DNA from: Gracilaria domingensis
Taxonomy: Eukaryota > Rhodophyta > Florideophyceae > Gracilariales > Gracilariaceae
Direction: 5' to 3'
Assembly (NCBI GenBank): GCA_022539475.1
Contig: VCMS01000069.1
Location: 124,001-188,000, forward strand
Length of the DNA stretch: 64,000 bases
In this document: positions 1 through 64,000 of the stretch, in pieces
Position numbering within the stretch: the stretch's first letter is position 1
Layout of the letters: every line of letters begins with the position of its first letter
Translations under genes and position numbers: made by a program
Notes under the pieces: generated by a model
The model's input: only the letters and a program-made list of their open reading frames with translations
Told to the model about the DNA's origin: nothing
The model's database searches: none

Positions 1-1260
1 ACGCTTGTGGTACCTTGGCTGGAGAGCCCGGAAGATCAACGAAAGGTTTACCCCAAGGGCACCTTGTTCACCTCACGTCGCCAACAGGAGGAGGTCATTT
101 TGCACTGGGGTCGCGAGCAGGTGCCGCATGTGCAGATAGCCGTCGCGTTTTACGAAGGCGTGTACTCGAAGGAGTTTGGTTCCATTCTGCCGCTGGGCGA
201 TATCACCGCCATGTTTGACCACCAACATCCGAGAGATATATGCGTGCTGGAGGAGCCGGAGCATCTCACCTGGCATCACACCGGTGCTAGATGGACAAGC
301 TTATTCAAGTTTTGCGTCGGTGTAGTTCATACCAACTATATCGAGTATGCGAAGAAGCACGGTGTGTTTGGTCCTCAGCGCGCTCTCTTTCTCAACTTTT
401 TGAACAAGTGGGTGTGTCGGAGCTACTGCCATCGCGTCATCAAACTTTCGGATGCGGTGCAGACACTGCCTCACTCCGTTACCAGCAATGTCCATGGCGT
501 TCGCGACAAGTTTATCAGCATTGGTCGCGCAAGAGACGGCAGCCCGTTCGAGAGGGGCGCCTATTTCTTGGGCAAAGTTTTGTGGGCAAAAGGGTATAGA
601 CAGCTTGTCGATTTGATGGACGAGCACTATCTAAGGACGGAGGAGCGTTTGCCCATTGACTTTTTTGGCGCAGGCCCAGACTTGGATGCTGTCAAGGCAA
701 CAGTGCAAGACAGCTATAGTCTCAGCAAGGTACAAATACACGGCTTTGTTGTCGATCATGCATCGGAATATTTGCAACGGTACAAGGTGTACGTCAATCC
801 GTCGAAGAGTGATGTGGTGTGCACCGCTACAGCCGAAGCCCTAGCGATGGGCAAGTTCGTTGTCTGCCTCAACCATCCTAGTAATGAGTTCTTTGCGACC
901 TTTGATAATTGCCTCATCTACAACACTGCGGAAGAGTTTTCTGAAAAGCTTGAGTTTGCGCTAGCGAATGAACCCAAGCCTTTGTCGGACAGCGATGCTT
1001 TCAGATTGTCATGGGAAGCTGCCACTGAACGATTCTATGACGCGTCTTATGTGCCGGCTCCGAAAACAAGCTCTGGATGGGATTCCGCGCTGGCGTTGAC
1101 CCACAAGACGATTTGCGCAACTCTTGTAACGCCACCTGCCAACAATGCCGTAAGGGAACGGTATCGCTCGGAACGGAAGACTCGGCGGCAGCTTGCACGG
1201 CAGCGAAGGAAGCGGTTGCGGCGTTCAAGGCAAAGGGTATCCATATCTTTACTGGATTGA
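1..1260 (+). CDS. Digalactosyldiacylglycerol synthase, GT4 family (5' end outside window)
   Basis: The product should transfer galactose from UDP-galactose to monogalactosyldiacylglycerol to make DGDG, a main thylakoid lipid, at the plastid envelope. The frame is open to base 1 (T-L-V-V-P-W), so about 45 N-terminal residues are missing compared with the paralog at 4300. Visible family signatures are the CVLEEPEHLTWHHTG stretch near the start, VVHTNYIEYAKKHG, NVHGVRDKFISIG, and the donor-site block SDVVCTATAEALAMGKFVVCLNHPSNEFF (split: SDVVCTATAEALAMGK then FVVCLNHPSNEFF) with the GT4-type glutamates. The C-terminal 30 residues are Arg-rich. The chain is roughly family length without its N-terminus. 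It is transcribed toward the ATP12 gene. Function is confident from conserved blocks; which isoform (DGD1 or DGD2 type) cannot be decided. Confidence 0.9.
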   Translation, partial: TLVVPWLESPEDQRKVYPKGTLFTSRRQQEEVILHWGREQVPHVQIAVAFYEGVYSKEFGSILPLGDITAMFDHQHPRDICVLEEPEHLTWHHTGARWTSLFKFCVGVVHTNYIEYAKKHGVFGPQRALFLNFLNKWVCRSYCHRVIKLSDAVQTLPHSVTSNVHGVRDKFISIGRARDGSPFERGAYFLGKVLWAKGYRQLVDLMDEHYLRTEERLPIDFFGAGPDLDAVKATVQDSYSLSKVQIHGFVVDHASEYLQRYKVYVNPSKSDVVCTATAEALAMGKFVVCLNHPSNEFFATFDNCLIYNTAEEFSEKLEFALANEPKPLSDSDAFRLSWEAATERFYDASYVPAPKTSSGWDSALALTHKTICATLVTPPANNAVRERYRSERKTRRQLARQRRKRLRRSRQRVSISLLD

Positions 1261-1836
1261 AGTCACAACGGTTAAATCGCTGACATCGGGGGCATCATGT
1301 GTAAAGTATATTTCTGCTGTATCTATAGTTCTGTCGAAGCTCATCTTCTCTGTGGTGGCATTTCTACATCTGGATTCTATTTCGGCGTATCCAACCAATA
1401 TTTCGGCTTTTGAGTTCATGCAGAAGGCATCTCTGGATCGATGGATCGGTTTTTGCTGCAGGAGATTTTTGTCGTCTTTGATCTCCATTGAGGCCTTGAC
1501 CACATCATTGTTTCGGTCTATCCGCGACTATCTGAGATTGGAGGCGAGCATTGCAGGTCAAAGCAAGCAGCAAGAAGAAGGTCTCTATGGACAACTATGA
1601 CAAAGTCAAAGATGGGTGGATTCATCCAAGTTTCCGGTAATTGGGCACTTCTGTATATATATCTAATTACCTATATAGCTGAAATAAACCTTTCCGGCGT
1701 TCACAGTTTAGCTTTGATCACATGTTCACGTGAGGAGGTCTGCTGCGCGGTCAACCAGTTCGAGTCGCGAGTATTGACCCCCGGTGAGGCGGTCGATGCT
1801 GATCAGATACAGCGCAAGAAGCAGGTATCCAAGCAC
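1261..1836. other. Intergenic, no convincing gene
   Basis: This gap between the first DGDG synthase gene and ATP12 is AT-richer than its neighbours. A TATATATATCTAATTACC tract near 1652-1670 may belong to the ATP12 promoter. Short open frames are present on both strands, but none has a recognisable domain. Confidence 0.5.
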
Positions 1837-2715
1837 ATGGCGCTGTTGCGGAGCGCGCGATCATCGCTCTCAGTCGTCCGACCTCTATCGCCCGTATGGG
1901 GACATTTTGTGAGGCGTTTGTGCGATCAAACGAGGTCTGCGGCACCGCGGATGACCGATTCCTCTGGCCTTGGTCCACGTCGCTTCTACGAGAAAGTTTC
2001 CGTGGAGGTAGTTTCGCCCTCGAGTGACGGGAAGAAAAACAGACGCGGATTTGGCATTCATCTGGATGGCAAATGTGCGCTCACATCTGCGCGACACTCG
2101 CTGATAGCGCCGTCGCAAACGCTGGCGATTGCGATTGCAGACGAATGGGATGCGCAAGAAGAGCGTCTTCGCGCGTCTTCCATGCCGCTGACTCGATTGC
2201 TCGCTGCTTCTCTTGATGTTGTTGAAGATGATATGCAGCGCTTTCAGCAAGGCATCCTGCGATACATACATACCGATTCTTTTGCGCTTCGCGCCGACTA
2301 TCCGCAGGAACTTGTATCGCGACAAGAAGAACAGTTCGAACCGGTTGGTAGACATCTGCGCGACATGGGTATCCACTTTCGAGTAGTTAAAGGAGCATTA
2401 GACGGAACGCAAGATGAAGACACGGTGAAAGCGGTGGAGAAGATTGTGGTGGGATTAGACGCGTTGCAATTGGCTGCGATGGATAGCGCAGCGGGGTGCG
2501 CGAAGAGCGTTGCCGTGGCGCTGGCGTTGTGGCATGGATTGGACGCCGAAATGGCTGTCAGGGCGGCGCGGTCCGAGGAGCTTTGGCAAGCAGACGTGTG
2601 GGGAAGCGTGGAAGGCGGACATGACATTGACCATGCGGACATAACGGTGCGAATGCGAGCGGCTGAATTGGTGTTCCGGTGCGCGGCGCTTGACGCGGCA
2701 AAGGAGAGATGGTGA
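1837..2715 (+). CDS. ATP12: ATP12-type chaperone, mitochondrial F1-ATPase assembly factor
   Basis: ATP12 binds the free F1 alpha subunit in the mitochondrial matrix and allows assembly of the alpha3-beta3 ring. The frame is open further upstream, but the ATG at 1837 is preferred. It gives 292 residues, the usual size, and an N-terminus rich in Arg, Ser and Ala (MALLRSARSSLSVVRP) that fits a mitochondrial presequence. Family blocks are visible in order: RRFYEKVSVE, FGIHLDGKCALTSARHSL, AIAIADEWDAQEE, MPLTRLLAASLDVVEDD, and the C-terminal ELWQADVWGSVEGGHDIDHAD, where the WG-x-x-E-x-x-HD pattern is typical. No intron is needed. The stop lies 57 bp from the end of the convergent thioredoxin-like gene. 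Confidence 0.88.
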   Translation: MALLRSARSSLSVVRPLSPVWGHFVRRLCDQTRSAAPRMTDSSGLGPRRFYEKVSVEVVSPSSDGKKNRRGFGIHLDGKCALTSARHSLIAPSQTLAIAIADEWDAQEERLRASSMPLTRLLAASLDVVEDDMQRFQQGILRYIHTDSFALRADYPQELVSRQEEQFEPVGRHLRDMGIHFRVVKGALDGTQDEDTVKAVEKIVVGLDALQLAAMDSAAGCAKSVAVALALWHGLDAEMAVRAARSEELWQADVWGSVEGGHDIDHADITVRMRAAELVFRCAALDAAKERW

Positions 2716-2772
2716 ACAGAAACGAGTTGTGCAGAAGGTGAACGTTTTTGAAGTAGTTAGCAACGAAAGGCT

Positions 2773-3621
2773 TTAATGATGAGTTGCGGCAGCGTGAGCT
2801 GCACGGCGTTTGCGAAAGGAAGCGAGGGCGTTGCGGGCGTTTGTGAGCTGGCAAACAAAGTACACGGCGGTGACGATGTTGGCGGCCATCAAAGTCCAGT
2901 TGACGGCTGGGCTGGCTACATGCTCACTAATGTCCAGCACATCAAACGCGGCGTCACGAATATCAGCATGGCTGAGCTGGTATCGCTGCAAGTCGGCGTC
3001 AAGGTGATCAATGGCGTCCGCCGGCATGGGCGCATTGGCGCCCACGTTGACGGCCCACGCGACCAAGTGGTTCAACGAGCGGTTGCCGCGGTAGGTGGCG
3101 CTGGTCTCCGGCGAGGCGCGCATAATGGTGGGAAAGCCCACCACCATGAGGTTGTAGTTCATCATGCTATCGGCGGCGGCGTCCACGGCCAGCAGACAGC
3201 TCGCGCGCATGCGGCGCGTCAGGCGCACCCACGTCGGCAGCAGCCGGCGCGAGTGGCGGCAGGACGGCCCGCCGTGGAAGAGCACAATGGCGTGGTGGCG
3301 GCGCGCGGCCGACAGCCGCGACAGGTTGGCGGCCGAGATGGCGTTGATGACGCCGACGTAGGCGCCGTCCGCGTACACGGCCTGCGCGCGCGCGCGGCGG
3401 CACGCCTGGTGGTCGAGCGTGTAGAAGGGCGCGCGGTGCGACGGCGTGACGCGCGCGGCGCGCAGCGCGCGCGGCGCGAAGCGCACGTGGTCGGCGCCCG
3501 TGGGCGCGGCCGTCTGGCCGCCGGCCGTGAGGCGCGCGTCCGCCACCGCCAGCAGCGCGAGGCAGCCCAGCAGCGCGCCCACGCGCGCGACGGCGCGCCC
3601 CGCGCGCACCCGACGGCGCAT
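2773..3621 (-). CDS. Thioredoxin-fold membrane protein with a CxxS site (APR-like/TMX-like)
   Basis: The 282-residue product has a hydrophobic signal or anchor at about residues 10-30 (VGALLGCLALLAVADA). A thioredoxin-like domain follows at about 105-195, and a second hydrophobic span lies near 243-258. The active-site region is GGPSCRHSRRLLP, so the usual CxxC is CRHS (residues 121-124). The cis-Pro loop is GFPT near 162-165. This layout recalls plant APR-like and TMX proteins of the secretory pathway, which carry one or no second cysteine. Such a protein may act on thiols as an isomerase or mixed-disulfide binder rather than a full oxidoreductase. The start at 3621 is chosen because it opens the signal segment; further upstream the frame runs into Ala/Arg-rich low-complexity sequence. 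It converges on ATP12. Confidence 0.65.
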   Translation of the reverse strand: MRRRVRAGRAVARVGALLGCLALLAVADARLTAGGQTAAPTGADHVRFAPRALRAARVTPSHRAPFYTLDHQACRRARAQAVYADGAYVGVINAISAANLSRLSAARRHHAIVLFHGGPSCRHSRRLLPTWVRLTRRMRASCLLAVDAAADSMMNYNLMVVGFPTIMRASPETSATYRGNRSLNHLVAWAVNVGANAPMPADAIDHLDADLQRYQLSHADIRDAAFDVLDISEHVASPAVNWTLMAANIVTAVYFVCQLTNARNALASFRKRRAAHAAATHH

Positions 3622-4299
3622 CGCGACATTGCGCCGCGCCGCCGCCGCCGCCGCGCGCGCGCCGCTTTCCGCGCCGCGTCTTGTACCGCGCTGCGCGCGC
3701 CGCCGGTAGCCGCCGCCGCGTAGCCGCCGCGTAGCCGCCGCGTAGCCGCCGCCCCAAACGTGCTCGCCGCAAGGCTTACGGCGTAAGCCGTACGCGTATG
3801 GGAGCAATAACGGCCGCGGGGCCGCGGCGGCTGAGTTCGCACGACCTCGCAGCAGACGCCGCGCGCTGCCCTTCTTCGCCCGCGCCGACGGCGCGCCGCG
3901 CGCCGCGCGCGCCGCCGCAGCCATGGCGCCGCTTTTGGCCCTCGCTCTCCCGCGCTGCCACGCCGGCGCCCCCGCCGCCGGCGCCGGCGCCGCCGTCGCC
4001 GCCGCCGCGCGACGCGTCGCCGCCGCCGCGCGACGCGCCGTCGCCGCGCGCGCAGCAGCACCCCGTGGTGGCGTTTTCGGGCCGCGTACGCGCTGTTCCT
4101 CATCGGCCGCGAGAACGCCGTCGCGCGCCGCAGAAGAGGGGCAGGGCGCCCAGGCAGCTCGCGCTGTCCATCGACCTGTTCGGCGACGAGCACGTCGAGG
4201 CCGCCTTGCTGCGCGGCGCCCCGACGCGCCCGGCCGACGCGCCGCCGCGCCAGCGCCGCGTCGTCGCCGAGGAGGCCGCAGCTCACCGCTGCGTCCGAC
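3622..4299. other. GC-rich divergent intergenic region
   Basis: This segment separates the minus-strand thioredoxin-like gene from the plus-strand second DGDG synthase gene and must hold both promoters. It is extremely GC-rich and has long Ala/Arg/Pro-rich open frames on several frames, which look like by-products of the composition. Around 3706-3752 an 11-base unit TAGCCGCCGCG is repeated about four times. No TATA box is evident. Confidence 0.55.
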
Positions 4300-5600
4300 A
4301 TGCGCACCGCGAAGAGACATGTCGTCATCGTCACCACCGCCGCCATTCCGTGGATGACCGGCACGGCGGTCAACCCGGCGCTGCGAGCCTTGTACCTGGC
4401 GAAGGACGGCCACCGAGTCACTCTGGTGGTGCCGTGGATTCCGACCGACGAGCAGCAGCTCGAGATTTTCTTTAGAGGCAGCCCGACCTTCAGCACCCAG
4501 CAGCAGCAACGCGAGTACATCCAGCGCTGGGCCGCCAGCCAAGTGGACGCCCACTTCGACGTTTTGTTTTATGATGGAGTGCATGCCCCCCACTTTGGCT
4601 CCATTCTGCAGTCGGCGCCGTTACCGACGTCATAGAAGCGCATGTCGCCGACAAGGACGTATGCATTCTCGAGGAGCCAGAGCATCTCACCTGGCATCAT
4701 TCTGGAAAGGTCTGGACTCAAATGTTCAACTTCGTCGTTGGTGTCATACATACCAATTACATCGAGTACGTCAGAGGTGTTGATTACGGCAAGGCGCTTG
4801 CGCTTCTGCTTCTTAACATGTGGGTTTCTCGCAGTTATTGCCACCGAATTATAAAGCTCTCGGACGCCGTTCAGCTTTTCCCCAACTCTGTTACTTGCAA
4901 TGTGCATGGCGTTCGCGACAAGTTCATCCGCATTGGAAAATCGCGCGGTGGTCCCTTCCCCCGTGGTGCGTACTTTATGGGAAAGGTTCTGTGGGCAAAG
5001 GGCTATGAGCAGCTCATCGACTGCATGATTGCGCATTACAACCTTACCAATGAACCGCTTCAAATCGATTTCTACGGCGCTGGACCCGATGTTGATGAAG
5101 TTCGGGAAAAAGTGGACAACCACCCTGCTCTCTCTGCTGTCAAGTTCGATGCTCGCGTTGCCGATCCTGCAAGCGAATGGTTGCAGGGGTACAAGGTGTT
5201 TGTCAATGCGTCTAGGAGCGATGTGGTTTGCACGGCCACCGCTGAGGCGTTGGCGATGGGCAAGCTTGTCGTATGCTTGGAACATCCGAGCAATGAGTTT
5301 TTTGCGACCTTCCCGAACTGCAAGACGTATCGAACGCCCGAGGAGTTTTCGACAGTTTTGCGCGATGCGTTGCAGAGCGAACCGCTTCCTCTTTCCGAGC
5401 AGGATGCGTATAGGTTTACTTGGGAGGCCGCCACGGAGAGGTTGTACGATGCGATGCGAATGCCTCTACACAAGAGCAAACCCAGCAAGGTCGGAGCCGC
5501 TCTGGCAAGTGCCCATGCCAATCTTTCGAAGATTTACCCTCAACCGGGGAAGAAACTTCAGACAGTGAGATCCAGGGACTCTCTTCACTCACGAACGTAA
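4300..5600 (+). CDS. Second digalactosyldiacylglycerol synthase (GT4), with an apparent frame break
   Basis: This is a paralog of the gene at 1-1260. The N-terminus reads MRTAKRHVVIVTTAAIPWMT then GTAVNPALRALYLAKDG, a typical DGD start. The donor-site block reads SRSDVVCTATAEALAMGKLV and keeps the conserved glutamates and PSNEFF. The frame beginning at 4300 stops at 4635, while the rest (VTDVIEAHVADKDVCILEEPEHL onward, to 5600) is in another frame. The switch falls near 4611-4616, where one missing base in a GC-rich stretch (cagtcggcgccgtt) would explain it. Sequencing error, a recent mutation and an unseen small intron are all possible. Apart from that break all blocks are conserved, which favours a working gene and a sequence error. 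A small hairpin follows the stop codon. Confidence 0.82.
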
Positions 5601-6053
5601 TGTAACTTAAGCAACACCCCCACTTGAAGAGGGGGTTGCGTGTTTAGCATGTGACCTTGTTTTTGTCTGCGTTGCTCTCTCTTTCAACTCCCGGAATGAG
5701 ATAGTTTTTGTGCCAATGAGAAGCTTAGCCAAGCACGTTTGCCATTCGTTGGAAACCAAAACAGATGTTGGAGAAGAACGACAAGCTCTTTATTTGGCCG
5801 ACACTTGTGCGCAAGCAATGTACAGAATCTTGAACCATCGGAAGCACGTTTTACCGTTTGATCGGATCTTCCTACAATACATGTATATATATACACATGA
5901 ACGTTATGTAACATTACTTCTATTAACTGAAAGACTGATAATACAACAGTACAGAACGAGACGGTTGGAACAGGATGTATCTTGACTTTCGTCCTTTTGG
6001 CAAGTTGCGTTATGTATGGTAAACTAGGTTTATCTCAGTCAACCGCTTCTTCC
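5601..6053. other. Intergenic with a 3' hairpin
   Basis: Just after the stop of the DGDG synthase gene, 5611-5639 folds as GCAAC-a-CCCC / loop / GGGGGTTGC, a short stem that may sit in the 3' UTR. The remainder is AT-rich (a TATATATATACAC run near 5885) and shows no convincing gene. Confidence 0.45.
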
Positions 6054-6926
6054 TTATACGCGCAAATCGCGAATAGCGAGCTTTTCCACAAGATCTGAAT
6101 GCCTCTTACGAAACTTTCGCAGCTGCTTAGGTACCTTCTGTCCCGAGGAACGGAAGTTTTCTTCCAAGAACCCATTCCTAATAGACTCGTCCGGTATTCC
6201 TCTAGACATGGCACAAAGAACAAAATGCCCCGCTTCTGAAGAACGATATGTTTGCACCATGGTGTTCTCGAAGAGGCGTCTTTCGTCATCATTGAACTTA
6301 ATCTTCAAAATCCGTGACACTTCATCCATTTCAGAATGTAAGTAAACCATCACGCGAGCTGTTAGGTGTTCGGCTTCATCCCTCAACTCATAAACGAGAT
6401 CAAACAGGCCACGTTTACGGTCTGCTTTTGTCCCAAAGTGAAGTTTGAGTTCCAAAATATCCCAGCATATCTCCTTTGCTCTATCTTTCTTCTTCTGTCT
6501 GCGCTTGTCGCAGAAAGCATTCTCCATCTTGAAAAAACCTTGCGTTTCAATCCACGGATAGAACACATTCTCCTCTGTATCAAAGACGCTCGTGAGAATT
6601 TCGAAGAAGCCTTCAAACCACGAGTAAAAGACAGAAAGATGGTCCATTTCTATTGAACGTTCATGGGCATGATGTAGCAACCCTTCGATCATTCGAAACA
6701 TATCTCGAAACTCCATTGCAAAGGCGTTAAAAACAAGCTGCAAGAATGAGCATTGATCCACATCTATAGGGTCTGAGAGATGTAGAGGAGTATCCAAATC
6801 GCATATCATTCTAAAAAGTTGGGCACGAGATGGGCGGCGTGGTTCATCACTTGAACCAAAGACTGAACGAAACTCTGGACCATCGTCTCCTGGAAGTAGG
6901 GGTTTGAAGAGTTCAAGGAGGCCCAT
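6054..6926 (-). CDS. Helical-bundle protein, possibly hemerythrin/HHE-like
   Basis: The 290-residue product is highly charged and mostly helical by eye. The region GLLHHAHERSIEMDHLSVFY followed by FEGFFEILTSVFDTEENVFYPWIE recalls HHE cation-binding domains, in which His and Glu residues on four helices bind a di-iron or other metal site; the EE-x-x-x-F/Y-P-W-I pattern is the best single hint. A later segment, FENTMVQTYRSSEAGHFVLC, could supply the last helix. No signal peptide or membrane span is seen. The ATG at 6926 is the first in frame; the frame stays open about 20 codons upstream without another ATG, so an upstream exon is possible. The protein could equally be an unrelated helical bundle. 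The base composition is lower in GC than the flanking genes. Confidence 0.55.
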   Translation of the reverse strand: MGLLELFKPLLPGDDGPEFRSVFGSSDEPRRPSRAQLFRMICDLDTPLHLSDPIDVDQCSFLQLVFNAFAMEFRDMFRMIEGLLHHAHERSIEMDHLSVFYSWFEGFFEILTSVFDTEENVFYPWIETQGFFKMENAFCDKRRQKKKDRAKEICWDILELKLHFGTKADRKRGLFDLVYELRDEAEHLTARVMVYLHSEMDEVSRILKIKFNDDERRLFENTMVQTYRSSEAGHFVLCAMSRGIPDESIRNGFLEENFRSSGQKVPKQLRKFRKRHSDLVEKLAIRDLRV

Positions 6927-8384
6927 ATTGCCGTTCGAAACTTTGTGAGCAACGAGTACAAACCGATTCCCAATGTTTCTAAATGGTCGCCGTCAGTTAA
7001 GATTTCTTTCAGCATAAAATATGTCGGCAGAGTGAGAGTTGACTCAGAAACTCCTGTTTGCTCATGCGTAGGACGCAGGAAAGGGGGCCTGAGACATGCC
7101 TGCCACGACTGCAATAAGTACAAAGGTACCTCAAACCACCTTCACTGAGAAAACGAACTTTCTTTGAGACTGCTGTGCCTATGAAGACGAGTTCTGCAGA
7201 AGTCTTTCAACTGAGATTGATGCGTCATAAGCAAATGAGGGTCAAGATGCAAAAGTTTCTGGTATATTGCATGGCGTGGAATGTTAGTCAGAATATCGAA
7301 CCCCGAAATGGTATCATGACGATGTATACACAGGTCGGTTATATGTCAAGTTGCAGTTTTGCTGCACTCGTGCTTGATTCTTGCGGTGGTCATAAATACA
7401 CTCTCTCCACATGGGTTTGCGAATGACCTACGTGTAGTACCTCCATAGACACCTCAGCTCCAACTACATACCAAAAGCCTTCATACGCCTACTGGGCTAC
7501 GGCAAGGAAGTTTTGTGTCTCAAGTGCTTTCAACCATAGAAAGCGTTTCGCTACCAATGAGTATCGCCTCTTCCCTCCCATGTACGTCTTCATTTAACTA
7601 TTAGAGCTCGTCTAGAGTCCGTCTGCGGAGAAGCTCACCGGCACGAGGCGTTTCGAACCTACTATATATGCTACATCAACGATTATGATCGCTCAACCGT
7701 TGCAACGTCTCTCTCCCTCGCTCTCTCTCTTTCTCTGCTTCAGTGGGAACTTTGGTAGAACCCGATACCACGACAAGCTCTAGTATTTCAAAATTCGTCA
7801 CGATTCGCTGTGAGGCAAGGGAAGTTATCAAGATCTCTTTTGTCCAGGAATCTCTATTGCCGGGGTACAACGAAAACCTTCAAAGTTTGAAGGTTTTCCT
7901 TGAAGTTCCAAGGATAGACAACAGCCTGAAGCAAGCTGCTCGTAATGCGTACTGCGCGAAGTTAAATCGGAGCCTGCGCATTCCACTTGTCGCGGCCGCC
8001 GTCAACCAAATGAGTGACACAAAACGGCCAGGCCCAAAGTGTCCTTTTTCCATTTCTAATTGAGCCATTCCGACCACGGTGTCTTACCTTCCAAGATCTC
8101 CGAGCTCAATTTCTTGTCTCCTTCTTTAACAAGCGCCCCACTGGATACCTTCGAAAACTCTTTTCCCCATAAATGGCTGAGGCAATTCAAATTGAAACGT
8201 GCTTGTGCTTTCAACTACTGTCACATTCTCAAGGTGATCTGTAGCTCACAAAGCTTTTCCCCATTCCCGCACACTACGTTGCCGTAACAAACACACGCCG
8301 CCCCGTCTCGCTGTGACACCTCAATTCGAAACGATGCTTGCAATGATCCGGAGGACTATTGCTCATCTCTTCCATCCAGTGGGC
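6927..8384. other. Long intergenic stretch without a recognised gene
   Basis: About 1.45 kb. A 106-residue frame (7743-8063, plus) and a 105-residue frame (6806-7123, minus) are open, but neither shows a known domain. The minus-strand one abuts the HHE-like gene in another frame and could be part of a 5' exon. The segment contains a CT-rich tract (about 7709-7740) and the perfect palindrome at 7872-7898. Confidence 0.45.
7872..7898. repeat. Perfect 27-bp palindrome (13-bp arms, 1-bp spacer)
   Basis: The left arm GAAAACCTTCAAA (7872-7884), a single G, and the right arm TTTGAAGGTTTTC (7886-7898) are exact reverse complements. It lies inside a region with no confident gene. It could be a protein-binding operator or an RNA hairpin. 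Confidence 0.9.
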
Positions 8385-8392
8385 TATAAAAG
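8385..8392 (+). promoter_or_regulatory. TATA box of the secreted Cys-rich protein gene
   Basis: TATAAAAG lies 142 bp before the chosen ATG at 8534, and a pyrimidine-rich leader follows. It is the best TATA match in the gene island and points to a leader of roughly 110-120 nt. Confidence 0.6.
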
Positions 8393-8533
8393 CCTCCCAA
8401 TCCCAGCATTGCAACTGCTCAGTCTCCCATCGCGCTCAACTCCCATTGCCCGCACTCATTGAAATCCTGCTCGTATTCAACAATCGCTCCCGAACTCTGC
8501 AATCTTCGTTCTTCAAGACCCAACCTGATAAAA

Positions 8534-9616
8534 ATGTTTTTGTCAACATCGTTCAAGATTACCGTGTGCGTCTTTGCGGTGACCATCTGCTCTGAATTGG
8601 TCCATGGACAGGCCGCTGAAGCCCAAGGATGTGAAATTACTGATACTTCTTGCCCGTGTTTGGAGTTCGAGTCTGACAACCTTTGTATGCAGCACCAGGG
8701 AAACAACAAATGCTTGTTGGGAAACTGCAAGCCATCATATCGTTGTGATTGTCTCGGGTATGAGATGTGTAAGAGAAGCAGCTGCTCATTGTACACGACT
8801 GATTCAGACATGGTCCCAAATGAGACTTTCCCGTTTGGATGTCATCTTACCCCTGACGCCGGAACCTGCACCACGTTTGACACCATTATGGAAACAGTTG
8901 ACGCCGCATTGAACGCACACACTGAAGTGGATGATGCGAATGACCAATCCATGTTGTTGAGCATGGAAGCCTACAGAATCGTGGCCGACATCGAAGCGGA
9001 CGTCATTGCTATGAACGATGTGCTGAGGACAATTGAACCGCTGAGGCCGCATATGACGCTCGAAGAAAGCATTGAAATCGAAAAGGAGGCTGAAAGCATT
9101 GTGGACTTCGTCGTGGAATCTGGTCGGCTTGCAGGCATCGCGGGCCAAAATGCAGCTGCGGTGTACAAAGCCAGTCGAGAGGTTACGATACTGAAGAATG
9201 AAGCCGTTGCGGCTGAGAATGAAGCCACGAAAGCGGAACGCGATCTGCAAGAGAAACAGAATGAGGCGGAGAACAACGAAAAGGCATGCCGTGAATGTAT
9301 GCAAAAGAAACAGAATGAGGCGGGGAACAACGGAAAGGCATGCCCTGGATGTGTGCAAAAGAAACAGAATGAGGCGGAGAACAACGGAAAGGCATGCCCT
9401 GAATGTAATACACGCAAGGAAAAGGTCGAAAACTTCAGGAATGCCCGTCGGGAGGCAGCGAGGAAAGCGGGCGAGGCAGCAAAGAATTGTCGTGAAAAGC
9501 AGCGGAAGGCGGCCAAGCACCGTCAGTTCGTTGAAGACCACAGGAACAAGGCAAAGGAAGCCAAGGGTCGACTGCTTTCCTTGGTTGACAAGATTAAGAA
9601 GCGAGCTGCAATCTAA
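8534..9616 (+). CDS. Secreted cysteine-rich protein with coiled-coil and 18-residue repeats
   Basis: The 360-residue product begins MFLSTSFKITVCVFAVTICS, a clear signal peptide ending near VHG-QAA. A small Cys-rich module follows (about residues 32-85, with CPCLEF, DNLCMQH, NKCLLGNC, YRCDCLGYEMC). Then comes a long helical Ala/Glu-rich section that looks like a coiled coil. Near residues 240-294 three 18-residue repeats carry a CxxC-type pair (KACRECMQ, KACPGCVQ, KACPECNT). The C-terminus is Lys/Arg-rich. Secreted or cell-wall proteins with this kind of Cys module are known in red algae, but no function is assigned. The frame is open upstream of 8534, but the ATG there is chosen because it starts the signal peptide and lies downstream of a TATA box. 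Confidence 0.8.
   Translation: MFLSTSFKITVCVFAVTICSELVHGQAAEAQGCEITDTSCPCLEFESDNLCMQHQGNNKCLLGNCKPSYRCDCLGYEMCKRSSCSLYTTDSDMVPNETFPFGCHLTPDAGTCTTFDTIMETVDAALNAHTEVDDANDQSMLLSMEAYRIVADIEADVIAMNDVLRTIEPLRPHMTLEESIEIEKEAESIVDFVVESGRLAGIAGQNAAAVYKASREVTILKNEAVAAENEATKAERDLQEKQNEAENNEKACRECMQKKQNEAGNNGKACPGCVQKKQNEAENNGKACPECNTRKEKVENFRNARREAARKAGEAAKNCREKQRKAAKHRQFVEDHRNKAKEAKGRLLSLVDKIKKRAAI
9254..9415 (+). repeat. Three tandem 54-bp repeats in the secreted protein gene
   Basis: The units begin at 9254, 9308 and 9362, exactly 54 bp apart, and each encodes KQNEA-x-NN-x-KAC-x-x-C. They differ at only a few bases, so the array is young or homogenised. Confidence 0.9.
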
Positions 9617-10244
9617 GTGAGAACGCCGTTTCAAGGCTATGAACATAACGAGTCGCAGTTGATACATGACCACGCGTAGCTAGTGCTGACGTGATAGAAC
9701 ATGGGCTGACTTGTTAACCATAGCAGCAAGATAGCTGGACGGAATAAACGAGCAATCTACCTTCGTAGTCTGAACCACATCAAACGTTCCGCTGTACACA
9801 TTTCTAGGAACTTTTGAAGTAGCCCTTCCTTTCTCGAGAGAGCACGCTTCGAAGACGATCTCAGCGCACCAAATTGGGATAGTCAACTGTGTGACGTGGA
9901 CCAGACGCAATGATTGCCTTCTGAAATGGCGTTGTCACGTGCGATTTCCGTATAGGCGGCTGCGGTGGAAAGAGATGCAGCCCACCGATTTAATGCGTTC
10001 CAAAAGCGCCTCCGCCTCGCCACCAATCAATGGTAAGATAACATCATGTTAGTGATGATCACGCATGTACCCTTGTAACTTCACATCGCTTCACCCCTGT
10101 CGACTCCGTCTGCCGTGCATTCCTCTTCCACGCCATCTCTTGTTGTTACCGGTCTTGCTCTGTTTCCTCCATGACTGCCGTTGTCTGAACGCTGCCATTT
10201 GCTGCCACTTTGGTCCTCTGTTCCGCTCTGCTTCTTCCATTGCC
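9617..10244. other. Intergenic, no convincing gene
   Basis: This gap holds the 3' end of the secreted protein gene and the promoter of the PGRL1-like gene. No TATA box, repeat or domain-bearing frame stands out. Confidence 0.5.
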
Positions 10245-11421
10245 ATGGATGCGCCCGCGTTTTACGCCAGACCGCAGGCGTTTCTTCCCTGCGCGCCATG
10301 GCGATCCTTACCGAATGGTTCTCGAGCGTCATCGTTCACGTCGCGCAAATCGTTTGTTTTGCGTAAACGAACAGCTTCAGCAAGTGCGAGATCTGCGAGA
10401 TTACGGCGTCGAAGCGCAGTGACCATACGCGCCACTACAAACGGCGACAGCAGCGAAGGGGAGGATATGTGGCAACAAGCCCTGCAAGAACTGTTCATGG
10501 AAACGCTACGCACGTACTATCAAGGCACTCCCATGCTAACTGACAGCGAGTTTCAAACGCTTCGCGATGAGCTAGAGCACTTGGGAAAGAACCAGCTGCG
10601 GCTCGACCGCATGGAAAAGGTGTGGGTGCAGGCTACCAGCTCGAGGGACTTTGACAGACGCGTCAGGGAGGAGTTTGAAATGTCGGAAGAGGAGCTGAGG
10701 GTGCTGAAGACGAAGCTGTTGAAGGCGGGCGTCGTGAAACGACCAGAGAAATCTGCAAACCTCTCGGCGCAGCGCGAGCATCATGACGAGGAGGACGACG
10801 CGCGCTTTCTGGAAGGTCACTCAGATAAGTGCAATGACGCGCGCCGTATTGACGCAGATGCGCGAATGGATGAAAGATTGAAATGGTTCGTATCTTGAAT
10901 CTACTATGAGGGGAGCTTGAACATGTTGCGTGCGCGATGCGCTTCTAACCATCCGCTTCATACTGCGTGCTCTGTACAGGTTTATTTTCACGGACGCTAC
11001 TGAAGAACGGTTCAAAATCATGTTGCTTTATCTGCCCGCCGTGCTTATGTCGTTTGTCACAGCGTCCGTGTTCACCATTCTATTCGCGTTACTCGACGGC
11101 GAAATGCGCATCACAGTGACGGCTGCTGGGCGGTTCCGACTGGGCATTTTGTCGTACGTTGTGGTACTAATGACAGTATGGTTTTCCAATCAAGTGACGC
11201 CGGTCATGTTGGATTACTTGGACCTCGGGCAGCCGAGCTTGCTGCGGGGCGAGTGCCCCGTGTGTGAGGCTCCGGTGTCTTGCTTGTTTACGGGCGCGGC
11301 GCGGAATCGAGACGAGAGGGTGTGCAATATGTGCGGCTGTACCATTGGGTTTAATCGACGGTGGTCCAAGATCTATCTGGTTTCGCAGCCGTCGAACGAC
11401 AAGTACGAAGCTCCCGACTGA
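10245..11421 (+). CDS. PGRL1/PGR5-like A family thylakoid protein, two exons
   Basis: The CDS reads 10245-10885 joined to 10980-11421 and gives 360 residues. In plants PGRL1 helps PGR5-dependent cyclic electron flow around photosystem I in the thylakoid membrane. A Ser/Arg-rich plastid transit peptide opens the chain (MDAPAFYARPQAFLP onward). Two paired helical segments follow (FMETLRTYYQGTPMLTDSEF and EEFEMSEEELRVLKTKLLK), then two membrane spans (MLLYLPAVLMSFVTASVF and LGILSYVVVLMTVWFSNQ). The C-terminus is a Cys-pair domain with CPVC and CNMC, like the redox-active tail of the family. The start at 10245 is chosen for the transit peptide; an ATG in frame at 10065 would add an unlikely leader. 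The similarity is divergent, so a regulatory or assembly role other than PGRL1's is possible. Confidence 0.75.
10886..10979 (+). other. Spliceosomal intron of the PGRL1-like gene (94 bp)
   Basis: The donor is G|GTTCGT, the acceptor TGTACAG|G, and a CTAAC branch-like motif lies about 30 bases before the acceptor. Removing it keeps the frame through K-W-F-I-F-T and joins the stromal and membrane parts of the protein. It is the only intron in the window that I can place to the base. Confidence 0.75.
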
Positions 11422-11974
11422 TTTATGTGGATTAATGCTGTATGTGCCAGGTCTGTGCCAGTTTTGTTGCCTTTTGTTGTGGACAAGTTTACGCGTGCAG
11501 CATGTGGTTGTAAATAGAGGACGTGTTTATCGATAAACTGTGATGATACTGTAGATATCCTACATCATGATGTTGGACCCTCGCGGTGTGGGTGCCGCAC
11601 CATGCCCTTTTTGGAAGTAAGAGCGAAACCCAACAACCACTGGTTTGGGGCAGTCGCACGTCAGTGTGTTATCTCCGGTGGTCGGCACCGTTGGAGCAAT
11701 GGCCCACCGCATCCAGTAGATGTGCATGAGCGCAGCGGGTTGGAAGAGTCCCCACCCTGGCGGAAAGACAAGGGAACGGGGTACGAGGGGCTTTTCTGAA
11801 AGATGAAGAACTAAGAATGTCTACGTTTAAGCCGTCAGGGTACATACGAGTGTAGAAACATACAAGGCGAGGCGATGACAACGGCGTCGCCACTGAAAAC
11901 GAACAAGAGAAAAAAGGGCTCATGCGTAGAAGGTAAAAAACAGCGCATCACGTGAAAGCGTTGCGGACGACTCG
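11422..11974. other. Intergenic between convergent genes
   Basis: This is tail-to-tail space between the PGRL1-like gene and DXS. A near-palindrome TGTAGATATCCTACA lies near 11552. I see no gene. Confidence 0.5.
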
Positions 11975-14194
11975 TCAGTTGCCCGCGCTATGCTGGTCCA
12001 GCGAAGACGACGACACCGGCAGCACCTCCGACGAGCGCCCCAGCAAGCGCATCGCCGTCGCGCGAATATGCTTCGCCGTCAGCCCCGCCTCCTCGTACTG
12101 CTCCGACTGACTTCCATGGTCAATGAAGCGGTCCGGCAGCACCATCGGTCGGAACTTGACCTTGCCATCGTCCAACAACCCCTCCAGCGCCAAGAAGTGT
12201 AGCACATGATCGCCAAACCCGCCGATCGACCCCTCCTCCACCGTGATCATCACGTCGTGCGAGCACGCCAGCTCGCGAATGAGCTCGCGGTCCAGCGGCT
12301 TCATGAAGCGCGCGTCGGCCACTGTGACGGATACGTCAAACTCCTGCAGCATGTCAGAAGCGTTCACAGCTTCTAGCAGACGCGTGCCCAGGCTGAGGAT
12401 GGCCACAGATCCCTTCCTGCCGCTGTGCGAGCCCACCCGCCGAATGATGCGCCCGCGCCCAATTGGCACCGCATGTCCCTTGACAGGCATCTCCGCAAAG
12501 TTGCCTCCAAACTTGGAGTTGACCACGTCCAGACCGACGCCCACTCCGCGCGGGTACCGCACCACAGACGGAGCGTCGTCGATCTTGAGAGCGGTGGCCA
12601 CCATGTTTTGCAGCTCGGTCTCATCCGAAGGCGCCATGATGATCATGTGCGGAATGCAGCCAATGTACGCCAAGTCGAAGGTGCCGTGATGCGTAGGACC
12701 ATCGTTTCCTACAAGACCGGCACGATCCAGGATGAATCTGACGGGCAACTTTTGCAACGCCACGTCGTGAACGAGCTGATCGTAGCCCCTCTGCAAGAAG
12801 GTGGAATAAATGCAGCAAAACGGCTTGAATCCCTCACACGCCATTCCGGCGGCCATGGTCACCGCATGTTGCTCGGCAATACCGACGTCATGACACCTGG
12901 TCGGATGAACTTCTCCGAAAACATTGAGTCCAGTGCCGCCCGGCATGGCGGCGGTGATGGCAAGAATCTTGCGATCCTTGTCGGCGTGCGCCACCAAGCT
13001 GTTGGCAAATACAGAAGTATAGGACGGCGTCTTTGAAACCGACTTGTGCTGCTTTCCAGTGGCGACATCGAAGCGAGCCACGCCGTGATACTTGTCCAAG
13101 GCGGCTTCGGCCGGTGGATATCCCTTGCCCTTGTCGGTCTTGACATGAATCAAAACCGGCTTGTTGCCCGGCATGTCGCGCACATTCTGCAGCACTTTGA
13201 CAAGCACATCCAGCTTGTGTCCGTCAATGGGTCCGACGTAATAGAAACCGAGCTGCTCAAACAGCGTTCCGCCCTGCGACAAGAAGCCGCGGCCGATCTC
13301 GTCCACCTGGGCGGCCACGTCCTGGATGCCCTCCGGAAAGAGGCGGGAGAGGTTCTTGGCGGCGCCGCGCAGGTCTTGGAACGGTCTGGACGACAGCACG
13401 CGGCTCGAGTAGTCGCTGAGCGCGCCCGACGGACGCACGCCCGCAACGGACTTGGTTCCCGTGGGCAGCGAAACCTGCGCGTTGTCGTTCAAAATGACAA
13501 TGAAGCGGTTCTTGAGATAGCCCGCGTTGTTCATGGCTTCGTACGCCTGGCCGCCCGTGAGGGCGCCGTCGCCAATGACGGCGATGGACAAGCCCGGCAC
13601 GGCGGCGACGTCGCGCGCCACCTGCATGCCCAGGCCGGCGCTGATGCTGGTGGAGGAGTGGCCGGCGCCAAACGGGTCGAACTCGCTCTCGGCGCGCTTG
13701 GTGAAGCCCGACAGGCCGCCATTCTTGCGCAGCGTGTGCATGCGGTGGCGGCGCCCCGTGAGGATCTTGTGCGGGTAGGCCTGGTGCGACACGTCCCAGA
13801 TGAGGCGGTCGTGCGGGGTGTTGAAGACGTAGTGCAGCGCAATGGTGAGCTCGATGACGCCCAGCGACGCGCCCAGGTGGCCGCCCGTGGCCGACACGGT
13901 GCGCAGCACGTCCCAGCGCAGCTCGTACGCCAGCGCGCGCAGATCGGAGGCGCGCAGGCGGCGCAGATCGGCCGGCGACGCGATGGAGTCCAGCAGCGGG
14001 GTGGCGCGCGGAGCGCGGAACTTGGGCGACGGCTCGGCCGAGCAGCGCACCAGCTCGGGCTGGCGGCGCGACGGCGGCGCGCGCACGGCGCGCCGGTGGA
14101 AGCGCGGCGTGAAGGAGGCGGTGCGCGACGACGAAGGCGCAAGCAGAGCGGGCACGAACGAGCACGGGCGCTCGGAGCGGGCCACGGGCGTCAT
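11975..14194 (-). CDS. DXS: 1-deoxy-D-xylulose-5-phosphate synthase
   Basis: DXS condenses pyruvate and glyceraldehyde 3-phosphate in the plastid stroma. This is the thiamine-diphosphate-dependent entry step of the MEP isoprenoid pathway. The 739-residue chain starts with a Ser/Arg/Pro-rich transit peptide of about 60 residues. The TPP-binding half follows ([35 protein letters not shown], and [16 protein letters not shown] near 208-223). The transketolase-like pyrimidine domain comes next ([15 protein letters not shown] and [19 protein letters not shown]) and then the C-terminal domain. All hallmark blocks are intact and the length is normal for a plastid form. The gene is intronless. Its 5' side runs into an extreme G-rich promoter region with a 25-base G run. 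Confidence 0.97.
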
Positions 14195-14901
14195 GGTGTC
14201 AGTTGTGGTTGTGCGGGCGCAGTGGCACAGAAGGGCAGCTCAGCTTAGCACTACGGCGGAGGGGGGGGGGGGGGGGGGGGGGGGGAAGGGGTGTAGATAG
14301 GAGGGGGGGGTGGAATTGGAGGACGCGGACGGCAAGCGGGCGCGCGCGTTATGTCTCTCTCTCTCTCTCTCTCCCAGCCGGCTCGTCCCGCGCGCGCGGG
14401 CGCTGCGCACAACATGCGGCGCGTGTGTCAGCCAGCGGCGGTTGGGCGCGCGGCGCGGCGGGGGGGGGGGTGAACCGTGGCGCGCGCGTGCGCGAGCACC
14501 GCGGCGCGCGGGCGGCTGCGGGCGCGCGCTCGCGGCCAATGGCGGCGCGCGACGCTGATCTCGGCGCGGCGAGACGCCGCGCCGTGCCGCCGCCAACGGA
14601 CATTCGCGCGCGCGGCTGTCCGCGCGCGGCCGCGCGGCCGCGCCGAGGCGCGCCGAGGCGCGGCGGCGCTGTGGCGCGCACACGGCGGCCACGCGCACAC
14701 GCGCACACGCGGACAGGTGCACACGTTGCGCGGCGGCGCGCGCAGCTGCGGCTGGCTGGCGGTTGGCGCGCGGCGGTTGGCGCGCGGCGGTTGCAACGCG
14801 CGCGCGGCGCGTGGGAGCGCGGTGCGGGAATGGCGACAAAGATTGCGCAACAGCTTTACATGGGACAACGCACGACACGGCAAAGGCGCGCGGCGCGGCC
14901 G
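14195..14901. other. GC-extreme intergenic region upstream of DXS
   Basis: This holds a 25-base G run (14261-14285), further G runs near 14304 and 14460, and a (CT)n tract at about 14353-14373. All six frames are largely open because of composition, and the encoded Ala/Arg strings show no domain. It must contain the DXS promoter. Confidence 0.6.
14261..14285 (+). repeat. Poly-G run of 25 bases in the DXS promoter
   Basis: There are 25 uninterrupted G on the plus strand, so C-rich on the DXS coding strand, 67 bp before the DXS start codon. It could form a G-quadruplex. The true length is uncertain because such runs are error-prone in sequencing. Confidence 0.85.
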
Positions 14902-15480
14902 CTACCACGCGGGCCGCGGCGCCGCGCTGGGCTTGGGCTTGAGCAGCGCCGCCAGGTAGCGCACTCTTCTCTGCACGCGCTGCAGCTCGCGCCGCACGGC
15001 GCCCGCGGCGCGCGCGCCGCCGCACAGCCGCGCGGCGCGCCGCAGCGCGCGCTCGATCCGCGCGCGCCGCGCGCACGCGCACGCCTGCCGCGCGCGCCAC
15101 AGCGCGTCGGCGGCGCGCTTCAGCTCGCGCGCGCCGCACGGCTGCGCGCTGCGGCCGCACGCGCGCTTGAGCGCCGCGAGGCGCGCGCCCAGCGCGCCGG
15201 CGCGCGCGCACAGCGCCGCGGCGTTGCGCGCGCTGAGCGCGCTGAGCGCGCAGCGCGCGCGGCGCAGCCGCGCGCGGAGGCGCGCGACGAGCTTGGTTCG
15301 GCGCGCCACGCATGGAGCGTGCGCCGTGGCGGCGCGCAGCTCGGCCTGCAGCGAGCGCAGCCGCGCGCGCGCCTTTTGCAGCGCGCCCTGCTGCCAGCCG
15401 CGCGCGGGCAGATCGGCGGCGGCCGCGCCCACAAGGAGCGCGAGCGCGAGCAGCGGGAGCACGCGGGCGGAGAGATGCAT
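14902..15480 (-). CDS. Small secreted protein, unrecognised, Arg/Ala/Leu-rich
   Basis: The 192-residue frame starts MHLSARVLPLLALALLVGAA, a textbook signal peptide with cleavage expected near AAA-DLP. The mature part is helical and very rich in Arg, Ala and Leu, with about ten cysteines. No domain is recognised. The surrounding DNA is so GC-rich that many false frames are open, and only the signal peptide speaks for this one. On its upstream side lie two copies of GGAGGCGGTACCGGGGC (about 15508-15545) and a TATA-like CTCTTAAGCC on the minus strand near 15583-15592. A by-product of composition remains possible. Confidence 0.45.
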   Translation of the reverse strand: MHLSARVLPLLALALLVGAAAADLPARGWQQGALQKARARLRSLQAELRAATAHAPCVARRTKLVARLRARLRRARCALSALSARNAAALCARAGALGARLAALKRACGRSAQPCGARELKRAADALWRARQACACARRARIERALRRAARLCGGARAAGAVRRELQRVQRRVRYLAALLKPKPSAAPRPAW

Positions 15481-16684
15481 CGCGGCGGGGTGGTTGGCGC
15501 GGAGGCGGGACGGAGGCGGTACCGGGGCGGAGGCGGTACCGGGGCGGCGGCGGCGAGGCGGCCGCGCGCGCGCGCGCTGGCTTAAGAGCGCGGCGCGAGC
15601 GGCGCGGCGCGGCGGCAGTCATGGTTGCCCGCGGCGCGCGCGGCTGAATTGTGGCGCGCTTGGAGACGTAAATGAGAATGACAGCCGCTTCGTGGCCGCG
15701 CGCATTGCGCGCGGATTACAGCGCGCGCGCGCGAAATGTACGTGCGCGCGGCTTATACTGGCGGCGAGGCGAGTGGGCGCGCGCGTTGACAGTGGAGGCG
15801 AGGCTCGGCCTGAATTGCGCGGGCGGGGCGGCTTCGCGCCGGCGCGGCGCGGAAGGGGGGGGAAGCGCCGCCGTGGCGCATTGAATGAGAGTGATCTGCG
15901 GCGCGCTGTCCCGCCGGCGCGAGGCGCGCGCGCGCGCGCGTATGGCGCTACACGCGCCACGTCGCACCGCCGCGCGTTGACAGCGCGCCGCGCAACAAGG
16001 CGCGCGCGCCGTGCGCATCGCCGCGGTGAACAATGACAGCGCGCCGCCGCGCTTGCTGCGCACGTGCGCCACCGCGTCGAACTGCAAATCTGGCGGCAAC
16101 TGCCGTGCGCTCGCTCCGCGCGCCGCGCGCCGCGCGCCGCGCCGCGCGCTCCGCGCCGCGTTCCGCCGCGCCGCCGCGCGCGCCGCCGCCGTTGCCGCCG
16201 CCGCGCCGCAGCACACGCCCGAGCGCACGCGCGACGCAACGCGATGATCATCGCGTCGAGCGCCGCCATGCATGAGCCCTGCACACACGCCTCATCCGCC
16301 GCCGCCGCCGCCGCCGCCCCGCCCGCCGCCGCCGCCGCCGCCCGCCCGCCGGGCGCCGTCGCCGCCAGCCGCGCGATGCCGCGCCGCGCGCGCCGCCGCG
16401 CGCCGCCGCGCCGCGCCGCCGCGCGCGCGCGCGGCGCAGCGCGCTTCGTGCGCGCCGCGCGCCGCCGCTGCGCGTGGGCGCCGCGGCCGCACGCGCCGCC
16501 GTTGCTGGCGTTTCTGGACGCGCGCCGGCGCGGCCGCCGGCTGCGCCGTGCTCGTCAGCCGCCGGCGGCGTCGCGCTTCGTGGCGCCGCTGCGCGCCGCG
16601 CTGCGCGAGGCGCCGCCGCGCTGCGCGACGTGCTTGGTGTGAGCGCGCCGCCGACGTGCGCGCCGCGCGCGGCGCGGAGCGCTC
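15481..16684. other. GC-extreme stretch, no supportable gene, possible decayed ALDH 5' end
   Basis: Long Ala/Arg/Pro frames on both strands look like by-products of (CGC)-type sequence. From about 16500, pieces with an aldehyde-dehydrogenase flavour appear in different frames (AAGCAVLVS, SRFVAPLRAALREA, AALRDVLGV). This suggests that the N-terminal half of the ALDH-like gene at 16685 once lay here, or lies here with frame errors. Confidence 0.4.
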
Positions 16685-18007
16685 GTGCGCCTTCTCGAGC
16701 TCGCCGGCTGCGACCCCGTCATCGTCGCCGCCGTCGTGTCCGGCTCGTGCTTCAACGCCGGCCAGCACTGCTTTGCCGTCGAGCGCGTGTACGTGCTGGC
16801 CGCTGTGTACGACGCGTTTGTGGCACGCGCGGGCAGCTCACCAACGCGCTCGTACGCGACGACGCCCGTGCGCCCGCACGTCTCGCCCGCGCAGGTGGAC
16901 GTGGTGCGCGAGCAGCTGCGCGACGCCGTCCACAAGGGCGCCGTCGTCGCCGCGGGCGGCCGCGTGTACGTGGACGACCGCGGCGCGACGCGCGTGCAGC
17001 CCACCGTGCTCACGCACGTCACGCACGACATGCTCGTCCTGCGCGACGAGACGTTTGCGCCCATAACGCCCATCGTGCGCGTGGAGACGGAGGAAGAGGC
17101 GCTGCGTCTCGCCAACGACACGCAGTTCGGCCTGTCCGCCTCCGTGTTCGGCGCGCAGCTTGACGACTGCGTGCGCCTCGCCGACCGGCTGCACGCCGCG
17201 CTGGTGGCCGTCAACGACACGCGCGGCGTGCTGTCGGCTGCCGGCGTGGAGACGACGTCGTTCGGCGTGTCCGGCGTCGGAACCGTGCCGCGCGCGCGCG
17301 CGCCCGGCCTGCTGCGCTTCGCGCGCAACACGGCCGTCGTGGTGAAGCACGTGCCGCACGCGCCGTCGTGGTGGTGGCTCGGCCGCATGCGCGGCCGCGT
17401 GCACGGGCTGCAGTTCGAGCTCATCAAGCGCTACCTCATTGGCAGGTTTGACAACGCGGCGCAGGTGGCGGCGGAGCGCGACGCCGGCCGACAGCTGCAC
17501 CCGTTCGCGCTGCATGTCAACTCGCCGCTGGAGCACATGATGGACGCGCTGCCGGAGCGCTTGGAGAGGCGCACGTTTCATGTGCTGGAGGAGACGTACA
17601 AGTGGAAGCCGGGGAGCAGCAATGCCACCACCGTCAAGCCGCTGCTGCTGCGGCTGGAGGAGACGGAGCGCGGCGCCGTCATGCTCACGTCGCTTGCGCT
17701 GCCCGACGGCATTGACCCGTGCATGGTGCGGCACGATAACCCCGTGTTGCGCTTTGAGTATGCCGAGCTTGAGAGGAGTCGCTCGTTTCCGCTGTCGCCC
17801 ACGTACGCGTTTGACGAGCGCACGCGCCAGTTTTCGCTGGATGTGACGACCAAGGTGTCCGAGTCCGTCTGCTTCAGACTGTGCGAGACGCTGGGCAGTG
17901 AGCGCTTGACGGTGCTGGAGGCGCCGCTCAAGGACGGCAAACTGATGCACGGATTTTGCGACACGCCGCTGCTGTACGACCGAAAGCTCGGGCCGCACTA
18001 CAAGTGA
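16685..18007 (+). CDS. Aldehyde dehydrogenase-like protein with an unknown C-terminal domain
   Basis: The frame encodes 440 residues without a normal ATG start. Residues 1-225 are the catalytic part of an NAD(P)-dependent aldehyde dehydrogenase: LELAGCDP (general-base Glu at 5), NAGQHCFAVERVYV (nucleophile Cys at 29), DETFAPITPIVRV (the usual E-x-F-G-P motif, here F-A-P), and LALVAVND-type strands. The gap between catalytic Glu and Cys is 24 residues, against 34 in typical ALDHs, so about ten residues are missing. The whole NAD-binding N-terminal half is not found in frame. Residues 226-440 (starting WWWLGRMRGRVHG) belong to no family I recognise, and they are well formed with normal codon use. 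Either the gene starts in another frame upstream, or an ALDH has decayed and fused to a second domain. Activity is doubtful. Confidence 0.65.
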   Translation: MRLLELAGCDPVIVAAVVSGSCFNAGQHCFAVERVYVLAAVYDAFVARAGSSPTRSYATTPVRPHVSPAQVDVVREQLRDAVHKGAVVAAGGRVYVDDRGATRVQPTVLTHVTHDMLVLRDETFAPITPIVRVETEEEALRLANDTQFGLSASVFGAQLDDCVRLADRLHAALVAVNDTRGVLSAAGVETTSFGVSGVGTVPRARAPGLLRFARNTAVVVKHVPHAPSWWWLGRMRGRVHGLQFELIKRYLIGRFDNAAQVAAERDAGRQLHPFALHVNSPLEHMMDALPERLERRTFHVLEETYKWKPGSSNATTVKPLLLRLEETERGAVMLTSLALPDGIDPCMVRHDNPVLRFEYAELERSRSFPLSPTYAFDERTRQFSLDVTTKVSESVCFRLCETLGSERLTVLEAPLKDGKLMHGFCDTPLLYDRKLGPHYK

Positions 18008-18959
18008 GGCTGAGCCGCAAGCTGAGGCTCGGCGTGCGCATCATGCGATGATCAGACGTCATCAGTTGACAATTGTGACATGAAGCTATCCTTGTTAACT
18101 TACGCCGCACGTCATGGCCCAGTCCACATCGTCCTGCGTGGATGTAACAACAAAGTATATCGCTTGTCACTTTGCTTAGCATGGCCGTTGTTGTTCGTTG
18201 CCAGACGATACTCTCCTGCACGCAGCGCATAACATTAGTCGCCGTCCTTACAAGATGCGACAAGCGCTCTGGGTGGGAATGGTGGGAATGTATCACGTAG
18301 CGAGAACAAAAGTTCAGGTGCCGCGCTGCTTGTGGTGGCCGCCACGTAGCTCGATTGTCGCGACGCTACGCTCTTTCGTGAACCCCACGTCCGTGTTCCA
18401 GCCCCGCCGCCATATTGGCTCACGGCCGGTATCCGCTGGTTGATCAAAGCTCTGGCCGCCCTTTTCTTTCCAAACATGCCGCTCCGAGTGAGAGAAACCC
18501 CGGCACAGACCAACTGGATCCTACACCCTCCCCACGCTCCGTAACCACACTCACCACCAATATTGCCGCCAGTCGCAAACCGTCCACCCTCCAGTCCTCG
18601 CCCCAGCCCTCCACCCGCCCAACCCTCCTGTTCCCCCCCCACACGCGGTACCTTGAACCCACGCCAGAGCAAACGACGCCACTCTCTCTCATTGCATACC
18701 AAAAAGCTCGCCCCTCTCTCCTTGCCGAGAACTTCCCCGTACAACCTCATCTCCGTGCCAACGTGCTTTTGCTCGCACGTCATCTCAGGCTCCCGCAACG
18801 TCGCCCTTCTGTCATGTACCTGGCTTTTCCATCGGCACCGCCTTCCGTCCAGACCAATATCCTTCAACATGTTCTTGTTTGCTCTTCTCTCAGCCTTGTC
18901 TTCTTTCCTTTCGCTGCTGCACTCCGTTGCTCTCAGGAGTAGAGTTTATCTCTATTACT
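18008..18959. other. Intergenic between convergent genes, no convincing gene
   Basis: Frames of up to 211 codons are open (18235-18870 minus, 18415-18942 plus). They are low-complexity Pro/Ser/Thr- or Gly/Arg-rich and overlap each other, with no domain. The CCCTCC-rich tract near 18520-18640 explains much of this. Confidence 0.5.
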
Positions 18960-20525
18960 TCAGCCAAATGTTGCTTCCCAAGAATCAACAGCTGAGCCAT
19001 AGGGAGTTAGTACTTTTATTTTCCGTCCGTACCCCGTTTTGAAAACCACAGAATTGCACGTTGCGTTGACCTCTTCTGGTGTAACGCTGTGCCATGGCAA
19101 CCATTCTGCCCCGTTCTTATAACCAAGCCAGTGTCCGTTTGGAACGTGAAATCCCCTGACAAAGCCAGAATCTATAGCCCTCGTTACAATAGTGCCGTAC
19201 CTCTCGCTCTTTGCGTCGACTATGTCTACCGTCTTCCCAACGACAATCTCGGCGGCGTACACAACCACCAAAGCGTAGTTTGCCACAAGCAGAGCTTGCA
19301 ATTCTACAGAGATACCGAACCAGCCTGTAGACTCCTCACGGAACTGAAAATATAGAAACAAGCACGAGACGAGTGCAGTTATGTGAGCTAGTACTCTCCG
19401 ATCTCTGCGCAGGACCCGTACTTGGTTCCCTGTGGCCTGCATCCAGTGATACTTGTTCCATCCTAGAGGGCTAGTGTAAAACTCCTCTACCTCGCTTAAC
19501 GTCGAAAGTGGATCCAAAGTTTCGTCACTCAGAACATTTTTTCTAAGTGACGCAGTCTGAATCCCCGTCAAAATCTGTTGTTGATTCAGTCCCTCGGATC
19601 TGGTTGTCATAAACCGCGTCTCATCCCTAAAATCAGTAATGGAGTTAACGCCAGCATCTGCCATGCTATTTCCAACATCGCATTCGGTTGCACTTGATTC
19701 TGGACTATCCACGCAGCTGCCGTTCTCGAGATGTGCTCTATGGGGTGATGAACGTGTCAGGATACCTTTATCTCCGAACTGGAAAATTGTCCTTCGCCAA
19801 TGCCATGTGCGCAAGTCCAATAGATCCCAAGAGAACTTACCGCGCTGTAAAATACCGCTCAAACTGATTTGTCTCCAGTCAGAGACCAAAACATGACGTC
19901 CATGTATCCATATACTTTCTGGGCCATTTCCACAACGTTGCTGAATCTGTAGATAGGACGCAATATACGATGCTTGCTTCCCAGAACTGGCTTCATACAC
20001 TTGCACTGGACCCAAGACGCCAGCGTTGAGAACGCGTTTCCGAGAAACAGGAAATTGAGAGACTGTAATACGCCTCACATGTATGAAGCCGGTATCGAAA
20101 AGTAATTCGTGGATGACCTTGCACGGAAGCGCATATACATGACCCGCGCTCAGCAACATTGCAATGGGAGCCAATGCGATCCCAACTATGATTCTAACAG
20201 GCCAAGCAATCGCTTCAAAAATGAGAATCGAAACGCTAATGACCAGGCGAAAGAGATTGAAGATGAGCCCCAGACCATGACCGAGAATAACATAGCCGTT
20301 CATTAAACCAAAATTGAAGTGCAGCAGCAAGTTGCTGCGCATAACAACGTACAACACTGGTTCAAGCAGGATGGCACGCAATAAGTTGAGCTCATTATAG
20401 CCGATTCCGTCTCCTTCAGCTCGGATATTCCGACTGTACATGTTATACAAGAAAAACTCTCCACCTCTGCTGTTCCGATGCAAATACCTTGAATCGAAGG
20501 TACGAGTTGCGCCTATCGTCATCAC
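18960..20525 (-). CDS. Multi-pass membrane protein, unrecognised
   Basis: The 521-residue product has two or three hydrophobic spans close together at about residues 72-132 (YVILGHGLGLIFNLFRLVIS, then a span with AWPVRIIVGIALAPIAMLLS). Two more lie near 385-435 (VLAHITALVSCLFLYFQF and LLVANYALVVVYAAEIVVG). Between them lies a polar domain of about 220 residues with several Trp and Arg, including SIWIHGRHVLVSDW and DLLDLRTWHWRRT. No signal peptide or known domain is seen. A single long frame of normal composition supports a real host gene. Its 5' flank was hit by a Mutator-like element whose outer end lies about 430 bp upstream of the start codon, so expression may be affected. Confidence 0.6.
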   Translation of the reverse strand: MMTIGATRTFDSRYLHRNSRGGEFFLYNMYSRNIRAEGDGIGYNELNLLRAILLEPVLYVVMRSNLLLHFNFGLMNGYVILGHGLGLIFNLFRLVISVSILIFEAIAWPVRIIVGIALAPIAMLLSAGHVYALPCKVIHELLFDTGFIHVRRITVSQFPVSRKRVLNAGVLGPVQVYEASSGKQASYIASYLQIQQRCGNGPESIWIHGRHVLVSDWRQISLSGILQRGKFSWDLLDLRTWHWRRTIFQFGDKGILTRSSPHRAHLENGSCVDSPESSATECDVGNSMADAGVNSITDFRDETRFMTTRSEGLNQQQILTGIQTASLRKNVLSDETLDPLSTLSEVEEFYTSPLGWNKYHWMQATGNQVRVLRRDRRVLAHITALVSCLFLYFQFREESTGWFGISVELQALLVANYALVVVYAAEIVVGKTVDIVDAKSERYGTIVTRAIDSGFVRGFHVPNGHWLGYKNGAEWLPWHSVTPEEVNATCNSVVFKTGYGRKIKVLTPYGSAVDSWEATFG

Positions 20526-20955
20526 AAAACACGTTTGCGTAGCGTAGGCGGTGCAAGACGACCACCGAATGTAAAACTCCTTTCCGAATTACCAGAAACC
20601 TCTAACCGAAGCAGCGAGGAAGCCTCTCAGAAAGTTTTCGAACTTTTCTCCTTTGGAAGGTTGAGAAAGCTTCAGATAATGTAGCGCACGCAGCACTGGG
20701 AGAAAAGAGACCCTAGGAAGAATGCGCAAGGTTGAGCTCTGAGGTATAGAGCCCACGCCGAGACGGTGGTTTTACCTTCGTACCTTCGCAACGGGACCTC
20801 GGTAATTACTGCACAATGGTCAACTTGAAGTTGAGGTGCACACTGTGCCAAATCGTCGGAATCCATTGTCCAATGAACCAGTTCGATTCGAATAGACAGA
20901 CAAGAGTTCAAATAGTGGCCATGAAGACATCATGTAGAAAGATTATAAAGATGGC
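20526..20955. other. Promoter region of the membrane protein gene
   Basis: About 430 bp lie between the start codon at 20525 and the target duplication of the Mutator-like element. No TATA box or repeat is evident. Confidence 0.5.
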
Positions 20956-20964
20956 TACAGATTG

Positions 20965-21135
20965 GGGAGACGGAGAATCTACGCACTGTGAGAACTGTCG
21001 CAGAAGTCCCCCAGATCCTCTTTATATATGTAACAGAACGACAAGGATCCTCCCCTCCCCTCGTAGCCAACCAAGGTGTGCCACTTGTGTAGATCTTCTG
21101 TAGCTGGGCCTCCAATTGGCCCAACCTCCATCTCC
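20965..21135 (+). repeat. Left terminal inverted repeat of the MULE
   Basis: This matches the reverse complement of 27686-27855 along its whole length with scattered differences, including the shared tract CCACTTGTGTAGATCTTCTG. Confidence 0.92.
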
Positions 21136-21359
21136 TCCGCTCAGGACAAAACCTTTGTCACGACAGTTCGTTACAGTGACAGAAAAAGCGTGCGCACAAC
21201 CCAGCTTCAATTTCATATTTAAAAAACCCCCGACAACCAACTGCGCCCGTCCTCGACTCCTACAGTCCACGAAGTTTTCATAAGACACTGCCAAGCTTAG
21301 CGCCCACAGGCGCATGCGCTGGTCTTACAGCGACACGAGCAGCAGTGTCTGTAAAGCCA

Positions 21360-22740
21360 TAGACGTGCTTTAATTACGTGGACGGCGGGCGCGTCAACTC
21401 CCTTAGGAATAGAACTTACGCAATAAAGAAAAAGTGCAATTTACATAAGACAGCAAACTTTTATATATACACATGCATTAAAATTCAAATTGCGCGCCAT
21501 AAAGAGCGACATTTAAGCTCAAAACCGTAGCACAGACTCCCCTAGCTTTCCTCTATCAGTAGGTACAACTTTTTCATCAACAAAGCACTAAAATGCCGAA
21601 AGGCTCAGCCCTGACAGACTATAAAAAGGGTCAAATTGTAGTCCTTAATGATAAGCACATATTAATCAGCGAAATAGCTAAAACCATTCAGCACTCTCGC
21701 TGCGCAACTTTCTACGACGACCCCAACCCGCCTAACAGAACCCTTTTAAACCCAGAAGAAAAATATCGGCTACAACCTTCCGAGCAGTTGTCAGAGCTGC
21801 AACACTTAGGAACGAATCAGCCTATACCATCCAAAAAAGTAAAAACTACTAATTTCAGTACGACGTGTTCAGCAAATACTTGACTAGGTTCCCTATCTGA
21901 AGTATAGAGAAATGATCACCGGACCAATGATGCGCTCTCGGCACAAAATGTGAAGGGTAAAATTTGTCAAGAAGCACTTGCATTGGGTAGCACCTGACTG
22001 GAAGAAGGTTACATTCAGTGATTAAAAAGAGTTCAACTTTGATGGTTCGGATGGCAACGCATCATACTCGCATGATCTTGGCACCGAGCCACACTACTTT
22101 TCTAAACCCTAAAATGGTGGCGGTTCCGTGATGTTATGGCGATGCATTTTCTACTATGGTGCGCCAGAACTCTGTGTTATTGATGGCAATTTGAATGCAG
22201 TGAAGTACTGCTAGCTCCTTCATGATGATTTAGTTTCTTTTGCTGTTGAAACATTGGGAGAAACATGGACATTTCAACACGATGGAGCTTCAGTGCACAC
22301 CGCAAATTACACTAAAACTTTTCTAAGCGAACATAATATCAAGTATTTGGACTTGCCAGCTAAAGGTCCTGAGCTAAACACTATAGAGAATGTCTGGGGT
22401 GTGATGGCTCGCAAGGTTTATGGAGGTTTTCGCAAGTTTAATACTGAAGAAGAGCTAATGGACGCAATTGGGAGTGCTTGGTACGAGATAGCGGTTGATT
22501 ATGTTCAAAAGCTGTATCAATCTATTCCCAAAAGGTTGCTGAAGGTAATTGATTGCAAAAGAGCGGCAACGGGTTATTAATTGGACGTACAGCGCACAAA
22601 TTGTGCGGCTGGCAGTATAAGAATACGCTGGCGTATATAAATTTCACGTTACTTTATTGCTTTTTGCTGCGTACTGGCTTTACTGATGCGCTTTCTTTGT
22701 GGTTCGTTGCTTTCTACCTGTAAAAGCACGCCATTTCACC
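21360..22740 (+). mobile_element. Decayed Tc1-like (DD34E) element nested in the MULE
   Basis: The limits are approximate. The flanks at about 21390-21445 and 22640-22690 share weak inverted similarity (TACGCA, AATAAAG, GTG, AATTTA), so the ends are eroded. The element carries one transposase remnant on the plus strand and lies wholly inside the MULE left arm, so it entered that element or its ancestor. The AT-rich composition contrasts with the GC-rich block to its right. Confidence 0.65.
21593..22580 (+). pseudogene. Tc1-like transposase remnant
   Basis: The N-terminus starts MPKGSALTDYKKGQIVVLND, the paired-type helix-turn-helix typical of Tc1 transposases, and includes ISEIAKTIQHSRCATFYDD. 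The last third keeps the catalytic core. The Asp in TFQHDGASVHTANYTKTF and the Glu in LNTIENVWGVMARKVYGGF are exactly 34 residues apart (DD34E). The middle part around 21890-22250 has several stops and frame changes, so no full protein can be read. The intact frame of the C-terminal 108 residues probably reflects chance and modest age. The protein would have cut and pasted its element at TA sites. Confidence 0.85.
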
Positions 22741-22789
22741 GGCTTTTAATTCAGACAATCCGCCGATAGAGCGCTACACAAGCAAGCGG

Positions 22790-24250
22790 TGGGGGTGTCT
22801 TATGAGTACTTCGCGGACTGTACCACCGCGCTGCAAAAAGTGCAAAGAAGACGCAAGTGCAGCGAAAGCTCCCCGCGCATGCCAGCTCCTAGCCAGTAGG
22901 CACCGACTAGACCCCTTCGGGGGTGACGATCGCGTCCCGACACAATACCAACAGCAACGGATGCGTGGCGGGTCGAAGCAACTACGTTGTAAGCTCTGCG
23001 CATTCTGTTGTAAACCTCCCCAACGTTACCGTCAACGATTTAAGGTCTCCACTACCGCCATCATCGAGATCTTCAATCGCTGAGCAGTGCATAGCAGCAA
23101 AACCTGCCACCGCCGTTGCATACGAGGGCGCCATTCCACGCATTCTTTACGAAATCTATATAGAGCAACCCTGCAGCATTTCTACGCTGCGCACGTCTAT
23201 CGCCGCCGCCTTCAGCTCAACCTTTTCGTTTCTCCCGTCGCTGTTGTTATCGACTTCATCGCCGCTTCTTTTTGTCCCGTGCTTCAGCAGCTCGCAAAGT
23301 GGCTCGCGTAGAGAGCTCAAAGCACAAGAAATCCGTGAGGCTCAGCAAATAACGGGCTGCGGTGGCTCATTTCGAAGCCTTTCCCCACCGTAGCTCCGGC
23401 GCCGATTCTTGCTCGCTTTCCTATCTTGTTGCGTCGTGCTTCGTAAGGCGGCGTGCAGGGCGTCTTGCAATAGCAGCGCGGCTTGCATCCAAGCGCGCGT
23501 CAGCAGCGCGGCGTTAGGCGCGTCATGCCGGTCTTTGAAGCCGTAGTTGAGGAAGAAGGATGAGTTGCTCGTTAGGCAAAACGTGTTGTGAGGGGCGCAC
23601 CGTCACGATCACAAGTGCAAAATACTCACCCTCCGTTTTCCTCTCGTCGTCCATGGCGTCGTCGTGCAAGTCGAGTGAGTGGTGCGAAGGGTCTACACCG
23701 GCGGTTGTTGCTCGTTCGATCTCGACGTAGACGTGCTCGCGCCGGCCGCCGCGATGGTTGAACTTGTCCGCCACGGCCACCAGACAGATGGTCAACGTGC
23801 CGCTCAAGACGGACGAGCTTGCGCTCACCACCGCGAGCGTGCACGCCATATAGGTCAGCTGCTACTTTAGGCTCAGCGAGAGCAACACCTGCGCTGGCGC
23901 GCGGGACGTCGTGCCAACGCAGGCGTGGCTGACGCGCGGTGGAGGCGGCGCGGCCGCACGCATGGCGCAATGTTTATGACGTAGCAATATTACAATGTTT
24001 GCAGTCAGCGCAAGCCAGAACGGCGCATTTAATCTCAGCAGCATGCACTCTCAGAACAACGAGAGTAAGCATTCAACTTTGCTTCCCGTATTGACTATCA
24101 GGATGATCCACAATGGCCAGCGCTGCAGCAATAGCTTTCACAGGAGTTTCAATTTGTTCGCTTCTGCGTTGTGAACCTCCCATGGCATCAGTGTTTGGAT
24201 TTCTGCTGTCAATATCCTTATTTCGTCTCCTGTGCTTCGTGTTCCTTCTT
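22790..24250. other. GC-rich MULE interior of unknown origin
   Basis: The block between the nested Tc1-like element and the transposase gene has the composition of host genes rather than of the transposons. Open frames of about 100 codons exist (22802-23083 plus, with CKKCKE and CKLCAFC; 23523-23849 minus; 23626-23970 minus), but I recognise no domain. A captured host fragment, as in Pack-MULEs, is possible and unproven. Confidence 0.4.
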
Positions 24251-24258
24251 TCTACACA

Positions 24259-27200
24259 CTACTTCTTTCGCTTGCGATCGAGCGCCCGCAGTTCTTTGTT
24301 CGGGTTCCGAATCTCTGCAGCACTTGCCTGCATGGCCGCCAAGGATAAGTGAGGAACTGTTGAAGCCACTGGTAAGCGATTCTCAGGCCTATTTGGGTAC
24401 CGTCCATCGCTGATCTGCTTGAGCCCCTCTTGTAGGTACTGAATGACGCTTTGAACAGCGACGTCACCATATGTCTCGGCAACTCTATGCATCTGATCGT
24501 AGAGAGCCTTTCCGTTGGAATATTGGACGTAGGATGATACTTCTTTCCTTCTCTCAATGGCAAATTCACAAAGGTCCTTTGTACCCGTGGGAAGCGTTTG
24601 AGTGTGTGCGCGACCTTCATGACCATCTATGTGCTCATAACATTTGTTTCCGTGGCAAATGAGCTCCGTTTCATTATTGCGCAGCTTCATAACGTGCTGC
24701 AAGGTCCAACAAGCAGGATTTCGGTTCCAATAGGGGTGCCAGAGATGGAAGATGACGAATGCGAGCGGTAGAGTTTCTTGAATGTCTGGCTACCAGTCTT
24801 TTACATCATTGAAAACGATATATATACGAGCCATATGTGTGCATGGAATTCCCCACGTTGTTATATTTCGACAGCTACACCTTCCTGTTTTCTTAGGGAT
24901 GGGATGACTTTGTTTGTAGAAGTAGATGTTATACTGTCGAGGAAGCTCACTGCCTTGGTTTTGGATTGATACAGAGCGTTCGAGGGAGAAGACGACAATA
25001 GGATCTTCGGAAGATATTTATAGATCCTCGATGTCAATTTCATAACTGAAAGGTACGTCCCGTGCTGGTAAAACGACTGCATCGACGACCTTGTAATTGG
25101 CGAAGAAACGAACAGCTCTTTGAAGAAACATTGTGATGCTGTACTGGGTGAAATTAAGGGTTAGAGTGGTGGCAGCTTCTTCGCTCATCGGGAGCCCAGA
25201 GGTAAGCAGTCGGTTTCGCAATACTGTATGTCGTATGGATGCTTTGTTTACGCGTTCACGTTTCAACCGCTCCGTTAACGACGCCATACAGGAAGGTACT
25301 TCTGAGAAAGGGACATCATTTCTGAGAACGTACTGCCGATATCTTGAATTGGATGCCTCACAATATCCTGTGCCCTGAAAGAAAAACCTATATGGGAGAT
25401 TCAGATCCTTGTAGCACCGTATCAACATTGACGGCTTCTCTCGATATAGAAACCTGTACGATTGCGGTAGTCGGTCCTTAAAACGGTAAATGTATGCCTG
25501 CTCGAACTGTGTTCTTCGTTCTTCAAACTTATCAACGGTTGAACTTCTGCGCAGTAAATGCAGCCCCTCTCCCATGTCAGCTCTCAGAGCAACCCTCCCT
25601 ATGGATTTACACCACCTCTCTACGTTCTGGCGTTGGTTCTGATTCAGGTGCCAATCATCCAAGAAGATGGTAGATAACGAGAATACATCCCTGATAGCGC
25701 CTACCAGAGCAAGGCACTGATCTATAGTGAACGATGACGGGGAGATATGCACGCAGTCCTTGAACTTCTGTAGTACCCATACAAAACTCTGCATAGTTTT
25801 ATCTCCAACATATCCCATGAAAAAGTAGTAAGATTCCCGTCACTGTCCTTCCCATTGACGGTAATTAGAGGAAGATTAAAACGGTTTGCGATAGATTTAC
25901 AGTCCACCGCTACGCCGGATACGATGCTAAAACGCTCGTAGTCCACTCCCCAGTCCTCCAGACACCAGGCAATGTATTGTAAACCATTTGTATTGTCCGT
26001 ACGACAGTAAATTTTGTGCTTGGGATTCTCAGTCTGCATCTTCAGGAGGTTCTGGTATAGCCTGAGGCATTCATTCTGCTTTGGATAATGGGAGTCGTGA
26101 ATGTATTTCAACCACCGGCGAAACAAATCTCTGTCAAGCATACTCCCATATTTGTCCTCCATGAGCTTGAGGACCACATTGTACTTCAAATGGATTTTAC
26201 TCCGTAAATGCCTCGCCTCACGTTCCATCGCTGGAGAGAGCTTTCGCTTCAAGGTAGAGGATTGCGGGGAATGATTATGGTGCGCTCGAGAAAAGTCAGG
26301 CGACAACAAATACTGACGTATGCCACATTCCGCCACTCGAATTCTTCGGACTTTGAAGCTGTACTGGCATCTGACATTCGCGTCCTTGAGAGAGCAGAGC
26401 AGATACCCACGTACAAAAACCCTTTGACCTCCTTCCTCAACCCCATACTTTGAGTCTCGGATACTTGACTTATATCGGAAGAGCTTCGCAATATACTGCA
26501 AGTGTTGCAGGATCTCGTGCTCCTCTGTGACTTCCATTTGTTCTAGATATGCAACAAATCCCCTCCGCACACATTCCTCTACCGGAAGCTCCTCATTTGA
26601 ATCCGTGCTGGGGCTCTCCTCACGCTCCATAATTTCGGCTGTTGCTCCTTCACACTGTTCAGAGTTAGAGGATGAGGCACTCTTCTTCTTCGTCTCGTTC
26701 TCAACGCTTCTACGCTGCTGTACATTTGGAGTTATATCGATCACTGAACTGTCATCGGAGGCATTAAGATCCTGTTCTGATTTCTGTTTAGGCGCCACGA
26801 CAACGGCAGGGTCAGATCCAGGAACCAGAATTGTTGTAACCTCCCTAGTACTTCGATATAGCTTCTCGGTAAATCTCTCTTCATACCTCGAAAGAATTTC
26901 TAGTTTATCCTCAGTGCTTTGATCTTCGAAAACATTGGACAGGTTAGCTAATCTGCATCCTGTGTCTGCAGGAACCATCAAGACCCCGCATTAGGCTCCA
27001 ATTCTAAAATTCCAGATCCAAGAAGCGTTTTGCAGAACCAAGCCATGCGCTCACAAGAATTGATGAAATCGTGTGCAAAGTTTCCAAGAGAGTCTGTTGC
27101 ATTTGGAACGTCCATTATTAGATAATACCATAGTCCTCGAAGTTCCTTGAATCCCATTTTGTCTCTTCGATTAAAAGGGATCCTTGTGTTATTCTTGAGT

Positions 27201-27472
27201 CGATTTAAGAACTGATTTATCCTTCGAAGGATCTTTTTTATCTTGAGAACTTCGATATCAGTCAGCCTTCGATTCCAATTCTGATTCTTGCCTTCAAGTG
27301 CGGCAATTGGACCTATAGGGCCTTCTATTATTTCTCCCTCATCTCCAAATTTTTGATTTCGAGGATCTAGAAAGCCAAATATGTAAGAATCAAGGGGATC
27401 TTCAGACGGATATCGTACTGATAAATCCCGAGCGTTACGATTTGTGTTCATAGAGGTGTTTTGCACTGGCAA
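24259..27472 (-). pseudogene. MULE transposase, in several frames
   Basis: Reading right to left, the pieces are 27472-26978, 26981-25722, 25818-25018 and 24702-24259. The catalytic domain is recognisable. The first strand and Asp are in SGVAVDCKSIANRFNLPLI followed by TVNGKDSDGNLTTFSWDM; GDKTMQSFVWVLQKF follows in the next frame; and the second Asp region is IFLDDWHLNQNQRQNVERW. The last piece has a CHGNKCYEH motif and may belong to the C-terminal region after the SWIM-type zinc finger. Neighbouring pieces overlap by 4 and 97 bases and must be joined by frame shifts or unseen introns. The junction near 25815 cuts a conserved block, which favours a true frame break. The gene fills the right half of the element. 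Confidence 0.75.
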
Positions 27473-27685
27473 TGCGAAAGATCTACATGTATGTTTGGGA
27501 GCACTGAAAAATGCGCTGAAGCTGAAGGGTAGGAAACTTCTTGAATCAGAATACCTTGAAACGCGATGAAGAAGATGGCGTTCTCTATGTCTGTCATGTC
27601 AATCGAAAAGCGCGCCTTTTTTTGCTGTCACGCTCTCATGAACGCAAGGGAGATCCATTGCATGCGGATGTGCCGGAAAGAGGCG

Positions 27686-27855
27686 GAGATGGAGGTTGGG
27701 CCAATTGAAGGCGCAGCTACAGAAGATCTAAACAAGTGGCACACCTTGGTTGGCTACGAGGGGAGGGGAGTATCTTTGTCGTTTTGTTACATATATGAAG
27801 AGGATCTGGGGGACTTTTGCGACAGTTCTCACAGTGCGTATATTCTCCGTCTCCC
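27686..27855 (-). repeat. Right terminal inverted repeat of the MULE
   Basis: This is the reverse complement of the left end. It starts inward at GGAGATGGAGGTTGGGCCAA and ends outward at CTCCGTCTCCC next to the TACAGATTG duplication. Confidence 0.92.
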
Positions 27856-27864
27856 TACAGATTG

Positions 27865-29573
27865 CTGGGAGTGAACACAGAAGAAACATTTTTCAAGTAG
27901 ATCTTCCCGATCGGACCAAACGATAGGGTGTCAAGAGCGTCCCTACCGGTACGCCTAATTACTAAAACTTTCCTGCAATTTGTATGAAGGTGATTATCCG
28001 TGTAATTCGACCCGAAGATACTGGGAACAGCGGTAAAATCGCATTCTTCGATTAGATTGTTTTGAAGTCATGGTTTTCTAGTATTTCATCGCATCTATTT
28101 CTCGTATTACCGAAAAACACATATTTATTGGTACTAGTTATATCTACCGTCACGTAGTGCACAGAAATGAAGGTGCTCTGAATTTCAGAGTCGGAAGGGA
28201 CAGCGAGTTAGCAACGACCTACCGGCGGGCGGCCAAGCCTATCGATACCGCACGATACAAGAGACAGTTGCCCTGTTAGCAGGTAACCTTTTAACAGGCG
28301 CTGCGCGCTCCATCTACTTTGAAGTACGACGGCTCGGTTCCCAGCGCGGTCTGTCTCTTTGATGTGACTGTTTCTCGCAAAACTGCATGTTTCCCATAAA
28401 ATGACCCTTCCGACAAAGCCTTGATATTTTCAACAAAACGCAAACGTAGCGTAGTTTCGGTAAACTTAGCATTTTCGACGTCAACTCCAACGAAGATTGA
28501 CCTCTAATCGTCGCCAAATAGGTAGATACGAAAGAAGAAAAAAAGGATTTCAACTCTGTTTCTAAAGCTTAAACACTTTAAAAAAGTACGTAAACGCGCA
28601 ACGTTGTTCGAAAAACGACTCCATGTACCCTTAGACCACATGCGCTACTTTCAGCCGCCCACTAAAGCCTTCCTCTCAGAGCTAAAAAAACAAGGATCGG
28701 CAATCTCACAAAAAATGGAAGTGAAAAATCGCTGCAAACACCTAGACAAATAACAGTTTGACCACTACGCAACTGGCAAAGTCAAGCGACTGCGCTGACG
28801 GCGTTCTGTGAACGCTGTCGTTCTGCCAAACGGCTCTAAACGCAGAGCACGAGGTTTTCATAATGCGTGGCCAGTATTTGAAGTACATCACCGACAGAGT
28901 TATGAAGCTTGCCGGACAGACGTCACACCTAGCCGGGCAAGGTTACGGTGCTATTTTTTCGGAGACGCATCGATCCCTTCGAGAAACCTTGGCGTTTGGC
29001 TTGGAAATCGAGACTGCCAGACAGCCCGCAGAGCTCATCCTGGCTCAGTCCGGTAAGTCCAGAAAGAAAAAGAGATCATGAAACGATTGCCATTTCGGAA
29101 AGCAGTAATGCGTGGACTCCCGCGCAACAGAGAGCCTGGTGAAACGCAGGCTATCTAGCGCAAGACATTGACCGGAGCGGATCATTGGGCACGTGTACTG
29201 GGAGAGGCACCCTATATAGCTCGCGCCGTCCGCTATGGGATTTGGGATCCTCCCATAATTCTAGTTAACGACGGCATAATGTTACAACCAGTTCCACAAA
29301 CCACCGTGGATATCTAATACGGGGTAAAAGACCTCGAGAGAGATTTGACGGAGCATATTTAGGAACAAGTATCGAGAGAGTATGCTATGGAAAGAGTGCG
29401 AAGAAGGCTCATGATATCGTCTGCATTCGCCGTTTGGCGGCCAAACTCAGCAGAAGAGCTGAACGGTCGCTATTTCACCAACTTCAGCCGACAGTTCAAG
29501 CACAGGCCATGCAACACCGTGAAAATGGAAACCAACCTCGTCTTTCGCCTTCTACCTACAGTAGAAAGACTAC
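27865..29573. other. Non-genic stretch with old repeat debris
   Basis: About 1.7 kb between the MULE and the retrotransposon pair. Only short frames are present (72 codons at 28863-29081, starting MRGQYLKYITDRVMKLAGQT). Part of it probably belongs to the older retroelement whose reverse-transcriptase fragment follows. I see no host gene. Confidence 0.45.
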
Positions 29574-29703
29574 CTCATTTCATGTGATATCAAGGGGCGC
29601 TACCGTGCTTTCTATCCGCACCCCGAGATGAGGGATTATTTTCTCTTCCATTACCAAGAACAATACTTCCGGTGCGTGGTCTTGCCCTTCGCCTGGGGCA
29701 GAT
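29574..29703 (+). mobile_element. Fossil reverse-transcriptase fragment of an older retrotransposon
   Basis: A short frame with CDIKGRYRAFYPHPEMRDYF and, further on, FRCVVLPFAW resembles the central part of a reverse transcriptase, closest in flavour to DIRS-type elements. It is cut by the 5' end of the retrotransposon pair at 29704. It is a remnant; family and extent are uncertain. Confidence 0.5.
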
Positions 29704-30539
29704 TGTAGAGCAACGTTTAGAGCAACGCGTTTTGCGGAGTTGTGTCGCTTATGCGACTCATATTAATCGCTCCGGTACGGTGATGAGGTACCGCTCTTTA
29801 TGAGTTGTAGGTGAATTTGACAATTACTTGGGGATAGTCACAATGGGAATTGGTCACGGTCGTGTACACAGCCTTGCTGGATTCTTCAAACACGTGTAGT
29901 GCTTGCCACGCCCATTCATAGGGAGAACTAGTATTATTTCTAACGTTTTAGATATTTAGAATATTCTATTAATCTTCACCGTGACAGTGGGGTCGGCCAC
30001 CCTACTTAGGTAGGTGAGCTCGACCCACACTGGGCAATTAAACGCCCGGAGCAAGTGTTGGCTGTGACTCAAGAACCCCTGGTGCGTGATAGCCTGCTTG
30101 CGGAGAGTCACTACCTGACGAGGGACTAGTCATTCACCTTTTGGAGCTTTCCGCCACTACTTTGTGTATTTTTTTTACTGGTTTCCTTTGTTTTCGTCAC
30201 TAATAAACAGGTATGCACGACCGATGTGCCGGTGTTTCTTTCTGCCCCGCCTTGTTCATCTGGTGGCTCGCCCCGTTCGTTGCGGCCCGTGCCACCTCAG
30301 TGTGTGTGTGTGTCTGTCTCGTGACATCCTATGCCCGGCATCGCCGTTGTCTGCACAACACCCCCGACTACTAAGCCGCCTCTCTTGAGCTCGCTACGCC
30401 CGTCGTGACGGTTTGGTCTCGACTTACACCCGACCCGTTGCACCATTCCTGGGAGCGCTCTATCCGCTGTGCTTACTTCTTCGAGGGAAGGTCCCGAACG
30501 CCTTTCGTGTCTTCTCCCTTTGCAGGGTTTTGCACCACA
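29704..30539 (+). repeat. 5' LTR of element A
   Basis: It begins TGTAGAGCAACG and ends CACCACA, and is about 836 bp long. It matches 37364-38184 closely. Confidence 0.88.
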
Positions 30540-31299
30540 AATTCGCTCTCCCGACTTAGACGACGAGCCTCTACACAGGGCTTCCGAATCATTGTCGTGG
30601 ATGAATCAGAAGTTCACAGGTTTCCTGGATTGTTTCCGATAATTCGACGTCCTGTTAGATTCATTCCGCTCTGGAGTATGGATCGCACAATTGAATTGGA
30701 GTACCACTATTCGTAGTCGTAGAACTGTGACTCCCTCCTAATTCTGGTCCCGTTTTTTATGTTTTTTTCCACAAGAGTTACTGCTCGGATAAGATTTTTT
30801 CGCTGAAACTTCTACCCTAGTTCCGTAGTCTGTGATTCCCGTCGGTACGGTAGCTGTTTCTTCAAGAAGAATCGTGTCTCGGTTATGCCGGTAGAACTCT
30901 CCTATTTCCGTAGTGTGCGATTCCCGTCGATACGGTAATTTCTATTATGCCTGCAACTCATTATTGTGAAGACGAAACACACATACAAGGTTATTTCATC
31001 TGTTTATCAGCTGATATCCAGCAGGTTCTGGCTTTCTTTCGGTCTCGTCAGTAACGATGGGTTCAGACAAGAAGTCTAGTCCGTCCAAGGCGCGATCAGT
31101 TGGTTCGGAGTTACCTCCATGACCTCGGTCCGTTCCGGAACCTCCGGTTGGATTGAATGAAAGGTTCGGAATCCCGAAGTCAGCACCAAAGTCGTCAGAC
31201 ACCCCAGTAGCTGGGCCTTCAACGCCCGCTGTTGTGGTGAGTGATGTGCTCGTTGTGTAGTTAGAGGCTCGAGTTCGAACCCTTGAGGCTCAAACGGCG

Positions 31300-33130
31300 G
31301 TCATGAGAAGGTGTCATGCTGCTCTCCTCAGCGAGGTCAATTCACCTCGTTTGAAGGTTGACCCCGCCTCGAACGAGGATGTATCAGAGGTATTACGTAT
31401 TGTTCGGAAGGATGTTATCTCTCTACTTGATGGTTTTGGAGGCTACGTCGGTTTTACCGAAGAGGTGGACACGAAGTTCAATCACATATTCGGCCGTCTT
31501 GAGATGTTGGAGGCAAACATCCTCGCGGATGAGCCAGCCCCCCACGCAACTGTAGTGACTTAGCCTCGCGTTGGTAACCAGAAATCCTGGAAACCTCACT
31601 CAAGGAAGAGGGAAGACCAAGAATATGACTCGGACTCGTCCCGGTCATCGGTGAATTCAAATCGTTCTGTGGAGTCGTCCTCATCGGACTCATCAAAAGA
31701 GAGAGGACGCCGAGCTCGCTCATCGCGGACGCGCCATTCAACACCCACTTATGGTGAGATCCACACCCGAAAGAAGGGGAGGAAGCATTCAGGTTTGAAG
31801 GAACTGAAGCCGACCAATCCTTTGTTCAAGAAGCTTTTGTCTTATCGGTACTACCGCTTGGAAGATTATAGTTTGAATCGGACACCCCCGGGTACGGGAA
31901 AAGTCAAGGACTGCATCAAAAAAGAATGGCACTGTCCTTTCGCAACCAACTATTTACTGGGGAAGATCCTATCCAAGTCCTGGATTTTCTCTCACGCTTT
32001 GTCTCGGAAGCAGACATCCTCGGAATGAGTGAAGGTCAGGCTTACGTCGCCCTGCCGTACTTCCTACGAGGCCTCGCAGAAGATCAGTTCAACTCTGTAA
32101 GAGGTTCCTCTCAAGCCTCTGAAGGAGGGATCACCGGGTGGCCCGAAGCCGTACAGTACCTACTCCGTTCGTACGCGACTAATGGCGCCATTGAGAAAGC
32201 CGTTACCGCGCTACGGGAAACGAAGCAACGCCCGAAGAAATTGGAAACCGAATTCTCAGTTCGTCTGAATAAGGCTTTCCACCGTTGTGGCAATGTTTAT
32301 CCGGCTAAGGAGCGCTGTACGTTACTGATACACGGATTGAGTCCGGCCATTCTCACTCTAGTCGCCCAGCGACGGGAGGACCAGAGAAAGATTACGTATC
32401 TTGAGTTCGTGCAATAAGCGAAAGCGGAAGGTGACGCGTTGCGTGCTCGCTCCGGATCCCGGGTTCCATCCAAGGCGCTTCATATCGAAGGAGCGCCATC
32501 ATCAGTTTCAGTGCTTCAGCAGGATTATCTTGGCCACGAAGTGGATAACTCGCATTTCGCACACGAGGACCTGGTCTCTGTTCAGACTATGGAGTTGCCG
32601 TTCACAACCGAAGGCTCCATGGTGACGGACACTCAACTGCTTTATGCAGACCGCCCTCGTGTTCGGGCCTCGCAGGTACCCTACGCCAGTAGTTGCTACC
32701 GGCGACTTCGTTGGGTAGATCCGCGGACGGTGAAGGTGCAAGACCCACGAAGTGTCGGAAAGATGACCCCCAAGTTGATCTGTTATACCTGCTACAGCTA
32801 TGGGTATGCAGCGCCAAACTGCAGCCTTACGTTGAGGGAAATGCCCAAAGTAGTGGTGATTTACGAATCACTGACTCAGAAAGAGCAGTCGTTAGTGCTC
32901 GTGACCGCATATCTGCGTGCTAAGACAGAATTTCCACGAAGGATTTCGGCTGCAGAAATAGCTGAGTTGCGAAACTCTGGTTCTTCCCAGGCCAAATATT
33001 CATCGGCTCAAGCCGTAGTGGCAACCGCTGCTGCGGGTAGTCCTACTACAGTTCCACCGGAATCCTCGCCGATCTCTGGAGCACAGGACGTCGTTCTTGT
33101 TAGAACGGATGTAGCTCAGTTAAACTGAGT
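31300..33130 (+). mobile_element. Element A gag-like region
   Basis: It holds a retrotransposon gag-type helical domain (VQYLLRSYATNGAIEKAV) and, further on, a nucleocapsid-type Cys motif (ICYTCYSYGYAAPNC). Part of a fossil element; the family assignment rests on its place before pol and on its likeness to the matching part of element B. Confidence 0.75.
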
Positions 33131-33238
33131 TCGGGAGTCTCCGATGGAGAGGCGCCCAATGAAAGCCCCAAGGCGCGCGAGGCGCCTCCGCCTCGCTCCC
33201 CGGTCACAATCCTTTCAAAGAAACAGGCCAACCTAGAC

Positions 33239-35700
33239 GTGGACTCTACCACCGTTGGTGTGTTGCGTCGCCCGTGGATACGGTTTAGGAACAACCGGAT
33301 CCCGGACCGAGTCATGGTGATTGCTGAAAGGAACTACAATGTTTTTGCAGATCTTGGCCTATCCACCCAGTATATGGTGCGACATCTGTTCATATTGGAT
33401 ACAGGTGCCGGTCCCAATTTCATTATCGAATCGTTGTTACCACCGGAAATCGGTTGTCGAGTTCGTCAAGGACCCGTCATGGACGTGGCGGACGCTAAAA
33501 ATAGCCCGCTAAAGACGGCTGGAATGGTCACTCTCCTAGTAAAAATGGACAACTGTGTTTCACAGCTCGATGTCATTGTCTGTAAGACGCTTGCTGCCCC
33601 TGTCATCTTGGGATGTCACTTTTGCGACCGTTATGTTGAGTCAATCAAGCCGCGTATGTGTGAAGTTGAAATGGAAGATGGTTTGGTTTTACCGATTTTT
33701 CGTCCATCACTGAGAAGGGCGACAGCGAAACATGTACCACTGCCAGCTCCTTTACAGGACGCAACACCCCCGAAGGAGTCTCTCAAATTTCGCGTCGCCC
33801 GACCTGTCCTTGTACCCGCTGGCTCGCAGGTTTGTATTGACGTCCTTGCCGCACCTCGTAGATTACGAGTTGTTCAACCACTCCAGTCTCTGTACGAGAA
33901 GTATCAGCTCGCTCTTGCGAATGGTGTTGTTCAGATATCTGATGCACGCCCCTTTCGAGTTATAGTTGCGAACTTCGGAAAGAAGGCTCAGTATCTTATG
34001 AAGAATCAGGTTGTCGGCACGGTGCTCCCGCACCCTATCGCCCTTATTCATACCAAGGTATCTGCGGCCAAAGTTCTGGGCCTCTTCGAACCCGCAAATG
34101 CAGTTACTTCCTCTAAGGAGAGGGAGGAGGGTGCCCTCTTATTGCCTTCTCCAGTGGAGCTTAAAAACCCGAGGGATTCGGAAAGGAAAGACGTTTCTAC
34201 GAGTTTTGACACACTCGATCCTGTCAAGGAATTATAACAGTTGGACCTGGGTCATGTACCGGATTCATACCGTGAGAAGGTACGCGAAACGTTGTGTGAG
34301 TTCACACCAATGTGGGATGGCTCCCTCGGAGAGATTTATACCACCGAACATCGGATTTATCTGTTGCCAGATACGAAGCCGATCGCTCAACACCCGTATA
34401 GAGCAGGCCCAAATGCACGGGAGGAAGAATAGTTCCAAGTGGATAAAATGCTCCGCGCAGGCGTGATTGAGCCCGCTCAGTCACCGTGGGCATCTCCAGT
34501 TGTACTGGCTCCGAAACCCGATGGGTCCTGGCGTTTTTGCATAGATTATCGTCACCTTAACGATGTCACGGTAAAAGACGTGTACCCTATTCCACGTATG
34601 GATAAGTATATCCACTCGCTGGGTGACACGACCGTGTTCTCCACATTGAATGGGAACTGGGTATACTGGCAAGTACCCGTTCGTCCTGAAGACCGTGATA
34701 AGACAGCCTTTACCTGTCATTCAGGGTTATACTGCTTCAAGCGTATGTCATTCGGGTTGACGAATGCCCCCGCTACTTTTCAGCGTGCGCTGGATATACT
34801 ACTTGCTCGCTTTAAATGGCAAAGTTGCCTCGTATACCTGGACGATATAATAGTCTTCTCCAATAACTTCGATGATCACCTCGAACATGTTCGGGAGATC
34901 ATGGCCACGCTACGTAATGCTGGAATAACACTCAAGTTGAGGAGATGTGAGTTTTTCAATGACTCAGTCAAGTATCTGGGACACGTTATCCGTCCTGGAC
35001 TGCTGCTGATCGAGGAAACTCGTGTGAAGTCACTCAAGGAGGCTAAACACCCTACAGCTCAGACTGAGCTAAGCTCCTCCCTAGGGCTATGTAACGTCTA
35101 TCGACGGTTTATTTCGCGCTTCGCGAAGATCGCAAGATCTCTCAACGATCTTTCCAGGAAGGGACAACCACCAAAACTGGAACCCCTTGCTCCCGCGCAA
35201 GCGGAAGCATTCGACTCTCTCAAAGAGGCAGTTACCTCAGCACCGATCTTATCTTTGCCGAAGAATGGATTACCATTTGCCGTAGATACGGACGGGAGTG
35301 CCCACCAAGTCGGCTATGCCTTATTCCTAACCACACCCGATGGAGAACGCAAACCAATTCGTTATTGGTCTAGGACACCCAACGTTCATGAACGGAACTA
35401 TTCTGTATCAGAGAAGGAATGTCTTGCCATAGTATGGGCTCTTCGGACACTACGTCCATATCTTATGGGTGTTCATTTTACCGTCAACACGGATCATTCC
35501 GCGTTGCGTTGGCTGATGTCTATCAAGGAACCTTCCGGTCGATTAATGCGATGGCGACTTCGTCTAGCCGAATTCGACTATCACGTCACCTACAAGAAGG
35601 GAACTTTGAATACCGAAGCAGACGCTTTATCCCGTTTAGGAAGCGATGGTGAAGTCCTTTCCGTCGACGGTGCGTCATCCAGCATTGGATCCTCGTCTCC
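33239..35700 (+). mobile_element. Element A pol region: protease, reverse transcriptase, RNase H
   Basis: Order: an aspartic protease with LFILDTGAG, a reverse transcriptase with FCIDYRHLND and LVYLDDIIVFS, and an RNase H with FAVDTDGS and TVNTDHSALRW. This order is typical of Ty3/gypsy elements. Part of a fossil element. Confidence 0.88.
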
Positions 35701-37147
35701 GACGGGGTGGAAGAACTCATCGGTGATGATGAAGCCGATCGGGTGCCCAACAGGGACATATCTCTCGGCATGCTGGAGTACATCGGCTTCAGCTGAGCTG
35801 ATAATCGTCCGTGTCCACGGGTCGTAGAAAACGTAGTCACCTGCGAAGGGAGCACGACGCAGCGAAGACCTGTCCGTGGGGCTATCCCCGTTCTCACGAC
35901 GGCTCTGTTGCACAGGAACCTGGGTCCAGTCGACATTTTCGATGACTCGCAGCGGCGTTAGAGGTTCGGAAAAGTTTCCATTACCGCCAAGCGGAACCGA
36001 AAAGTCTAGAGATCGGATGTTGTTCCGCAGACGCAGAGGAATGAACCACAGTCGATACTGGTCGTACGCTTCTTGGAGGATGTAAACTGCCGTGCGGGCA
36101 GCCGAATCCGTCATAGAAACGGCCCAGCATCCCGAGAACGGGTCAGCGAGGAGTTGGTTCCCCACGTACGTGATACACTGAGGAAGCTCTACGTAACACC
36201 CACGGCATACTTCCAGAGATCCCCAGATGAATGGGAGTGGTACATACCTTCCACGCATGTGGTTCGGACGAAGCTGGTTCGCCTCGGAGTTCTGAAACAG
36301 AATCAAGTATCCCCATTGGGAGCGACTACGACGCTCAAAGCGGATCATATTCTGCAGGTATTCAGACCGCGAACGATGCAGGAGGTACCGTAATTCAGCA
36401 CGCAGAAGCGGACGCGTTCACAACAGAAGATTCTGGTGAACACCAACACCTTGATACTGTCCAATCGAACTCGCAATCCGAGCCAAGCTATCCCCGTTGG
36501 GAGTCTCGCCCATCCTGCGGTAGAAGAACACATCGAAATGGTATTCTACCGGCATATGGGTGTTCCGAGTATGTTTGGTAAAGACGCTGGTGAGCCAGGC
36601 GAATTAGCCCCGCTCGAGCGGAAGCATCGGACTCCCCGCGACTGTGGATAAAAGCTTGGTTAGAAACGGTAATACGGCGTTGCCAGTCGAACGTCATCGT
36701 CATGAAGACGTGAACTCTTCCTGGTAACAGGCCACTGCCATCGGCATACGCCTCAACGTTGTTGGATTGACTAGCCCCCTGAGGGTGAAACCACGGCGCC
36801 CGGAGAAACGGAGACGGATTCCTTCAAGGATCAACGGCCTTTAGCTCCTCATAGGAGGCCCAGTTACCCGGGCCCGGATTGAACATCGGCGGAGCCGGCA
36901 TGGCAGGGAAGCCCCAGCTCCACGGCTGCATCGGCGGCTGATAGTACTGTTTTGGTTGGACATACCCAGCTTGGGGAAGAGGCGCGGAGCAAAAGCCGGA
37001 AAAGTAACCGTGCCCCGCAAGTGAACTGACGCCTGCAGCCTGCGGAGGTGCGTTCCCGACGTTCGGTTGACTAGGCCCTGCTCCCTGGTTGGTTTGGTTC
37101 TGTTGGTTGTACTGGCTGCTCATCGCCTTGGCGGACGGAGTAGGCAA
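35590..37147 (-). mobile_element. Antisense reading frame of element A
   Basis: On the strand opposite to pol, between pol and the 3' LTR, lies protein-like sequence of several hundred codons. It has a Gln/Asn/Pro-rich start (SSQYNQQNQTNQ) and a central part with RAPWFHPQ, GCYVELPQCITYVGNQLL and NNIRSLDFSVPLG. Its counterpart in element B shares these blocks, so the frame is conserved between two distinct elements. The product is unknown. Part of a fossil element, and broken. Confidence 0.7.
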
Positions 37148-37363
37148 CGCTGGTGCGGATGTAACCCGAGGTATTGGAGGAGTCCTAGGCTCGCAGGCGA
37201 GGAGACTCGAGGTATCGCTGGAGGCGAGGGAGGAACGCGCGCAGGTGCTATATGAACACGAGAAGTCGGTACCGCCCCGCTCATCGCGGTCGGTATTTAT
37301 ACTCTCGCGAAGCGAGGTGGAGGATTGCTCCCGCGGTCGGTTCGCTCCTTAAGGAGGGGGATA

Positions 37364-38184
37364 TGTAGAGCAACGCCTTTCGCGGAACTTTGTCGCCTAT
37401 GCGATTCATACTAATCGCTCCGGTACGGAGATGAGGTACCGCTCTTTATGAGTTGTAGGTGAATTTGATAATTACTTGGGGATGGTCACAATGGGAATTG
37501 GTCACGGTCGTGTACACAGCCTTGCTGGATTCTTCAAACACGTGTAGTGCTTGCCACGCCCATTCATAGGGAGAACTAGTATTATTTCTAACGTTTTCGA
37601 TATTTAGAATATTCTATTAATCTTCACCGTGACAGTGGGGTCGGCCACCCTACTTAGGTAGGTGAGCTCGACCCACACTGGGCAATTAAACGCCCCGAGC
37701 AAGTGTTGGCTGTGACTCAAGAACCCCTGGTGCGTGATAGCCTGCTTGCGGAGAGTCATTACCTGGCGAGGGACTATTCATTCACCTTTTGGAGCTTTCC
37801 GCCACTACTTTGTGTATTTTTTTACTGGTTTCCTTTGTTTTCGTCACTAATAAACAGGTACGCACGACCGATGTGCCGGTGTTTCTTTCTGCCCCGCCTT
37901 GTTCATCTGGTGGCTCGCCCCGTTCGTTGCGGCCCGTGCCACCTCAGTGTGTGTGTGTCTGTCTCGTGACATCCTATGCCCGGCATCGCCGTTGTCTGCA
38001 CAACACCCCCGACTACTAAGCCGCCTCTCTTGAGCTCGCTACGCCCGTCGTGACGGTTTGGTCTCGACTTACACCCGACCCGTTGCACCATTCCTGGGAG
38101 CGCTCTATCCGCTGTGCTTACTTCTTCGAGGGAAGGTCCCGAACGCCTTTCGTGTCTTCTACGTCTCCAGCGTTTTGCACCACA
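37364..38184 (+). repeat. 3' LTR of element A
   Basis: About 821 bp, starting TGTAGAGCAACGCC after a purine-rich tract and ending at CACCACA. It joins the 5' LTR of element B directly. Confidence 0.85.
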
Positions 38185-39153
38185 CAAGGCATAATCGCCT
38201 GACAATCGTGAAGATGCTACTCATATAAGCAGGGGTCTAGTATAGGAGGATGCACTCACAATGTATGATGGAGACCCAATTTTGGAGGTTACTTTTGGAT
38301 GGCTTTTCCAGATTTTTACCTGTAATCAGGGGCGCCATTGCTGGCTTTTACCTCTACGTGGACGCGTGTATGACACGTCCGTGTCTGCATAGTATGGGAG
38401 GATAGGTGGTGCACTTGAGGCCCCTTACACCGGATTAGCCACGTGTAAGAGCCCCTGCGGGTGAGCACCACGTGTACATAGTTAGTTTAGACCTACTTAG
38501 ATGAGCTCGACCTCGCCGTGGCGAGCACATTTGTAAAGTTAACGCGAGCACTCTCCAAGTGAACTCTTTGTCGAGTAGCGCTCCTTTGAGTGAACTCAGC
38601 CCGAGTGAGGCTCTAGCTCCAGCCTCCTACGTGGGTTATCACTCTCACGAGTATAACTGCGTCTGGTTACGGTTGTCCTACCCTCTCGGTACCCCTGAGG
38701 AACATCTGTCGTTGATGTCAGGACTTGTGAGTCATACCGAGGAGGTATCAGACTAGATTCCGAAGTGATCGGACTCTGTATATAGTTTAGCAGTGGTTAC
38801 GGAACCCCGTGCATCCCTGTTGGAAGATCTCGCTCCGCTCTGGGCACAGTGCCGAGGAGCCCCTACCCGTCGCGTGTGGGTTTTGGTTGTTGTTGTTGTG
38901 TGCTGCTTTCCCTCTCGGGACTACACAGGTCATTGGTCGCGTCGTATCGTTGCCGATACCACCCCATCTCTGGAGTTTCCTATCGTTTCCCCACGATTGT
39001 ACCTGGCATCTCTGTAGGTATAGCCAGTTGCAACTTCGGCCTTACACCCGAGTTACGGTGGTACAGAGGGCTCTGTCACTGGTGTACCATCTCGCAAGAG
39101 AGCGGACCTTCGGACAGTCTGGTGGATTTTCACTCTTCCGAGTTTGCCCCACA
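38185..39153 (+). repeat. 5' LTR of element B
   Basis: It matches 49056-50029 closely. Its left edge is fused to the end of element A's 3' LTR. Confidence 0.82.
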
Positions 39154-39369
39154 AAATGGTTTCCCGACTTAGAACCGAGTCAGCTACAAGTTGTAAATTA
39201 GGTCTGATTGTTGACGGACTACCGTTTTCTGACAACGATCAGCACCCGCTTTGGAGTGTTGGAGTTTAGCAACGTTTGAACGTGAATCGTCGACTTGGCG
39301 GTTTACCCACAAGGTTGTTTAGTTTTTATAGTTCTTTGGAGACTCATGTACGAGTTTAACTGGACCATA

Positions 39370-41360
39370 TGGATTGGGTTGGTTACTGGTTTCCAGTATG
39401 CCGCCACCGACTCGTGGATCTCGAACCGGTTCTGCGCGGTCATCGGCTGCGGTACCACCTACTGCACCGGCACCCCGGTCTAACCCAGATGTGGCGCCAC
39501 CTCTTGAGGTCGTACCCAGTCCCCGGAGAGCGCGTTCAGTTACAGACGCACCCAGAGGAAGCGTGGGTTCAGCTCAATCTGTCGTTGAGATGCCATCCAC
39601 GTTTACTCCTAGAGTTGCTACCGTACTCGAGTTGGCTAGGTCAGAATCCCGCTTGGATATTAATCACGCTGCTCACGTGGAACTCCTACAGGACGTTACT
39701 ACGCTGAGGAGGCGTGTCGATGATGACCAAGTGAGGGATGTCTCAGGCGACTTACGTCTTCTGAGAAAGGACGTGAATTCTATTATGGAAATCTTTTGTC
39801 GATGAAATGCGTACGATATCGGTCGAATTCGTTTGCGTTTGGATACGCTTGAGGAAACAATGCGCATGGATGAAGCCGTGGATGCACCGGCTCCTCGGAG
39901 ATTCGGTCCGCATGGACCGCCGCAGTCATCTATATTCGGATTCGAGCTAGCTCAGAACGTGCGTGATGAAACAGTTCGTCAAGCTCATCGAGATGACAAC
40001 CGTCACCGGTCTCGTTCGACAAGGTCGAAAGTGACGCAGTCTACTCAGTAGTGATGCGTTCACGCTTGAAGGACGGCGTCACTTGGACTCAGGACTTAAG
40101 CCCACGGACCACTTTACACGAAGCTGTTGTCGTACGTTATTATCGGTGGAGGATGTCACTTCGAAACGCTCCCCGGAACCGGTAAGGTCAAGGATTACAT
40201 TCGCAAGATGAATGCCACACCCGAAACGAGGAAGTTCTCTGGAGAGGATCCTATCCTTATTCTGGATTTCTTGCTAGGTTCGTGCAGGAGACCGATGTAA
40301 TCGGTATGACTGAAGCACAGCATACGTAGCACTGCTATTCCTGTCAGGATCGGAAAGATCAGTACATCTGTTCGAGCGACCTCGAGGGCCTCGGAGGAGC
40401 AGTCACGTGTCCGCCCGAAGCCGTGAATTACCTTCTCAGGTCATACGCGACTTTCAACGAGATTCACAGTGCAACCCTTGCTGTACGCAACACTAGACAG
40501 AAGAATGGAGAAACCGAAACGGTTTATTCAACGCTTTTGAACAAAGCGGTTCACGGATCTGGTAATATGTATTCCACACAGGAGCGGTGTACCATATTTG
40601 CTGATGGTTCGACCCCGCCATTCGATCGTTGGTCGCTCGCCAGCGCGAGGAAAAACGCCGAATAAGGTACCTAGAGTTAGTTAATTACGCCCAGGCGGAA
40701 GGAGAGACGTATCGGGCACGGCACCCGAGGCAGCGCCATTCGAGAGCCCTACTCGAGGAGAGTTTTTCACCGTCCGTATCGGTTTTGAAAGCAGGAACCG
40801 GTGGGGGCGACGCTGATAACGTTCACTTCATTGGATGTAATCCCGATTCTTACGGGTCTACGGACCTGCCGTCAACTTCGATTCTGAGTGCGGAAAAAGA
40901 CCCTGCATTGTAGGCAAAAGGTGCCCTGGTGCCTGCAGCCCCGCTGCCGTACGCTAACAATTCGTCGCGTCTGAACAGTCCAGGTTGGAAAGACACTACG
41001 CCACAACGTCGGGTGGACACTTTTCCCCGCGACAAACCGGCCTCGGTCATATGCTACCAGTGCTACCTTCCAGGTCACGTATCGAAGCAGTGCGTATTTC
41101 CGCCGTCGCACAGGCCGAAAATTATTGCGTATTACGAAGCCCTCACGCCCGAGGAGAAGGAATCTGTTCCACGAAAGGAATATGATCGGGCCAGAGCAGA
41201 GCTAGGATTATCGGTTGCGGTCTACGCCCAACCCGCTGCTTCGGCGCAGATACCTTTGAACCAGGTCCAAGGTAACGTACCCGCGCAAGAGGTTCAGTTA
41301 GACCCCCATAATGGAGTTCATACACCGAACGCGGTGAACCCCGTTCCGAAAACCTGACTT
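39370..41360 (+). mobile_element. Element B gag-like region
   Basis: It contains blocks shared with element A (NYLLRSYATFNEIHSATLAV) and a clear CCHC zinc knuckle, ICYQCYLPGHVSKQC. Part of a fossil element. Confidence 0.75.
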
Positions 41361-41409
41361 CGGGAGTTTCCCCCACGGGAGGGGCGCCTTCTGAGCCGAA
41401 GTTGAGCCG

Positions 41410-44400
41410 AAATTGAAGGCGCCCGAGGCGTCACAGCTTCGCTCCCCAGCTGTTAGGATCCTTTCAAGTAAAGCAGCTAAAACTGACGTGAGCTCAGAAC
41501 TTCTTTCGGTTTTACGTCGTGCGTGGATACGGTCTCGTAATCTCCGTATTCCGGAAAGAGTTTTTGTTATGGCCAAGAGAAACTACAAAGTTTATGCCGA
41601 TCTTGGCTTGTCTAACCAGTTCATGGTTCGACAGTTGTCTGTGTTGAATACACCAGCTGCACCGAACTTGACTCACTTTCAGTTGGTACCACCCGCGTTA
41701 CGGGACGAAACTCACCCTGGTCCAGGCCTAGACATCGCGGATGCCAATAACAACCCGTTGCGTACTCTTGGGTACATACCTCTCATGGTACGATTAGGAA
41801 CCTGTAGGGTTAGGGTGGATTTCATGGTTTGCAAAAGCATTGCCGCACCGGTAATACTCGGTTGTCACTTTTGTGATCGTTTTGTTGAAGCTATTCGCCC
41901 TTGAGCTCGAGTAATTCCATGGATGATGGTTCCAAAATACCGACTGTGAGGAAACCGCTGAAGAGAGCTACAGGCAAGCGCGTTCCGCTCCCTGCTGCAC
42001 AGGAAGTTCCAACCGTCGATCCGGTATCATCTAATCTCCATGTGGCAAAGTCTATCGCAATCCCTGTGGAATCCAAAGTTTGGGTAACCATAACTACCCA
42101 GCAGTCTGGTCTATGCGTGGTACAACCGTTGACATCATTGTATGACCAGAAGCAACTCGCTTTGGCGAACGGAGTAATTTCGGTTGAGCCCGACAAACGA
42201 TTCCGAGTTTTGGTCGCTAACTTTTGCAAAACCCAACAGTGGTTAGCGAAAAACCAAACTTTTGGTACCACTCTCCAACACCCTGCTGCCATCGTGCCGA
42301 CGAAGATACCGGTTGCGCATGTTCTCGGTATAACAGATGCTGAGGAGGGAGAGGGAACAGCGGTGAACGCACTTACCGCATCGGTTAACCCAGCGAACCT
42401 AATTACTGAGTCACGGGCACCCACCGAGGGTAAAGCATTACCACCAGCAACAGCAGACACAGACTCTGTCAAGGAATTGGAACAGATGAATTTTGATCAT
42501 GTAACTGAATCTCATAAAGATAAGTTAAGAGAAATGCTAAGGGAATTCACCCCCATGTGGGACGGATCCCTTCGGACAATTGGAATCACGGAACATCGTA
42601 TTGAGCTACTTCCAGATACTAGCCCCATTTCGCAACACCCGTACCGGGCTGGTCCCACAGCAACGGAAGAAGAACGATCTCAGGTCGAGAAAATGTTCCG
42701 CGCTGGCGTCATTGAGGCGGCACAATTCGCTTGGGCCTCACCAGTTGTGCTAGTTCCGAAAGCGGATGGATCATGGCGATTCTGCATCGACTACCGTCGT
42801 CTTAATTCGTCGTCAAAGACGTGTATCCTATACCCAGAATGGATGAATACATTGATTCACTAGGGAGTGCTACAGTTTTCACTGCCTTGGATGCCAATTG
42901 GCGATAAGGGCAAGTTCCGCTCCGTGAGAAGGATAAAGACAAAACGGATTTTGTGTGCCACCAAGGCCTGTACAGGTTTAAACAATTGCCGTTCGGATTA
43001 ACCAACGCGCCAGCTACGTTTCAGCGTGCTATCGATATCCTCTTGGCTCGATTCAAGTGGAAAACGTGCTTGGGGTATCTTGACGATATTATCGTACTCT
43101 CCGATAACCTGGATGACCACTGGACACACTTCCAAGACGTTCTGAGAGTCCTCAAGGACGCGGGTATCACATTGAAACTCAAGAAGTGCGAGTTCTCTAC
43201 AGATTCTGTCATATACTTAAGGCATATCATCCGACCTGGACAGCTCTCGGTTGACGCAATTTGCGTAAAGTGGCTGAAGGAAGCGAAACACCCCATGACA
43301 CAAACGGAACTTCGCAGTTTTCTGGGTCTTTGTAATGTATATCGGCGTTTCGTCCCGAATTTTGCAAATATTGCAACCCCTCCTAACCACCTTGTGAGAA
43401 AAGGTCAACCAGTTCAACTGGAATCATTTGGCGACGCGAAAACGTCTGCCTTTTCGACACTAGTCGACTCAGTAACATCAGCGCCAATCTTGGCTTTACC
43501 CAAGTTAGGACTTCCATTCGAAGTAGATACCGATGCTAGTGCACACCAGGTTGGTTGCGCTGTGTTTCAGGTCACGAAAGACGGTGTTCTACATTGAATT
43601 GGATACTGGTCGCGATCCATAAACGTACACGAACGTAATTAAGCGGTCTAGGAGAAAGAATGCTTAGCCGTTGTATGGGCTCTAACAACTTTAAGCCCAT
43701 ACCTTTTGGGTAACCATTTTACGGTGCATACGAATCTCTCGTCCCTCCGTTGGCTTATTGAAATTGCTGAGCCATCCGGACGCTTAATGCGTTGGCGTTT
43801 GAGGTTATCGGAATTCGATTTCACAGTTACGTAGAAAAAAGATACGTTGAATCTGCAAGCAGATGCGCTATCCGGCTTGGGAACAAACGCAGAAGCAGCA
43901 CCAGTAGGCGAATTCGATATACCGTGCTTCATGGCAGAAGACCAGACGGGCTGGGTCAGATCTCTGCCGGATGATTTCTGTGACGACCTTCTGCTCACTT
44001 CTGAGATGTCAGATCCCTTAGCTCGATCTTTTGTACCCATCACTCCGGAGGAGATGATCCAAGGACATCAAACGGATGAGTTCTGTACACGGATTCGTGT
44101 TCGTCTCACTGGAGGAGATCGTATACCCTTCAAGGTTAACGATCCGGGGTACCTGGTTAGATTGGTCGAAGCGTACACTCAAATAGTGGTTCCATACTCG
44201 CTGCAACACCGTGTATTGGTAATGTCGCACTACATGAAAGTAGGAGCTCACCGAGGGGGTCGAAAGCTGTATGTGACCCTACGTATGGACTTCTACTGGC
44301 CATCCATGGCATTGGACTGCTATGCAGCACGACGATCCTGCACCGAGTGTGCTAAGAATAACGTTAAACTCCGTAAATACTCAAAAACGTTAACACTGTT

Positions 44401-45817
44401 CCCAGCACGATTTCCTTTGGAGTTTATCGGCATCGATATCTTAGGCGAATTGATCCAGACCGCTAAAGGTAACCGATACCTTTTCGTGATTACCCATAGG
44501 TTCTCTCAGTTGCTACGGACAGTCCCGTTGAAACGAATTACGGCCACCGTGGTTGCACAAGCCTTTCTCGCCCACTGGGTCTTTGTGTACGGTCCACCGC
44601 TTCATCTATTATCAGATAACGGTTCACAGTTCACGTCGAAGATTTTCCAGTACGTCTGTCGGATCTTGAGTGCCAAGAATCTATTTACGACCACCTACCA
44701 TCCCCAAACAAATTGTCAGGTAGAACGATTCAACCGTACAATGCTAAATGAATTAAGATCTTATGTAGCAGATCATCCTAAGGACTGGGATTTGTATACG
44801 GACGCGATCACGTACGCGTACAACACCCAAGTCCACCGGGTAACGAAGTTAGCACCTTTTGAGTTGGTATTGTCAAGAGTACCGCCACCAGTTGCAATCG
44901 AAGCTCAAGAAAAGCTTTCAACATACCCGTCCGTTGGATTATACAAGAACGCTTGGAAGGATTGGTTAACCAAGATAGTACCGATCGCTCGTACAGCGAT
45001 GGATAAGGCGCAGGCCGCTTATAAGCGTAACTTTGATGCTAAGGTTAAGACCCCATTACCGAAGGTCACACCAAACGATATGGTATTCCTCCAAAAGGAA
45101 TACTATAATCCGGAGAAGGAATGCCGCCAAAAGCTCTCGCCAATCGCGGAAGGACCTTCAAAGGTTGTTTCTGTTACGGACGATACCGTCGTATTGGATA
45201 TCAATAATCTCCACCAACGGATATCGTTAGACCATGCCACGTTGGCCCCACCGCCATTCGTTCAGGTTAACACCCAACCGGGTGAAGCTACAGAAGACAA
45301 ACAGGTCGCACCTTCGCCCCCTGCGACTTTGCGCCCTGATCGCGGTTTATCCGATTTGCCGGAATCGGAATCACCCCGGCGGGTAACGCAACCCGTTGCG
45401 GGAATTGAAGACGAACACTCAACTAGAGTTGACCACACACCTCACCTCGTGGCTCCCGTGCCACCGCCTGAGGAGGGAGAGGGAAGTATGAAAAGCGTTA
45501 CACCGGCGTCGCACGGTCACAATGTGTCGCAAAGTACCGCAACCAATCTCGCGGTCTCTGCCGCTAAAGTCTTGACGCGCCGAGGCGCTGTACCTCGTGG
45601 TAATACTCCGTTGAGTTCGCTGAGCAACGCTCTTGAAGCGGCAAGACCTGCTCAGGGAGTACACACCGCTGTGGATAACGTAACTCAGTCGGGAACACCC
45701 CAACCGAGCGAGGTCCACACCGGCGCAGCGGAAAAGAGAATATCTGTAGACCCGGGCCCTCCGAAGGACGCAGAACCGCAAGCGGCAGACCAGCTCAATG
45801 TTACCGACCGGTGTTAA
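41410..45817 (+). mobile_element. Element B pol region: protease, reverse transcriptase, RNase H, integrase
   Basis: The reverse transcriptase shows FCIDYRRLN and LGYLDDIIVLS, and RNase H shows FEVDTDASAHQVG. The integrase shows a zinc-binding end with RSCTECAKNN and a core with GIDILGEL, LLSDNGSQFTSKIF and YHPQTNCQVERFNRT. It is the fuller pol of the two elements. Part of a fossil element. Confidence 0.9.
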
Positions 45818-46399
45818 CCACGCCGGGGTGCGAGGAGTCGAGAAGCCGTACTCACCCGCGTATTACTTGGGAGAAAAAACTTGGAAAGATTAAGTACGAA
45901 GTACGAGTGCAGAAACCGTCGATGGTGCACCCACGTCGCGTAGCAGAAAACTAACAACACATTCAAGTGCAGAGTAACACGTTGTATGACGTGGCGACGT
46001 ATGGAAAGCACCGCCAATGCGGGGAACTGCTGACAGTAAGCCGTGTGCGCGAGTACTACACGTGCACGGTGCACGGCGTAAGGTCGACCACCGTTGTTGA
46101 ACTGATACCTGTTAGGGTAACTCGTAGCGCGCGCGTGTCATCGCTGAGCCAACCAGAAGGCCGCGATATGCACTGTGATCGGTCAATCCGCCTCGGTGGC
46201 GCATGAGCAAAACCTTGCCCCTTCTCTGTCGCACGGAAGATTCTTCTGGATAGTGAGAGGGAGCTCGGAATCTCAATGCTACCGTTGGACCGTCGGAGGC
46301 TAAATTATAACGAGCCGAAGCTCGTCAGACTCAGGAAGGAGAGTACTTCAAGAAGAACCTTTCAAGTCGAAGATTGGACGCTCCTTGCGTAAGTTGTGA

Positions 46400-46753
46400 T
46401 TGTCGCGCAGCGAGGAACTCGGAGTGAGTCGTGACTGGTTAAGTCCAAGAGAGACCTCTCTAGAGGTTAGCCGGCTACCAGCTTACCACCCCGAAAGGTG
46501 CGGAACCACAATGAGTGAAGGAGAGCAGTCGGACACCGAGGCGTATCCACAGGAATGCGTGGTCGAACGTATCGTACATCATGTCGTAGACCCCGATAGA
46601 AGGGTACTGTACCAAGTGCTCTGGTATGGCTACCCTGCTGAGGAAGACACCATGGAGCCGGTCCAGCACCTACCCAGGTCAAAGACTGTCTTACACCACC
46701 GTCGCACTCAGTCAGCGTTACCATCCAACTTGGATCAAGCCCAGGTGGGATAA
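46400..46753 (+). mobile_element. Chromodomain-like segment of element B
   Basis: The sequence VERIVHHVVDPDRRVLYQVL continues to W-Y-G-Y-P-A-E-E-D-T-M-E-P and follows the chromodomain consensus (aromatic cage W-x-G-Y and T-W/M-E-P). Chromoviruses of the Ty3/gypsy class use it to target chromatin. It lies downstream of integrase. Confidence 0.75.
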
Positions 46754-47078
46754 GACCGTTCCCGGTCAGGAAGCTATTGACTATACCGCGATGAAAAAGA
46801 CTCAGGATGAAGAGTTGATCTCTTCTTCGTGGGGATGAATGAGGAAAGAAGACCAACGAAGTAGTGAAGACTGAATCAGATGAAGTGAGAAGAAAGAAAG
46901 AAGAGCATACCGAATTGCCGATTGTACCGATTTAAAACGGTTAAAGTAGAAGAAGCACCAGGGAAGTGAAGTACACGTGAATATATTGTGAATGAAGAAG
47001 AAGTAATCGAAGATCCATCTTCGTGAAGAACAGGCAAAAGAGCAAAGGGAAAGTTACCACTAGATGGTTCTATTGTTT

Positions 47079-48952
47079 CTACCTTTCAACTAACGGCCTA
47101 GCCCTCCAACCACGCTGGTCATCTGACACCCTGGAGAGACTGGCGCCGCCGCTACCGGAAGAACCCCTTGCAGGGTGTGGAACGGCGTGAGCCAGTGTCT
47201 CGGCCATCGTAGTGAGATGATCGGGCACGATAATTCCAGCGTTCTGGAAACTGGCGCGCAACATCGCAATGTTCGACGGAGAATCTCCCAGAGCGACCGG
47301 AGCTGTTGGAGCCGGTAGGACCGATGGAACGGTAGCCGCTACAGGAGTCGGACCCCCCGCCGAAGCACTCGCCTGAGTTAGGACATTCCAACCCATGGGA
47401 GCCTGGGGTACACCACCACTGTGAGCCAACACCAGGTTTGCTGACGGTAGGTCGTTCAACAACTCCTGGTCCATCTCGGCAACCTCCCCTGCGGCTTCCC
47501 CACCGGTATCCATATTCGGATCATCCAAGTCGGCTCGGTCGACCCAGTTGTCGCTGAACATGAAACCCATCGGGTGACCATCGGGAATTGACCTCGGCTG
47601 GTTCGCCGCCCACTCGAAATACGCATTGGTCGTTATCGTACCCTCCCACGCGTCATAGAACACGAACTCTCTCACGGTGGGATGCCTCCTACCCGGAGAG
47701 CGTTCGTAATGACGACGTGGACCGTTTTCGCGCTGCTAACTGGGCACCGTTTCCTTATCGACTCCATCGATAACACCCAGGATACAATGGATCTCATCCA
47801 CGTTCTCTTCGGATCCCAAAGGGATGTGCAAATCTAGCGAGCGGATAATGCTGCGAAGCATCGGCGGAATATAACGAACACGGTAGTTGTCGTAAGCCTC
47901 CCAGAGGAGAAACGCTACTACGCGTGCTGCCCACTCGCCAGCTACAAGACCCCACCATCCTGAGTGCGGATTGTTGATCAATCGGGAACCGATGTAGCTC
48001 AAGCACGGCGGCAGTTCTGCGAAACACCCTTTGGGTACCTCCATGTCACGCCACCAATCTGGTAGAGCTGGGAACCGCCCCACGAAGGCTTGCGGTCTGT
48101 ACCTTTCGGTTTCCAAGCTCAGATACGAAATGAGATCTCCATGTCAGAAGCGCGCTTTCCGTTCAAACCGAATTACGTTCACAAACCCACCTTGGGACGC
48201 GTTCTTTCACAAGTATCGGAACTCCGCACGAAGTATTGGTCGAATCCAACACAACATCATTCGGGATGTGTTCGGACCGGCACCGGTATACCTCGCGTGG
48301 TTGAACGTCGCTAAGTTGTCTCCATACCGGACCTCACCGAAAGTACGGTAGAACGGTATGTCAAAACCGTACGACGGTGAAAACAGATGTTCAAGGCGCA
48401 CCCGACGGAGTCGCTTGTACGCCAAATTAGCCTGCTCCGCACGTGCGGTATTGAGCTTCTCACCCTCGCAGGTATCGTATCTCAGGAGCATCGGATCAAT
48501 TGCTATCCGAACTTTCCATTCTTCAGACTAAGCCCCCACCAACGGAAGGCCTCCTGGTAAGAAGCCTTTCTCGGTGTATGACTCTAGGAGAGTATAATCG
48601 TTAACCGCTACGGGATGGAACCACGGTGCACGTCTGAACGCCAACCCATCGCGGAGTGGATCGCGTACTGCGAGAGATTCCTTCGATATCCAACCAGCTT
48701 GGTTTGCGATCAGCCGCATCGATTGCGCAGAATTCCATAACGGAACATTCACCGGAACCATCCGTTGAGCCTGAGGGAAGGGCGCCGTCGCAGAATCCGG
48801 CTGAGGGTGATTCGATGCGCTCGCCTGACCAGGTGGTTGATGAGGAAACTAGTTCGGGTTCATCGAATTCGTATCGGATGCGGTACTGTGTTCCAGTCTT
48901 GATGCCAGGGAACTCTGTTCGCCTGAGTGTGTATCGCGAATGGGAGGTATAG
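47079..48952 (-). mobile_element. Antisense reading frame of element B
   Basis: It is the counterpart of the antisense frame in element A: RRAPWFHPVAVNDY, GCFAELPPCLSYIGSRLI, SIIRSLDLHIPLG and VFYDAWEGTIT recur in the same order. The similarity is at protein level over several blocks while the nucleotide sequences differ clearly. Part of a fossil element, and broken. Confidence 0.7.
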
Positions 48953-49055
48953 AAACCGTGGAGTCGGTACCGCTCATGGTGGTCACGTATTTACGTATTC
49001 GCGTTTGCGCAAAACTTCTGGCTTGAAGTCGTTCTCGGCTCCAAGGAGGGAGAGA

Positions 49056-50029
49056 TGTAGAGCAACGCATAATCGCGTGACAATCGTGAAGATGCTACTC
49101 AGATAAGCAGGGGTCTAGTATAGAAGGATGCACTCCCAACGTATGAGTGGGACCCAATTTGGAGGTTACTTTTGGATGGCTTTCCGAAATTTTTACCTGT
49201 AATCAGGGGCGCCATTGCTGGCTTTTACCTCTACGTGGACGCGTGTATGACTCGACCGTGTGTGCATAATATGGGAGGATAGGTGGTGCACCTGAGATGT
49301 TTGACACTGTATTAGCCACGTGTACGACCCCTGCGGGTGTGCACCACGTGTACATAGTTAGTTTAAACCTACTTAGGTGAGCTCTGCCTCGCCGTGGCGA
49401 GCACGTTTGTAAAGTTAACGCGAGCATTCTCCAAGTGAACTCTTTGTCCAGTAGCGCTCCTTTGAGTAGACTCAGCCCGAGTGAGGCTCTAGCGCCAGCC
49501 TCCTACGTGGGTTATCACTCTCACGAGTATAACTGCGTCTAGTTACGGTTGTCCTACCCTCTCGGTACCCCTGAGGAACATCTGTCGTTGATGTCAGGAC
49601 TTGTGAGTCATACCGAGGAGGTATCAGACTAGATTACGAAGTGATCAGACTCTGTATAGAGTTTAGACGTGGTTACGGAACCCCGTGCATCCCTGTTGAA
49701 TGGTCTCGCTCCACTCCGGGCAGAGTGCCGAGGAGCCCCTACCCGTCGCGTGTGGGTTTTGGTTGTTGTTATTGTGTGCTGCTTTCCCTCTCGAAACTAC
49801 AGCGATCATTGGTCGCGTCGTATCGTTGCCGATACCATCCCATCTCTGAAGTTTCTCATCGTTTCCCCACGATTGTACCTGGCACCTCTGTAGGTATAGC
49901 CAGTTGCAACTTCGGCCTTACACCCGAGTTACGGTGGTACAGAGGGCTCTGTCACTGGTGTAACATCTCGCAAGAGAGCGGAACTTCGGACAGTCTGGTG
50001 AGTTTTCACTCTTCCGAGTTTGCCACACA
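49056..50029 (+). repeat. 3' LTR of element B
   Basis: 974 bp, starting TGTAGAGCAACGCATAATCG after a purine-rich tract and ending GCCACACA, followed by CAGAT. Confidence 0.87.
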
Positions 50030-50450
50030 CAGATCGACCCTCGTCTGTCTCTTGCAGATGCTAGTTTTTGGCGAGGGTCGTCCAGTAAATTTTTTGAAAA
50101 AATATCGAGATCAATTTTTTCAAAATTTGAAGATAATTGCTTGGGTCGTCCAGAATCGCTGTGCAGTAAATACTGGTGGGTTTTCCACTCGTGCTAGTTC
50201 TTTAGTCGAGGGCTACCTGAACGGTATTTCGCGAAGTCTAGGTTCAGTTTCCATTAAGGTGCACATTACACGATACCTTCTGCGGAATGATACCCTGCAA
50301 CGCATTGAATACTGTTGCTAGTACAGATGATGTCCATTATGAAATCATACCGTTTTATTCGTATCTATTCTTCTATCGACCGCTTTTGCTAACTACTACT
50401 TCGCTATATTACATGTACCATTTCCCCATGATGAAGCGGGTGTAGGCGCA

Positions 50451-50601
50451 ATCTGCGGCAGATGCCGCAGAGGGCACCTGCACCAAAGTGCGGTATTGGT
50501 AGAACAAATACGCACTCCGAGAGAATGAGGCGCGAAGCGCCTCATCCTCTCGTTTCCTCATGTAGGGAACCATACCCAGATGCATGGTTCCCTACTTGAG
50601 G
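50451..50601. repeat. Array of three hairpins
   Basis: Stem 1 at 50451-50470 has 9 perfect pairs and a 2-base loop (TCTGCGGCA/TGCCGCAGA). Stem 2 at 50518-50552 has 16 pairs with one mismatch and a GAA loop. Stem 3 at 50556-50601 has 18 pairs with one mismatch and a 10-base loop. They lie within 151 bp. Confidence 0.88.
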
Positions 50602-50677
50602 AACCTGCACCTGCAACTCGTGAGCTACGTACGCATCAAAAGTCATTTACCTGTATACGCAAGCAGAAAGTATCCAT

Positions 50678-51136
50678 AAGTTAGTCAATGCTCTGTTGGA
50701 TACATTTAAAATGCGATGAAACGTACCATTGATAAAGCAAAACAGAAACGTTGCGCTGGAAAATTCGAGGGACCTAGTAACCCGCAAAAGGAAGAGGAAG
50801 AAGGAAAGGGATCGGTTAGATTACCAGCAATCCATTCATCGTAAAAGACGAAAGGTGTCGAAGCGAGAACTCACAAGCAACGACACCAAGAATGCCCATG
50901 CAGTGAACATACCGCAAGATGCGATAAACGAGAATGCAGCCTATGTCCCAACCAAGTACCAGAATTGCCTATCCCGAACAGTCAGGCAGATAAACGACCA
51001 ATTCCATTTTCTCTCTCAAGATCAAGTTAGTCAATACTCCGTTGGATACATTTGAAATGCGATGCAACGTACCATTGATAAAGCAAAACAGAAAAGATGC
51101 GCTAGAAAAGTCGAGGGACCTAGTAACTCGCAAAAG
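50678..51136 (+). repeat. 113-bp direct repeat, two copies 346 bp apart
   Basis: Copies 50678-50790 and 51024-51136 run from AAGTTAGTCAAT to CGCAAAAG with about ten differences. They include the shared CGTACCATTGATAAAGCAAA tract. Confidence 0.9.
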
Positions 51137-51796
51137 TAACCCAAAGCTTATTTCCTGCCGTGTACATGTCGCAGAGCGCGAAGAGACGGGGTGAGGATTG
51201 GTTAGTTTAGAACAAAGATACGTAGAAGGATATGGAAGCACGACGAAAAGACTGCACGGAAAGACTGCACGGAATACATCCGTGAGATACGGATGATGTC
51301 CGCTTTATGGAGGCGTCCATTAGGCGGACATGAAGCGTACCTCATTCTCTTCCCCGCACTCTACTTCGTAGCGAGTGTGAGGGCGGAGAAAGGTACGACG
51401 GAGCGCCGCTCGTGATCCGTGCCATCCACATCCTCGCGTTCCACTCCGGCGGAGTAGAACACGCGACGGTAACGGTAGGTCGGACGCCGGAGGCGCGGCG
51501 GCGGCGGCGGATGGAAGAGATTTATTTTTCTGTGCGAGACTAGACAGGTATACAGCGTACAACGTTGCGAAACCACAGGTTTATAACCAGTGGTAGATAA
51601 TACGAGAAGTACACCCTTGTGTTGCGGTCTACGTGTACCTACGTTCCTTTTTGAACGAAAGCACGTGATTTAAACTCAAAATATATTCTCCGTTCTCAGC
51701 ATGACGTCGATCTTGACTATCGCTCGACCTCCTTCTTCCTTCGGACGACCTTTCCTTGCAGTCTTTGTCGTCGTTTCTCGTTCATTTCTTCTTCCC

Positions 51797-54700
51797 ATGG
51801 TCTATTACTGTACACATAAGAAGCGTCGGTGCCCGTTCGTTACTCGCCGAGGAGTCTTATCTCTTCAACAGCATGTCAACCATTGCCCGTTTCGTCTGAA
51901 AGCAGCGTTGGAAGAAGACAATAGGCGGCCCATTCGGAGAAGCAAGCGTCTCAAGCTTTCCGCGCCCGCGCACGCATCTTCCGAAACGGTCACTGCCCCT
52001 TGTCGCCTTCCCGAGCCTCCGGTGTCCGAGGACATCGTCGACCCCACTCCGTGCGCCCCTCCCATTCCGGACACTTCGCATTGTGTTTCTCCTTCCCCGA
52101 GTCTCGCGTCATTAGAGCGAGAACACGGAAGCAGTTCCCGCCCAGTGCCTTCTGAGGAGGCCCTCAGTGATATGCATATGGATTATCTCACGGTTTGTAT
52201 GGCTTCAGTAGCTTCCAACCTTGGTCATCGTGAGGAAGACGAGCTAATTGGGCTACTTCGGGACCCGCGATTCTGGCAAAAGCGATTCAACGAGACCATA
52301 ACAAGTTCCAAGCGCTGTACAGAACTAAAGAACGCCATTTTCGAACGATAAGCCTCAAAGGATGGTTTCAATCGAAGAAATGTCTCGCCAGAAGGATGTA
52401 CGTGCAGCGCCACCCTCCACACGAGAGACCGCGTTCAGACACTTGTGAAACAGCTCCAGTTGGCTAACAACGAAAACACATTCTTCCACCCTATACCTCA
52501 GGCCCACTCCACGAAAATATCTCACCCCATTTCTGGCTCTCTTGCAAGAGACGCCACCTCAAAACTGAAAGAAATGGTCATGGGCTCTTTGGATAGTAGA
52601 ATAGTGTGGTACTCCCAAGAAATAAGTTACAGTGAATCTTTCGTAGGTCTTCTGCAGGTATACACCGATAAGTCTTCAACAACTCTAAAGCAAACATCGG
52701 TTACCGCCTATCCTCTTCACCTCATGTTTCTCAACTTCTCCGACGAGCTTCGCCGTAAGTGTATCCGTGATGACCTCACAGTAGTGGCATACTTCAATAC
52801 CACACTGATCGAGGTTTCCGCATCTGAAGCAGACGCAATGCCATTCGTTTCTAGCAAGTCTCTACGCGAGTCCAGGATGCAAATCTTTTAAGAATCTCTT
52901 CATCAAGTCCTGGAGCCCATTCTAAATCTCACGCAGAAAGGTTTTCAGTTCATCGGCGAAGACAAAATAAGTCGAGTGTGCCATCCTCTGCTTGCAAGTT
53001 ATTGTGCGGATATTCCTGAGGCTAAGGACATTCTGTTCATTCTTCATGGGACCAGAACGGAAAGCCAGTGTCATAGATGCAAAGCCCCTCGCTCAATAGA
53101 ACTGCATAAAATCTTTATGCAGTTCTATTCTCACCTCATTCAACGGACGTTCTCAAAAGCACACGGAAAGCATTCGAAAGACATACACAGCTATCTTGCA
53201 ACATGCACAAAAAGACGAGGCGGAAAGACGTCCACGTCGTGCGAGGGAGAGGAGATCTCAAGCGGATACTCTGATGCGTTCAAATTCCATATCTCTCATT
53301 CCTTCGTTCCTCGAAACTTTCGTAAGCCTTGGAATGATCCCGGGATTGTCTCCATACAGTCTGTTCTCATTCGAACCATTACAAAACTTGCATCTCGGCA
53401 TCTCGAAGCTGATAAAAACGGCCACAATCGGGAGACTGCAGTCAGACACCCTGTGCACCACAATAGGAACATCTGCATCGCGTTCATTTCGAACGATACG
53501 CACCCAACTTCTGAACCATGCAAACGCAATTCTAGCTGCCATAGAACGCGATTCTCTTGCCAAAGGTTTACATATCGATTTCTCCGCGCAGGAGAAAGGC
53601 AAATCTTTGAATGGTATCTTCACGAAAGACGGTCTCCGTGGAATGCTGGAGGCCAAAAACTACAAAGCACTTGACATGGTCTTCCCCTTCATAGGAGCAT
53701 TCTTTGAAATATGCTGTGAAGAACAGGACGTTGCCCCAATCACAACAGTTTTCTCTCAGTACTCGGACTTGCTTTCGACCTTATTCAGATACAATCGTGA
53801 CCCGTATTGCACTGAAAGCTCTCTCCCGTGTCTTAGTTCGGAGATTGAAGCCTTCAAGTGTTCCGCAACAAAAACTCTGGCGGATTTTCATCCCTCCAGA
53901 CTGGGAACTCTGAAGTTTCATCTTCTCGATCATCTCGTGGACGATACTCGCCATCTGGGAAGTATCAGGTACTACGACGCAGGCATATACGAACATGCAC
54001 ACCTGCTATTGAAGAGACACTACAGAAAGACGTTCAGAGGAACAAAAACGGCTGTGGAGGAGACTATTCGCTCTATTGAGCACGGACATGTTAGAAAGCA
54101 ATGGAATGGCAATACTCCTTACCATTGTAATCCAGGTTTACCAGGAACTTCCACACAGCTTCCTCGATTTGCAATGAGAGGGCGCTCTTTCACTTTACGA
54201 GCTCTTCAACATTGTGTTTCAAGTATATCCAGTTCAAAAACATGGACTGCTGTTAGAGAGATGTTCTCAAGTACGGACACAAGGTCCTTTCTTGACCAAA
54301 TTGGTGAACAGGCCCTTCCTCCTTTCCTCAGTCTCGTGAAAGAAACACTGGATGAGCACTCTATTACATACTTCCCAGAAAAGACAAGGATAACTCTGGT
54401 GAATTCGGCCCTCGTGAAAGGCGGTTTCGTTCCGACTCTTGAACACTTCGATTCGTCTACTAAGGCACTTAAGCTGGGACGACCCAAATACCCCATCATC
54501 CAACGAGTCTTCGCTTCTCCAGCATTTGGTCCCAGTAGAAAGCCAAAGTTTTCCACTGTATTGGTAAGCGAAGAAGATTCAGAGACTTTGGTTGCCCAGG
54601 TAGTCGCTCTGATTCGAATATCTCTCCATGATTCTGCACTTACCGCACCAGAGGTGGCATTCGTCCGGTATTTCGAGGTTTTACCCCCCGCAACAAACAT

Positions 54701-54992
54701 CGACCACATATTGAAATGCATATCTTTACGGTGGGCTACAAACGATGAAATGAACCACATTCTTCCGTTCCCTCGTCATTCCAAAGCGGAGACTATCGTA
54801 GAGTTAACTACTTGGTACGGGATGGTTCCGGCTTCTGCACTACAGGGAACTGTCCATGTTGTTCGATCAAACTACCCTGCTCCACCTTTTTGTCCTCCAC
54901 TTCAATGGTTTCAACACCGATTCTACATCAATCGATTCTACCATGATTCAGATGAAGGACCAACTGAGTACGTTGATCTTGTACAGCCTTAA
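51797..54992 (+). pseudogene. Plavaka-like (KDZ-related) DDE transposase, decayed
   Basis: The N-terminus has a zinc-finger-like motif (YYCTHKKRRCPFVTRRGV then LSLQQHVNHC) as in Plavaka transposases. The catalytic part shows VYTDKSSTTLKQTSVTAYPL then HLMFLNFSDELRRKC, which follows the Plavaka pattern 'DKT...YPVYLTIGNI...RRK'. Next are HPLLASYCADIPEAKD with a Cys pair CHRCKAP, then FEPLQNLHLGISKLIKTA and a long C-terminal domain (RYYDAGIYEHAHLLLKRHYR). One frame is interrupted by stops at 52349 and 52889, and a frame change occurs between about 53190 and 53260, after which 598 codons are open. Such transposases mobilise DNA transposons common in fungi and some algae. The assignment is from pattern memory, not a search. 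Confidence 0.6.
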
Positions 54993-56050
54993 ACATTAAG
55001 GGCTCCATCCTCTACATGTTCACCTTGTGGTGCCTTTTCTTGTGATCCTGTGTTACTTCCGAAATCGTTCATGTCCATTTCCTTGAACTCCATATCCCCT
55101 TCCTCGCATTCACCAACGAAGCAATCGCTAATAGACCCCAATCTTCGGCTCACACTGTCAATAAAAAATTGTTCTTTCACAGTGAGGTAAAGTCTTCCGT
55201 TCGACGGCATTCGATATCCAAATGTAGCCTCTCTCATGTCATTACCAAGAACCTTAGTCCAATCTTCCGTTGTCGTTCCAAAATTATGAAACTCGCTGGA
55301 ATTGGTCCTCAAGACACGTTGCCTAACATCCCCCAGAACATTCTTTAAACACAGAGGTAGCAGTTGGGCAAACTTCTTTGTAAACAGTTTCTGTCTCTGG
55401 CCACCCCTTGACACATCCGTACTTAGAAGGCTCACAACCGTCAATACCCAAGCGTCCAAACGTGCGAGCAACAGTATTGTGCCATCTAAAAAGGTGCCCG
55501 TATCCTTGTCTTCCACATCATACCCAATAAACTCCTTCAGTACTTGTACCCCGACACGGTTTCGGAAGAACAAGTCTTGATCTTCCGTCGGCATATCCTC
55601 GAAATTGTCCGCATTGGAGTACTTTAGACGAACAAAAGGGGCTTTTCTCCACCATGAAGTGTTCGGTACACCATTTTCGTCAAGACGCAGTATGTTCTCC
55701 TGCGCTTCCTTCAACTGCATTGTGAGTTCGTCAGCATTCTCTTGTACCAGCTTTGTTCTTCTCCAAATCAGATGGTACCCCAGGAGCATAAATAGTTTAT
55801 CCCTCGTATTTCTCTTCCGAACGCCCACGACGTCACTCATGGTCTGCCGCATTCTGTGCCTAAGGCACATATCTGCACAAAGTTCCAGTATACACCTGTC
55901 GGTAAGAGATGCTTTTCTAATACCCTCCCAGCTCAATTCCTTCAACTCGCTTTCAACCATTTTATTCAGCAAAGCATCTGGCATCCCCTCTACCGACGGT
56001 GTGAACATGCCAAAACTGCCCAAGAGCTCCACGGGGTTTTTAGGAACCAT
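54989..56050 (-). CDS. Unrecognised 353-residue protein convergent with the transposase
   Basis: The frame overlaps the end of the transposase by 4 bases tail to tail. The product is charged and helical (LVQENADELTMQLKEAQENI looks like a coiled coil) and has an acidic C-terminus. It contains no cysteine-based finger, membrane span or known domain. The upstream part on the same strand (to 57383) is in other frames and may be the same gene. Composition resembles the MTase and ParB genes rather than the GC-rich host genes, which supports one shared element. Confidence 0.5.
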   Translation of the reverse strand: MVPKNPVELLGSFGMFTPSVEGMPDALLNKMVESELKELSWEGIRKASLTDRCILELCADMCLRHRMRQTMSDVVGVRKRNTRDKLFMLLGYHLIWRRTKLVQENADELTMQLKEAQENILRLDENGVPNTSWWRKAPFVRLKYSNADNFEDMPTEDQDLFFRNRVGVQVLKEFIGYDVEDKDTGTFLDGTILLLARLDAWVLTVVSLLSTDVSRGGQRQKLFTKKFAQLLPLCLKNVLGDVRQRVLRTNSSEFHNFGTTTEDWTKVLGNDMREATFGYRMPSNGRLYLTVKEQFFIDSVSRRLGSISDCFVGECEEGDMEFKEMDMNDFGSNTGSQEKAPQGEHVEDGALNV

Positions 56051-57383
56051 GTATGAACCACCTTCCTCCGTCTCAATAAGCCCTTCCCACTCTCAGTTGC
56101 GTCTTCCACCTTCTCGGCACGGTTACCCCAATTTCGGGTGAGCGACTCACCTTCGAGCCATAGCTCACTTGTTTCTCTCCTTGCCCACGTCAGCATGTTG
56201 TGATACACTGCTCGAGCAACCCCTCGAAACTCGTCGCACACCTCAATTTTATGCTTCTTTCGACCTGTCTGCCCAGGTTCACCAGCACGTGTACTCCTAT
56301 CTCCCTCCTGTTTCAGTCCCCCCTTAGCCCTTCAATGACTAGATCCTTCTCTTCAAGCCTCTTTTTCAAAGCCGTACTCTGCTCTTGGACGACCTTCACT
56401 AGAATACCCCGAACCATCAAGTCCTATTGTAGCGTCTTAACCTTTTCTTTCAAGCAATTCAGTTCATTTAAAAGATCACGTCTGTTCATAAAGGTTGAAT
56501 TCACACCAGTGTGGATATCTTCCGGTATTTCCATAGCCTCTTCGGCGACAGTCCCCCGTAATGCCGCAGGATTCGGTGTTATTTCGTTATCGGAACTATC
56601 ATCATGTGCCATACCCTTAGACACGAGAGGCTGCAATCGTTCTGTGTCCACCCTTGGCACGGCTCCGAGCTCCAACTCCCGTGTCTGTCCTCCTCCATGG
56701 CATCGTATATCAGATGAATTGGGCCTCGCACGAGCTGCAACGGCCCCCGTTCTGGAAAGAGGGGAAGGTCAAGGAGTAACTCGTCTATCAGTTGTCTCTC
56801 GATTTCTTATTGTCTTTCTCCCTTGTCGGGACCCATTGCGAGGCATAATACGATTCATAGCGGCCCCAGTTCTAGAAGACAGGGAGGGACGTGACGATCT
56901 TAATATAATAGGGCTCTCACGACTTCTCGTCATTGTCCCTTGTTGTCCAGATCCACTGGGCTGCGTAACCCGCGCCCCAGTAGCTCCGGTCTTCGATATC
57001 GGCCGGGGACATGAAGGTTTTGGTGTCATACAAACCTATTCAGTTCCAGTTGTCATGCCCTCCTGTCCTGACCCGCCGGGCCGAGTTATCTCATCTTCTT
57101 GAGGAGCAGAGACAGATGCATGATTTGCATTATCGGCAGTTGACGGCACGACATCGTTCGCTGATCCACGAATTCTTGACGCAATCCCGGAAGACACTCC
57201 GCTGCGAGATGGGCGAGAGAGTACTGTAGAAGGACGCCCACTGACTCTCTCCTTCGTCGAGGACGACTTCCGTTTAGGAAGTGCGGTGCTTGTAGCCTGA
57301 TTCGTATCATCTGATGCTCTTCTCTTCTTCTGTCCACTCTTGTTCCGCTGCGTACTATTTCGCTTTCTCGGCGTTATACCCAT
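56051..57383 (-). pseudogene. 5' part of the unrecognised gene, interrupted
   Basis: From the ATG at 57383 a basic, low-complexity N-terminus is read (MGITPRKRNSTQRNKSGQKK, nuclear-localisation-like). It is followed in the same frame by pieces ending near 57036, 56769 and 56424, with in-frame stops between them. A last piece (56241-55990) is in another frame. The segment includes a degenerate tandem repeat. It could be a decayed exon or a gene with unseen introns. Confidence 0.4.
56735..57090 (-). repeat. Degenerate tandem repeat, about three units of 115-118 bp
   Basis: Units contain a recurring block encoded as GSGQQGTMTRSRESP, GSRQGRKTIRNRETT or GSGQEGMTTGTE on the minus strand. They have diverged strongly, so the period is approximate. 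Confidence 0.55.
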
Positions 57384-57630
57384 CTTGTGGAGATGAACGG
57401 GGTAATGAAACGAAATTGTTGCGGGGGGGAGGGAATGAGGGGGGGGTGCATGGTTCAGACATTCCGAGAGCCTCCGCAGTTCCTGCTTTTTAGGAATTTG
57501 AGGTGCCCAATGGGTCGCAAATATCGCCGTTACAAATAAATGAAGAGCTCCAGTGTACATGTACAACGCGTATTGCAGGCAGCTGCAACATTCACAAGCA
57601 TATTTACTTTCTATTCGGTACTGAACTCAT

Positions 57631-58206
57631 CTATTGCTCCAATGTCAGAGCCCAGTCCCAGGCGTACTGCTCTCCGTAGTTGAAATACAACTCTTCGCCC
57701 CTCTCAATATCTCTTACTGCTCTACAACGAAGTAGAGCATAGTTAGAAAGGTCTGGCTTGAACTGTATCACGGACTTCACTTCCACCACCTGCACATTGG
57801 CACTTCGAGTCCTGTTTGACCGGGGCTCCGATAAATCGGGATCCCCGGCATGATATCCGGCGTCGTTAATGTAGCCCCCGATACAAAAAGGCGCCGGGAC
57901 AATGTAGACTTCGCTCTCCTTTCTATCCTGAGCCTGTCCTGGTCTGTTCCTCAGGTGCAGAAACTCCGTACCAGTCACAGTGACCATCATAGAAAACAAC
58001 TTGTACCGCACTGGAGTTGCTCCGAGACAGCCACTTCCATACGTTAAGTGTCTTTCCTTCCGGTTCGTCAGATCCGTGTATACCAAAGTTCCATAGAAAT
58101 GACAGATAGTTTCCCCAGCCAATATCTTATGTTCCGTGAACACCCCCATACCAGCACGTTTCCCCAGCCAATATCTTATGTTCCGTGAACACCCCCATAC
58201 CAGCAC
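57631..58206 (-). CDS. SET-domain (protein lysine methyltransferase) segment
   Basis: After an artificial start created by the 49-bp duplication, the frame reads AGMGVFTEHKILAGETICHF, matching the N-terminal SET motif (G-x-G-V/L-F). It continues to FCIGGYINDAGYHAGDPD in the place of the N-H-S/C-x-x-P-N motif, and to RAVRDIERGEELYFNYGEQY, the canonical 'D-I-x-x-G-E-E-L-x-x-x-Y-G' end. SET domains use S-adenosylmethionine to methylate lysines, often on histones. The central motif is divergent. The upstream half of the first motif (IRHPCAGMGVFTEHK) is also present at the end of the neighbouring methyltransferase frame, so the two are best read as one fused gene. Confidence 0.75.
   Translation of the reverse strand: MLVWGCSRNIRYWLGKRAGMGVFTEHKILAGETICHFYGTLVYTDLTNRKERHLTYGSGCLGATPVRYKLFSMMVTVTGTEFLHLRNRPGQAQDRKESEVYIVPAPFCIGGYINDAGYHAGDPDLSEPRSNRTRSANVQVVEVKSVIQFKPDLSNYALLRCRAVRDIERGEELYFNYGEQYAWDWALTLEQ
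58109..58206. repeat. 49-bp perfect tandem duplication between the MTase and SET frames
   Basis: Copies 58109-58157 and 58158-58206 are identical (starting GTTTCCCCAGCCAATATCTT). As 49 is not a multiple of three, the second copy shifts the frame exactly at the MTase-SET junction. Confidence 0.97.
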
Positions 58207-60607
58207 AAGGATGTCGAATCTTAGAAGATGCTACATGTAAGCGATAGCGATTGGCTTCAACAGTCAACAGCATATGCATATCCATAAGATTCAGAGCTCC
58301 TCGGTACTTCTCGTCCCAAAGATCTACAGTATGCTGTCCACACTTGTCGACAAACTCCCAGTCCTTCCAGTATCTTCCTAGGAACTGAGTAATATGTGCA
58401 GGCATCACTTGGTACTGGGGGTATCCAAATGGAGCCTCCAATTCAAGCAGACCTCGGTCCCGATGTGGAACCCGTTCATAAGTCGTTGAAGCAGCATCCA
58501 CCACCTCCTGTTCAACCACGATGTCATTCTTCCTCCCGCGAAGAACTTCGGCCATAAGAGTCGTTATATGGTGCTTCGCATGGCTGAAACATGGCCTATT
58601 CTTCTCGCACCCCAAGAACTTCCTATGCTTTGTCAGCGATAGGCACGCCATACCCGTAGAAAAAGTTCCCGCGAACATGTCCATGACAAGATCACCCGGT
58701 CTTGTGAAGCGACATATCAACTCCTTCATCAACTCCCTCGACTTCTGCTCCGGTCTTATGTACTGCCCACCTGGTACTGAGCTACCTGGCTCATGTACCT
58801 TCCATGTCAACCACTCCCCCGCCCTCGGTTTGGGCACCCGGTCAATTACATTCCTGTTAGCCGGGAAAGTGGAAGGAATGAAATTGTTCTCCTCAAATGG
58901 AGTAAGACTGGCTTCCTCCGATGGTCGCAATCCACGCTTCACCCCATGAACGGCGTACTCCGTTACGGGCTGTATCCCAAACTTCCGTGGATTCCCTCCA
59001 ACATTACTGCGATCCCGGATGAACACCAGTGGATTCCCATCCACTTTAAACGAAGGCATGAGTTCTGGCTTACCTTCGCTTCCAGCTTCATCTTTCGTAC
59101 TCGCCGTTTCCGAAAGTATCCTGTGCCAAACATGAAACTGTGCCATGGCACAGAATATAATGAAGTGCCCACCTGACCGAAGCGCGGAACTTATTAAGTC
59201 AGCCGTACTGATCATGTCATCCTCACTGAAGACATCGTGAGCACCATTCCGTTTGCTTCTCTTCCTTCGAGTGTTGAAGGGAGGGTCTGTTAGGACAAGC
59301 TGTGCCTCACCCCATAAAATCTCACTCTGATTCACAAATGTTTCGTGTGTGTGCCTCAGGTCCTTCATGTCACAGTTGTACGCTACAAAGTGTGACTTTC
59401 TCATCCCCTTCCACACCTTGTCCATATTCATTGGAAGGAGAGTGGATATCCCCTTCATGGGCGGCTCAATACCAGTCTTTTGGATGTTGTACCTGGCAAC
59501 CCGAGATTCATGCTCCGCACGATTCACCGGCTTCTCGAAGTCGTCGCTATCGGAGCTCACGAGGTCCATATACTCTCGACGAGGTGGGGGTGGGGCAGAA
59601 TTGGTCGAAGAAGGTTCGGCAATACCGGAAGTTTTAGGAGTTCTCGTCAGTTCAATATCGGGTTTCGCGTGAATGCCCACATTGAACCCTGCCGCATGAC
59701 GCATATCCTGTATCGGTTTCCATAGAAACTCCGAAAAGTTCTGAAGTCGTGCAGGCAACTCACAGGAGTCAGAACCAGATACGGTATCCATCCGTATCCC
59801 CGAAAACTCTATCCAGTTCCTCATCTGATCAACCCGTAAGCTATAGAGGCTATCGTGGGTGCATATGGTTTCGAGGTCTGTCAAAAATTGCTTAGCCAGT
59901 ATTCGAAGGTTTGTATCGCATTTATCACTCAAGGTCCCCACCGATCTACTAGTACTGCTCTGTGGCACATCCTGTGTGTTGAATCGAGTAATCTGGCTCG
60001 GCGGAGCATAACCAGACTCCCGTGTCTCTAGCGCTGTATACTTCAACGTCTGCATATTCATGTAAATGTATGGTTTCACCATGTGCTGAACGTTCGTGTA
60101 TCCAAGATGAGCCGCAAAACAACTCCATGCCCATACGACCTCACTGATAGCGAATCCCAGTCGATCACAATTGTCTTTGGAGAACGACGTCGAAGTGGGT
60201 ATGTACACAGATGGTGCATGGTTCACTTTTCGTTTCTTTTTCGGTTGTTTCTTCTTCATCATTCGGATGTTGTCGTTCTCTCCCATTATGTGGCCGAGGT
60301 ATGATAAGTATATAACGACCTCAAATGGGTTCACAGCTGTTGGTGGGATGAACACTGTCGTCTTCAGAACCTGCTTTCTCCTGGTCATGAAATAACCAAC
60401 CAGGCATCGCACCGGTAGGTATATACCCATATCCATAGAGAGAAGGAAAAAATCGCGCAGTCTCTGGTCCTCATCCCCGTCCTTCTTGTCAAGAAGCTTC
60501 GTTACAAGATATCGTTGTTCCACAGGTTTGTTATTCACAACACTCTTTCGCAGTTGTTGCAGTGTCAAGTTCTGGAGGTTCTTGGAGTTAGTGGTCTCCT
60601 CAAACAT
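58127..60607 (-). CDS. DNA methyltransferase of the N6-adenine/N4-cytosine class, fused to SET before the duplication
   Basis: The 826-residue frame has catalytic motif IV as LVLTDPPFNT (DPPF at 441-444) and the SAM-binding motif I as LVMDMFAGTFSTGMACLSL (near 640-658), followed by FLGCEKN. Motif IV coming before motif I is the beta-class order, as in Pfam N6_N4_Mtase enzymes, and DPPF favours adenine. Residues 1-430 are a helical N-terminal region with a basic patch (MKKKQPKKKRKVN, possible nuclear localisation) and a PPPPRR segment; I recognise no domain there. Residues 790-815 run into the start of a SET domain. Bacterial and phage relatives often work with ParB-like proteins, and a ParB-like gene lies divergently upstream. 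Confidence 0.82.
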   Translation of the reverse strand: MFEETTNSKNLQNLTLQQLRKSVVNNKPVEQRYLVTKLLDKKDGDEDQRLRDFFLLSMDMGIYLPVRCLVGYFMTRRKQVLKTTVFIPPTAVNPFEVVIYLSYLGHIMGENDNIRMMKKKQPKKKRKVNHAPSVYIPTSTSFSKDNCDRLGFAISEVVWAWSCFAAHLGYTNVQHMVKPYIYMNMQTLKYTALETRESGYAPPSQITRFNTQDVPQSSTSRSVGTLSDKCDTNLRILAKQFLTDLETICTHDSLYSLRVDQMRNWIEFSGIRMDTVSGSDSCELPARLQNFSEFLWKPIQDMRHAAGFNVGIHAKPDIELTRTPKTSGIAEPSSTNSAPPPPRREYMDLVSSDSDDFEKPVNRAEHESRVARYNIQKTGIEPPMKGISTLLPMNMDKVWKGMRKSHFVAYNCDMKDLRHTHETFVNQSEILWGEAQLVLTDPPFNTRRKRSKRNGAHDVFSEDDMISTADLISSALRSGGHFIIFCAMAQFHVWHRILSETASTKDEAGSEGKPELMPSFKVDGNPLVFIRDRSNVGGNPRKFGIQPVTEYAVHGVKRGLRPSEEASLTPFEENNFIPSTFPANRNVIDRVPKPRAGEWLTWKVHEPGSSVPGGQYIRPEQKSRELMKELICRFTRPGDLVMDMFAGTFSTGMACLSLTKHRKFLGCEKNRPCFSHAKHHITTLMAEVLRGRKNDIVVEQEVVDAASTTYERVPHRDRGLLELEAPFGYPQYQVMPAHITQFLGRYWKDWEFVDKCGQHTVDLWDEKYRGALNLMDMHMLLTVEANRYRLHVASSKIRHPCAGMGVFTEHKILAGETCWYGGVHGT

Positions 60608-60816
60608 CTTTCTTGCCTCCGGAATATCTTATAGTTCTCGGCGCAGAACTCTATTAGCCCTCTAAACCCCACGTCCCGAGGCAGATCAGGGCCTCCATCG
60701 CTGTTTGCCAAAGCATCGCGAAGAACCAAGAAAAGTCTGAAATATGCATGGAACGCCGGAGGCGGAGCACTCATGTCGATAGGATGTATCCCCTCTCCAT
60801 CATCGGTGGAGTCCAT
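60565..60816 (-). CDS. Possible N-terminal part of the methyltransferase gene, other frame
   Basis: A frame of 83 codons starts at 60816 (MDSTDDGEGIHPIDMSAPPP), 15 bp inside the inverted-repeat promoter arm, and overlaps the methyltransferase frame by 43 bases. FHAYFRLFLVLRDALANSDG and FRGLIEFCAENYKIFRR look like normal protein. It may be the true start with a frame break near 60610-60640, or an upstream reading frame. The methyltransferase ATG at 60607 is the alternative start. Confidence 0.45.
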   Translation of the reverse strand: MDSTDDGEGIHPIDMSAPPPAFHAYFRLFLVLRDALANSDGGPDLPRDVGFRGLIEFCAENYKIFRRQERCLRRPLTPRTSRT

Positions 60817-60831
60817 CGCTTCAGCGCAAAC

Positions 60832-61015
60832 AACGGAGGCGAGCCTTTAAATGGCGACTTACGCTGGGCACCCCCGCTTTCGGCAGCTCCTCCCAGCGCA
60901 CTGCCAGTCTCGTCCGTGTCCGTGTCCGCTCCCTTCTGAGGTCGGTATCCGTGGGAGGAGCTGCCAAAAGCGGGGGTGCCCAGCGTAAGTCGCTATTTAA
61001 AGGCTCGCCTCCGTT
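60832..61015. promoter_or_regulatory. 64-bp inverted-repeat bidirectional promoter
   Basis: The arms 60832-60895 and 60952-61015 are reverse complements with only two mismatches, separated by 56 bp. Each arm holds TTTAAA (60846-60851 and 60996-61001, the latter within TATTTAAAGG) facing outward, toward the methyltransferase gene on one side and the ParB-like gene on the other. The ParB-like ATG lies 62 bp beyond its arm. The symmetry would give both genes the same control. Confidence 0.75.
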
Positions 61016-61077
61016 CTTGTATCGTCCAGAGCGAGCGTATTGTTGATATACACCTTTCACCGCAATAGCTGTTCAAC

Positions 61078-63567
61078 ATGAAGCCAACTCGTGTTCGAAA
61101 GCGTACGCAAAGCGTGACTCCTCGCACTCGGCGGAGCACTCGAACATTGCAAGGTGGAATGCGGGTTTCTCTGCAGATGGATATTGAGAATAAAAGAAAG
61201 GTGATAATCGGGGAAGCGTTGTTGCATGGAATTGGAAGTGTTCTACGCCGCGAGTTGAACGGGAAGCAATTAGACCCAGTTCATGTGGTGGTTAATAATA
61301 TTCTCATCAGTCGAAGCGGTCAGACGTTCTACCCTTACCGGGCGGAGGGCCTGGATCTTCCACAATACATCCAGGATCTCCGGACGGCCGCTCCTTGCGA
61401 TGAGAAAATGATGGAACCGGTGGCAGCCAGCATTCCGGCGTCGAAGCGAGGAACGGTGAGCGCTATGAGAGAGGGGATGACGCCGACAAGCCGCACGGAG
61501 CCAATTCGAAGTTCATCAAAACCCAGAAGTAGCGCATCAGGAGCACCTCCATGGGCCGGTCCATCGTCTTTTACGAAGCAGACTAAGGAGACGAGATCAT
61601 CCCGAGCTACAAAGCGGACAGATCAAACAAAGTCTACCTCCGCTACGAAGCCCACTGCGTCGAAAAGGGCTTCTCCTGCGATGAATCAGACCGTCGACAC
61701 AAGGGGATCTTCTGCGTCGAAACAGACGGTTCAGCAGGGGACGGCTGTGCAAGAGGAGGAAGATGAGATCATGAAAGGTCCCCTTACCGACGCGGATGCG
61801 CAATCCGCGCAAGGTGCTGGTCCATCTGTACCCCAACTTGCACCAGAAACTGCGGAGCAGCAGGACGATGACGTTGTGCTTCTGTCCGCAAGAATGGCAC
61901 GTTCAAGTGTTTCTGGCGAGCGATCTGGAACACAAGGGACACCTACTCGGAGCAAGACGTACAGACGAATTCGTCAGAAGGTACCAAAGGTGAACCTCAA
62001 TCACTACCGGATGGTTGTTGTTACTGTTGACATCACTCTGGTGGACACTCCGCCGAATTTACTCCGTGGAGTAAGTAAACGCCACGTTGAAGCCCTTGTG
62101 AAGAGTATGGAGGAGCGGGGGATATTGCAGTCGATGGGTTCTCCAGTGGTGGCCTTACAAGATGCTACTACGGGAGAGAGGGATACTGACAAGGGACGCC
62201 TAACGAAGAAGTGCTTCATTGTAGATGGTTTGCATCGTCTGAAAGCTATACAATATTTGACAGCGACTGGTGCACCGAAGTGGAAGCAATTAGCCAAGTT
62301 TTGGCGTTGCAATCTGCTGATACGAAGAGATGGGAGGCCCCTTGGGATGAAGGAATTGTTATGTGTTGCTTCGTACGTCAATGAGTCGACGAGTACCATG
62401 CGAGGGATGATGTTTGCAGACAAGATACACTCTATAGTTAGTGTGGTCGCCATTCTAATTGTAGATGTTGAGGGGGTGACGCCGGCAGACGTGGATCCTG
62501 CAGAAGTGACAGAAGTGTTGAAGGAGAGCCAACTGATTGGGACTGTGCAAGAGCGTCAGTATCTGAGATATGCCAATGTTGCCCTGCAACTCATGTCTCG
62601 TGAGGGAATGCTGGCCCATTTCGAGGATATATGTGAGAGTGTGAGTGACATAGGTCTCACACATCTGTCCCATACTCCGCTAAATGTTTTGGATGCCGAG
62701 AAGTTTTCCTTCATTCTTGATTGTCTTCAGATGTTTCTATTGAAGGGCAAGTCGACGAAGACAAAACAATGGAAAAGCTTTAAGGAGGTTCGAGGTTTCT
62801 TTTATGATAGAGCAGTGTCTCTGTTCCGCGCGGCTAGAGCAGTGAGGAATGAACTGAACGAGGAAGAGTCGATGGAAGTGTTCCTGAAGCGTGAAGTCAG
62901 TCTTTCTGCTCCATCGAATGAAGATGACGTTGAAGACCCAGACAACAACGCAGCTGTGAATAAGTTCCTTTTGGGACAAGTTGTGAACTTCAAAACATTG
63001 CCGCGTGTTCGGAGCAGAATGAACTCAATTAGAACTGCCACGACTTCCGTTCAGAATCGATTGCGGACGATGCTCAAGGTAATTCCGCCCCCCTCACCAG
63101 TGAAGCAGTCCGTGACGAAGAGGAGGACTCCCGTTGCTGCTGCTGCAACAACTGCCAGTGAAGAAGGGGAGCCGCGAAGAAGTGCACGAGAACGGGCGCA
63201 GGTGAGTTATAGGGAAATTGAGCACGGCCGAAATCGAGGTGCCATAGAAGTTCTGGATAGCTCTGAAGAAGAACAGCGAGCTCCGCCGAGGAGGAAACGG
63301 AGAAAGACTTTGACACAACAGATGAGATCTACTCTGAACAACATGACACAGGATGACCTGATGTCTCAACTAAATGAACATGTGCTGAGAGGAAGGTCGA
63401 TGAAGGTTCAGTCCATGGCATTGGAAGAGGGAGCGAATGCAGATAACGCAGGCAGTTCTGCATTTGTGGATGGCGAAGAGCTTCTTGCTGTGACAGTTCC
63501 ACGGGTTTTCACCGTCGAGAAAGATGCTGCTCCAGACGATCAGCAAAAGACAGGGGGGGTCATTTGA
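61078..63567 (+). CDS. ParB/Srx-like domain protein, large
   Basis: The 829-residue frame begins with a basic region (MKPTRVRKRTQSVTPRTRRS). A small conserved-looking domain follows (residues 35-100, VIIGEALLHGIGSVLRRELN), then a Ser/Thr/Lys-rich linker. At about 312-470 lies a ParB-like domain with VSKRHVEALVKSMEERGIL and the hallmark IVDGLHRLKAIQYL (D-G-x-H-R). ParB-fold proteins bind DNA or act as nucleotide-dependent clamps or nucleases. The C-terminal 250 residues are helical with basic, NLS-like patches (RAPPRRKRRKTLTQQM). The frame ends just after a run of seven G, and another frame carries on the protein, so the true product is probably longer. Confidence 0.72.
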   Translation: MKPTRVRKRTQSVTPRTRRSTRTLQGGMRVSLQMDIENKRKVIIGEALLHGIGSVLRRELNGKQLDPVHVVVNNILISRSGQTFYPYRAEGLDLPQYIQDLRTAAPCDEKMMEPVAASIPASKRGTVSAMREGMTPTSRTEPIRSSSKPRSSASGAPPWAGPSSFTKQTKETRSSRATKRTDQTKSTSATKPTASKRASPAMNQTVDTRGSSASKQTVQQGTAVQEEEDEIMKGPLTDADAQSAQGAGPSVPQLAPETAEQQDDDVVLLSARMARSSVSGERSGTQGTPTRSKTYRRIRQKVPKVNLNHYRMVVVTVDITLVDTPPNLLRGVSKRHVEALVKSMEERGILQSMGSPVVALQDATTGERDTDKGRLTKKCFIVDGLHRLKAIQYLTATGAPKWKQLAKFWRCNLLIRRDGRPLGMKELLCVASYVNESTSTMRGMMFADKIHSIVSVVAILIVDVEGVTPADVDPAEVTEVLKESQLIGTVQERQYLRYANVALQLMSREGMLAHFEDICESVSDIGLTHLSHTPLNVLDAEKFSFILDCLQMFLLKGKSTKTKQWKSFKEVRGFFYDRAVSLFRAARAVRNELNEEESMEVFLKREVSLSAPSNEDDVEDPDNNAAVNKFLLGQVVNFKTLPRVRSRMNSIRTATTSVQNRLRTMLKVIPPPSPVKQSVTKRRTPVAAAATTASEEGEPRRSARERAQVSYREIEHGRNRGAIEVLDSSEEEQRAPPRRKRRKTLTQQMRSTLNNMTQDDLMSQLNEHVLRGRSMKVQSMALEEGANADNAGSSAFVDGEELLAVTVPRVFTVEKDAAPDDQQKTGGVI

Positions 63568-64000
63568 TGACGAGTTACCTACAGCTCTTCCGGAATCTGA
63601 GGAGCACGGACTTGTTCGAGGAGACCCATATGATGGCCCACCGTACCCATCATGGTCCGGGTATGTCAGGCTGAGACCGCAGGAATGGCAAGGGAAGAAC
63701 GTAATTGAGCACAAGGACCCCTGGCTCAGAGTCATTCACTTGCCGAAGGGACATAGGTCGGAGCTGCTAAGTGTCTCGAATCTCAGAGATGTACAGCATC
63801 TTGTCTTTTGGCACGCTGCAAGGGCTGAACATCGCCTACGGGTGGAGACATTTGGTATGCAGTATCCTCGTACTCGACCGACAGGTATGGATGATGAAGA
63901 GGTGCTGTGGGTTGCTGCGAAGGAGCATGACGAATTTGGGCAAATGTTCTTCGCCCGAATGCAAGCTGAGCTAAGGCAGAATGGATATTGCGTGCTTGAT
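63560..64000 (+). CDS. Probable continuation of the ParB-like protein past a G7 run, cut by window end
   Basis: After the seven-G run (63553-63559) a different frame is open to the last base. It encodes SFDDELPTALPESEEHGLV, then HKDPWLRVIHLPKGHR, and ends AELRQNGYCVLD. One G fewer would join it to the 829-residue frame. The final L-x-x-x-G-Y-x-V-L-D pattern often opens 2-oxoglutarate/Fe(II) dioxygenase domains, but the deciding residues lie outside the window. Homopolymer miscalling is the simplest reason for the shift. Confidence 0.55.

Follow-up and report, generated by a model that had tools for sequence, protein, structure and literature searches.

A DNA methyltransferase-SET fusion and a divergent ParB-like protein carried by a Plavaka-type transposon in the red alga Gracilaria domingensis

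In the red alga Gracilaria domingensis (source assembly of 77.9 Mb), a gene for a prokaryote-type amino-methyltransferase (MTase) fused to a SET domain lies divergently to a gene for a large ParB-like protein, and it is practically certain that this pair is the cargo of a repeated DNA transposon and does not stand alone. From left to right, the element comprises a Plavaka-type transposase, the divergent pair with a palindromic region between its genes, and metabolic genes. The pair may act as an accessory system, which would set the chromatin state of the element's own copies. The first-pass annotation of the window (the whole 64,000-nucleotide stretch of DNA analysed here) had described one compact divergent module; its domains and their divergence stood, but it missed that the genes are transposon cargo, that the copy in the window is decayed, and that the ParB-like protein has an extra C-terminal domain. 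The element combines DNA- and histone-writing domains in one transposon-borne protein, apparent constraint and hundreds of family ends in one genome, and it poses a testable question, whether eukaryotic selfish elements bring along modification systems of prokaryotic type with which they set their own chromatin. It also advises caution, as a gene of this kind that is annotated by itself in a seaweed genome may be the cargo of a transposon.

The transposon, its ends and its copies

The left edge of the element is sharp: 37 listed copy rows begin at positions 331-343 of the query, 36 falling within 338-343 (50037-50042 of the window), and among the rows listed only that of the window itself starts earlier. 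The 35-mer beginning at 50042 has 425 exact occurrences in the genome and the right end has 501, with none for the reversed-pattern control in either case. On the right, the edge comes from two other copies, which diverge at the same base directly after ACACAGACG and whose termini, in the inward direction, are CGTCTGTGTTCTGCA. The terminal inverted repeats are short (CGTCTGT...TGCA), the ends of the element being CGTCTGT..ACAGACG. Full copies are about 22-23 kb long. Ends were paired for the contigs as far as C60, which have 77 left and 99 right ends, and 32 of the 42 paired-end copies were shorter than 18 kb. A further copy is inserted at X 71455, within the right part of the first one; a tandem head-to-tail array was rejected, because the 40 scored rows contain no second instance of this junction and it lies inside the right part of the first copy. 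A right border at X 69728 was likewise dropped, since other copies continue past it to a terminus.

Table 1. Features of the element in the window
Feature	Position	Strand	Basis
Left terminus, terminal inverted repeat CGTCTGTCTCTTGCA	50042..50056	+	shared start of copies
Plavaka-type transposase gene, frame broken in window copy	51674..54992	+	PF18759
Element ORF without assigned function, broken in window copy	54989..57626	-	open frames in other copies
SET domain, C-terminal part of MTase-SET	57631..58206	-	PF00856 5.2e-9, above curated cut-off
Perfect 49-bp tandem duplication (58109-58157/58158-58206)	58109..58206	.	sequence repeat comparison
Beta-class N6/N4 amino-methyltransferase	58127..60607	-	PF01555 N6_N4_Mtase 5e-15, above curated cut-off
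N-terminal piece of MTase-SET, other frame, starts MDSTD	60565..60816	-	residues 1-63 of intact 1045-aa protein align
Central inverted repeat separating the genes	60829..61018	.	arms 60829-60895 / 60952-61018
ParB-like protein, first 829 codons	61078..63567	+	PHROGs ParB-like families
ParB-like protein continuation, other frame	63494..64000, past window to X 64990	+	frame comparison with intact copies

The broken transposase gene of the window matches the Plavaka family PF18759 in 52352-53195 with stop codons read as X (9e-17, 61.7 bits; cut-off 26.3), and the next copy, which has an open frame from X 73478, matches it at 3e-19 (69.9 bits; cut-off 26.3). This transposase domain and the terminal inverted repeats at ends common to many copies agree with the Plavaka type (CMCT clade). 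The termini correspond neither to fungal PlavakaA (TGT..ACA) nor to PlavakaB (CATCA..TGATG), as given in PMC12730594, and we have therefore kept the name at "Plavaka-type transposase" and assign it to no lineage. The adjoining ORF without assigned function has no Pfam match in 54989-56050, and the copies C262 and C171 keep its frame open, over lengths of 822 and 832 codons. The metabolic genes encode a ribulose-phosphate 3-epimerase (2.5e-40) and a HAD hydrolase (7e-6).

Host chromatin regulation commonly employs SET domains and DNA methyltransferases, and one could take the pair for functional genes of the host with dispersed duplicates; the exact common ends with terminal inverted repeats and the transposase make this very improbable. 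The length of about 22 kb and the prokaryote-type enzymes would also suit a virophage-like element or a large DNA virus that has become endogenous, yet the Plavaka transposase and the short terminal repeats leave this reading just as little credit, and neither a Pfam match to capsid, packaging or polymerase proteins in the element ORFs scanned nor a relative of MTase-SET or of the ParB-like protein in viral_contigs has been found.

The MTase-SET protein

All three ORFs of the first-pass annotation are present (Table 1), and its assignment of two of them to a beta-class DNA methyltransferase with DPPF and FAGT motifs and to a SET domain has been confirmed by profile matches. In intact copies the two domains form one protein of 1045 aa in the same frame, with DPPF at residue 511 and MFAGT at residue 714, and they are its only Pfam matches above cut-off (SET, PF00856, 1.7e-7). 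In the window copy they are split because of the 49-bp tandem duplication, and another frame break lies near the 5' end of the MTase gene. The window MTase comprises an N-terminal region of about 430 aa without assigned function, followed by DPPF (residues 441-444) and, further along the chain, FAGT, so that motif IV precedes motif I (FxGT) in the permuted order of the beta class; DPPF is present in all nine locus stretches that cover its position. The nearest relatives of known structure are DpnA (7e-8) and CcrM (1e-6), with only about 65-70 residues aligned. The MTase domain is matched by 92 records of the phage collection, and among the 12 matches listed four are annotated as adenine-specific, while the remaining eight have annotations such as DNA methylase or modification methylase, a "chromosome partitioning protein" and a hypothetical protein occurring once each. 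At the site of the usual Asn-His motif the SET domain has GGYINDAGY, and a relative from another source, P0003, has GGFINDARY. The structure predicted for the MTase ORF with P0003 has a mean pLDDT of 29.8.

The fusion itself has been found more than once. P0003 is also an MTase-SET fusion, 41% identical over 97% and with the same domain order, and a second group of such fusions, with three frames of 1169-1170 codons, occurs in the same genome. The comparison behind this second group used 129 of the 150 rows of one search (21 short partial rows were dropped) and all 150 rows of the other, the best 150 candidates being scored in both, so that further neighbours may exist. A profile search with the alignment A1 returned no sequences.

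Copies were compared over gap-free stretches spanning 98% or more of a domain; this choice favours intact copies, and seven of those used for MTase-SET were the ones with the best scores. The resulting dN/dS values were 0.30 for the MTase domain (13 copies), 0.39 for SET (12 copies), 0.48 for the C-terminal oxygenase-like domain of the ParB-like protein (13 copies), 0.64 for the ParB domain (30 copies; a weak signal, which becomes 0.68 when each distinct sequence enters only once), and 0.91 (28 copies) and 0.94 (30 copies) for two low-complexity parts of the ParB-like protein. In a smaller sample, MTase and SET gave 0.16 (7 copies), and the ParB domain, with 25 copies, gave 0.55. The MTase and SET domains are apparently under purifying selection, and very likely the enzymes are under selection as enzymes. 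If instead the genes were captured passengers with no role for the element, their constraint would be left from before capture. The presence of metabolic genes in the same element, the stops in many listed copies and the prevalence of paired copies below 18 kb point in that direction, but values of 0.30-0.48 for the MTase, SET and oxygenase-like domains against 0.91-0.94 for the low-complexity parts, as well as the recurrence of the fusion in P0003 and in the second group, argue against it, and we consider such passenger status unlikely.

The ParB-like protein and the region between the genes

The intact ParB-like protein has 1305 aa, and its ParB domain extends approximately over residues 295-520, with DGLHR at 383-387. 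The ParB-like assignment of the first-pass annotation gains some support from phage profiles and none from Pfam: in a PHROGs scan of 13 domain copies with E up to 0.1, the ParB-like family phrog_3264 was found in all 13 (best 7e-5, window copy 0.0005), as was phrog_1033, and phrog_4715 in 12, whereas there is no Pfam match below E 0.26. Searches of PDB sequences with the ParB region gave 0, 0 and 5 matches, the five being unrelated and including no ParB, and the phage collection gave none for the ParB domain at E 10. The ParB protein of a Leptospira phage can be aligned to the window domain weakly (hhalign E 0.022, 20 columns). The structure predicted for the ParB region, from the window and two returned proteins, is unusable (mean pLDDT 32).

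The same Leptospira phage protein resembles, with hhalign E 5e-6 and 43% identity over 49 aa, the N-terminus of P0004, a distant relative from another source. A ParB-like part forms the N-terminus and a SET domain the C-terminus of this one protein, which has an MTase-like region besides. In the MTase-like region of P0004, DPPF is absent from the alignment and no Pfam MTase match is found, nor can the ParB-like part of P0004 be aligned to the ParB domain of the window (hhalign E 0.5). We had entertained the possibility that P0004 has the same ParB, and replaced it by the term "ParB-like N-terminus" because direct BLAST with the intact ParB-like protein found nothing. From the domain combination of P0004, a functional link between MTase-SET and the ParB-like protein gains support.

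A frame break ends the ParB ORF of the window, and the C-terminal domain of the protein lies mostly outside the window. Its motifs HTD, SAGSH, GDVTHAG and LVRYH were chosen by eye and then located, and the resulting HxD..H..R pattern suggests a resemblance to 2-oxoglutarate oxygenases; the pattern having been recognized by eye only, the name "oxygenase-like" is a lead and not an assignment. None of five copies of the domain matches any Pfam family at E 10, there is no oxygenase among its eight PDB matches at E 10, and no meaningful match was found in the phage collection. Membership in the TET/JBP family was rejected owing to the absence of a profile match, and the domain likewise matches no other profile of the 2OG-Fe(II) oxygenases, such as AlkB or PhyH.

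The symmetry that had been noticed between the two genes corresponds to an inverted repeat with arms of 67 nt (96%) and a spacer of 56 nt. In all five other copies compared, the central region is longer: its arms measure 97-100 nt (93.8-97%) and palindromic repeats lie inside it, and by this comparison the repeat in the window appears as a shortened form of a longer, partly palindromic region. In the window copy, the start codon of the MTase side has a TTTAAA at a distance of 29 nt, and that of the ParB side a TATTTA at a distance of 78 nt. With the best candidates scored, the MTase ORF has at least 57 matches in the genome and the ParB ORF at least 55. Among 55 listed places of each (for the MTase 55 of 57 rows, two secondary pieces being left out), genes at a distance below 4 kb form a divergent pair in 17 cases, and no pair in the same orientation was found within 6 kb, hence the compact divergent module described at first does recur elsewhere. 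Part of the MTase-SET gene is present at 19 of 30 ParB loci, flanks of 1.5 kb included.

Published systems and the possible role of the pair

The first-pass annotation had presented the pair as a eukaryotic ParB-MTase system joined to SET. The joining was substantiated by the intact copies, but a claim to the first eukaryotic version is unsupported, because a ParB-MTase accessory protein of a giant algal transposon in Ectocarpus is already in print (PMC12477816, which cites Iyer et al. 2011 and Petroll et al. 2025). Both are giant algal DNA transposons that combine a ParB-like domain with a prokaryote-type amino-methyltransferase, and binding and marking of the element's own DNA has been proposed for the Ectocarpus protein, as it is here. 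On the other hand, the latter is a single protein of 1104 aa in a Sola-1 element (PMC12477816), while in the Plavaka-type element of Gracilaria the ParB-like protein and the MTase are encoded by two divergent genes, for which reason we do not class the pair with the Ectocarpus type; besides, the Gracilaria MTase is fused to SET and the ParB-like protein has an additional oxygenase-like domain. In phages and plasmids, ParB-methylase and polyvalent proteins of conflict systems partner ParB/Srx with adenine methylase, the ParB domain having nicking/NTPase activity (PMC5512222); these systems are prokaryotic and, in the portions of that source used here, SET is not mentioned, unlike in the Gracilaria protein.

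Plavaka and other DNA transposons of fungi carry TET/JBP dioxygenases (PMC12730594), which is a similar association of a Plavaka transposase with an enzyme editing epigenetic marks; in the Gracilaria element there is no TET/JBP match, and the enzymes recognized are writers of DNA and histone marks, not an eraser. The same source mentions SET genes in the HarbingerS and MuDR transposons of Phytophthora, which are likewise DNA transposons bearing SET, whereas in Gracilaria SET is additionally fused to a DNA methyltransferase. The N4CMT enzyme of rotifers, with SETDB1, is another case of a bacterial beta-class amino-methyltransferase in a eukaryote that is tied to histone methylation (PMC8885841). 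However, N4CMT is a host gene product with SPPY and a chromodomain, SETDB1 being separate, while the Gracilaria protein is transposon-borne, with DPPF in place of SPPY, a direct SET fusion and no chromodomain above the Pfam cut-off. Relative to these systems the SET fusion, the divergent two-gene layout, the Plavaka vehicle and the metabolic cargo are apparently new.

With an MTase-SET fusion encoded opposite a ParB-like protein, the element may mark its own DNA and chromatin. The palindromic centre is a candidate binding array for the ParB-like protein, which on the DNA of the element would serve as an NTP-dependent loader or as a nicking factor. MTase-SET would methylate the element DNA, probably at N6-adenine, as suggested by DPPF and by the nearest relatives, and the histones of the same nucleosomes, and the oxygenase-like tail of the ParB-like protein may take off a methyl mark. 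Self-directed marking of this kind is an idea that we hold tentatively, with somewhat less than even confidence. That the complete self-targeted epigenetic system exists, with a ParB-like clamp on the palindromic centre, one writer of DNA and histone methylation, and an oxygenase eraser borne by the clamp, is doubtful.

The likeliest result of such marking would be escape from host silencing, or element ends marked for the transposase, although an anti-silencing direction in preference to self-silencing is by itself somewhat unlikely. Self-silencing, in which the element would put repressive marks on itself and limit damage to the host, as proposed for rotifer N4CMT and SETDB1, is suggested by the analogy between an MTase and a histone-type SET in one protein and the rotifer pairing of DNA and histone writing (PMC8885841); we judge it less likely still, as hundreds of element ends speak for successful spread and the oxygenase-like domain of the partner, if real, fits erasing better. 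Should the complete self-targeted system exist, it would represent a transposon-borne counterpart of a partition/modification system, by which the hundreds of copies in this red alga would be labelled as a single class of chromatin. The copies are many, and adenine modification is directly readable by long-read sequencing.

Transposon carrying the divergent gene pair

The first-pass annotation had described DNA methyltransferase (MTase), SET and ParB-like ORFs as a divergent pair around one symmetric promoter and had proposed that they act as a unit. All three ORFs are present in the window (Table), as is the inverted repeat between the two genes, taken for the symmetric promoter (67 nt, 96%, with a 56-nt spacer). 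The domains and their divergent arrangement thus stand, and the interpretation proved partly right: the pair is borne by a transposon. Among solved structures, the nearest relatives of the MTase are DpnA (7e-8) and CcrM (1e-6), both adenine-specific and aligned over ~65-70 residues, and the phage record with the lowest listed E-value (9e-9) carries the annotation adenine-specific methyltransferase; together with the DPPF motif, these relatives point to N6-adenine as the predicted target. The ParB ORF has no match in Pfam or among PDB sequences; in all 13 copies scanned, its putative ParB domain is similar to ParB-like families of PHROGs (best E-value 7e-5), and the DGLHR motif of this domain is preserved in 26 of 30 locus stretches.

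A search of the assembly (77.9 Mb, 680 contigs) returned, among the best candidates scored, at least 57 matches of the MTase ORF (77-100% identity) and at least 55 of the ParB ORF (86-100%). The left edge of the repeated unit is sharp, at about window position 50,042: among the matches listed, 37 start at query positions 331-343 (36 of them at 338-343), and only the window's own match starts before 331. On the right, the copies on contigs C342 and C137 are alike up to ...TTTGCAGAACACAGACG and then diverge. Reading inward from the two ends gives CGTCTGTCTCTTGCA and CGTCTGTGTTCTGCA. The genome contains 425 exact matches of the left 35-mer and 501 of the right 20-mer; neither reversed control occurs at all. 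Directly inside the left end lies a Plavaka transposase (PF18759), detected with 9e-17 in the window, where stops were read as X, and with 3e-19 in the next copy of the element. That next copy, beginning at 71,455 in window numbering continued along the contig, is inserted into the right part of the first. The MTase-SET / ParB-like pair sits on this transposon.

Nearest left and right ends in the same orientation were paired on contigs up to C60, where 77 left and 99 right ends yielded 42 pairs. Their lengths fall into classes of 9.2-11.7 kb (16 pairs), 12.4-15.4 kb (15 pairs) and 19.0-24.3 kb (10 pairs), with a single pair at 6.4 kb; from these length classes, full copies measure ~22-23 kb and most of the 42 pairs are shorter. 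Multiplying the mean of 14.3 kb by 425-501 ends, with solo ends and nesting ignored, gives a rough estimate of ~6-7 Mb, or ~8-9% of the assembly, for the family. Close to the copy on contig C171 lies an 811-codon ORF with a stretch ~70% identical to the transposase region, which may be part of another, similar family of elements.

Genes of the transposon in left-to-right order, compiled from several copies, and other features of the window and the genome (assembly contigs C, fetched locus stretches L)
Feature	Coordinates	Strand	Evidence or remark
Gene 1, Plavaka transposase		+	leftmost of the element
Gene 2, ORF of 822-832 codons		-	
Gene 3, MTase-SET		-	followed by the central region
MTase ORF (gene 3)	window 58127-60607	-	Pfam N6_N4_Mtase 5e-15, above curated cut-off
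SET ORF (gene 3)	window 57631-58206	-	Pfam SET 5e-9, above curated cut-off
Gene 4, ParB-like protein with C-terminal domain		+	
ParB-like ORF (gene 4)	window 61078-63567	+	ParB-like PHROGs families; domain ~residues 295-520
Genes 5-6, two ORFs			minus-strand ORF: HAD hydrolase, Hydrolase_3 7e-6; plus-strand ORF resembles it, by eye only
Next gene, putative ketopantoate-reductase-type dehydrogenase		-	by eye; no match in Pfam or NCBIfam
Next gene, ribulose-phosphate 3-epimerase	L042:5237-5740		PF00834 2.5e-40
Last gene, coiled-coil-like ORF			by eye; close to the right end
Best epimerase match in the genome	C320:26901-27497		6.8e-85; 297-codon frame
Type 3 MTase, examples	C12:74729-75424; C157:118531-119217; C266:90487-91182		
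811-codon ORF	C171r 13265-15697	reverse	
Inverted repeats bracketing ORFs	window 20965-27855		177 nt, 94%; weak MULE transposase match, PF10551 0.0015
Gypsy-like retroelement ORFs	window 29718-45817		reverse transcriptase and integrase, by eye
High-GC stretch	window 14001-18000		GC 75-78% over 4 kb
Plastid DXS-like gene	window 11975-14194	-	by eye
Glycosyltransferase-like ORFs	window 1-1260; 4722-5600		DGDG-synthase-like, by eye

Integrity, linkage and apparent constraint of the two genes

The window copy of the element shows decay in several places: MTase and SET are separated by a perfect 49-bp tandem duplication, residues 1-63 of the MTase-SET protein lie in a different frame, a frame change near residue 827 interrupts the ParB protein and the transposase is spread over several frames. 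In other copies, MTase and SET share a single reading frame that stays open for 1045 residues from its ATG (e.g. locus stretch L003), and the ParB-like protein reaches 1305 residues (L025, L028). The pairing recurs across the genome, as a comparison of 55 listed places of the MTase (of at least 57) with 55 of ParB revealed 17 divergent neighbours, 0.47-2.4 kb apart between matches, and no same-orientation neighbours within 6 kb. When 30 ParB loci were extended by flanks of 1.5 kb, 19 of them showed part of the MTase-SET gene; at the other 11 the flank was too short or the gene was missing. The 0.47-kb gap is that of the window, as against 1.0-2.4 kb in the other 16 pairs, and all five other copies compared have longer central arms (97-100 nt, 93.8-97% alike) with palindromic repeats in between; the central region of the window copy is therefore a shortened form. 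The palindromic centre may serve as a candidate ParB-binding array.

Pairwise dN/dS between element copies (Nei-Gojobori) was 0.30 for the MTase domain (13 copies), 0.39 for SET (12 copies) and 0.47 for the MTase N-terminal region (13 copies). In the ParB protein it was 0.64 for the ParB domain and 0.37 for the stretch that follows it (30 copies each), 0.48 for the oxygenase-like C-terminal domain (13 copies, five with stops), and 0.91 (28 copies) and 0.94 (30 copies) for two low-complexity parts; the values for the HAD ORF (1.01, 2 copies) and for ORF2 (0.67, 3 copies) come from too few copies to weigh. Since neutral decay after insertion raises dN/dS, a value far below 1 points to constraint during the active life of the element. 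By this measure MTase and SET show a good signal of constraint and the ParB domain a weak one.

Among the best-scoring matches listed for each domain in the translated genome, 59 of 94 matches of MTase type 1 are followed on their own strand by a SET match no more than 1.5 kb downstream, at exactly 388 bases in 31 of the 59 and at 385-391 in 52. All three listed matches of type 2 (a single contig, frames of 1169-1170 codons) have a SET neighbour, compared with one of 32 for type 3. From these counts, the genome holds a second MTase-SET subfamily and a further MTase family mostly without a listed SET neighbour. The 31 type 3 matches without one, with frames up to 1121 codons, are possibly ParB-MTase fusions as in Ectocarpus. 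Eight SET matches among those listed are compact and stronger, and are probably the host's own genes.

Relatives of the proteins and comparison with known systems

Only two relatives of the ParB-like protein, one of them from Gracilaria domingensis, appeared among the best 7,991 candidates scored of 5.8 billion proteins. The public ParB-like transposon protein P0002 is annotated as 'cell-wall-anchored protein SasA (LPXTG motif)', a name that is evidently wrong. P0003 (1015 aa, from an ENA contig of 7,972 bases) is 41% identical to MTase-SET over 97% and retains the Pfam MTase and SET domains in the same order. P0004 (1278 aa, contig of 10,693 bases) shows 24% identity over 43% in comparison with the MTase-SET protein; it has a C-terminal SET domain (1.9e-6) and an MTase-like region with neither DPPF nor a Pfam match, and its N-terminus resembles a phage protein of Leptospira whose annotation reads 'ParB N-terminal domain-containing' (hhalign E 5e-6, tblastn E 0.2; 43% over 49 aa). 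As a single polypeptide with ParB-like, MTase-like and SET regions, P0004 supports a putative working link among the three. Two results count against it: the ParB-like part of P0004 is not alignable with that of the window (hhalign E 0.5, a value that lies among those of 30 shuffles), and the window's ParB domain aligns only weakly with the Leptospira protein (E 0.022, 20 columns).

The C-terminal domain of the ParB protein carries, by eye, HTD (HxD) at 1119, followed by SAGSH, a distal His (THAG) and an Arg (LVRYH). HxD, a distal His and an Arg form the motif pattern of double-stranded beta-helix 2-oxoglutarate oxygenases. None of five copies of the domain matches any Pfam family at E 10, and searches of PDB, NCBIfam, PHROGs and phage records returned nothing meaningful; going by the motif pattern, we regard a 2-oxoglutarate oxygenase, assigned to no family, as a rather probable identity.

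The pair would represent accessory epigenetic enzymes of a giant transposon, of the same kind as those carried by giant algal transposons. The 21.5-kb Sola1-1_Ec32 transposon of Ectocarpus encodes a 1104-aa protein with ParB-like and N4/N6 methyltransferase domains (PMC12477816), whereas here the DNA writer is fused to a histone-type writer, the ParB-like partner is encoded by a divergent gene and the vehicle is a Plavaka-type element with metabolic cargo. TET/JBP dioxygenases are carried by fungal Plavaka and other transposons, and SET genes are present in the HarbingerS and MuDR elements of Phytophthora (PMC12730594). Rotifer N4CMT with SETDB1 illustrates how a eukaryote can link a captured amino-methyltransferase with histone methylation (PMC8885841), and DNA nicking has been reported for a bacterial ParB-methylase (PMC5512222). 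In passages of two papers, on red-algal sex chromosomes (PMC12502185) and on eukaryotic 6mA (PMC12695648), the element does not figure, and the titles and abstracts listed in searches of open-licence PMC papers describe no amino-methyltransferase-SET fusion in a transposon.

Metabolic cargo and other features of the window

The epimerase family has at least 151 genome matches among the candidates scored, many at element positions and many being 3'-end fragments; the best match, on contig C320, is likely the host gene. Elsewhere in the window, the 6.9-kb region bracketed by inverted repeats is probably a separate MULE-type transposon. The retroelement region contains several direct repeats (89-98%) with spacings of 7.6 kb and 10.9 kb. 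The high-GC stretch, compared with roughly 50% for most of the window, adjoins the DXS-like gene, and the two glycosyltransferase-like ORFs are related to each other, possibly by local duplication.
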